A program made the translations under genes and the position numbers. Of a stretch of DNA of 35,188 nucleotides, positions 1 to 35,188 are shown in pieces. Within the stretch, counting starts at the first letter, position 1; each line of letters starts with the position of its first letter. Origin of the DNA: Paracoccaceae bacterium (GTDB lineage: Bacteria > Pseudomonadota > Alphaproteobacteria > Rhodobacterales > Rhodobacteraceae); assembly GCA_020447005.1 (NCBI GenBank), contig JAGRDO010000131.1:1-35188 (forward strand), given 5' to 3'. Below the pieces are notes generated by a model. The model was not told where the DNA came from. It saw nothing but the letters and a program-made list of their open reading frames with translations, and ran no database searches.

Positions 1-308
1 GGCCCTCGCCGCTTGGACAGATGCTGTCGGTCGATTTCTCGACATGGCGCGTTTCGCAATTCCGCTTTGACGGGGCGCGCGAACCCGAAGAGATTTTCCC
101 CGCAATCATCGCGCGCGGAGAGGTCGGGAACAATGATCTGCTGATCGACCTGAGGGCAGAGGATCCCGGCGATCCCGCGCAGCTTTCGCCCGATCCGGGC
201 CAACGCGTGGTGTTTCTCTGCGCAAGCGGGCTGCGGGCGTGGCGTGCGGCGAAGATACTCGCGGACAAATGGCACGGTCGCGTCGCGATCTGCGCGGTGG
301 GATCTTGA
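1..308 (+). CDS. thiF: ThiF/MoeB-like adenylyltransferase, C-terminal part (5' truncated by window)
   Basis: The reading frame is open from the first bases of the window (PSPLGQMLSVDFSTW...) to TGA at 306-308, so only the C-terminus is present. The first part resembles the end of the ThiF/MoeB fold, where the pattern is PL-x-G-x-(L/M)L-x-x-D followed by a short beta strand. The remainder looks like a reduced rhodanese-like module (LLIDLRAEDP, then VVFLCASGLRAWRAAKIL, where a CxSGxR active-site loop is recognisable). Proteins of this family adenylate the C-terminus of ThiS or MoaD so that it can accept sulphur. Only two bases separate it from thiD, which supports a role in thiamine thiazole synthesis rather than molybdopterin synthesis. 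The internal ATG at 21 is not a credible start because the homology continues upstream of it. An alternative is a HesA/MoeB paralogue. Confidence 0.7.
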   Translation, partial: PSPLGQMLSVDFSTWRVSQFRFDGAREPEEIFPAIIARGEVGNNDLLIDLRAEDPGDPAQLSPDPGQRVVFLCASGLRAWRAAKILADKWHGRVAICAVGS

Positions 309-310
309 GC

Positions 311-1033
311 ATGCGCGTGCTCCTGATAGGCGGGACGGATTGCAGCGGCGGAGCCGGACTTGCCCGCGACATCGCCACGGCTGCGGGCATGGGAGCCGAG
401 ACCTGCATTGCGGTCACCGCCGTCACCGCGCAGACCGATGCCCGGGTCACGGCGGTCGAAATGATGCCGCCCGCCCTTGTCGCCGAGCAGATCAGGGCGG
501 CCGGCGGGGTGGACGCGGTCAAGATCGGGATGCTTGGTTCCGCGCCTTCTGTCGCTGCGGTGGCGCGGCACCTGCCCGACGCGCCCCTTGTTCTCGATCC
601 GGTGCTTGCGTCCAGCTCGGGGCGCGCGCTGCTTGACGGTCCCGGCCTTGGGGCGCTGATCGCGGATCTTCTGCCGCGCACCACCCTGCTGACCCCCAAC
701 CTGCCAGAGCTTCGCCGGCTGGCCCGCCATCTGGGCGTGGGCGATGAAGGCGACGAGGCCGCCGCCGTGCGGGCGCTGCTGTCGCGCGGCTGCGGCGCGG
801 TTCTGGTCAAGGGCGGGCATGCCGGGCCGGGGCCTTTCTGCGAGGACAGGCTTTATCTGGCGGACGGGACGATCCGAAGGTTCAGCGGGCCACGCCACGA
901 CATCGCTCTGCGGGGAACCGGCTGCCAGATCGCAAGCGCCATCGCGGTCGGCATCGCCCGGACCGGCGATCTGCGCGCGGCGGTCCATGAGGCGCGAAGC
1001 CTCGTCATGGAGCGGTTTCGAAACGCCGTCTGA
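311..1033 (+). CDS. thiD: Hydroxymethylpyrimidine/phosphomethylpyrimidine kinase
   Basis: ThiD phosphorylates hydroxymethylpyrimidine and its monophosphate in cytosolic thiamine synthesis. The 240-residue product has the ribokinase-like fold. The N-terminal GGTDCSGGAGLARD (about residues 6-19) matches the family's AGSDSSGGAGIQAD loop, LDPVLASSSG matches the VDPVMVATSG strand, and RGTGC (Cys205) matches the catalytic RGTGC-x-L-SSAIA segment near the C-terminus. The ATG at 311 was chosen because the first strand begins right there; an in-frame extension further upstream would overlap the preceding gene and has no homology. It is slightly shorter than typical ThiD (about 260-270). Spacing to the ThiF-like gene is two bases, so they are probably co-transcribed. 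Confidence 0.9.
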   Translation: MRVLLIGGTDCSGGAGLARDIATAAGMGAETCIAVTAVTAQTDARVTAVEMMPPALVAEQIRAAGGVDAVKIGMLGSAPSVAAVARHLPDAPLVLDPVLASSSGRALLDGPGLGALIADLLPRTTLLTPNLPELRRLARHLGVGDEGDEAAAVRALLSRGCGAVLVKGGHAGPGPFCEDRLYLADGTIRRFSGPRHDIALRGTGCQIASAIAVGIARTGDLRAAVHEARSLVMERFRNAV

Positions 1034-1249
1034 CGGCCGGGCCGGGCCGCGCGTACGCTCCGGCGCCCGGATCCCCGGCCCCGGGGGGGCGGTAGGCCCG
1101 CAGGTCCGAAGATCTTCCGCCATCTTCGCCGCGATAAGCAGGGCAAGTGCCCGCAAATCGAGGCGCTGGCCGGGATGGCGAGGGAACCGGGCGCGGGGGC
1201 AAGGCAAGTTCCGCCGCCCCCTACGGCATGGCGACGGGGCGCCCCGGGC

Positions 1250-2323
1250 TCAGGTCGCCAACCCCTTGCCCGGTGCCGCGCCGGCGATCAGATCCGCGAT
1301 CAGATCCGCGGCACGGTCGATATCGGCCCGCGAGACATCGTGATGTGTCACGATGCGGATGGTCACCGGTCCTTCCACATTCACGGCGACGCCGTGGGCC
1401 GAAAGCCGCTTTGCCAGGTCATTGGCCCGGATGCCGGTGTTTTCGAGCCGCAGAAAGACGATATTGGTGAAGCTGTCGGCAGGGTCGACCCCAAGCCCCG
1501 GTATGGCCTTCAATCGTTGCGCGAACCGCGCCGCGTTCTCGTGATCCTCGGCCAGCCGGTCAACGTTGTGATCAAGAGCATAAAGCCCCGCCGCGGCCAT
1601 GATGCCGGACTGGCGCATGGCCCCGCCAAGCCGGTGCTTCCAGATCAGCGCCTCATCGATGAACTCGGCCGGTCCGGCGAGGACGCCACCGAAAGGACAG
1701 CCGAGACCCTTCGACAGATCGATCCAGACACTGTCGCACAGGGCGCCGAAATCCGCCGGCGCGATGCCGGTTGCGACAGACGCGTTCAGCAGGCGCGCCC
1801 CGTCCATATGCAGCGCAAGCCCCGTTTGCCGGGTCAGCCCGGCCAGTTCGGCGATCGCGGCCACGGGCCAGACACGCCCGCCGCCGCGGTTTGTCGTCTG
1901 CTCGATCGTCACGACGCGACTGCGGGGGGACCGATGCCGGGGCGCGCGCAGCAGCGGTTCGACATCCGCCGCCGAAAAGATCCCGGTCGGGGCATGAACG
2001 GGGCGGAACTGCGCCCCGGCCAGCGCCGCGGCCCCGGCCGCCTCGGAGCCGAATACATGGGCGTTGGCGGCACAGATGACCTCGTCCCCCGGGCGGCAAT
2101 GCACCAGAAAGGAAATCTGATTGCACATCGTTCCCGAGGGCAGGAAAAGCGCCTTCTCGTGCCCGAGAAGCTTTGCCACCCGCGCCTCGAGCGCAAGGGT
2201 GGTCGGGTCTTCCCCGCGCTGTTCGTCCCCGACCTCGGCCCGGGCGATGGCCTGGCGCATCCCCTGCGAGGGGCGTGTCGCGGTATCGGACCGCAAATCT
2301 ATCAAACCAACCGTACCAGTCAT
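1250..2323 (-). CDS. ltaE: Low-specificity L-threonine aldolase
   Basis: This PLP enzyme cleaves L-threonine/L-allo-threonine and related beta-hydroxy amino acids to glycine and an aldehyde. The 357-residue product opens with IDLRSDTATRPSQGM, the hallmark N-terminus of the family. LPSGTMCNQI (61-70) is the phosphate-binding turn, His89 in NAHVFG is placed to stack on PLP, HMDGARL (172-178) carries the Asp that pairs with the pyridine nitrogen, and WIDLSKGLGCPFGG holds Schiff-base Lys205. Its ATG overlaps the stop of the upstream ABC ATPase by four bases (ATGA), so it is the last gene of the gntR-aap operon and probably translationally coupled. The context suggests that the imported substrate is a hydroxy-amino acid, which is inference. 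Confidence 0.92.
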   Translation of the reverse strand: MTGTVGLIDLRSDTATRPSQGMRQAIARAEVGDEQRGEDPTTLALEARVAKLLGHEKALFLPSGTMCNQISFLVHCRPGDEVICAANAHVFGSEAAGAAALAGAQFRPVHAPTGIFSAADVEPLLRAPRHRSPRSRVVTIEQTTNRGGGRVWPVAAIAELAGLTRQTGLALHMDGARLLNASVATGIAPADFGALCDSVWIDLSKGLGCPFGGVLAGPAEFIDEALIWKHRLGGAMRQSGIMAAAGLYALDHNVDRLAEDHENAARFAQRLKAIPGLGVDPADSFTNIVFLRLENTGIRANDLAKRLSAHGVAVNVEGPVTIRIVTHHDVSRADIDRAADLIADLIAGAAPGKGLAT

Positions 2324-3090
2324 TCCCGGACCGCGACCCCTTCCAAATGCGCGTCATGTCCGATCTGCCGGACGAACATGCGTGCGCGCTCTGTAGCGGG
2401 GCGGCTGAAGAAGGTCAAAGGCGGAGCGGTCTCGACGATCGCGCCTGCATCCATGAAGATGACAAGGTCCGCGACATTGCGGGCAAAGCCCATCTCATGG
2501 GTCACGACGATCATCGACTGCCCTTCGCGGGCGAGTTCCTCCATGACGTCCAGCACCTCATGCACCATTTCGGGATCGAGCGCCGAGGTCGGTTCGTCGA
2601 ACAGGATGACCTGCGGGCGCATCATCAACGTGCGCGCGATGGCCACGCGCTGTTGCTGGCCACCCGAAAGCTGGCCGGGATATTTTCGCGCCTGATCGCC
2701 AAGCCGCACGCGCTCCAGAAGCTCCAGCGCGCGCCTGTTCGCCTGCTGCTGGGGTTCCCGCCGGCCGGACACCGGGCCGAGCGTCAGGTTTTCGAGTACG
2801 GTCAGATGCGGAAAGAGGTTGAAATGCTGAAATACCATCCCCGTCATCTGGCGGATCTGGCGCAGGCTGGCCGGTGACTGCGACAGTATCGCCCCCGCCA
2901 CCGCGACCTCGCCCTCGGCAAAGCTTTCCAGACCGTTCAGGCACCGGATCAGCGTGGACTTGCCCGACCCCGACGGCCCGCACAGGACGATCTTTTCGCC
3001 CTTCGCCAACGAGAACGACACATCCCGAAGAACGTGATGCTGGCCGAACCACTTGTTCAGGCCAGATACCGATACTGCCTTGACCTCCAT
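2320..3090 (-). CDS. aapP: Polar amino-acid ABC importer, ATP-binding subunit
   Basis: This is the 256-residue cytoplasmic ATPase that powers the AapJQMP-type importer. Visible motifs are Walker A GPSGSGKS (38-45), Q-loop Gln88 in VFQHFNLFPH, ABC signature LSGGQQQR (141-148), Walker B ILFDEP (162-167) and switch His198 in VVTHEMGF. Length and motifs fit the GlnQ/AapP family. The frame stays open well beyond position 3090 through the upstream permease gene, but the conserved N-terminus (VSVSGLNKWFG) and the stop/start overlap TAATG with the permease fix the start at 3090. The last bases overlap the threonine aldolase start. Confidence 0.93.
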   Translation of the reverse strand: MEVKAVSVSGLNKWFGQHHVLRDVSFSLAKGEKIVLCGPSGSGKSTLIRCLNGLESFAEGEVAVAGAILSQSPASLRQIRQMTGMVFQHFNLFPHLTVLENLTLGPVSGRREPQQQANRRALELLERVRLGDQARKYPGQLSGGQQQRVAIARTLMMRPQVILFDEPTSALDPEMVHEVLDVMEELAREGQSMIVVTHEMGFARNVADLVIFMDAGAIVETAPPLTFFSRPATERARMFVRQIGHDAHLEGVAVRE

Positions 3091-4220
3091 TATTTCCCCG
3101 CCTTCCGCAGCCGTGTGAGATGGGCACGTTCCAACGCGCGCCCATAAAGTGACAGACCCGATCCAAACACGAAATAGAGCGCGAAAATAAACAGATAGCC
3201 CTCGGTCGTGTATCGGATCCATTCGGGATCCTGCAGGGCGATCTTCGTGGCGCCCAGCACGTCGAACAGGCCCAGGATCGAAAAGAACGTGGTGTTCTTG
3301 AAGGCCCGCACGATATCGTTGAAAAGCGATGGCAGCGCGGCGGCGATGGCCTGCGGCAGGATCACCTTGCGCAGACGCAGGACATAACTCAGGCCCAGTG
3401 CCTTGGCCGCCTCGTCCTGACCGTTCGGCAGCGATTGCAGCCCGCCCCGGATCGCTTCGGCGGCATAGGCGGCAAAAAACACGATCATGCCGATTTCCGC
3501 GCGCACCAGTTTGTTCACGTTCAACTCGGGCGGCAGGAACAGGGGCAGGATCAGCGCGGCGAAGAACAGCACCACCAGAAGCGGCACGCCGCGGGTGAAC
3601 TCGATAATCCCGGTGCAGAGCGCGGCAAGGATCGGCAGGCGCGACCGCCGGCCAAGCGCCAGCGCCACGGCCAGCGGCAGGCCGCCGGCCACGGTGCCGC
3701 CGAAGATGAGGAAGGTCAGCGGCAGGCCACCCCATTTGTCGGTGCCCACCGGGGTCAGGCCGAAGACGCCGCCGCCCATCAGCAGGATCGAGCCGACGAA
3801 GATCAGCGCCCAGCCGGCCAGACGGATCCGCACCGGAACGAAGCGCAGGGCGGACAAGAGCGCCCAGAAGATCCAGACCCCGACGATCAGCATGCCGCGC
3901 CACTGTTCGTCGTAGGGATAATTGCCGAACAGGATCACCGCGTATTTTTCGGCGATGACGGCCCAGCAGGCGCCGGCCCCGGGCTGGGCGCAGGCGGCCG
4001 CCCCTTCGGGCGCGTACCAGACCGCATCGAGCAGGGCCCACCGGATCGCCGGCCAGAGTATGGCCGCCAGCGCCAGCGCGGCGACCACGGTCACCACGCC
4101 CGCCCCCGGCGACGCGAACAATTGCTGGCGCGTCCGGACGAACCGGGAGGGCGCCGGAGGCGCCGGACGGGCGGCGGCGTTTTCCGCGGCCATCGCGCGG
4201 GACAGGGGCATGGTCGTCAT
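3090..4220 (-). CDS. aapM: Polar amino-acid ABC importer, inner-membrane permease (AapM type)
   Basis: This 376-residue integral membrane subunit forms the translocation path together with AapQ. It has a proline/alanine-rich cytoplasmic N-terminus, a first hydrophobic helix around residues 41-60 and several further membrane segments. The cytoplasmic EAA loop that docks on the ATPase is clear (EAIRGGLQSLPNGQDEAAKALGL... then ILPQAI). The length matches AapM, which is much longer than GlnP/HisM-type permeases (about 220-240) because of extra N-terminal membrane helices. An alternative start three codons inside (ATG 4211) is possible. There are four bases between the aapQ stop and this start, and a one-base overlap with aapP. 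Confidence 0.93.
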   Translation of the reverse strand: MTTMPLSRAMAAENAAARPAPPAPSRFVRTRQQLFASPGAGVVTVVAALALAAILWPAIRWALLDAVWYAPEGAAACAQPGAGACWAVIAEKYAVILFGNYPYDEQWRGMLIVGVWIFWALLSALRFVPVRIRLAGWALIFVGSILLMGGGVFGLTPVGTDKWGGLPLTFLIFGGTVAGGLPLAVALALGRRSRLPILAALCTGIIEFTRGVPLLVVLFFAALILPLFLPPELNVNKLVRAEIGMIVFFAAYAAEAIRGGLQSLPNGQDEAAKALGLSYVLRLRKVILPQAIAAALPSLFNDIVRAFKNTTFFSILGLFDVLGATKIALQDPEWIRYTTEGYLFIFALYFVFGSGLSLYGRALERAHLTRLRKAGK

Positions 4221-4224
4221 GAGA

Positions 4225-5403
4225 TCACCGGCTCGGATACTGGGTCAGTCGGTTGATGAAAGCGGCGCCAAGCCCGACACACAGAGAGATCAGCAGGTAG
4301 GTTCCCGCCATCAGGACAAGGACCTCGATGGTCCGGCCGCTATATGTCAGCGATGTATTGGCGACGCTGAACAGCTCGGGGTAGCCGACCGCCACCCCCA
4401 GCGACGAGTTCTTGAGCAGACTGATATATTGCGCCGCCAGCGGCGGGATGATGATGCGTAGCGCCTGCGGGGCGACCACGCGGACCATGATCTGGCCCTC
4501 GCTCAGGCCGACGGTGCGCGCGGCCTCGATCTGGCCGGCATCGACGCTTTGCACGCCGCCACGCACGATTTCCGCGATGAAGGCGGCGATGTAGAACGAC
4601 AGGCCGAAGTAAAGCGCCATGAATTCGGGCGCGAGGGTCGCGCCGCCGGTATAGTTGAAGCGGCCAAGCTCGGGGACGCTCCAGCCGCGGGGCGCGCCGG
4701 CCGCCAGCCAGACGATCAGAACCGGGCCAAGGACCATCGCCGCGCGCAGCAGCCCAAGGCTTCGCGGCGACATCGCCAGATCGACCCTTTCCCTCAGCTT
4801 GCGCATCACAAGGGTCGAGACGCCGAAGGCCGCGACCAGAACGATCAGCATCAGCGTCAGGACGGAGCCGTTTTCGGGCGCGGGAAGGGTCAGGCCGCGG
4901 TTCGAGGCGAAGATGCCGAAGCCCAGCGACCACGCGTCGCGTACCGGCGGCAGAAGCGCGAAGAAGCTGTACCAGAAGATGATCTGCAAGAGCTGGGGCG
5001 TGTTGCGAAACAGATAGACATAGCTTTGCGCCACGCCGCGCAGGATCGGGTTGCGCGCCAGTGCGGCGACGCCGATCAGGGCGCCCAGCGCCGACGCCGT
5101 CAGGATCGAGACCGCGGATATGACGATGGTGTTTCCGATCGCCGCCGCGAAGGCGCGAAGGTAGCTGTCAGACGGCGTGAAGTTGAAATACCCTTCCCCC
5201 ATCGAGAAGGACGTGGCCTGCGTCAGGAAGCCGAAGCCAGAGGTCATGCCCTGTGCCTGAAGCGCGGCGCGGGCGTTCACCACGAGATAGACGAGCGCCC
5301 CGACAACCGCCGCGACAAGGGCAAGCTGCATGAGGATCGCGCGCGGGCCGCCTTCGCGCAGGCGCACAAGGAACCCGGGGCGGGTAGAAGCAGTGTTCGA
5401 CAC
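4225..5403 (-). CDS. aapQ: Polar amino-acid ABC importer, inner-membrane permease (AapQ type)
   Basis: This 392-residue permease is the partner of AapM. Hydrophobic segments are visible at about residues 23-43, 92-115, 138-152, 181-200, 218-235, 262-280 and 361-384. The EAA loop lies at about 278-312 (IAEIVRGGVQSVDAGQIEAARTVG, then VAPQALR). The long insertion between the first helices and the EAA region is characteristic of AapQ. The start codon appears to be GTG at 5403, preceded by an AAGG-containing stretch. A 73-base gap holding a strong stem-loop separates it from aapJ, whereas the other junctions in this operon are nearly zero. Confidence 0.92.
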   Translation of the reverse strand: MSNTASTRPGFLVRLREGGPRAILMQLALVAAVVGALVYLVVNARAALQAQGMTSGFGFLTQATSFSMGEGYFNFTPSDSYLRAFAAAIGNTIVISAVSILTASALGALIGVAALARNPILRGVAQSYVYLFRNTPQLLQIIFWYSFFALLPPVRDAWSLGFGIFASNRGLTLPAPENGSVLTLMLIVLVAAFGVSTLVMRKLRERVDLAMSPRSLGLLRAAMVLGPVLIVWLAAGAPRGWSVPELGRFNYTGGATLAPEFMALYFGLSFYIAAFIAEIVRGGVQSVDAGQIEAARTVGLSEGQIMVRVVAPQALRIIIPPLAAQYISLLKNSSLGVAVGYPELFSVANTSLTYSGRTIEVLVLMAGTYLLISLCVGLGAAFINRLTQYPSR

Positions 5404-5426
5404 GGAGAAGCGGCCTTATACCTGAT

Positions 5427-5458
5427 CCCTGTCTGCGCGGGAGCAGGCGCAGACAGGG
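5427..5458 (-). promoter_or_regulatory. Stem-loop between aapJ and aapQ
   Basis: This is a perfect 12-bp inverted repeat: CCCTGTCTGCGC at 5427-5438 pairs with GCGCAGACAGGG at 5447-5458 across an 8-base loop. It is not followed by a T-run in the direction of transcription. Known periplasmic-binding-protein operons often place such hairpins just after the binding-protein gene, where they block 3' exonucleases or partially terminate transcription so that the binding protein is made in excess. That role is inferred here from position and structure. Confidence 0.75.
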
Positions 5459-5476
5459 CTGAAGGGTTGACAGAAC

Positions 5477-6496
5477 TCAGAGCGGCGGCGCGTAGAGAAG
5501 ACCGCCATCGCTGTAGAGCGCATTGAGGTTGCGCGGCAGCTTCAGCGGCGAGCCTTCGCCGGCATTCCGGTCGAAGATCTCGCCGTAATTGCCAACCTGC
5601 TTGATCACCTGATAGGCCCAGTCCTTCGCCAGCCCCAGACCTTCGCCGCCCGCATCGTCGGCGCCCAGCAGACGCTTGACGGTGGGGTCGGTGCTGTTGG
5701 CCAGCATGTCGTCGACATTGGCCGAGGTCACGCCGCTTTCTTCGGCCTGAATCAGCGAATAGACGACCCATTGCACGATATCGCGCCACTGGCCGTCGTC
5801 CTGACGTACCACCGGGCCCATCGGGTCCTTGCTGAAAAGCTGCGGCAGGATCACATAGTCATCGGGGTTCGGAGCCACCGAAGCGCGGATCGAGCTCAGC
5901 CCCGAGGACGACTGCACGGCCACGTCGCAACGCCCGCCGAAGAAGGCGGTGTTGATCTCGTTCTGATCCTCGATGACGACGGGGTTCAGCGTGATGCCGT
6001 ATTTGCCCTGGATGTCGGCGACGACACGCTCGGACGTCGATCCGGGCCGCACGCAGACCGTCGCGGCGTCGAGTTGCGAGACTTCGCTGACACCGAGGGC
6101 CTTGGCCACCATGAGCGCCTGACCGTCGTAGAAGGTCGGCGCGACGAAATCGAGCCCCAGATCGGTGTCGCGCGCCCGCGTCCAGGTGGTGTTCGCCACG
6201 GTCAGATCGACTTCGCCGGTCTGCAGGGCCGTCAGACGCGTCTGGTTGGTCGTCTTCAGAAACTGAACCTTCGAGGCATCGCCCAGCACGGCGGCGGCAA
6301 CCGCACGGCAGGTATCGACGTCAATGCCCATCCATGAGCCGTCGCTGGCGACCGAGGAAAAGCCGGGGCGCGCGCCGTTGACGGCGCATTTCACCGTCCC
6401 GTTCGCCTTGACATTGTCGAGCGTGCCGGCCGAAGCCGCACCGGCCGTGGCCGTGAACGCAAGACAGAGAACTGCAGTCAATTTCATTGGTATCAT
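5477..6496 (-). CDS. aapJ: Polar amino-acid ABC importer, periplasmic binding protein (AapJ type)
   Basis: This 339-residue periplasmic receptor feeds AapQMP. A Sec signal peptide is visible (MKLTAVLCLAFTATAGAASA, cleavage near ASA/GTLDNV). The mature protein starts with the family's TLD-x-VKA-x-G-x-x-KCAVN pattern. It contains ligand-domain segments FLKTTNQTRLTALQTGEVDLTVANTTWTRARD (two stretches) and GVTSANVDDM, as in AapJ/BztA-like receptors, which are longer than HisJ types. Either ATG 6496 (MIPMKL) or ATG 6487 (MKL) could be used: a GGAG sits 3 bases before the first and about 12 before the second, so neither is ideal. The gene begins 18 bases after the gntR stop, placing the regulator at the head of the operon. 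Confidence 0.93.
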   Translation of the reverse strand: MIPMKLTAVLCLAFTATAGAASAGTLDNVKANGTVKCAVNGARPGFSSVASDGSWMGIDVDTCRAVAAAVLGDASKVQFLKTTNQTRLTALQTGEVDLTVANTTWTRARDTDLGLDFVAPTFYDGQALMVAKALGVSEVSQLDAATVCVRPGSTSERVVADIQGKYGITLNPVVIEDQNEINTAFFGGRCDVAVQSSSGLSSIRASVAPNPDDYVILPQLFSKDPMGPVVRQDDGQWRDIVQWVVYSLIQAEESGVTSANVDDMLANSTDPTVKRLLGADDAGGEGLGLAKDWAYQVIKQVGNYGEIFDRNAGEGSPLKLPRNLNALYSDGGLLYAPPL

Positions 6497-6514
6497 CCAC
6501 TCCGTTGTTGGTCG

Positions 6515-7189
6515 TTACGTGACTGGGGCCGCCGCCTTGCTTGTGGTGCTGAGGCGAAGGCGAAGTTCGAGCCCCTTCGCGAGGTGCTCTTTCATGCGGG
6601 ACGCGGCCAGATCCGGATCGCCGGCGACCACGGCCTCGAAGATGTCGCGGTGATCCCGCAGGGTTTTGGCCGCGGTCGGAAACGAGAAATAGCGCGGCAG
6701 GTGAAACGCCAGGCGAAAGCGGGTCCGAAACAGCCGGATCGTCTCGGCGGCCACGTCATTGCCGGAAGCTTCCACCAGACGTTCGTGGAATTCCGTTCCC
6801 GCATCGTCGATATCCGCGGGCGAAAAGCTTTCCAGGTCGCGCAGCATGATCTCGAGCTTGGTGCCGATCTGAAGAAACTCGCGCGAGGGAACCTGTCGCG
6901 CGGCATCTGCCGCGACCAGACACTCAAGCGCGGTACGCACCTGATAGATCCGCCTCAGATCGACTTCTTCGACATTGCGAAGAAAGGTGCCGCGCGCGGG
7001 GCGAACCTCGACCACGCCTTCCTGCTCCAGCCGCCGCAAGGCTTCCCTGACCGGCATCCGCCCGATCCCGAAAAGCTCTGACAGGCCGCGCTCGGACAGC
7101 GGCAGCGTGCGGTCGAAGTCGGATCCGAAGATCCGCTCGACGATCAGATCATAGGCGCGCTGGCGCTCGAATTTGAAAGCTTCGCTCAT
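6515..7189 (-). CDS. GntR-family transcriptional regulator, FCD (FadR/VanR-like) subfamily
   Basis: This 224-residue regulator has an N-terminal winged helix (about residues 5-75: ERQRAYDLIVERIF, then LSERGLSELFGIGRMPVREALRRLEQEGVVEVRPARGTF in shorter blocks) and an all-helical FCD effector domain with His residues in FHERLVEASGN, DHRDIFEA and MKEHL. Such regulators usually respond to small carboxylates or amino acids. ATG 7189 was chosen because homology starts there; ATGs further upstream (7207, 7288) add a non-conserved stretch and would run through the palindromic operator candidate. No strong ribosome-binding site is visible for any choice. It is the first gene of the aap-ltaE operon and probably autoregulates it. 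Confidence 0.88.
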   Translation of the reverse strand: MSEAFKFERQRAYDLIVERIFGSDFDRTLPLSERGLSELFGIGRMPVREALRRLEQEGVVEVRPARGTFLRNVEEVDLRRIYQVRTALECLVAADAARQVPSREFLQIGTKLEIMLRDLESFSPADIDDAGTEFHERLVEASGNDVAAETIRLFRTRFRLAFHLPRYFSFPTAAKTLRDHRDIFEAVVAGDPDLAASRMKEHLAKGLELRLRLSTTSKAAAPVT

Positions 7190-7200
7190 GAACCGGATGG

Positions 7201-7220
7201 TAAACATACCGGTATACCAG
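7201..7220 (-). promoter_or_regulatory. Candidate GntR operator in front of the gntR-aap-ltaE operon
   Basis: Two overlapping perfect palindromes, ATACCGGTAT (7206-7215) and GGTATACC (7211-7218), sit 17 to 29 bases upstream of the gntR start. FCD-type GntR regulators typically bind TGGTATACCA-like dyads, so this is a good autoregulatory operator candidate. Assignment to the adjacent regulator is inference from position. Confidence 0.55.
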
Positions 7221-7412
7221 TTGTCCAGATATTTCTTGTCGGCACCGTGGCGCGGTCCCGCACCCCGGCCGCAAGCCATGTTCGTCATCCAAAAACGTCA
7301 GAAATTCCGGCCGTCCCGCGACAGACGGCATCGCATGGCGCCGGCAGGCGGACCCCTGCGCGCGTAACCTTGCGGCGAATCGTTGAGCCGGGCCGCCCGA
7401 TGCGCGCGGTTG

Positions 7413-7787
7413 TCAGTCAGACCTGAGCCTGAAGGCGTCTTGCGCCGCCATAACGTCGCTCCGGTGCCGTTCGACCCATCCCAGAATGGCCTGAAGATGC
7501 GGTTCTAGAGAGCGGCCGAGCGGCGAGATTTCGTAGACGACGGCGACCGGGGCGGTGCTGACCACGCTGCGGGTGATCAGACCGTTCGCCTCCAGCCTGC
7601 GAAGGCATTGCGTAAGCGCCTTTTGCGTGATGCCCTCATTCGCCCGTCTCAGCGCATTGAAGCGCATCGGCCCGTCGCATAGGCAATTCACCACAAGCAG
7701 CGTCCATTTGCTGGTGATCTCGTCGAGGATCCGGCGATTCAGCTCGATATCTTTCGGCGACGAGGCCGCCATGGTGGGTATATTCAC
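7413..7787 (-). CDS. HxlR-family transcriptional regulator
   Basis: This 124-residue winged-helix protein shows the HxlR pattern: SKWTLLVVNCLCDGPMRF (about 26-43), then GITQKALTQCLRRLEANGLITR (recognition helix and wing), and VYEISPLGRSL followed by a final tryptophan helix (ILGWVERH). HxlR proteins are dimeric regulators of redox, aldehyde or drug responses. The start is GTG at 7787, with ATG 7772 (MAASSP) as an alternative; neither has a strong ribosome-binding site. It lacks the cysteine that many redox-sensing HxlR proteins carry just before the first helix. It is divergent from an NmrA-like oxidoreductase, a common pairing in which the regulator represses the enzyme. Confidence 0.9.
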   Translation of the reverse strand: MNIPTMAASSPKDIELNRRILDEITSKWTLLVVNCLCDGPMRFNALRRANEGITQKALTQCLRRLEANGLITRSVVSTAPVAVVYEISPLGRSLEPHLQAILGWVERHRSDVMAAQDAFRLRSD

Positions 7788-7795
7788 TGCTACCA

Positions 7796-7841
7796 GGGCA
7801 CTTTAAGGTGCCCAATTGCATTCAGGTATAATAACTATACC
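7796..7841. promoter_or_regulatory. Divergent hxlR/nmrA promoter-operator region with two dyads
   Basis: There are two perfect inverted repeats in the divergent gap: GGGCAC-N6-GTGCCC (7796-7813) and GGTATA-N5-TATACC (7825-7841). The second contains a perfect plus-strand -10 hexamer TATAAT at 7827-7832, so a bound repressor would block the oxidoreductase promoter. A further GGTATA copy lies at 7777-7782 near the hxlR start. HxlR proteins are known to bind dyads with GTAT/ATAC-type half-sites; that this HxlR binds here is inference. Confidence 0.55.
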
Positions 7842-7870
7842 GCTCTCCTTTCAAGGCAAAGGAGGCTGAA

Positions 7871-9030
7871 TTGCCAGGTAAATCAAGCGACGGAAAACAA
7901 TTCTCGTTTTCGGGGCGACGGGTCAGCGGGGCGGCGCCGTCGCGTCGCGATTGATCGGAGGGGGCTGGAACGTCAGGGCGCTGGCGCGCGCCCCGGACGG
8001 GCAGAATGCCCAAGACCTGGCGCGCCAGGGCGTGCAGGTGATGCAGGGCGATCTTGGCGACGAGGCCTCGATCAGGCGGGCGATGGCGGGGGTTTACGGG
8101 GTGTTCAGCGTCCAGCCGAGTTCCGGCCAGGGCGCGGCCTACAATGTCACGGACGAGGACGAAGTGCGCTATGGACAGACCGTTGCGCGCATCGCATTGG
8201 AAAGTGGCGTCCGGCATCTTGTCTACAGCTCGGTCAACGCGGCGGGGCCCGCGAAGACCGGCATGGGCCATTTCGACAGCAAAGCCGAGATCGAGACCTA
8301 TATCCGCGGCCTTGGTCTGAATGCCACAATCGTGAGGCCGGCCGCCTTCATGGAACTGCTGATGCTGCCGGGCATGGGACTGGACCAGGGCGCCTTCACC
8401 TTCTTTCTTCGCCCGGAGCAGACCGGCCAGTTCATGGCCGTCCGCGACATCGGGGTCATCGTGGCCGCCATCTTCGCCGATCACGACCGCTTTGTCGGGC
8501 GCACGATCGAGATTGCATCCGATCAGGTGACTGGCAACGAACTTGCCCGAAAGCTGACGGGGACGGCGGGCAAGCCGATCAAGTATCAGCGGTTTCCGGA
8601 CGAACTGCTGGCAGAGACCCCCTTCCTTGGCAAGCTGGCCGCGCTGGTCGATGACGGACGCCTGGCCGGCAATGCCGGCCTTGAGGCGCTTCGGCATGAA
8701 TTCGGCCCGCTCACGACATTCGATGCATGGCTCTCGGGTCCGGGAAAGGCCTTGCTGGCGGCGGCCATGCACGCGGACCACGCGGACATGGCCCTGCGCC
8801 AGGTCCCCTGCCCCGGTATCCGGTGGAGCCGCGCGGCGCCCTGCGCGCCGGTTTCCGGTTCCTGCGATTGGTGCCTGATCGGGATCGCAACGTGTCTTTC
8901 GCGGCCCGCAAGCGGCCCATCTGACTATGACCACGTGGTCATTTCCGGCGCATGGCTCTGCCAGGGATCAAAGGATCGGATCTGGTATGGCGGGACGAGG
9001 TGGGGGAAAGACGATTCCGGCGCGGTCTGA
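7871..9030 (+). CDS. NmrA-like NAD(P)-binding oxidoreductase with apparent frameshift near its start
   Basis: The body matches NmrA/YtfG-type short-chain NAD(P)-binding proteins: ILVFGATGQRGGAVASRL is the Rossmann glycine loop, followed by VRALARAP, HLVYSSVNAAG and IVRPAAFME. The glycine-loop frame is preceded by an in-frame stop (TAA 7879-7881) with no ATG, GTG or TTG before the loop. In the neighbouring frame an excellent AAAGGAGG ribosome-binding site sits 5 bases before TTG 7871. Adding one A to the AAAA run at 7894-7897 would join the two as MPGKSSDGKTILVFGATG. So the gene is either frameshifted, subject to slippage, or carries an assembly error; without a shift the first usable start is TTG 7951, inside the fold. 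Roughly the last 85 residues (from about 8770) are cysteine-rich and unlike the family, suggesting a lost stop. Confidence 0.75.
8927..8942. promoter_or_regulatory. 16-bp perfect palindrome
   Basis: ATGACCACGTGGTCAT is perfectly self-complementary over 16 bases. It lies in the poorly conserved tail region of the NmrA-like frame, before module 4. It may be an operator for an unassigned dimeric regulator. No function is shown by the sequence. Confidence 0.4.
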
Positions 9031-9219
9031 ATATCGTAGTGATCCGGTCACGTGCGGACGGGAAACGCCGCACCTGCCCGGCCGACCTTGACCGGCCCAT
9101 GCGCGACTTTCGCCCGCCTCGCTCGGTGCGGGCCCTCGGCCCGGGTGCTGGTCCCTTCGTGGGCGCGACGGTCGGCGTCCGGGGCTGGACACAGGAACCG
9201 AGCCGCATCGCAACCGATC

Positions 9220-9282
9220 CATTTATGCGCAGCGTTCATAAATGACATTACAAATTGCCGTTTTTGCTTCGAGGCGTATGTA
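9220..9282 (+). promoter_or_regulatory. Candidate LysR-type operator and promoter for module 4
   Basis: CATTTATG (9220-9227) and CATAAATG (9237-9244) form a perfect 8-bp dyad with a 9-base spacer, containing a T-N11-A core as in LysR binding sites. Downstream, TTGCCG (9255-9260) and TATGTA (9277-9282) are separated by 16 bases and could be -35 and -10 elements. The stretch is AT-rich compared with its surroundings. The LysR gene at the far end of this operon is the obvious candidate to bind here. Confidence 0.45.
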
Positions 9283-9319
9283 GCTACTTCGGTCACAGGA
9301 CATCCTTGGGGGAGGCTTG

Positions 9320-10189
9320 ATGTCACAGAGTTCCGCATCAGAGTTGCGACTTGAGGTCGTTCCACCAAAGAAGATCGGCACAAATCTGCTGGCTGCGGTC
9401 TGCATCCTGCTGGTGTTGCTAATCGCGCGTTCATTCTGGCACGGGCAGATTGAATGGTCGGTGGTCAAGGAGAACCTTTTTGCGCGCCCTGTCCTGATCG
9501 GTCTTATCAGCACCATTTCAATGACCTTCGCGGCGATGGGCTTGGGTATTTTTCTCGGGGTCGGCGCCGCCATCATGCGGATGTCCGAGAACCGGGTAAT
9601 CCGATACATCGCCATCGGATATATCTGGTTGTTCCGTGGCGTGCCCGCGCTGTTGCAGCTGCTTTTGTGGTTCAACCTGGCGCTGATCTTCCCGACCATC
9701 GGATTTGGCGATACGTTTTCGGTTCGGACCGTGGACGTGATGACACCGTTTGTCGCCGCGCTTCTTGGGCTGGGTATCCAGCAAGGGGCCTATACGGCTG
9801 AAGTTGTGCGCGCCGGAATCCTGTCGATTGACAAGGGCCAGGCGGAAGCGGCGGCGGCCATCGGGATGACCCGATTTCGCACATTGCAGCGGATTGTGCT
9901 GCCACAGGCGATGCGGGTGATCGTGCCGCCGATCGGGAACGAAACGATCGGCATGATCAAGCTCACGTCGCTGGCGAGCGTCGTCCAGTATTCCGAGATC
10001 CTGCGCAAGGTTCAGGAAGTCTACTACGTGAATTCCAGGGTGATCGAACTCCTTATCGTCGCGACATTCTGGTACATGGTTCTCGTGACGATCTTCTCGA
10101 TCGCGCAGTTCTATATAGAACGCCATTTCTCGCAGGGCTGGGGCGCCGCAAGAACTTCCGAAAAGACCAAGGCGGAGGTTCCCGCATGA
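9320..10189 (+). CDS. Amino-acid-type ABC importer, permease (module 4)
   Basis: This 289-residue inner-membrane permease belongs to the HisM/GlnP family. A membrane helix near residues 20-38 is followed by a short amphipathic stretch, then several further helices. The cytoplasmic EAA loop is clear ([26 protein letters not shown], then [12 protein letters not shown]). The ATG at 9320 follows GGGGGAGG by 4 bases and is preferred over the adjacent TTG at 9317. It is the first gene of the operon and overlaps the ATPase gene by ATGA. As the only permease gene here it probably works as a homodimer. The nearest visible relative is the permease at 27918. Confidence 0.92.
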
Positions 10190-10947
10190 AACCCATCATC
10201 GAAGCCCGCCAGGTGCAAAAGCATTTCGGGCAAAACCATGTCTTGAAAGACATCGAGTTCGCGATGGGAAAGGGTGAGGTCGTATCGATCATCGGACCTT
10301 CCGGATCCGGCAAAAGCACGTTTCTTCGCTGTATAAATCAACTGGAAACGATCGATGGCGGTTATATCAGCGTCAACGGCGAGATCGTGGGATACCGTCG
10401 GCAAGGCAACAAGCTCTATCACTTGTCGGACCGTGAAGTCGCCCGGCAGCGACAGGCCGTTGGCATGGTGTTCCAGCGCTTCAACCTGTTTCCTCACAAG
10501 ACCGTCTTGGGCAATGTCATCGAAGGCCCTGTCGTCGTTCAGCGCCGCACCGTCGCCGAGAGCAAGGACGAAGCAATGGCGCTGCTGGAAACGGTCGGGC
10601 TGGCGGAAAAGGCACTGGCCTATCCCGCGCAGCTCTCCGGAGGACAGCAACAACGGGTTGCGATTGCCCGCAGCCTGGCAATGAAGCCCGACGCGATGCT
10701 TTTCGATGAACCGACCTCTGCCCTCGACCCGGAATTGGTGGGTGAGGTTCTGGGCGTGATGAAGACCTTGGCAGCCATGGGAACAACCATGATCGTCGTG
10801 ACCCATGAAATCGGGTTTTGCCGCGAAGTCGCCAATCGCGTGGCATTCATGGACCAAGGGCGCATCGTCGAGGAGGGAAGCCCGGACGACATCCTGAAAT
10901 CCCCTAAAAATCAAAGGGTAAGATCCTTTGTTTCCGCCGTTCTGTAA
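10186..10947 (+). CDS. Amino-acid-type ABC importer, ATP-binding subunit (module 4)
   Basis: This 253-residue GlnQ/HisP-type ATPase has Walker A GPSGSGKS (37-44), Q-loop Gln97 in [10 protein letters not shown], signature LSGGQQQR (150-157), Walker B MLFDEP (171-176) and switch His207. An insertion between beta strands ([16 protein letters not shown], about 69-84) is shared in part with the ATPase at 28871 but absent from AapP. The start overlaps the permease stop by four bases. Confidence 0.93.
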
Positions 10948-10981
10948 GGAACAATCAAAACCAACCGAGGATTATATCGAC

Positions 10982-11800
10982 ATGAAAAACCTCCTTGCTT
11001 CAGCCGCAGTACTGGCGGCTTTGGTGACGGGCGCTTCGGCAGAGCCAACGCTGCTGACTGAGGGCGAGCTGCGTATTCTCACCAATCCTATCTATCCCCC
11101 GATCGAGTATGTGAACCCGGATTCGGGCACCCTCGACGGTCTGGATATCGATCTGGCGAACGCCATTGCGGGAAAGCTTGGCCTGCAAACCGTTTTTGTC
11201 GCTTCGAGCTTCGAGAGCCTGCTCAGCGGTCTTGAAACCGGACGCGGCGACATGATCATGTCCGGGATGAGTGACAACGTGAAACGCCAGGAAAGCGTCG
11301 ACTTCGTCGATTATCTGACGTCTGGCCCAATACTGTTCACGACTACGGCGAACGGTGCCAGCTACCATGCCACCAAGGATTTTTGTGGTAAGATCATCGC
11401 GGGCAGCCGCTCAACCTCCTTCGGCGATAATGTGAATGCGTGGTCCGACGCCAATTGCGTGGCGAACGGTTTGCCGGCAATCACTTTCGAAGGCACCGAG
11501 GATTCAAACGCGGCGCGCCTCGGTTTGCGTCAGGGCCGGTATGACGGGGTCGTGCAGGGTATTGAAACCATCGCCTGGCAGATGCGGGTCGAGCCTGACA
11601 CTTATGTCATGGTGGGCGAACCGCTCCTGAGCAATGACGTGTTTGGGATGGCTTTCAGCAAGGCAAACCCGGACCTGCGCGACGGCGTTGCAAAGGCGCT
11701 CGATGAGCTGATCGCTTCTGGCGAATATGCCGAGATCCTGGCAAAGTGGGGGCTGGACCACAATGCGGTCGAGAAGGCCGTCGTGAACGGCGTGAAATAA
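10982..11800 (+). CDS. Amino-acid-type ABC importer, periplasmic binding protein (module 4)
   Basis: This 272-residue family-3 solute-binding protein has a Sec signal peptide (MKNLLASAAVLAALVTGASA, cleavage before EPTLL). The mature part shows the family features: LRILTNPIYPPIEYVNPDSG, a LDGLDIDLANAIAGKLG helix and SGMSDNVKRQESVDFVDY, whose Arg normally binds the ligand alpha-carboxylate. The ATG at 10982 is chosen because the signal peptide begins there; a GAGG lies about 12 bases upstream. Upstream in-frame codons overlap the ATPase gene and add no homology. The ligand is unknown but should be an amino-acid-like compound. Confidence 0.92.
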   Translation: MKNLLASAAVLAALVTGASAEPTLLTEGELRILTNPIYPPIEYVNPDSGTLDGLDIDLANAIAGKLGLQTVFVASSFESLLSGLETGRGDMIMSGMSDNVKRQESVDFVDYLTSGPILFTTTANGASYHATKDFCGKIIAGSRSTSFGDNVNAWSDANCVANGLPAITFEGTEDSNAARLGLRQGRYDGVVQGIETIAWQMRVEPDTYVMVGEPLLSNDVFGMAFSKANPDLRDGVAKALDELIASGEYAEILAKWGLDHNAVEKAVVNGVK

Positions 11801-11807
11801 ATCGATC

Positions 11808-11832
11808 GTGCGCCGGCTTGTCGCCGGCGCAC
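11808..11832 (+). promoter_or_regulatory. Stem-loop after the module 4 binding-protein gene
   Basis: GTGCGCCGGC (11808-11817) and GCCGGCGCAC (11823-11832) form a perfect 10-bp stem with a 5-base loop, 7 bases after the stop of the binding-protein gene. No T-run follows. Partial termination or mRNA protection, raising binding protein over the downstream enzymes, is the likely role by analogy with other transporter operons. Confidence 0.65.
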
Positions 11833-11856
11833 ATATCTTCGAAATCTGGTGTCCCC

Positions 11857-12741
11857 ATGCAGTCCCGCACGTCCAACCCGCAATTGCGGGACCCTTTTTT
11901 GTGGCCGCACGGAGCCCGCTCGGCTGTCGGTCTGGCCTTCGATCTGGATGGTCCAACAGGCGACGCCATGCTGGACGGGTCGCTGCGGCAGAACTTGCGC
12001 TATTTTTCCGAAGGGGCATATGGGCCGTTTCGCGCCGTGCCGCGACTGCTGGACCTGCTGGCCCGTTATGAGCTTCCGGCGACCTTCTTCATCCCTACCT
12101 GGGTGGTTGAACACTGGACGGATGTCTGCATCAGAATTCTGACGGAAGGCCACGAAGTCGCGTATCACGGCCATCGCCACGAATACTTCCGCGACCTGGA
12201 ACCCGCGCGCCAGCTGGAGGTGATGCAACAGTCACGTGACGTGTTCAAGTCTCGCCTTGGCGTTGCTCCGCAGGGGTTCCGCACCCCCTCGGGCGACTGG
12301 ACGGCCGAGACGCCGGGCCTGCTTCGAGATTTCGGGATCCGCTATTCCAGCTCCATGCGGGGCGAGGACCGTCCCTATTTCCACCCCGCGCCTGAAGGAT
12401 CCGTGCCCCTTGTCGAACTGGCGGGGCGCTGGGATATGGATGACTATACCTCGCTTGCCTATTTCGAGGACCCGCCCTTTCCGGTCGGACATGATCGCAT
12501 AAGCGAGTATCGGGCAGTAGGCGGCAACTGGTGCGCCGAGTTCGAGGGCTATCACGCCGAAGGCTTGTTTTGGACGACGATCCTGCACCCGAAGGTAAGC
12601 TGCAAGCCCGCGCGACTGCCGATACTCGAGAGGCTGTTTTCGACAATCCGCCAGCACGATGACGTATGGGCAACCAAATTGAACGAGGTAGCGGGATGGG
12701 CCTTGCAGAGGGCCGGCTTCGCCACCGCCGGGGGGCAATGA
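11857..12741 (+). CDS. Polysaccharide deacetylase/PuuE-like hydrolase, first copy
   Basis: This 294-residue NodB-homology (carbohydrate esterase 4) protein resembles the single-domain, signal-less branch that includes peptidoglycan deacetylase-like HpPgdA and the allantoinase PuuE. Candidate catalytic/metal residues are Asp29 and Asp31 in LAFDLDG and the H-x3-H pair His104/His108 in YHGHRHEY. GFRTPSGDW (140-148) is the Arg/Pro loop and ILHP near the C-terminus supplies the last His. The absence of a signal peptide argues against cell-wall work and for hydrolysis of a small cytosolic amide. ATG 11857 is used because homology begins shortly after; its ribosome-binding site is weak. The gene overlaps the next deacetylase gene. 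Confidence 0.85.
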   Translation: MQSRTSNPQLRDPFLWPHGARSAVGLAFDLDGPTGDAMLDGSLRQNLRYFSEGAYGPFRAVPRLLDLLARYELPATFFIPTWVVEHWTDVCIRILTEGHEVAYHGHRHEYFRDLEPARQLEVMQQSRDVFKSRLGVAPQGFRTPSGDWTAETPGLLRDFGIRYSSSMRGEDRPYFHPAPEGSVPLVELAGRWDMDDYTSLAYFEDPPFPVGHDRISEYRAVGGNWCAEFEGYHAEGLFWTTILHPKVSCKPARLPILERLFSTIRQHDDVWATKLNEVAGWALQRAGFATAGGQ

Positions 12742-13616
12742 TGACGCATAGGTTTCATTGGCCCGAAGGCAAGACCTGCGCCGTGATGATCAGCATCGCT
12801 TTTGACGACGGGCTGGATGCCACGGCGCGGGCGCCCGATCTGCCAACGCGCGAGAAAAGCCATTCTGTCTGGAAATACGGCGCGGCGCGTGGCGTGGACC
12901 GCATGCTTGAATGTCTGGACGCGGCGGATTTGCCGGCGACATGGTTCCTGCCCGGCGCCATAGCCCGGACCCAGGGCGCCGCCGTCTCGCGGATTTCGGC
13001 GGCGCAACACGAAATCGCCTGTCATGGTTGGGGGACAGAGCGCCTGGACCAGATCCCGGTTTCCGAGCGGGCGGCGCTTCTGTCGAGGGCGCGGGGGGCG
13101 CTGCAGGAGGCGTCGGGCCAGGCCGTGCGCGGTTTTCGCCTGCCGTATGGCAACTGGCCCGTTGACTTCGCAGCGCAACTCCTCGCGGCTGGTTTCGGCT
13201 GGTCGCATACGTTGCAGGGGGACGACTGGCCCTATCTTCATCCGGAAGGGATCGTCGAAATACCATTCCACAGCGAAACCGAGGACCGGCCATATTTCCA
13301 ATTCAACTTCGCTCCGGCCTTTCCGACGGGTCTGAGCCGCATCCCCTCCTATGAGGGCGTTCTTGGGAACTGGATCGCCGAATTCGATGCCTGTCACCGC
13401 TATGGCCTGTGTCTTTCGGTGCTGCTGCGCCCCGAATGGACGGGCACGCCTGGCCGGATCGGTTTGATGCGGAGGTTGATCGCCCATATGCGCGAACGCG
13501 ACGACGTCTGGTTCGCGACGGGATCAGAGGTCGCGGAGTGGACGAGGACGCAAGGCCTTTACCCCGAGGACAATCATCCGCTGAATGTGTACAGCCGTTA
13601 CCTGAAAGAGGCCTGA
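12738..13616 (+). CDS. Polysaccharide deacetylase/PuuE-like protein, second copy with altered metal motif
   Basis: This 292-residue protein has the same fold as its neighbour: SIAFDDG (Asp23, Asp24), DLPATWFLPG, GFRLPYGNWP and DDWPYLHP are shared. The usual H-x3-H is reduced to His96 in CHGWGTERL, with Thr at the second His position, and the C-terminal LHP has become LRP. PuuE-type metal-independent allantoinases also have a HGW motif and lack the metal triad, so this copy may be a metal-free amidase or a non-catalytic partner of the first copy. The start is ATG 12738, overlapping the previous stop (ATGA) with a G-rich run before it; a second ATG follows directly. Confidence 0.83.
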   Translation: MMTHRFHWPEGKTCAVMISIAFDDGLDATARAPDLPTREKSHSVWKYGAARGVDRMLECLDAADLPATWFLPGAIARTQGAAVSRISAAQHEIACHGWGTERLDQIPVSERAALLSRARGALQEASGQAVRGFRLPYGNWPVDFAAQLLAAGFGWSHTLQGDDWPYLHPEGIVEIPFHSETEDRPYFQFNFAPAFPTGLSRIPSYEGVLGNWIAEFDACHRYGLCLSVLLRPEWTGTPGRIGLMRRLIAHMRERDDVWFATGSEVAEWTRTQGLYPEDNHPLNVYSRYLKEA

Positions 13617-13620
13617 AGCC

Positions 13621-14994
13621 ATGTCTCAATCCACTCTTCTGCAGCTGGCCGACCTGGTCAGCGGCACGCGCTTTGCCGATTTCGATGACGCGACACGGCA
13701 CAAGGCGAAATTGCATCTGCTCGATACGATCGGTGTCGCCATGGCCGGCTCTGCCTCGGCAGAAACGGCGCTTGGCCTTGCCGCCTTTGCGCCGGTATCG
13801 GGCGCAAGCCGCATCTGGGGCACCGAACATTCCAGCGACGCGCGAACCGCCGCCCTGCTGAACGGGATCTCGGCCCATGCGTTAGAGCTGGACGATTCCG
13901 GTGGCTGCGACCACTCCGGCGCCGTTGTCGTGCCGGCGGTTCTGGCTTCTCTTCCATACCTGCAACGACGGGTTGCCGGATCAGAGTTGTTGCAAGCCAT
14001 CCTGATCGGTTACGAGGTCGCCCGCCGTGTGCTGGAAGCCAGCGGCGGATATGAAACCCATAATGGGCTGGGCTGGCATTCGACGGGGACATGTGGCCCC
14101 TTCGGTGCTGCGGCAGCGGTTGGGGTTCTGAAGCGGCTGGACGCACCCAAACTTGCAATGGCATTGGCGATCGCGGGATCGATGGCCGGCGGCACGTGGG
14201 CGTTCATCCATAATGGCAGCCAAACCAAAAAACTCCACTCCGGCCGTTCGGCGGAAGGCGGCGTGATCGCGGCGGATCTGGCCGCCGTGGGTTTTTCCGG
14301 CCCGGACGCGCTTTTTGAGGACGTTTGGGGCGGTTTCTTTTCAACCTTTATGCGCGTTGCAAGCGAACCGGCCGCGTTACTCGAAAACTGGGGCGACTTC
14401 TGGCGTCTGAACCGGTGCTCGATCAAACCGCATGCAACCTGCCGCGGAACGCACTCGTCCATCGACGCGTTGGATCTCGTTCTCAGGCGCGAGAACCTGC
14501 GCCCGGAAGACGTGGCAAGGGTGGACATCCGGATTAGCAGATTCCAGCACGGAATGTGCGGCGGAACCAGTCTGCGGAGCCGGGCAGAGGCACAGATGAG
14601 CATACCTTACGCGTTGGCCGCCAGGTTAGAGTATGGCACGGTGGGGCTGGATCAACTGGAAGCGCCAGCCTGGTCTTCACCCAAAATTGCACGCTGGATC
14701 GAACGGTTCGACCTGAGGATCGATCCGAATATGGCGGACGAGGACGAGCCCGCCATCGCGGTCACGACCGTCGACAATTCGAGACATGAGGTGACGGTTG
14801 CGTTTCCGCTGGGGGCGCCGCAGAACCCGTTGAGCGAAGACCGCATCATCGCGAAATTCGAGGCATTGTGCGGCCGGGTAATGACGCGCGACAGGACCGA
14901 AGCCCTGCGTGACCTCATCCTCGCGATAGAAAACTCCTCAGACGTGGCTCCGCTGCTCGACCTGATGCGTTGCGCCCCCCTTTCGAAAGGATGA
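13621..14994 (+). CDS. MmgE/PrpD family protein
   Basis: The 457-residue length is normal for the MmgE/PrpD family, which contains 2-methylcitrate dehydratase, iminodisuccinate epimerase and cis-aconitate decarboxylase. Recognisable blocks are HALELDDS (86-93), the HSTGTCGPFGAAAAVG segment from His153, KKLHSGRSAEGG (203-214) and GGFFSTFMR. No prp genes (prpB, prpC) are nearby, so propionate metabolism is unlikely. Together with the ArgH-like lyase next door, a role as epimerase or hydro-lyase on an aspartate/succinate-type imino acid is the more attractive reading, but it is inference. It starts four bases after the previous stop. Confidence 0.88.
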   Translation: MSQSTLLQLADLVSGTRFADFDDATRHKAKLHLLDTIGVAMAGSASAETALGLAAFAPVSGASRIWGTEHSSDARTAALLNGISAHALELDDSGGCDHSGAVVVPAVLASLPYLQRRVAGSELLQAILIGYEVARRVLEASGGYETHNGLGWHSTGTCGPFGAAAAVGVLKRLDAPKLAMALAIAGSMAGGTWAFIHNGSQTKKLHSGRSAEGGVIAADLAAVGFSGPDALFEDVWGGFFSTFMRVASEPAALLENWGDFWRLNRCSIKPHATCRGTHSSIDALDLVLRRENLRPEDVARVDIRISRFQHGMCGGTSLRSRAEAQMSIPYALAARLEYGTVGLDQLEAPAWSSPKIARWIERFDLRIDPNMADEDEPAIAVTTVDNSRHEVTVAFPLGAPQNPLSEDRIIAKFEALCGRVMTRDRTEALRDLILAIENSSDVAPLLDLMRCAPLSKG

Positions 14995-14998
14995 TCCC

Positions 14999-16381
14999 AT
15001 GGCAGAAAAACAAGCCTGGTCGCCACTTTTTCGCGAACCGGTTTCGGACGACTTCAATGACTTTCACGAATGCCTTGAACAGGACAAACGGATTGCGTTG
15101 CAGGACGTGAAGGGGAGTATGGTTCACGCGGCGATGTTGACCCGTGCCGGCATCCTGACCTTCGAGGAGGGGGCCGCCCTGCAGGAAGGCCTGTCGCAGA
15201 TCGCCACCGAGATGGGTGCAGGCACTTTTCCATGGGACAAAGCCCATGAGGATGTTCACATGAATGTCGAGATGCGCCTGACAGCACTGATAGGTCACGT
15301 CGGAAAGAAACTGCACACGGCGCGGTCACGGAATGACCAGGTTGCGACGGGTATCCGGCTCTACGCGCGGGAAGAGCTGGATTCCCTTGCCGCAGAGCTG
15401 AAGGCCCTCATCGCCGGTTTTTGCGATCTTGCCGAACGCCATGCAGATACGATCATGCCGGGATTTACCCATCTTCAGGTTGCGCAACCGGTGACGTTTG
15501 GCCACCACATGATGGCCTATGCAGAGATGTTCTTGCGGGATCTTCAACGTGTGACGCAAGCGCGGGAACGGCTTAACATCTGCCCGCTGGGCGCCGCGGC
15601 CCTCGCCGGGAGCGGATATCCGATCGATCCGGAATACAGCGCGGCGGAACTGGGGTTTTCTTCCGCATTTCGCAACTCGCTCGATGCTGTTTCCGACCGG
15701 GACTATGTTGCGGACATTTGTCACACCGGAGCGGTGATCATGGCGCACCTGTCGCGTTTGTCCGAAGAGATCATCCTGTGGACCACGCCAATGTTTGATT
15801 TCATCGAAATCGGCGATGCATTCTGCACAGGATCCTCGATCATGCCTCAGAAGCGCAATCCGGATCTCGCGGAACTGGTTCGGGGTAAGGCCGCCCGTGT
15901 GCACGGCAACCTGACCACTTCGATTGCACTGATGAAGGCCCAGCCTTTGGCATTCAACAAGGACCAGCAGGAATCGAAGCCGCCATTGACGGACACGTTC
16001 GAAAATGTTCGTCCGGCCGTTCGCATCTTCACCCAGATGCTGGGGACCGTCCGGCCCCACGCGGAACGGATGCTTGACGCCTCTGACACCGGGTACTCTA
16101 CCGCCACGGATCTGGCGGATTACCTCGTAAGGAAGGGCATGCCTTTCCGTGATGCCCACCACGTCGTGGCGGCAACCGTCGGAATGGCGCGCGACCGCAA
16201 CTGTCGCAGCCTTGCCGAGCTTTCGCTCGTGGATCTGCAGACCCATAGCGGGCTAATCGGAGAGGACGTTTTTTCCGTTCTGACAGTCGCTGGATCGGTC
16301 GCATGTCGTTCGCATCGCGGCGGGACTGCGCCCTCTCAGGTTCATCGCGCCATTGCAGAGGTTCGCAGGCTTATCGCTTGA
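14999..16381 (+). CDS. Argininosuccinate lyase-like C-N lyase (fumarase/aspartase superfamily)
   Basis: This 460-residue superfamily member has ARSRNDQVAT (108-117), PGFTHLQVAQP (154-164), PLGAAALAGSGYPID (196-210), SLDAVSDRDYV (227-237) and the catalytic serine loop TGSSIMPQKRNPD (277-289). It departs from housekeeping ArgH: the N-terminal GGRF is missing (WSPLFREP instead), and the ArgH motif YN-(K/R)-D-x-QEDKE reads FNKDQQESKPP. EDDS lyase and iminodisuccinate lyase belong to this superfamily, so elimination of fumarate from an N-substituted aspartate is the likely reaction. ATG 14999 lies a few bases after AAAGGATGA. Annotating it simply as argH for arginine synthesis would be risky. Confidence 0.85.
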   Translation: MAEKQAWSPLFREPVSDDFNDFHECLEQDKRIALQDVKGSMVHAAMLTRAGILTFEEGAALQEGLSQIATEMGAGTFPWDKAHEDVHMNVEMRLTALIGHVGKKLHTARSRNDQVATGIRLYAREELDSLAAELKALIAGFCDLAERHADTIMPGFTHLQVAQPVTFGHHMMAYAEMFLRDLQRVTQARERLNICPLGAAALAGSGYPIDPEYSAAELGFSSAFRNSLDAVSDRDYVADICHTGAVIMAHLSRLSEEIILWTTPMFDFIEIGDAFCTGSSIMPQKRNPDLAELVRGKAARVHGNLTTSIALMKAQPLAFNKDQQESKPPLTDTFENVRPAVRIFTQMLGTVRPHAERMLDASDTGYSTATDLADYLVRKGMPFRDAHHVVAATVGMARDRNCRSLAELSLVDLQTHSGLIGEDVFSVLTVAGSVACRSHRGGTAPSQVHRAIAEVRRLIA

Positions 16382-16450
16382 TCCCCCATAACGGGTTGCA
16401 TCTGCAGTCGTTGCCAAGATTATAGATGCGACCCGGAGGGAAACTTGGAC

Positions 16451-17374
16451 ATGCCCGCACCTAACGACAGTCAGCCAAGTTTTGACCTGAACCGACTTCC
16501 ATCGCTGCAGGCATTACACAGTTTCTATGTTGTGGCGCAAACGCACAGCTTTACCAAGGCAGCGACCGAATTGCTCTTGAGCCAGAGCGCGATCAGCCGC
16601 CAGATCCAGCAACTTGAGGATCACCTGGGTTGCTCGCTTTTCGAAAGGCATACACGCAAGGTCATTCTCTCCGAACAGGGCATGGCACTCGTTCCCGTCG
16701 TGGAAGGACTTCTCAGTTCCCTCAGATCGACATTTGATGCGACGCGACATGGAATTCAATCCATTACCGTCCGGATGCCACCGACATTTGCCAGACGCTG
16801 GTTTCTTCCCCGCCTTGCGAATTTCAAGAGATCCTGCCCCACCCTTGAGGTGATCATCGATACAGCGTGGTTCGCACGCCCGTCTTTCTCAACCGGCGAT
16901 ATCGATGTCCTTATCACATATGGTGGGGGCAACTGGCCGGGAATGGAAGCGCTGCATCTTCTCACCGAGCGTCTTACACCAATGTGCGCGCCCAGCCATT
17001 TGTCGCTTCTTGGAGAACCGCCGGTCTTGGGTAACCTGGCCAACTGTGTTCTCTTGCATTCCAATATTCGTCACAGCGATTGGTCGCTGTGGCTGAACGC
17101 TGAGGGCGGATACGACATTCGCGGAATATCCAATCAGGTGTTCGATACCCAGGATTTCGCCTTCACGGCTGCCGCGAATGGGTATGGCGTGACGATGGGC
17201 GATCTCAGCCTGGTCGCGGACGATCTTAGTACGGGCATTCTCGTGGCGCCTTTCAAGCGGGTGATCGAAACAGGATACGGGTATTTCGCGCTTTTTCCCG
17301 CCCGACGCTCCATTCCGGACAAAGTCAGTATATTCCTGTCCTGGCTCAGGACTGAGGCGGGCAGCGAAAGTTAA
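16451..17374 (+). CDS. LysR-family transcriptional regulator (GcvA-like)
   Basis: The 307-residue protein has an N-terminal helix-turn-helix (LPSLQALHSFYVVAQTHSF, KAATELLLSQSAISRQIQQL, about 17-60) and a two-lobed effector domain. The opening LNRLPSLQAL pattern is that of the GcvA/AmpR group. ATG 16451 lies 10 bases after GGAGGG; TTG 16445 is an alternative start. It is the last gene of module 4 on the same strand, so it probably controls that operon through the dyad at 9220-9244. LysR regulators usually need a pathway intermediate as coinducer. Confidence 0.9.
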   Translation: MPAPNDSQPSFDLNRLPSLQALHSFYVVAQTHSFTKAATELLLSQSAISRQIQQLEDHLGCSLFERHTRKVILSEQGMALVPVVEGLLSSLRSTFDATRHGIQSITVRMPPTFARRWFLPRLANFKRSCPTLEVIIDTAWFARPSFSTGDIDVLITYGGGNWPGMEALHLLTERLTPMCAPSHLSLLGEPPVLGNLANCVLLHSNIRHSDWSLWLNAEGGYDIRGISNQVFDTQDFAFTAAANGYGVTMGDLSLVADDLSTGILVAPFKRVIETGYGYFALFPARRSIPDKVSIFLSWLRTEAGSES

Positions 17375-17400
17375 TTCGCGCAGCGCGATTATGCCAAACC

Positions 17401-17416
17401 TGCGCCGACCGGCGCA
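17401..17416. terminator. Small hairpin between convergent lysR and gntR genes
   Basis: TGCGCC-GACC-GGCGCA is a 6-bp GC stem with a 4-base loop in the 97-base convergent gap. There is no T-run on either side, so it would be a weak or bidirectional terminator at best. Confidence 0.3.
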
Positions 17417-17471
17417 AACACCAGCCTGACGCCGGTCCCCGCCGGATGAAAAACCAGTGGCAGGTCACGGC

Positions 17472-18209
17472 TCATTTGCCGCGAAATTCCACCATGCGGG
17501 GATGGTTGATCGAGTGCAGGAACTCCATCGGGCGGTCATCCACATCCAGGGACACCGCCTGCAACAACAGGCACGATGTTTCGCGCCCCAGTTCCAACAG
17601 GCTCGCCTCGCGCGGGCTGGCCGATGTCATGCTGATCAACCCTTCACCGCCATACATCCTTATGCCGTATCTTTCGCGCAGGATCTCGTAGAATGACATC
17701 TTTCCCAGAAGATCGTCGGCCACCAGCCCGGGGACACGTGCGTCCGCCATATGCGTCGTCTCGATGCAGAAGGGCTGGCCGTTCACGGTGCGCAGCCGCC
17801 GCATGACCACGACCGGATCGCTCTGACGGATCCCCAGCCGTTCGGCCAGCCTCAGATCGGCCGCGTGGCGTTCGAACACCAGAAGCTTGCTTCCCGGTAC
17901 ACCGCCGCATTGGCGCACGATTTCTGAAATTCCATGCGCGAACATTCCGTCCGACATCGGCCGCCGGATCACGGCGGTGGGCAGGAAGGTTCCCGCCGTA
18001 CCGCGCCGTTCCAGCACGCCGAGGTCTACCAAGTGAGAGATTGCCTTGCGCATCGTCATGCGGCTGATGCCGCTTTGCTCGGAAAGATCCCGCTCGGACG
18101 GGATGCGGTCGCCGGCGCGGTAACCCGGTCCCTTTATCAGGTCGAGTATGAACTGCCCGGCCCGTTCATGGACCATCTGCCCACCCCCGTTAGAGCCCGA
18201 TTCGTCCAT
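17472..18209 (-). CDS. GntR-family transcriptional regulator, UTRA (HutC/FrlR-like) subfamily
   Basis: This 245-residue regulator has an N-terminal winged helix (GYRAGDRIPSERDLSEQSG, ISRMTMRKAISHLVDLGVLERR, about residues 28-75) and a C-terminal UTRA ligand domain (PVVVMRRLRTVNGQPFCIET, SFYEILRERYGIRM, LLLQAVSLDVDDRPMEF). UTRA regulators bind sugar phosphates or amino acids, and FrlR of frl operons belongs to this subfamily. ATG 18209 has AGGGAG 7 bases upstream. It is divergent from the frlB-like gene and is the likely local repressor, with fructosamine 6-phosphate as a plausible inducer. Confidence 0.92.
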   Translation of the reverse strand: MDESGSNGGGQMVHERAGQFILDLIKGPGYRAGDRIPSERDLSEQSGISRMTMRKAISHLVDLGVLERRGTAGTFLPTAVIRRPMSDGMFAHGISEIVRQCGGVPGSKLLVFERHAADLRLAERLGIRQSDPVVVMRRLRTVNGQPFCIETTHMADARVPGLVADDLLGKMSFYEILRERYGIRMYGGEGLISMTSASPREASLLELGRETSCLLLQAVSLDVDDRPMEFLHSINHPRMVEFRGK

Positions 18210-18413
18210 CTGGTTCTCCCTCTATGCTGCGCCTGCATTGTGGTTGGTCTATAGGCGCGGCACCGCACCGGGTGCAGTGCTGCCGTCCTGTCATTGAACC
18301 TGTCGCATCTCCCGCCCCGGTGATGGACTATACCAATTTCTCTGTCAACAACGATCCTTTCGTAATGCGCATGCAGAAAAACAGACGAATAGGGGGCCAT
18401 TCAGCGAATCCAA

Positions 18414-18470
18414 TTGACTTTCGGTATATATACCAAGAACTGTATTGGTATGTTCCAATGGATACCGATA
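18414..18470 (+). promoter_or_regulatory. frl promoter-operator region
   Basis: TTGACT (18414-18419) is a good -35 element. The perfect 12-bp palindrome GGTATATATACC (18423-18434) lies just downstream of it, and TTGG-N6-CCAA (18445-18458) with GGTAT...ATACC (18447-18466) follows. The arrangement suits repression by the divergent UTRA regulator, whose family binds TGGTATATACCA-like dyads. The -10 element is not obvious. A related TGG-N6-CCA element (18324-18335) lies nearer the gntR gene. AGGAG at 18470-18474 is the ribosome-binding site of the first frl gene. Confidence 0.55.
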
Positions 18471-18479
18471 GGAGACGTA

Positions 18480-19493
18480 ATGGCGACCGACGTGGACAGG
18501 CAGGGCATGCTGGCCGGGCTCGAAAAGTCGAAGAAGGTAATGGAGGACGCGGCCGAGTTCGGGCGTTCGATCGCAGACAAGGTCGACAAGATATATCTGG
18601 TCGGATGCGGCGCACCGAACCGGATCATGCTTGGGCTGGAATACTGGATTCAGTATTACAGCCCTTCGACCGAGGTGCGACGTTACTTCCCGGCCGAATT
18701 CATGGCGCAGGACCCGAAGCGCTTTGACGAGCGGACCTTTGTTCTTCTGGGTTCAAAATCCGGGACGACCCCGGAAACCGTTGCGGCGGCGGAATTCGTC
18801 AAGGATCGGCCCTGCATAACCGCCAGTGTCACCCAGACCGCCGACCTGCCCCTGGCCAAGGCCGTGCAGACCGCGTTTCTGATGGGCGAAACGGATCAGG
18901 CCCATACCGGGATGTTCATGGTCATGCAGGCGCTGATCGGTGGGTTCCTTGCGGCAAAGGACGGCTGGAACCTGCATCCAAAACTGATGAGATCGCTCGC
19001 CGCGCTGCCCGAGGCGATGGTCGAGACCCAGCTTGCGACCGAGGCGCGCGCCGCCGAGGAAGCGCGCCTGCTCAAGGACGATCGCAACATCTACCACGTT
19101 GCGTCGGGACCGATGTTCAATACCGCCTATGTGATCGGCGTCTGCATCCTGATGGAAATGCAATGGCTGCATTCCTACCCGATCGAGGCGGCCGAGTTCT
19201 TTCACGGTCCCTTCGAGATCCTCGACGCCAATACGCCTTTCATAATGATGCTGGGCGAAGATCCGTCCCGCCCGTTGATGGAACGGGTGCTGCGTTTCGC
19301 GAAGAAGCATACCGAGCGGATCTATGTCTACGACTCAAGGGATTACGCCATGACCGGCATCGATCCCGAAATCCGGCCGATCGTTGCGCCCTACATCGTC
19401 GAGACCGCGCTTTACCGGATATGCGTGCGGCTGGCGGTTTGGCACAACCATCCGCTTTCGACCCGTCGCTATATGTGGAAGTCGGAATACTGA
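18480..19493 (+). CDS. frlB: FrlB-like fructosamine 6-phosphate deglycase (SIS domain)
   Basis: FrlB/FraB enzymes split fructoselysine (or related fructosyl-amino acid) 6-phosphate into glucose 6-phosphate and the free amino acid in the cytosol. The 337-residue product has two SIS domains: IYLVGCGAPN (about 39-48), VLLGSKSGTTPET (sugar-phosphate loop), VASGPMFNTAY, and the catalytic stretch EAAEFFHGPFE with Glu239 and His242. The length matches FrlB (about 340) rather than GlmS (about 600). ATG 18480 follows AGGAG by 5 bases; an in-frame upstream extension would run through the operator and is rejected. The neighbouring FrlD-like kinase supports the assignment; the exact amino acid of the substrate is not determinable. 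Confidence 0.87.
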   Translation: MATDVDRQGMLAGLEKSKKVMEDAAEFGRSIADKVDKIYLVGCGAPNRIMLGLEYWIQYYSPSTEVRRYFPAEFMAQDPKRFDERTFVLLGSKSGTTPETVAAAEFVKDRPCITASVTQTADLPLAKAVQTAFLMGETDQAHTGMFMVMQALIGGFLAAKDGWNLHPKLMRSLAALPEAMVETQLATEARAAEEARLLKDDRNIYHVASGPMFNTAYVIGVCILMEMQWLHSYPIEAAEFFHGPFEILDANTPFIMMLGEDPSRPLMERVLRFAKKHTERIYVYDSRDYAMTGIDPEIRPIVAPYIVETALYRICVRLAVWHNHPLSTRRYMWKSEY

Positions 19494-19496
19494 ACG

Positions 19497-20372
19497 ATGG
19501 CGCGCGTGCTCGGCATCGGTGACAATACCGTCGACATCTATGTCGATCAGGGGGTGCAATACCCCGGCGGCAATGCCGTGAATGTCGCGGTGATGATGCA
19601 TCGACTGGGCGCCAGCGCGGCCTATCTCGGCGCTGTCGGGTCGGACTTTCTGGGGGATCTGGTGCATGACGCGCTGGAGGCCGAGGGGATTGACCTGTCG
19701 CGGCTGAGGCGGACCGGGGGCGGCAATACATGGTCACGTATCCGCCACGACGGCAATGATCGCGTTTTTGACGGCTCAAACCCGACAAGGCGTGACACCT
19801 ACGCCCTGACCGATGACGATTACCTCTGGATGGGCGGGTTCGATCTTGCCCATTCCAGCGTCTATTCAAGGCTGGAGCCCGATCTGCCGCGGCTTTCGGC
19901 GGCCTGTACGCTGCTCAGTTTCGACTACTCATCGGAATACACGGACGAATATATCGCGCGGACCGCGCCCGATATAGACATAGCCTTTCTCTCCGCCTCT
20001 GACCTCGACGATCAGGGCTGCGACAGGCTGGCCCGCTCTGTCGCGGCACGGGGACCGGAACTGGTCGTTATCACTCGCGGGGCCAAAGGCGCCCTTGCGT
20101 TCGAGGCTGGCCGGGCAATGCACCAACCGGTCCTGCCGGCCAAAGTCGTTGATACGCTGGGGGCCGGCGACGGTTTCATTGCGGGTTTGCTCAACGAACG
20201 TCTCGCCGGCGGCGATCTTGCCGGTCAGCTTGCGGCCGGGGCGGGATATGCCGCGCGCGTCTGCGAACAGCGCGGCGCCTTCGGCCATGAAATTGCTATA
20301 CGCCCGGGTCAACCGGGGCTGAAACGCCCGGCGGCCAACGCCGGCAAACCGACCATTTTTCCAACTCGATGA
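19497..20372 (+). CDS. frlD: FrlD-like fructosamine 6-kinase (PfkB/ribokinase family)
   Basis: FrlD phosphorylates an imported fructosyl-amino acid at C6, giving the substrate of FrlB. The 291-residue PfkB protein opens with LGIGDNTVDIYVDQGVQYPG, as in FrlD, and has GGNAVNVAVMMHRLGA (substrate-side GGN motif), LGAVGSDFLG and the C-terminal DTLGAGDGFIAG motif with catalytic-base Asp225. It starts three bases after frlB. The C-terminal end (GLKRPAANAGKPT) is somewhat longer than usual. Its stop overlaps the ribosome-binding site of the next gene, indicating tight coupling. Confidence 0.88.
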   Translation: MARVLGIGDNTVDIYVDQGVQYPGGNAVNVAVMMHRLGASAAYLGAVGSDFLGDLVHDALEAEGIDLSRLRRTGGGNTWSRIRHDGNDRVFDGSNPTRRDTYALTDDDYLWMGGFDLAHSSVYSRLEPDLPRLSAACTLLSFDYSSEYTDEYIARTAPDIDIAFLSASDLDDQGCDRLARSVAARGPELVVITRGAKGALAFEAGRAMHQPVLPAKVVDTLGAGDGFIAGLLNERLAGGDLAGQLAAGAGYAARVCEQRGAFGHEIAIRPGQPGLKRPAANAGKPTIFPTR

Positions 20373-20382
20373 GGAGAAAGTG

Positions 20383-21669
20383 ATGAAATATTCCCGTCTT
20401 GCCGGCCTGCTTATTGGCACAGCAGCAGCCTTCGGTTTTTCCGGCGCGGCCTTCGCCGAGGTGACGCTGAGTTTCCTGCACAAGTGGCCGGAACCCGAAA
20501 ACATGGCTTATTTTGAACCCGCGGTGGCCGAATTCGAAGCCGCGAACCCTGACATCAAGATCAAGATGGAAGCCGTGGCCGACGAACCCTACAAGGACAA
20601 GATCCGCGTTCTTATGGGATCGAACGAGGTGCCCGACGTCTTCTTTTCGTGGTCGGGAGAGTTCGGCAAGAACTTTTCGCGCAACGGCCGCGCGCTTGAC
20701 ATCACCGATGCCGTTTATGGCGGCGACTGGAAGGCCAGCTTCCCCGAAGCGGCCCTTGAGCCTTTCAAATACGAGGGCAAGCTTTACGGTGTTCCGATCA
20801 ATGTCGACGCGAAATTCATGCTCTACAACAAGAAGCTTTTCGCGGATAACGGCATCGGGGTGCCCGCGACTTACGAAGATTTCGTTGCCGCCTGCCACAA
20901 GCTGAAAGACGCCGGTATCGAACCGATCGCCTTTGGCAACCAGTATCCATGGGCTGCGTCGCATTACATCGGTGAACTGAACGCGAAACTGGTGCCTAAC
21001 GAGGTGCGGCTGGACGATTACAACCTGACCAGCCCGGCGGACACGCTTTATACCCATCCGGGCTATACGCAGGCGCTGGCCGACTTTCAGAAACTGAACG
21101 ATGACGGCTGTTTCAACCGCGGGTCCAACGCACTGACCCATTCCATCGCGCGCGGCAGTTTCCTCGCCGGTCGCAATGCGATGATGTACATGGAACTGGT
21201 GGAGTTCAATCAGGTCACCGCAGACTCGCAACTGGGTCAGGATGGCTGGGGCTTCTTTCCGCTGCCGCCGATCTCGGGCGGCGCGGGGGATCCCGGGTTG
21301 CTGACGGGTGCGCCGGACGGCTTCATGATCTCGGCCGCCACCGAGCACCCGGACGAGGCGATCCGCTTCCTCAAGTTCCTGACATCGGCCGAACAGGCGC
21401 AGAAATATGTGAAGATCACCGGCATGACCAGTTCCGTCAATGGCTCGGTCACGCCAGACAATGCCAGCGAACAGGCCATCGAGGGGCTGAAGGCGATCGA
21501 TGCCGCCTCGGGGCTGGCGCTCTGGCTGGATACCGATATGGACGCACGCTCGACCGAGGTGCTGCTTGCCGGGTCTCAGGCGCTTCTGAACGGGACCGAC
21601 ACGCCCGACGCCATCATGGCGCGCGTGCGTGAAACCGCGCTTGCGGTGCAGAAAGAACGCGGGAACTGA
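20383..21669 (+). CDS. Carbohydrate-type ABC importer, binding protein (FrlO-like)
   Basis: This 428-residue family-1 extracellular solute-binding protein has a signal peptide MKYSRLAGLLIGTAAAFGFSG ending near AFA/EVTLS (written here in part). The mature part shows the MalE-like pattern: LSFLHKWPEPENM, FEAANPDIKIKMEAV, FFSWSGEFG, YEGKLYGVPINVDAKFMLYN, GVPATYEDFVAAC, WGFFPLPPI and FLKFLTSAEQAQKYV. ATG 20383 has GAGGAG 6 bases upstream and is preferred to GTG 20380. In Bacillus subtilis, FrlO is of this class and binds fructosamines, so a similar ligand is inferred. Confidence 0.9.
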   Translation: MKYSRLAGLLIGTAAAFGFSGAAFAEVTLSFLHKWPEPENMAYFEPAVAEFEAANPDIKIKMEAVADEPYKDKIRVLMGSNEVPDVFFSWSGEFGKNFSRNGRALDITDAVYGGDWKASFPEAALEPFKYEGKLYGVPINVDAKFMLYNKKLFADNGIGVPATYEDFVAACHKLKDAGIEPIAFGNQYPWAASHYIGELNAKLVPNEVRLDDYNLTSPADTLYTHPGYTQALADFQKLNDDGCFNRGSNALTHSIARGSFLAGRNAMMYMELVEFNQVTADSQLGQDGWGFFPLPPISGGAGDPGLLTGAPDGFMISAATEHPDEAIRFLKFLTSAEQAQKYVKITGMTSSVNGSVTPDNASEQAIEGLKAIDAASGLALWLDTDMDARSTEVLLAGSQALLNGTDTPDAIMARVRETALAVQKERGN

Positions 21670-21694
21670 TCCGCGAGCAACCGGGGGAAACAGG

Positions 21695-22576
21695 ATGAAA
21701 GCATCATTGCTCAGTAGGTATGCTCCCTACCTGTTCCTGTTTCCCTCGCTTCTGCTTCTTGTCGCATTCGTCTATGCGCCCGCCCTCGAAAACATGGTGT
21801 ACAGCCTTTTTTCGTGGAGTTCGGTGCGAACCGAACAGCGTTTTGTCGGCCTCGACAACTATCGCGAGCTGTTCGCCAACCCCGTCTTCTGGCGCGCGCT
21901 TGTCAACAACGTGCTTTACGCCGTCATCTCCATCATGTTCCAGGTCATCGTGGCATTGGTGATTGCGGCGGTTCTGGTCGGAGGTATTATCGGCCCACGC
22001 CAGCGCACGTTGTTCCGCACCGCTTTTTTCCTGCCTTCCATCCTGCCGGTGACTGTGGTCGGTCTGCTTTGGCAACTGATCTATCAGCCCACCATCGGGT
22101 TGATAGATCAGGTGCTTTATTCCACCGGCCTGCAAGGTCTGTCACACGTCTGGCTGGGCGAAGAAGCAACCGTGATGATTTCGGTTATCATGGTCTCGCA
22201 GTGGCAATGGACCGGCTACATGATCGTTCTGTTCATGGTTTCGATCCAGGCCATACCGGACGACCTTTATGAAGCGCTGAAGATGGAAGGCGCCAACCGC
22301 ATCCAGCAGTTTTTCCACATCACCGTACCGGGGGTTCGGGAATCCACGCTGATCCTTGCCATCATCACCATTTTTGGCGCCTTCAAGGTATTTGACATCG
22401 TCTGGGTAATGACCGCCGGCGGCCCGAACAACGCCTCTGAAGTGCTGGGAACACACATGTACCGCTCGGCTTTTCGCAACGATGTGTCGGGCTATGCGGC
22501 GGCCGTCGCCACGGTGATCTTCCTTATCACGCTGGCGATCGGCGCCGTCCAGATCCGCCTTCAGCGGCAGGACTGA
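21695..22576 (+). CDS. Carbohydrate-type ABC importer, permease (MalF/FrlN-like)
   Basis: This 293-residue inner-membrane protein has about six helices: PYLFLFPSLLLLVAFVYAPA near the N-terminus, then segments around NNVLYAVISIMFQVIVALVI, LFRTAFFLPSILPVTVVGLL and later ones. The EAA loop reads DDLYEALKMEGANRIQQFFHITVPGVRES in two parts. The ATG at 21695 has CAGG/GGGGG upstream; the longer open frame starting inside the binding-protein gene is not supported by homology. It forms the channel with the next gene product. Confidence 0.9.
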   Translation: MKASLLSRYAPYLFLFPSLLLLVAFVYAPALENMVYSLFSWSSVRTEQRFVGLDNYRELFANPVFWRALVNNVLYAVISIMFQVIVALVIAAVLVGGIIGPRQRTLFRTAFFLPSILPVTVVGLLWQLIYQPTIGLIDQVLYSTGLQGLSHVWLGEEATVMISVIMVSQWQWTGYMIVLFMVSIQAIPDDLYEALKMEGANRIQQFFHITVPGVRESTLILAIITIFGAFKVFDIVWVMTAGGPNNASEVLGTHMYRSAFRNDVSGYAAAVATVIFLITLAIGAVQIRLQRQD

Positions 22577-22579
22577 GCC

Positions 22580-23428
22580 ATGGCGCGACGGATCGGGCAG
22601 ACGGAAACCGGTGGCGAACGTGCAGTGCGCATGGGCACTGTCGCGCTTTTTTGGGTCTTCGTGATCTTATCGGTCTATCCGATGGTTTGGCTGGTTCTGT
22701 CGTCGTTCAAGACATCGTCCGAGATGTTCGGCTCGGCCTGGGCGCTGCCCAAGGCGTGGCGCTGGCAGAACTACGGCGCCGCATGGGATTACGGCGTTTC
22801 ACAATACCTGATCTCAAGCGTGATCGTGACGGTGGTTTCGACAGCGCTGATCGTCGTGCTGGCGGCGGCGGCGGCCTATGCGCTGGTGGCCTTGAAACTG
22901 CGCGGCAAGACGCTTCTTTATCTGGCAATCCTCGGCGGCTCGATCCTGCCGCCCGAAGTGGCGCTCTTGCCGCTGTTCCGCACCGTTTCGGCGCTGGGTA
23001 TCTATAACACCTATTGGGCGCTGATCATCCCCTATGTCGCCTTCGGCCTGCCTTTCACCACGTTCCTGATCCGCGCCTATATGGTGAAGATCCCGCTGGA
23101 GCTGGCCGAAGCCGCCAAGATGGACGGGGCGGGCCCGTTCTGGACATTCTGGAATGTCTACCTGCCACTCTCCCGCCCGATCCTTGCCTCGGCGGCATTG
23201 ATATCCGCCATGCGGGTCTGGAACGAGTTCATCTTCGCGCTGACCTTTGTCGAAAGCGAAAGCGTCAAGACCGTAACCATCGGCATGATGAGCTTTGCCA
23301 ATGCCCTGCGCGGCGACTGGGCGGTATTGATGGCCGGGCTGGTGATCTCGGTCTTGCCGATCCTCGCTGTGTTTCTGGTGTTGCAGCGCCAGTTCATCGG
23401 CGGTCTGACACAGGGCGCGGTCAAATGA
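22580..23428 (+). CDS. Carbohydrate-type ABC importer, permease (MalG/FrlM-like)
   Basis: This 282-residue permease with about six helices is the partner of the preceding gene. It has the MalG features LSVYPMVWLVLSSFKTSSEMF (early periplasmic segment), GGSILPPEVALLPLF, FTTFLIRAYMVKIPLELAEAA with KMDGAGPFW as the EAA loop, and the C-terminal LQRQFIGGLTQGAVK, a pattern conserved in sugar-importer permeases. It starts three bases after the previous stop. Confidence 0.92.
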   Translation: MARRIGQTETGGERAVRMGTVALFWVFVILSVYPMVWLVLSSFKTSSEMFGSAWALPKAWRWQNYGAAWDYGVSQYLISSVIVTVVSTALIVVLAAAAAYALVALKLRGKTLLYLAILGGSILPPEVALLPLFRTVSALGIYNTYWALIIPYVAFGLPFTTFLIRAYMVKIPLELAEAAKMDGAGPFWTFWNVYLPLSRPILASAALISAMRVWNEFIFALTFVESESVKTVTIGMMSFANALRGDWAVLMAGLVISVLPILAVFLVLQRQFIGGLTQGAVK

Positions 23429-23443
23429 GGCAGGAGGCAAGCC

Positions 23444-24502
23444 ATGAGTGAACTTCATCTCAGATCCGCGACCAAGCGCTTTGGCGCCCTGACCGTAATC
23501 GATCAACTTGACCTTGACGTCGGAGACAAGGAATTCGTCGTGCTGGTCGGCCCGTCGGGCTGTGGCAAGTCCACGCTGCTTCGAATGATCGCGGGGCTGG
23601 AGGATTTCTCTGGCGGAGAGCTGACCATCGACGGCGAGCGCATGAACGAGGTGCCGGCCGCGCGCCGTGGCCTTGCCATGGTCTTCCAGTCTTACGCGCT
23701 TTATCCCCACATGACGGTCGCGCAGAACATGTCGGTCGGTCTGCGGATCGCCGGCGAGGACAAGGCGGTGATCGCCGCCAAGGTTGCCGAGGCCGCGCGA
23801 ACCCTGCAGCTTGAAGCGCTTCTCGACCGCAAGCCCAAGGCGCTGTCGGGCGGCCAGCGCCAGAGGGTTGCGATCGGGCGCGCGATCGTGCGCAATCCGC
23901 GCATCTTCCTGTTCGATGAACCGCTTTCGAATCTCGATGCCGCGCTGCGGCTGCAGATGCGGCTTGAGCTTGCGCGCCTGCATGACGCGCTCGACGCGAC
24001 GATGATTTACGTCACCCACGATCAGGTAGAGGCCATGACACTCGCCGACCGCATCGTGGTGATGAACGGCGGTCGGATCGAACAAAGCGGCACGCCGGAA
24101 GAACTTTATGAGCGTCCGGCAAATCTTTTTGTCGCGGGGTTCATCGGCAGCCCCAAGATGAACCTGATCGAAGGCCAATCGGATGGAAACAGCGTAACGT
24201 CAATCCTGGGGACGATCAGGGTTGCGGCCCGGCGCGGCCCGGTCACACTGGGGGTGCGTCCCGAACATATCCGCAAGGGGGAAGAGGGCGGCGGGATGAC
24301 CCTTACCGGCCGTGTCAGTGCGGTCGAACGATTGGGCGCCAACAGCTTTGCCTATCTGTCACTCGCCGACGGGTCGTCGCTGACCGTCGAATTGGCCGGG
24401 ATGACCGACATACGGCCCGGAGCGGATCTGCCCTTGTCGATCCCGCGCGACAAGATGCTCGTGTTCGATGCCAGCGGGGCGCGGGTTTCGACCGGCCTTT
24501 AG
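23444..24502 (+). CDS. Carbohydrate-type ABC importer, ATP-binding subunit (UgpC/MsmK family)
   Basis: The 352-residue ATPase has Walker A GPSGCGKS (36-43), Q-loop Gln82 in VFQSYALYPHMTV, signature LSGGQRQR (134-141), Walker B FLFDEP (155-160) and switch His192 in VTHDQVEAMTLADRI. The C-terminal third is the TOBE regulatory domain (VTLGVRPEHI, VSAVERLGANSF). This family can be shared between sugar importers; here it is encoded in the operon, unlike in the Bacillus frl system, where a separate ATPase (MsmX) serves. The ribosome-binding site is GAGGCAGGAGG upstream. Confidence 0.93.
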   Translation: MSELHLRSATKRFGALTVIDQLDLDVGDKEFVVLVGPSGCGKSTLLRMIAGLEDFSGGELTIDGERMNEVPAARRGLAMVFQSYALYPHMTVAQNMSVGLRIAGEDKAVIAAKVAEAARTLQLEALLDRKPKALSGGQRQRVAIGRAIVRNPRIFLFDEPLSNLDAALRLQMRLELARLHDALDATMIYVTHDQVEAMTLADRIVVMNGGRIEQSGTPEELYERPANLFVAGFIGSPKMNLIEGQSDGNSVTSILGTIRVAARRGPVTLGVRPEHIRKGEEGGGMTLTGRVSAVERLGANSFAYLSLADGSSLTVELAGMTDIRPGADLPLSIPRDKMLVFDASGARVSTGL

Positions 24503-24623
24503 CGGATCCCAAACGCACTGCATCAAGAGGGCGACACGCCAACGGAAGGCATTGCCACGCCGGCTTGACCGGGGCGGCGCCTGTGGCATGCGGCCTTGTG
24601 ACAAAGGCTTGCAGAGCAGCCGG

Positions 24624-25958
24624 TTACCTGGACGTACCCTGTGCCGCGCGGCAGATCGCATTTGCAACCTCCACCACGTTTTTACCGGCAAGCCTGCTGG
24701 TCGCGCAGCGGATATGGCCGCTTGGCTCCAGCGCGAAATTGTCGCTGGATATCGCCGCGATACCGTGTGCCGCCAGCGTAATCAGCGCGAATGTCTCTGA
24801 TTGAACGGGGGCAAACAGGCAAAGGCCCCCGCCGTCGCCGACGTCGATCCCGCGCCGCCGCAATTCGCCCGCCAACGCGTTGCGCCGCTCGGCATAGAGC
24901 TTTCCCGCATGACCGACCGCTGCCCGAGTGTCGGCATCGTTCAGCAGCCAGGCGACACTCGCCTGGAGGATGCGGCTGGTCCAGCCGGTGCTGAACGACC
25001 GGTAGGATTGTATCTGCTCGACGATGCTTTCACTTGCGCCCAGCACCGCCATACGCAGGTCGGGACCCAGCGATTTCGAGAAGGAGCGGACATGCACGAC
25101 GCGGTCGGGAAATCGGTCGGCCAGCGACTGTGCCGGCGCGATGGCCAGAGCGCCGAACCCGTCATCCTCGATTACCAGGGTTTCTGACCCTGCCAGAACG
25201 TCGCCCAATTCGCGCATCCGCTCCGGGGTGCAGTAATGGCCGGTCACCGCGCTGAGAACCGGCTGGAAAATGAAGGCAGTCGGCCGGGTGGCCAATGCTG
25301 CCGCCAGGGATCTGGGGTCGGGTCCATGCCGGTCGCTTGCCACCTCCACGATCATCGCGCCAAGGTCGTCAAGGATGTCCAGCAGCCGCATCGGGGCCGG
25401 GCGCTCGATTGCCACCACCGAACCCTGCGGCACCAGCGCATGCAGCGCGAGGTATACGCCGTTGTATCCCCCGTTTACGGCCAGCATCGTGCCGCCCTTA
25501 TTGGGCCAGGTGTGGCGCAGGGCTCTTTCCAGCTCGGGCAGGATGCGAACCCGATGATAGCTGTTCAGCCCCTCGGCCCGTGCGCCGTGCGCCAATGCGC
25601 GGTCAACGGGTGGCAGCAGCGCCGGGTCAGGCGAGGCCATCGTCAAATCCAGCACCCCCTCGGCGAAAACCCCCTGGGCGGAGTATCGCGAGGGGCGCGG
25701 CGTCAGGCTGGAGCCACAGATGAACGTGCCATTGCGCCCACGCCCGGAAAGAACGTTAAGCCGGCGCAGTTCCTTCCAGGCGCCCGACAGCGTACCGGGG
25801 CTGATACCCATCACATAGGCAAGGTCGCGCAGTGGCGGCATCCGGGTACCGGTGGCCAGGGTCCCTGCCCGGATCAAACGTGTTGTATCGCGGGCAATCC
25901 CTCGCGCGGTCCGGTCGGTCAGAAGACCCGCGAGGGTTTCAGCGGGAATTGTCTGCAT
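24624..25958 (-). CDS. MocR-type GntR regulator with aminotransferase-like domain
   Basis: This 444-residue protein fuses an N-terminal winged helix (about 10-80: DTTRLIRAGTLATGTRMPPL, RDLAYVMGISPGTLSGAWKEL) to a fold-type I aminotransferase domain. PLP site residues are visible: VIEDDGF (262-268) supplies the Asp that contacts the pyridine nitrogen and SFSKSLGPDLRM carries Schiff-base Lys295 and Arg302. MocR proteins sense amino compounds through PLP, examples being PdxR, GabR and EnuR. The start is ATG 25958, 6 bases after AAAGGGG; upstream frames run into the operator region. It is divergent from the Pht5-like/ABC/M20 operon and almost certainly regulates it. Confidence 0.92.
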   Translation of the reverse strand: MQTIPAETLAGLLTDRTARGIARDTTRLIRAGTLATGTRMPPLRDLAYVMGISPGTLSGAWKELRRLNVLSGRGRNGTFICGSSLTPRPSRYSAQGVFAEGVLDLTMASPDPALLPPVDRALAHGARAEGLNSYHRVRILPELERALRHTWPNKGGTMLAVNGGYNGVYLALHALVPQGSVVAIERPAPMRLLDILDDLGAMIVEVASDRHGPDPRSLAAALATRPTAFIFQPVLSAVTGHYCTPERMRELGDVLAGSETLVIEDDGFGALAIAPAQSLADRFPDRVVHVRSFSKSLGPDLRMAVLGASESIVEQIQSYRSFSTGWTSRILQASVAWLLNDADTRAAVGHAGKLYAERRNALAGELRRRGIDVGDGGGLCLFAPVQSETFALITLAAHGIAAISSDNFALEPSGHIRCATSRLAGKNVVEVANAICRAAQGTSR

Positions 25959-25970
25959 GCGCGGCCCCTT

Positions 25971-26020
25971 TAAATGTTCAGTAACGTAATAACATTTGCC
26001 GCACAATAAATGAACATTTA
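25971..26020. promoter_or_regulatory. MocR operator candidate in the divergent promoter region
   Basis: TAAATGTTCA (25971-25980) and TGAACATTTA (26011-26020) are exact reverse complements 30 bases apart, and another AACATTT at 25991-25997 repeats the right half in direct orientation 22 bases (about two helical turns) before 26013-26019. MocR regulators are known to use combinations of direct and inverted repeats in divergent regions. This AT-rich gap of 95 bases must also hold both promoters. Confidence 0.65.
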
Positions 26021-26053
26021 ATTGATTCCTGAATTTCCAAACTCAGGGGCAAC

Positions 26054-27055
26054 ATGCCGCTCACGATCCGCCTTGCTGTCCGCGACTGGGATTATCTGAC
26101 GCCGCTTGCGCTCGGAGACGTGCGTTCGGACCGGATAGACCTTGTGGTGAACCGGGTCGCCAGTCTGCCGGATGGGGTTGGCGCAGGGCAGGAATACGAC
26201 GCCGCCGAAACGTCGTTCAGCCGATACCTGACGGCAATCGCCGCCGGCGAACAGGGCGCGCTGGGGCTGCCCAACTTCGTCATGCGCGGGTTTCGCCACC
26301 AATGCATCATTACCCGCGAGGACAGCCCCCTGACCACGATCCGCGACCTTGCGGGAAAGCGGATCGGCGTTACAGGCTGGCAGGATTCGGGGAATGTCTG
26401 GACACGCGCGATCCTGCGCCGCGAGGGGATCACCACCGAGGATGCCTTCTGGTACGCCGGGCGCCTGACGGAAAGTCATCCGGTGCAGGATCGTTTGGGC
26501 AACTTCGGACGCCCGGGGCGGATTGAACCCGTGCCGCACGAGGCGCCGATGATGGCGCTGCTTGACTCCGGGTGGCTCGACGCGGTTTGCACGCCCTTCA
26601 TGCCCGAGGGTTTCTTCGACCCGAAATCGGGCTTTCGGCAACTCCTGCCGGATTGCCGCGCCGAGCAAGTGCGGTATTTCAATGCGGTTGGCTACGTGCC
26701 GGGTATCCATCTGGTTTCACTCGACGCCGAGCTTGCAAATGCGCACCCGTGGCTTGCGACGGAACTGAGCGGGCTGATAGACCGCTCGCGCGCGGTCTGG
26801 ACCGCCAAGCGGCGGCGTTATGTCGACACGACACCCTTCATGCACGGGGAAATGAAGTTCGTCGCAGAGGCGCTGCCCGACGGTTGGGATGCCAGCGGTC
26901 TGGACGCCAACCGCCGCATGATCGCCGAGTTTATCACCGAGATGCGCGCGCAGGAGATTCTGCCGCGTGAGCTTACCGTCGATGAGGTCTTTCCGTTCGC
27001 CGGTAAATCATTTTCAACCCTCAACCAGCCAACCGAAATGGGAGTATCACAATGA
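26054..27055 (+). CDS. 4,5-dihydroxyphthalate decarboxylase (Pht5)-like / cytoplasmic solute-binding-fold protein
   Basis: The 333-residue protein lacks a signal peptide. It matches the Pht5 pattern: IRLAVRDWDYLTPLALGDV at the N-terminus, YDAAETSFSRYLTAIAAGE (Pht5: FDVAELSLSSY), FRHQCIITRED, DLAGKRIGVTGWQDSGNVWTR and a C-terminal YVPGIHLVSL segment. Pht5 has a periplasmic-binding-protein fold turned to decarboxylation, and related uncharacterised proteins sit near ABC importers. Whether this one is an enzyme or a ligand binder cannot be decided here. It is the first gene of the operon and overlaps the next gene by ATGA. Confidence 0.72.
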   Translation: MPLTIRLAVRDWDYLTPLALGDVRSDRIDLVVNRVASLPDGVGAGQEYDAAETSFSRYLTAIAAGEQGALGLPNFVMRGFRHQCIITREDSPLTTIRDLAGKRIGVTGWQDSGNVWTRAILRREGITTEDAFWYAGRLTESHPVQDRLGNFGRPGRIEPVPHEAPMMALLDSGWLDAVCTPFMPEGFFDPKSGFRQLLPDCRAEQVRYFNAVGYVPGIHLVSLDAELANAHPWLATELSGLIDRSRAVWTAKRRRYVDTTPFMHGEMKFVAEALPDGWDASGLDANRRMIAEFITEMRAQEILPRELTVDEVFPFAGKSFSTLNQPTEMGVSQ

Positions 27056-27918
27056 CCAGGACCCTACTTCTGGGCCTTGCAGGCGCGATTCTGCTCGCCC
27101 CGCTCGGCGCCACGGCCGAACAGACCTTCAACGCGGAGCTGAACGCCAGGCTGCCGGAATCGATCCGTGCCGCCGGCAAGATGGTCGCGGTCAACAACGG
27201 GTCGTTCCCGCCCTATGAAATCGTCGAAGGCACCAGCCTGACCGGGGCCACGGCGGATCTTTCCGTAGAGATTTCCCAGCTGCTTGGTGTCGAGATCGAA
27301 CACGCGTCGGTTGCGGGCTTGCCCGCGCTGCTGAGCGGCATCGGCGCCGACCGTTATCAGTTCGCCATGGGCCCGGTTGGCGATTTTCCCAAGCGGCGTG
27401 ACGCGAATGACTTCGTCGACTGGGTGCGTGAATATGTGGTCTTCGCCGTGCAGGCGGGCAATCCGCAGGGCATCACCGGGCTGGACACCGCTTGCGGCAA
27501 GCGCATTGCGGTGATGTCGGGCGGTTCCGCCGAACGGGTTATCACTGCCCAGTCCGAAAAATGCGTGACCGAAGGCCAGGCGGCCATCGAGATCCAGTCC
27601 TACGGCGATCAGCCGACCTCGATCCTATCGGTCCGCTCGGACCGCGCGGACGCGTTCTTCTCGTCGCAAGCGCCGCTGACGTACTTCGTCCAGCAATCCG
27701 AGGGCCAGCTGGAGCTTGCCGGGGTTGGTCAGGCCAACGGATTTCCGACGCTTGTGCAAGGCGCCGTGGTGCCGAAGGATTCCGCCCTTGGCGGCGTCTT
27801 GAAAGATGCCTTCCAGATCCTCGTCGACAATGGCACCTATGCCGAGATCATGACCAAATGGGGTCTCCAGAACAACATGATCGATGCTATCGGCATGAAC
27901 ATGGGCGAGCCTCTCTGA
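27052..27918 (+). CDS. Amino-acid-type ABC importer, periplasmic binding protein (MocR module)
   Basis: This 288-residue family-3 binding protein has a signal peptide (MTRTLLLGLAGAILLAPLGA, cleavage near ATA/EQTF). The mature part has MVAVNNGSFPPYEIVEG, a TADLSVEISQLLG helix, RRDANDFVDWV and the C-terminal NGTYAEIMTKWGL typical of the family. Sequence features (for example FVDW/FVDY and EIMTKWGL/EILAKWGL) link it to the binding protein at 10982. It overlaps its upstream gene by four bases and the permease by one. Confidence 0.92.
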   Translation: MTRTLLLGLAGAILLAPLGATAEQTFNAELNARLPESIRAAGKMVAVNNGSFPPYEIVEGTSLTGATADLSVEISQLLGVEIEHASVAGLPALLSGIGADRYQFAMGPVGDFPKRRDANDFVDWVREYVVFAVQAGNPQGITGLDTACGKRIAVMSGGSAERVITAQSEKCVTEGQAAIEIQSYGDQPTSILSVRSDRADAFFSSQAPLTYFVQQSEGQLELAGVGQANGFPTLVQGAVVPKDSALGGVLKDAFQILVDNGTYAEIMTKWGLQNNMIDAIGMNMGEPL

Positions 27919-28874
27919 TGACGGCCGATACGCCCTCTCATTCGCCGCAGACCGCCACCGGGGACGCATTTGACCGGCCCGATGACAGCTTGCGCAATGT
28001 CGCGGGGGCGTATCGTCCCATTCCCTTCTCCAGACTGGCCCTTTGGGCTGTCGTGCTATTGGTGGCGGCGGATTTTTCCGCCGTCGTCGCCACCAACGAC
28101 AATTTCGGCTGGCCCGTGGTGGCCGAATACTTCTTTTCGCCGATCGTCCTTGACGGATTGTTCGTGACGATCTGGCTTGCGGTCGTCAGCATGGCGCTGG
28201 GGGTCGTGCTTGGCCTTCCCATCGCCATCGCCCGGATGTCACAAGACCGGCTTGCGCAGTCGCTCTCCTGGCTGTTCGTCTGGTTCTTTCGCGGCACGCC
28301 GCTGCTGGTTCAGCTGATCCTCTGGTACAACCTGTCGTTCCTGTTCCCAAGCATCTCGCTGTCGATCCCGTTCGGCCCGACGCTGGCCTCGTGGAACACC
28401 AACGACATCATCACCCCGGTCACGGCGGCCATCGTCGGACTGGCGCTGAATGAGGCCGCCTATATGGCCGAGATCATTCGCGGCGGGCTGCTTTCCGTTG
28501 ACCGGGGCCAGATGGAAACCGCGGAATCCTTCGGAATGCGCCCGATGCGCGCGCTTTGGCGTATCGTCATTCCACAGGCGATGCGAAGCATCGTGCCCCC
28601 TACCGGAAATCAGTTCATAAGCATGATCAAGGCGACCTCCCTTGTCTCTGTCATCGCCATGGCCGATCTGCTCTACTCGGTGCAGTCGATCTACAACCGC
28701 ACGTTCGAGACCATTCCGATGCTGTTCGTCGCGGTGCTCTGGTACCTCCTGATCACGTCGATCCTCAGCGCGGTCCAGGCCCGGATCGAGCGCCACTACG
28801 CGCGGGGCGACCGGCAAATTCCCCAAGCGGCCGCGAAAGACAGGGCCGCAACCGAGCAGGAGGCCGCAGGATGA
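27918..28874 (+). CDS. Amino-acid-type ABC importer, permease (MocR module)
   Basis: This 318-residue permease has an extended polar N-terminus (about 35 residues) before the first helix ([18 protein letters not shown]). The core helices and EAA loop follow: [51 protein letters not shown]. It is a close relative of the permease at 9320. ATG 27918 overlaps the previous stop (TGATG); the same frame is open far upstream inside the binding-protein gene, but that part has no permease character. Confidence 0.92.
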
Positions 28875-29662
28875 CATCCGGCATGGCAGCAGTAACCTCC
28901 GGCCGCCCGATCCTGCGGGCGCGCGACGTTCACAAGTCTTTCGGCGACAATGAGGTGCTGAAGGGCATCGACCTCGACGTTTTCGCATCCGAGGTGGTGG
29001 CGATCCTCGGGCCGTCCGGTTCCGGAAAATCGACACTGCTCCGCTGCTTCAATCAGCTGGAACGGATTGACCGTGGCTTTGTCGAGGTCGATGGCGAACA
29101 GATCGGCTACCGTCTTTCGGGCGGGCGTCTGGCACCGCTCGGCGTGAGGGCTGTCGCGGCGCAGCGCAGCAAGATGGGCATGGTGTTTCAGAGCTTCAAT
29201 CTCTATCCCCATATGACCGTTTTGCAGAACGTCATCGAGGCGCCCGTCGGCGTCCACCGCATCCCCCGCAGAGAGGCCATCGCCACCGCGACCGACCTGA
29301 TCGCCCGCGTCGGTCTTTCCGACAAGCTGAACGCCTATCCACGCCAGTTGTCAGGCGGCCAGCAGCAGCGTGTGGCCATCGCCCGCGCGCTGGCGATCCG
29401 GCCCAAGGTGTTGCTGTTCGACGAACCGACCAGCGCGCTCGACCCGGAGCTTGTTGGCGAGGTGCTGACAACCATGCGGGACCTCGCGTCCCAGGGCCTG
29501 ACGATGATCGTCGTCACCCACGAAATCGGCTTCGCGCGGGAAGCCGCCGATCGCGTCGTATTCATGGATGGCGGCCACATCGTCGAACAGGGCCGCCCCG
29601 ATGATGTGCTTGTCAGCCCGCGGCATCCGCGCACCCGCGCGTTCCTTAGCCGCTTCATTTGA
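28871..29662 (+). CDS. Amino-acid-type ABC importer, ATP-binding subunit (MocR module)
   Basis: The 263-residue ATPase has Walker A GPSGSGKS (47-54), Q-loop Gln107 in [13 protein letters not shown], signature LSGGQQQR (160-167), Walker B LLFDEP (181-186) and switch His217. It carries an insertion (about 80-100) in the same position as the ATPase at 10186. The start is ATG 28871, overlapping the permease stop (ATGA). An in-frame extension further upstream is only open frame inside the permease gene. Confidence 0.93.
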
Positions 29663-29681
29663 ACCCCGGGGAATAGGTGTC

Positions 29682-30854
29682 ATGACGGATTTCGCGAGTA
29701 TCGAGAGCTTTGCCGCTGCCGAAGCGCGGCTTGTCGCCGTGCGCCGCCAATTGCACGCGAACCCGGAGCTTTCCCATCAAGAGGAAAAGACCGCGGCTTT
29801 CGTTGCCGGCCAGCTGGAGTCGTGGGGCTATGAAGTCACCCGAAACGTTGGCGGTCACGGGGTGGTGGGGCGCCTCAAGGTCGGCGAAGGCAACCGTTCG
29901 ATCGCGCTGCGCGCCGATATGGATGCGCTTCCGATCACCGAATCCACGGGGCTTGCCTATGCCAGCACCGTGGCCGGCGTCATGCATGCCTGCGGTCATG
30001 ACGGCCATACCGCAATCCTGCTCGGCGCGGCCGAGTATCTGGCGCAAAGCCGCAATTTCTCGGGCACGCTGAACCTGATCTTTCAGCCCGCCGAGGAATC
30101 GGCCGGGCGAAGCGGTGCCGTAGCGATGATGGACGACGGTCTTTTCGAGCGGTTTCCATGCGATGCGATCTTCGGGCTGCACAATCACCCGGGCGCGCCT
30201 GCGGGCATGATCCTGTCGCGGCCCGGCCCGTTGATGGCCGCGTCGGATTCAGCGACGCTGACTGTCCACGGAAAGGGCGCCCATGCGGCGCGCCCCCATC
30301 TTGGCATCGATCCGATTGTCGTGGCCTCGGCTATCGTCATGGCGCTGCAAACCATCGTTTCGCGCAGCGTCGATTCAACCGAGGTCGCGGTCGTGACCGT
30401 CGGAACCTTCCATGGCGGCACGGCCACCAACATCATTGCCGACCATGCGACCATGACACTGTCCCTGCGCAGCTTCCAGCCCGCCATCCGCGAAACCCTC
30501 AAGACCCGTCTCAAAGCCATCGCCGAAGCTCAGGCAGCGGCTTGGGGCGCCAGAGTGGACCTTGCGTTCGACGAAGGGTATCCCGCGGTGGTCAACGATG
30601 CCGAAGAAACCGCCTTTGCCATGCAGATCGCCCGCGAACTGGTCGGTTCCTCCCTGGTCGCGGAAAGCCCGCTGATCCCGGGCAGCGAGGACTTCGCACA
30701 TTACCTGACCCGCAAGCCCGGCTGCTTCCTTCGGCTTGGCAATGGTGAAAGCTCTGCCGCGCTGCACAACCCCGGCTACGATTTCAATGACGCGAGCCTG
30801 ACCACCGGCGCCGCCCTGTGGGCACGGCTTGCCGAACGTTACCTTCATTCCTGA
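29682..30854 (+). CDS. M20 family amidohydrolase (hippurate/IAA-amino acid hydrolase-like)
   Basis: This 390-residue metallo-amidohydrolase of the M20D type cleaves N-acyl amino acids or related amides. It has RRQLHANPELSHQEEKTAAF, ALRADMDALPI, metal ligands Cys104 and His106 in HACGHDGHT, the PAEE pair (Glu138/Glu139), His167 in GLHNHPG and the final ligand His362 in LHNPGYDFND. There is no signal peptide, so it acts on the imported compound. It is the last gene of the MocR-controlled operon, 19 bases after the ATPase stop. The substrate is unknown; hippurate-like or auxin-conjugate-like compounds are possibilities. Confidence 0.9.
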   Translation: MTDFASIESFAAAEARLVAVRRQLHANPELSHQEEKTAAFVAGQLESWGYEVTRNVGGHGVVGRLKVGEGNRSIALRADMDALPITESTGLAYASTVAGVMHACGHDGHTAILLGAAEYLAQSRNFSGTLNLIFQPAEESAGRSGAVAMMDDGLFERFPCDAIFGLHNHPGAPAGMILSRPGPLMAASDSATLTVHGKGAHAARPHLGIDPIVVASAIVMALQTIVSRSVDSTEVAVVTVGTFHGGTATNIIADHATMTLSLRSFQPAIRETLKTRLKAIAEAQAAAWGARVDLAFDEGYPAVVNDAEETAFAMQIARELVGSSLVAESPLIPGSEDFAHYLTRKPGCFLRLGNGESSAALHNPGYDFNDASLTTGAALWARLAERYLHS

Positions 30855-31376
30855 TCGGCAACGGGTTCGGCGCCCCGGGGTGGTCAATTCTGGCAAGTGG
30901 CGGGCCACGCCCGATCATGTCGATCTGGCTCGGAAGACCGGACAAGGGCGGCAGCATTTGCGCGGGCGTCTTTGAACCGTTTCCCGACCGGCCACCACCT
31001 GACGCGGCCGTTCAGGGTGCTGTCAGGGTAAGGCTCCATCAGGTTCGCCAGGATGGCGCGTTTCAGGCTTCGGGAAACGCGCGGCAAACATGTCCGGTCC
31101 GGTCCGGCCGAGCGGCGCCCAGATAATGCGCCTTGCGCCCGTCTTTCCCAAGTCACCCGGCAGGCCGCGCATCCATGACCGGTCTGTGCTGACCGGGGTT
31201 ACCGGCATCAATCGCAAAGGCTTGCGGTGGCGGCCCCACGCCGCCTATGGCCCGCACAAGACGTTCCACCCCGGAACGCGGATGCGATTGCCGTGGTGCC
31301 TGCGACCAATCTCTTTTCGGCGCTTGCTGCGCCCGCCGATCGAGGAAGCGTCAGCACCCGAAGCGCGCCGTTCCTG
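30855..31376. other. 522-base gap without a recognisable gene
   Basis: The stretch lies between the M20 gene and the convergent YaiI/DUF188 gene. Short open frames exist on both strands, the longest about 90-100 codons, but none resembles a known family and the minus-strand ones change frame without a clear start. I see no tRNA, no insertion-sequence end and no clear T-tailed terminator. It may be an eroded gene. Confidence 0.5.
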
Positions 31377-31826
31377 TCACCCCTGCCCCGCCGCCCGGAG
31401 CATCCGGTCGAGCGCCGATGAAAACCGCGCGCGGTCCTGTCTGGAAAAAGGCCGACCTCCGCCTTGCCGGAACGGGTCGGCGGCGCGCAGGTCCGCCATC
31501 AGGTCGCGGGTGGCGAGCACGTTGCCGATATTCGCCGTCGTCAAAGACTCACCGTCATGCTTCAGCACCTGCGCCCCGGCGGCCACGCATTTCGCGGCAA
31601 GGGGAATGTCGCCGGTGACAACCACGTCGCCCTTCCCCGCCCGTTCGGCGATCCATTTGTCGGCCTCGTCCGGGCCTTCGGTCACAAAGACCGTCTCGAC
31701 CAGAGGGTGCGGGGACGGTCTGATGCCACCGTTGCAGACGATCTTGACCGGCACGCGCAGACGCTCGGCGGCGCGGATGCATTCCTCCTTCACCGGGCAG
31801 GCGTCGGCATCGACATAAAGGGTCAC
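31377..31826 (-). CDS. YaiI/YqxD family (DUF188) protein
   Basis: This 149-residue cytosolic protein of unknown function has a PIN-like fold. It has the family signature DADACPVK near the N-terminus, followed by [26 protein letters not shown] (in two conserved blocks) and a Gly/Arg-rich [14 protein letters not shown] segment near the end. The length is typical (about 150). It overlaps the sthA stop by four bases (ATGA), so it is translated from the sthA transcript. Confidence 0.92.
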
Positions 31827-33247
31827 GTCTTGCCCTTCCGCTTCACCTTGAACTCTTGCGGGATCGGCATGCGGTTGAAGGCATCAAGCCCGGCAATACG
31901 GTAGGCCTCGGCCAGGGTCGGGTAGTTGAACGTGTTCTCGACGAAGTAATCGACCGTGCCTTTAAGGTTCAGCACCGCCTGCGCGATGTGGATCAGCTCG
32001 GTCGCCCCTTCGCCCACGATCTGCACACCAAGAAGACGGCGGGTCTTCAAACTGACCAGCATCTTCAGAAGCCCGTGTTCCAGCCCCATGATGTGCCCGC
32101 GCGAGGTTTCGCGGAACCGGGCCATGCCGACCTCATAGGGGATATCGCGTTCCTGCGCCTCTTCCTCGGACATGCCGCAGGTCGATATTTCGGGCACCGA
32201 GTAGATGCCGTAGGGAAACCACGGGCTTTCCGGCAAGGTCGGCGTGTCGAGCGCATGGCAGGCGGCGACGCGGCCCTGCTGGAGCGAGGTGGATGCCAGC
32301 GACGGATGACCGATCACATCGCCCGCCGCGTAGATATGCGCCACCTTGGTCTGATAGGTCTTGCGGTCAACCGCAAGCCGCGCGCGGTGATCGGTTTCAA
32401 GGCCCACGGCCTTCAGGTTCAGCGCCTCGGTCGCGCCCAAGCGACCCGCGGCGTAAAGAAGCATTTCGGCCCGCACATGGCGGCCATTGGCCAGCGTCAC
32501 CTCGACATGGGTCCCCGCATCCTCGATCCTTTCGATCCTGGAGCCGAGCCGCAGGTCAAGCCCGTTTTCCCGCACCTGATGGGTAAACTCGTGAATCGTA
32601 TGGCGGTCGATGAAATCGAGGAAGGTCTCACGCGGCTCGATCAGGGTCACGCGAACGTCGAGCGCGGTGAACATCGTCGCATATTCGACCCCGATCACCC
32701 CGGCGCCGACGACGCAGAGCGAGCGCGGCAACTGCGCGAGTTCAAGGAATTCGTCGCTGTCGACGACGGTCTTGCCGTTGAAGGGAACATTCGCCGGCCG
32801 ATGGGTTTTCGTCCCCGTGGCAATCAGGAATTTTTCCGCGGTCAGGGTGACCGTCTCGCCCGATTGCACCGCCACGTCAATCTCGTTCGGCCCCCTGAAT
32901 CTGGCCGAGCCCAGAAGCGTTTCGACATGGTTGCGGTTGAACTGATGTTCCAGAACATCGACCTCATAATCGAGGGTCTTGTGCAGCCGGTTCTTGAGGT
33001 CGTCGGAACTGATATTGTCCTTGACCCGGTAAGACAGGCCGTAGAATGCCCGCTCGCGCCAGCCCGACAGGTTCAGGACCGTCTCGCGCAGGGTCTTCGA
33101 AGGGATCGTGCCGGTATGGACCGAAACCCCGCCCAGCCGGTCCTTGCGGTCGATGACCAGAACCTTGCGCTTGAGTTTACCGGCCTGAATGGCGGCGGCT
33201 TTGCCGGCCGGACCGGACCCGATGATGATCAGGTCGTAATGGCTCAT
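31823..33247 (-). CDS. sthA: Soluble (Si-specific) pyridine nucleotide transhydrogenase
   Basis: SthA balances NADPH and NADH in the cytosol as an FAD flavoprotein. The 474-residue product has the FAD loop [10 protein letters not shown] from residue 10 and the SthA-specific [17 protein letters not shown] (39-55), in which the redox disulphide CxxxxC of lipoamide dehydrogenases is replaced. It also has a second Rossmann motif [24 protein letters not shown], and [14 protein letters not shown]. The length matches SthA (about 466-475). Its start lies three bases from the fghA stop, indicating co-transcription. Confidence 0.94.
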
Positions 33248-33250
33248 GTT

Positions 33251-34084
33251 TCACCTCGCATAGAGCGCTTCGGCGTGAAAGGCGATGTGGTCGCGCATGA
33301 AGGATGACACGAAAAAGTAGCTGTGGTCATAACCCGGCTGCATGCGGAACTGACCGTTCTGGCGGCGCTCCATCATCGCTTGCGCCAGTGCCTCGGGCTT
33401 CAGGAGGTCCAGAAACTGATCCTTCGATCCCTGGTCGACCAGCACCGGCCCGTCGAAGCCGAGGCGGCGCATCAGAAGCGTGGAATCATGGGGTGCCCAC
33501 AGGGTTTCATCAGCGCCAAGGTAGGCCGAAAGCTGCTTTTTGCCCCAGTCGGACTGGGTCGGATGCGCGATCGGAGCGAAGGCCGATACCGAGCGGAACC
33601 GCCCGGGCAGGCGCATCGCCATGGTCAGCGCGCCATGGCCACCCATGGAATGGCCGGTGATTGCCTGCCGGTCCCCGGCCACGGCGAAATTGGCGGTGAC
33701 GATGCCGGGCAGTTCCTCGGCCACATAGTCCCACATCCGGAAATGCGGAGCCCATGGTTTTTCGGTCGCGTTGACGTAAAAGCCCGCGCCCTGCCCCAGA
33801 TCATAGGCCGCGTCATTGGCCACAGCTTCGCCGCGTGGCGAGGTATCGGGAAAGACCAGTGCGATGCCAGCCTCGGCCGCCCATGCCTGCGCCCCGGCCT
33901 TGACCATGGCGTTTTCATGCGTGCAGGTCAGGCCCGACAAGTACCAAAGCACCGGAACCGGGCTGTCGGCGGCCTCTTCAGGCAGGAAAAGCCCAAAGGT
34001 CATGTCGCAGCCACAGACAGCGGACGCATGGCTGTAGACACCCTGAATTCCGCCAAAGCACTTGTTTTCAGAAACCGTTTGCAT
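33251..34084 (-). CDS. fghA: S-formylglutathione hydrolase
   Basis: This enzyme hydrolyses S-formylglutathione to formate and glutathione in formaldehyde detoxification. The 277-residue esterase-D-family protein has LWYLSGLTCTHENAM, GHSMGGHGAL with nucleophile Ser146, DQGSKDQFL with Asp222 and GYDHSYFF with His254. ATG 34084 has an AGGA motif 6 bases upstream; longer in-frame extensions overlap the AEC gene and lack homology. No GSH-dependent formaldehyde dehydrogenase is in the window. Confidence 0.95.
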   Translation of the reverse strand: MQTVSENKCFGGIQGVYSHASAVCGCDMTFGLFLPEEAADSPVPVLWYLSGLTCTHENAMVKAGAQAWAAEAGIALVFPDTSPRGEAVANDAAYDLGQGAGFYVNATEKPWAPHFRMWDYVAEELPGIVTANFAVAGDRQAITGHSMGGHGALTMAMRLPGRFRSVSAFAPIAHPTQSDWGKKQLSAYLGADETLWAPHDSTLLMRRLGFDGPVLVDQGSKDQFLDLLKPEALAQAMMERRQNGQFRMQPGYDHSYFFVSSFMRDHIAFHAEALYAR

Positions 34085-34098
34085 GGAATTTCCTTTCT

Positions 34099-35028
34099 TC
34101 ATGCCCTGGTGATCCAGGCGATCACCAGCGGAATTGTCGCGATGCTGGCGATGGTTGAGATCAGGATCGACGCCGAAACGCGCTGGGGCGCGACCCCGTA
34201 GTGGCGCGCGAGGATGTAGACATTGCCCGCGACCGGCAGCGCCGCCGCCGCGATCATGACGCCAGCCGCGAAGGGTTCGACGCGGAATACGAAAAGCGCC
34301 ATGGCGGCCACCGCGATCGGGTGCAGGACAAGTTTGGCGAATGACAGCCAGACCGCCACCGAAAACCGTTCGGCGGTCTTGTCGGCCAGCGAGGCGCCGA
34401 TGGCAAACAGCGCGCAAGGCGTTGCGGCCGCACCGAGGATGGAGAGGAACTCATCGGCAGGCGCTGGCAGCGCCGCGCCGGTCGCGGACAGGGCCAGCCC
34501 CGCCGACATCGCCACGATCATCGGGTTTTTGACAAGCCCGAGGCCAAGGATCTTGAAGATGCGCGGGCCAAGATGACCCTCGCGCGCGGCGGTGATGATC
34601 AGGGTGATCAGGCTGGAGAACACGATAAGATCGATCGCCAGCACGAGCAGGATCGGACCGGCCGCGTCCGGACCGAGCAGCGCGGTCAGGAGCGGCACCC
34701 CGAGAAATCCGGTATTGCCGATGACCCCGCATTGGGCCTCGACGGCGGCCTCGGTCGCGGGAAGTCGGCGCAGCCGGGCAACGGCCGTCACAAGGACATA
34801 GACGACAACGCAGCCCAGAAGATACGCGGCCGCGAAGCGCCCGTCGAAGATTTCAGCGAGCGAGAGCTTCGCGGCAAAGCGGAACAGCATCGCGGAAAGC
34901 GCGAAGTAGAAGACGAAGCGGGTCAGGTATTCCGTCGCCTGTCCGGGAAAGAACCGGATCCGCGCCGCGAACCAGCCCAGTCCGATCAGCGCGAAGAAGG
35001 GCAGCGTCTTCAGAAAAATCGCCAGCAT
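34099..35028 (-). CDS. AEC (auxin efflux carrier) family transporter
   Basis: This 309-residue inner-membrane permease has about ten hydrophobic segments, for example LKTLPFFALIGLGWFAA, AAAYLLGCVVVYVLVTAVA, AAGPILLVLAIDLIVFSSL and the last, ISTIASIATIPLVIAWI. The conserved mid-protein CGVIGNTGFLGVPLL and C-terminal LPVAGNVYILA segments are AEC hallmarks. Family members export or exchange carboxylates and auxin-like acids; the substrate here is unknown. It appears to head the fghA-sthA-YaiI transcription unit. Confidence 0.92.
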   Translation of the reverse strand: MLAIFLKTLPFFALIGLGWFAARIRFFPGQATEYLTRFVFYFALSAMLFRFAAKLSLAEIFDGRFAAAYLLGCVVVYVLVTAVARLRRLPATEAAVEAQCGVIGNTGFLGVPLLTALLGPDAAGPILLVLAIDLIVFSSLITLIITAAREGHLGPRIFKILGLGLVKNPMIVAMSAGLALSATGAALPAPADEFLSILGAAATPCALFAIGASLADKTAERFSVAVWLSFAKLVLHPIAVAAMALFVFRVEPFAAGVMIAAAALPVAGNVYILARHYGVAPQRVSASILISTIASIATIPLVIAWITRA

Positions 35029-35089
35029 CGCCTACGCGCCTAGCATGGCAGCGCAGGGCTGACCAGATGGTCGTGAAGGGGGGTGCCGG

Positions 35090-35188
35090 TCAGGCAACGC
35101 GGTCGCGCGGTTCGCGGCCCGCGAAGAAATCGTTCAGATTGTCAATCACGCGGAACCCCATCGCTTCGCGCGTCTCGCGCGTGGCCGA
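35090..35188 (-). CDS. D-2-hydroxyacid dehydrogenase, C-terminal 32 residues (5' truncated by window)
   Basis: The reverse strand from the window edge reads SATRETREAMGFRVIDNLNDF and then FAGREPRDRVA before TGA at 35090-35092. This matches the end of glyoxylate/hydroxypyruvate reductase-type D-2-hydroxyacid dehydrogenases, where the final helix carries the GSAT-x-E-x-R-x-x-M pattern and the tail ends in P-x-(D/N)RV. NAD(P)-dependent reduction of glyoxylate, hydroxypyruvate or a similar acid is likely. The rest of the gene is outside the window. Confidence 0.7.
   Translation of the reverse strand, partial: SATRETREAMGFRVIDNLNDFFAGREPRDRVA

Follow-up and report, generated by a model that had tools for sequence, protein, structure and literature searches.

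What compound would a bacterium handle with an amino-acid importer, two hydrolases, an MmgE/PrpD protein and an ArgH-like lyase, all encoded side by side with a LysR regulator? The question is raised by positions 9320-17374 of the window (the whole stretch of DNA analysed, 35,188 nucleotides), where eight genes lie on the + strand (Table 1). We use the names PD1 and PD2 for its two PuuE-type NodB-fold hydrolases. The eight adjacent, co-oriented genes claimed in an earlier note on this DNA are present, and Pfam returned the same protein families, with the refinement that the lyase exceeds the NCBIfam argH cut-off. In gene order, the junctions are a 4-base overlap, gaps of 34 and 56 bases, a 4-base overlap, and gaps of 4, 4 and 69 bases, so that the "tiny gaps or overlaps" of that note describe four of the seven junctions and are a loose description of the other three. 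Scans for sigma-70 promoters and terminators yielded no more than shuffled controls. A defence system was considered and rejected, the four enzymes being without any PADLOC match.

Table 1. Features of the gene cluster and its upstream region. Start codons are our choice.
Feature	Coordinates	Strand	Evidence
ABC permease, polar amino-acid type	9320..10189	+	PF00528 72.5 bits; TIGR01726 60.9 bits (cut-off 42.2)
ABC ATPase	10186..10947	+	PF00005 114.9 bits; best NCBIfam ehuA 318.5 bits, below cut-off 345.4
Family-3 solute-binding protein	10982..11800	+	PF00497 108.9 bits
PD1, PuuE/HpPgdA-type hydrolase	11857..12741	+	PF01522 77.9 bits
PD2, paralogous hydrolase	12738..13616	+	PF01522 61.8 bits
MmgE/PrpD protein	13621..14994	+	PF03972, PF19305
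ArgH-type C-N lyase, A type	14999..16381	+	TIGR00838 555.7 bits (cut-off 279.5); tree; residue table
LysR regulator, GcvA-like	16451..17374	+	PF00126, PF03466; GcvA model 234 bits, below cut-off 288
Dyad ATTTATG-N9-CATRAAT, candidate LysR operator	9221..9243	.	upstream of permease gene

The eight-gene arrangement is not a product of chance, because the same genes adjoin one another in distant bacteria. We observe the gene set in rhizobia, Ochrobactrum, Burkholderiaceae and Pseudomonas, a conservation that upholds the single operon proposed earlier, for which failure of the set to stay together elsewhere had been named as the refutation. The set is rare among bacteria but tightly conserved: of 398 Pseudomonadota genomes drawn evenly, PD1 was found in 7, and all seven have PD2 and MmgE next to it. 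Outside the window, the complete importer trio is found in 33 of 36 loci, and contig ends explain the shortfall in two of the remaining three. Where MmgE or the lyase is missing, PD1 and PD2 are still neighbours. All seven Pseudomonas loci lack MmgE, and the P. seriniphilus cluster lacks the lyase, none being found in a search of its 599,725-bp plasmid; MmgE and the lyase are therefore not indispensable everywhere.

Among 100 relatives of the genome we found no close relative of PD2; their 13 matches at E <= 1e-20 are paralogues, 28-40% identical. Plasmid records were taken for 7 of the 11 with the best PD2 matches (H1-H5, H9, H11). Across 19 loci, no additional neighbour family was seen in as many as three, beyond LysR types, putative MFS ORFs and apparent out-of-frame shadows of core genes. 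In the P. gingeri locus the gene behind PD2 encodes an MFS protein, and mutually related ORFs directly follow the cluster in L050, L055 and L129. Arginase and ornithine cyclodeaminase genes adjoin the P. seriniphilus cluster. Several cluster hosts come from soil or the rhizosphere. In the PubMed Central CC literature we found no paper joining mmge, polysaccharide deacetylase and argininosuccinate lyase, and none joining argininosuccinate lyase, polysaccharide deacetylase, amino acid ABC transporter and rhizosphere.

The lyase belongs to ArgH by ancestry. It scores 421.2 bits against Thermus ArgH and 213.7 bits, half as much, against EDDS lyase. In the tree the window lyase (A type) falls within ArgH as sister to Pseudomonas/Paraburkholderia ArgH (support 100/96), with EDDS lyase outside ArgH, so the kinship with EDDS lyase suggested in the earlier note does not survive either score or tree. 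The A lyases form one clade and the B lyases another, next to an actinobacterial ArgH, and a single A+B clade is rejected (delta lnL 106.7, AU p = 3e-10). As read from these phylogenies, two ArgH lineages joined the same gene set independently. The B. pecoris cluster carries a B-type lyase, yet a midpoint-rooted, concatenated tree of five partner proteins places it as sister of the A-group, which fits a lyase swap within an already assembled set. A separate housekeeping ArgH is present in all 16 genomes examined. The earlier note would have abandoned its reading for a lyase that clustered with housekeeping ArgH in a genome without another argH; this genome has a second ArgH, which also discounts the cluster lyase as its housekeeping enzyme. 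That the set has stayed intact across alpha-, beta- and gammaproteobacteria, served by two independently borrowed ArgH copies, suggests selection for a specific C-N cleavage. Such cleavage would concern a compound, whether nutrient or waste product, that is still to be named, and some proteins that pass the argH equivalog cut-off may have no part in arginine biosynthesis.

The counterparts of duck S114, R115, N116, T161, H162, S283, K289, N291 and E296 are kept in 18/18 A and 15/15 B lyases. Other positions differ by lineage: S29, Y323 and D330 are replaced in all 18 A lyases, which keep D33 and Q328, and the latter two are replaced in all 15 B lyases. All five are kept in 39/39 housekeeping ArgH proteins (four long-branch ArgH-like rows excluded). 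The roles of S29, D33, Y323 and Q328 are presumed here, and a search of the PubMed Central CC literature found no list of arginine-contacting ArgH residues. Changes were not enriched in the pocket: in the A type, 3 of the 18 positions chosen there are altered, compared with 12 of the 131 columns that are near-invariant in housekeeping ArgH (altered in all 18 lyases, the catalytic ones being kept), and the B type has 3 of 18 and 30 of 131.

For the hydrolases, the PuuE-like assignment made from the letters alone held up. The best named relatives of both, after the uncharacterised 3rxz, are PuuE and HpPgdA and not secreted polysaccharide deacetylases, and neither protein has a hydrophobic N terminus or signal peptide evident by eye, a secretion signal being one of the two marks, with a carbohydrate substrate, of a carbohydrate esterase family 4 polysaccharide deacetylase. 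PD1 matches 3rxz, PuuE (3cl6) and HpPgdA (3qbu) in profile and fold, and PD2 matches 3rxz and PuuE (3cl6) in fold. The PuuE allantoinase NCBIfam model (cut-off 424.6) is reached by neither PD1 (53.6 bits) nor PD2 (60.9 bits). PD1 keeps D29, D31, H104 and H108 (DxD and HxxxH), invariant in 29/29 proteins. The two His columns of PD2 are not conserved, with His in 18 of 31 proteins at the H104 column and in 7 of 31 at the H108 column, where the window has Thr.

A dedicated importer lies within the operon, and the amino-acid type claimed for it agrees with the permease score. In the binding protein, R102 is invariant in 17/17 rows, as is G193, at a position where most of the solved relatives shown have Asp; the role of that Asp is our assumption.

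The MmgE/PrpD protein gave a divided answer. Its profile scored 199.7 bits against iminodisuccinate epimerase (2hp0), 178.7 against B. subtilis IRG1 and 39.5 against PrpD among solved structures; a single-sequence search instead placed B. subtilis IRG1 (119.8 bits) above 2hp0 (112.2 bits). The cited passages of PMC7347537 propose His99 and Tyr145 as the two bases of the epimerase, and state that the Tyr145 counterpart is missing from mammalian cis-aconitate decarboxylase. His98 occupies the His99 position here, and Asn148 replaces Tyr145 in 23/23 cluster proteins, which weakens the label of epimerase. The suggested epimerase kinship thus stands by profile and gives way to IRG1 by single sequence, with the Tyr145 replacement also against it.

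Control of the operon may involve the dyad upstream of the permease gene, a candidate operator of the LysR regulator. It is the sole match to ATTTATG-N9-CATRAAT in the 3.5-Mb assembly, with none for the reversed control, and it precedes 18/18 A-group clusters having upstream DNA, with one base off in one locus. A looser pattern, with any base allowed at the seventh position (which is A in L033), lies upstream of 18 of the 19 A-group clusters, the exception, L041, being without upstream DNA. This pattern is found in none of the 18 remaining cluster loci, among them L129, which starts at PD1 without upstream DNA, and has no match across 438 kb of other loci. The dyad alignment was made for 8 loci. 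In B-type clusters the A-group dyad is absent and no common inverted repeat is evident in 12 upstream gaps. The dyad promoter may offer a handle on the inducer through a reporter.

We give an even chance to the reading of the operon as a catabolic unit under LysR control that acts on an imported, argininosuccinate-like N-substituted aspartate. The ABC importer would take up a compound that is probably amide- or lactam-closed and lacks a free alpha-amino group at the usual site; its amide bonds would be opened or removed by PD1 and PD2; the MmgE protein would correct the configuration of the succinyl carbon or otherwise isomerise the substrate; and the repurposed ArgH would eliminate fumarate, with arginine or a closely similar amine as the other product. 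What the analysis shows is the gene content, its conservation, the ancestry of the lyase, the kept catalytic residues and the predicted PuuE-type folds; the substrates, activities and step order of this route are inferred. Counted in its favour are the set in distant bacteria, the separate ArgH in every genome examined, the two ArgH lineages with the same partners, the tree position of the B. pecoris cluster, the kept catalytic residues, the top MmgE profile match to iminodisuccinate epimerase and G193 of the binding protein. Counted against it are the Asn for Tyr145, the single-sequence rank of IRG1, the loci missing MmgE or lyase and the lack of enrichment of pocket changes. Altogether, the catabolic reading of the earlier note keeps its conserved operon, importer, PuuE-like hydrolases, MmgE profile match and second ArgH, and loses its EDDS lyase, with its epimerase weakened.

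A rather unlikely alternative is that the operon scavenges plain argininosuccinate by means of a genuine second argininosuccinate lyase, the hydrolases being on a side task. The strong ArgH score, the D33 and Q328 of the A type and the arginine-related neighbours in P. seriniphilus (whose cluster itself lacks the lyase) agree with it, but both lineages have replaced residues kept by every housekeeping ArgH compared, and PD1 and PD2 remain together where MmgE or lyase is missing. Polyaminocarboxylate catabolism (iminodisuccinate, EDDS or aspergillomarasmine type), the substrate idea of the earlier note, is in our view unlikely. Its pairing of a lyase with an MmgE protein nearest iminodisuccinate epimerase by profile, and the soil or rhizosphere origin of several hosts, are set against a lyase inside ArgH and apart from the long-branched EDDS lyase, with ArgH-like counterparts of H162, R238, D89 and K331 where EDDS lyase has Q, W, R and E; the two amide hydrolases would also have no evident need.

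It is slightly less probable again that the MmgE protein acts as a dehydratase or a decarboxylase, in a pathway that converts a tricarboxylate-like side product with no stereo-correction. The top profile score, to the epimerase, opposes this; the first place of B. subtilis IRG1 by single sequence favours it, as does the missing Tyr145 counterpart, a feature ascribed to mammalian cis-aconitate decarboxylase in the passages cited (PMC7347537). The near-constant importer trio, the hydrolases suited to breakdown and the lack of any visible exporter at the remaining 16 of the 19 compared loci make it most improbable that the lyase works in the synthetic direction, joining an amine to fumarate and yielding a secreted N-succinyl compound that is re-imported, even with the P. 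gingeri MFS protein, the related ORFs after three clusters and an ASL reaction described as reversible in the cited part of PMC2779060. We think it very unlikely that the operon salvages the spontaneously cyclised forms of argininosuccinate or of a close analogue, in which case ring opening, for both ring types, would fall to PD1 and PD2, MmgE would correct a racemised aspartyl carbon and ArgH would release fumarate and a guanidino compound; a literature search for the term argininosuccinic anhydride found no paper.

Among known systems, Agrobacterium tumefaciens BY6 reportedly degrades iminodisuccinate with an epimerase and a stereoselective C-N lyase. The locus resembles that route in pairing an MmgE/PrpD-family protein, with 2hp0 as best profile match, with a C-N lyase, and differs in its ArgH-derived lyase, its additional two hydrolases and ABC importer, and its Asn for Tyr145. 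EDDS lyase (6g3d) shares the fumarase/aspartase superfamily with the window lyase but lies outside ArgH in the tree, on a long branch. PD1 and PD2 have their top named profile and fold matches in the PuuE/HpPgdA branch of the NodB fold, at 20-26% identity to PuuE and HpPgdA in fold alignments. The metal residues retained by PD1 set it apart from PuuE, which has no bound metal according to the passages cited (PMC3084791, PMC10967932). ArgH shares ancestry and catalytic residues with the cluster lyase, which differs in being a second copy beside the housekeeping one and in having some ArgH-invariant residues replaced.

The window makes up contig 26 in an assembly of 3.5 Mb and 196 contigs with a completeness rating of 91%, and its operon consists of eight genes running in the same direction. 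There is a 4-base overlap between the permease and ATPase genes and another between those of the paired PuuE-type hydrolases PD1 and PD2; gaps of 4 bases separate PD2 from MmgE and MmgE from the lyase, and the widest gap, preceding the LysR gene, is 69 bases.

Features of the window and of two other loci (bits refer to profile matches)
Sequence	Feature	Position	Strand	Match or remark
Window	Dyad	9221-9243
Window	Permease, ATPase, family-3 solute-binding protein, PD1, PD2, MmgE/PrpD, Lyase_1 + ASL_C2, LysR	9320-17374	+	Pfam; PD1 and PD2 assigned to the polysaccharide-deacetylase family
Window	Fructosamine-type gene group	17472-24502		adjoins operon
Window	GntR-UTRA regulator	within 17472-24502		fructosamine-type group
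Window	SIS protein	within 17472-24502		nearest fructoselysine 6-phosphate deglycase, 123.5 bits (cut-off 430)
Window	PfkB kinase	within 17472-24502		nearest fructoselysine 6-kinase, 207.5 (cut-off 247)
Window	Sugar ABC importer	within 17472-24502		fructosamine-type group
Window	MocR-like regulator, amino-acid ABC importer, M20 amidohydrolase	24624-30854		regulator nearest PtsJ, then EhuR; amidohydrolase nearest CpsA and DoeB2
Window	ORF	26054-27055		no match in Pfam
L089 (contig 62, same genome)	MmgE-plus-lyase gene group	856-12001
L089	MmgE	3936-5312
L089	Lyase	5329-6720		3-sulfopropionylcysteine synthase XcbD, 467.8 bits (cut-off 600, not reached)
L089	DapA-like protein			152.9, under cut-off 206.15
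L089	PLP enzyme			394.1, above cystathionine beta-lyase cut-off 365.9
L089	GntR regulator, TctA- and TctC-like transport proteins, LysR			read by eye
L027 (P. seriniphilus)	Arginase and ornithine cyclodeaminase genes	2876-4855		adjoin cluster

The gene set is real and conserved: the same genes are found together across rhizobia, Burkholderiaceae, Pseudomonas and Ochrobactrum. Loci were gathered by PD2 similarity (7 plasmid and 23 genome loci), so that PD2 is present in them by construction. All eight genes occur in the window's order in Rhizobium, unclassified Rhizobiales, Ensifer and Ochrobactrum A44 loci (L041 and L043 being cut by contig ends). The lyase, importer, PD1, PD2 and MmgE are present in Burkholderia, Caballeronia, Paraburkholderia (two) and Brucella pecoris loci, with the lyase placed before the permease in three of these five; six of seven Pseudomonas loci have the lyase, importer, PD1 and PD2 without MmgE. 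The seventh (L051, Pseudomonas sp. FEN) retains only PD2 and a PD1 fragment and, like the B. cytisi locus (L046), whose PD1, MmgE and lyase genes are all broken, is a decaying cluster. Alone among the otherwise intact clusters, the seven-gene cluster of P. seriniphilus lacks a lyase of its own.

A less biased test is a PD1 profile search of 398 evenly drawn Pseudomonadota genomes, with scoring confined to the top six first-look candidates in each. This matched 7 genomes, the window's own included; PD2 and MmgE were adjacent in all seven, and the lyase and importer were present in six, the contig of the other (L129) starting at PD1. The same search of 394 genomes of the window's family matched its own genome alone; P. 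seriniphilus is absent from these results and so presumably lay outside the genomes drawn. No close PD2 was found in any other genome among 100 relatives. The gene set is rare and scattered, a pattern in keeping with horizontal spread.

The lyase scores 555.7 bits for the argH model (cut-off 279.5), and 421.2 bits against Thermus ArgH versus 213.7 against EDDS lyase. By the earlier note, firm clustering with housekeeping ArgH in a genome lacking another argH would have refuted its proposal; that case falls away, as a housekeeping copy lies on contig 167. Housekeeping ArgH was present in all 16 genomes examined, 15 of which carry a cluster lyase besides (one copy broken). In a tree of 60 rows, after removal of 21 near-identical ones, the cluster lyases split into two clades (support 100/100 each). 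The A type (window, rhizobia, Ochrobactrum A44, L131) has Pseudomonas and Paraburkholderia ArgH as its sister group (100/96), and the B type (Burkholderiaceae, Pseudomonas, B. pecoris and others) has an actinobacterial ArgH (100/99); EDDS lyase and three more rows sit on long branches, their placement unsure. An AU test rejected A and B as a single clade (delta log-likelihood 106.7, p 3e-10). When five partner proteins were concatenated and their tree rooted at the midpoint, B. pecoris, whose lyase is of B type, came out as the sister of the A-group clusters. The simplest history would be that an A-type lyase replaced a B-type one within an already existing cluster. The use of two unrelated ArgH copies in the same role argues for a reaction close to ArgH's own, and we infer cleavage of an N-substituted aspartate to fumarate and an arginine-like leaving group.

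Lyase residues (duck delta-crystallin numbering) were compared in 18 A, 15 B and 39 housekeeping rows, four long-branch ArgH-like rows being excluded. Counterparts of D89, S114, R115, N116, T161, H162, R238, S283, K289, N291, E296 and K331 are retained in every row. S29, D33, Y323, Q328 and D330 are invariant in the housekeeping rows; S29 is Cys in 18/18 A and 6/15 B lyases; all A lyases have Phe for Y323 and Ser for D330, and all B lyases have Tyr, Phe or His for D33 and Ser, Ala or Gly for Q328. We take S29, D33, Y323 and Q328 to lie near the arginine half of the ArgH site. The 18 positions chosen hold 3 changes each for A and B, no special enrichment against 131 near-invariant ArgH columns: 12 of these are altered throughout the A rows, and 30 in 90% or more of the B rows. 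PMC2779060 discusses H162, E296 and the fumarate half.

In the binding protein, R102 and G193 are invariant (17/17). Of the five solved chains shown, four have Asp at position 193; the fifth, a two-domain chain, has Asp there in one domain and one column earlier in the other. This Asp presumably binds the alpha-ammonium group of an amino acid, and its absence here would be in keeping with a ligand that has a substituted or ring-closed amino group. Two genes for binding proteins occur in each of the clusters L030, L031, L046, L048, L049 and L128, and L031 also has a second permease-ATPase set, as if the compound were taken up in two forms.

Alignment of permease-upstream DNA from 8 loci revealed an inverted repeat, ATTTATG-N9-CATRAAT, which in the window reads ATTTATGCGCAGCGTTCATAAAT and lies 76 bases ahead of the start of the permease gene. 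The window dyad is the single palindromic site of this pattern in its assembly (reversed control, 0). A slightly relaxed pattern, allowing any seventh base (A in L033), was scanned across 37 cluster loci, the window included. It was present in 18 of 19 A-group clusters, counting P. seriniphilus; the exception, L041, begins within the binding-protein gene. There were no occurrences in the remaining 18 cluster loci (among them L129, which has no upstream DNA) or in 438 kb of other fetched loci. The dyad is a candidate operator for the LysR protein.

Both hydrolase profiles best match 3rxz, an uncharacterised Mycobacterium smegmatis structure, followed by HpPgdA (3qbu), 1z7a and PuuE allantoinase (3cl6), whose order differs a little between PD1 and PD2; both fall far under the allantoinase cut-off. 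Foldseek searches with AlphaFold2 models (10 rows each; mean pLDDT 76.7 for PD1, 77.8 for PD2) returned the same structure group. PD1 retains D29, D31, H104 and H108 in 29/29 proteins; in PD2, His occupies the H104 column in 18/31 and the H108 column in 7/31. According to PMC3084791 and PMC10967932, metal is bound by HpPgdA and not by PuuE, PuuE acts on a small substrate, and those who studied HpPgdA thought a small-molecule substrate likelier for their enzyme too. Since no hydrophobic leader is evident by eye in either protein, PD1 and PD2 are more likely cytosolic amide or cyclic-amide hydrolases than secreted deacetylases.

Searches of the CC papers in PubMed Central found no paper on this gene set. 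We see about an even chance that the operon serves an argininosuccinate-like compound, which would be imported, opened at an amide or ring, isomerised and then cleaved by the ArgH-type lyase. The same genome holds a further MmgE-plus-lyase group (L089), which may break down a sulfur-linked succinate, S-succinocysteine being one guess.

The isomerisation would fall to the MmgE protein. Five Pseudomonas genomes without a cluster MmgE have distant relatives alone elsewhere (235-245 bits versus 627-799 for cluster proteins), so this step is dispensable, as stereo-correction could be. A profile of 11 cluster proteins matches iminodisuccinate epimerase at 199.7 bits, B. subtilis IRG1 at 178.7, cis-aconitate decarboxylase at 169.3 and PrpD at 39.5; the epimerase's lead is small, since the window protein alone reverses the order (IRG1 119.8, epimerase 112.2). 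Asp91, His98, His153, Lys203, Lys269 and Cys274 are invariant in 23/23 cluster proteins and, in our alignment, correspond to active-site residues treated in PMC7347537. However, Tyr145 of the epimerase, one of two bases proposed there, is replaced by Asn148 in all 23, so that epimerase is the nearest label and, as a function, putative.
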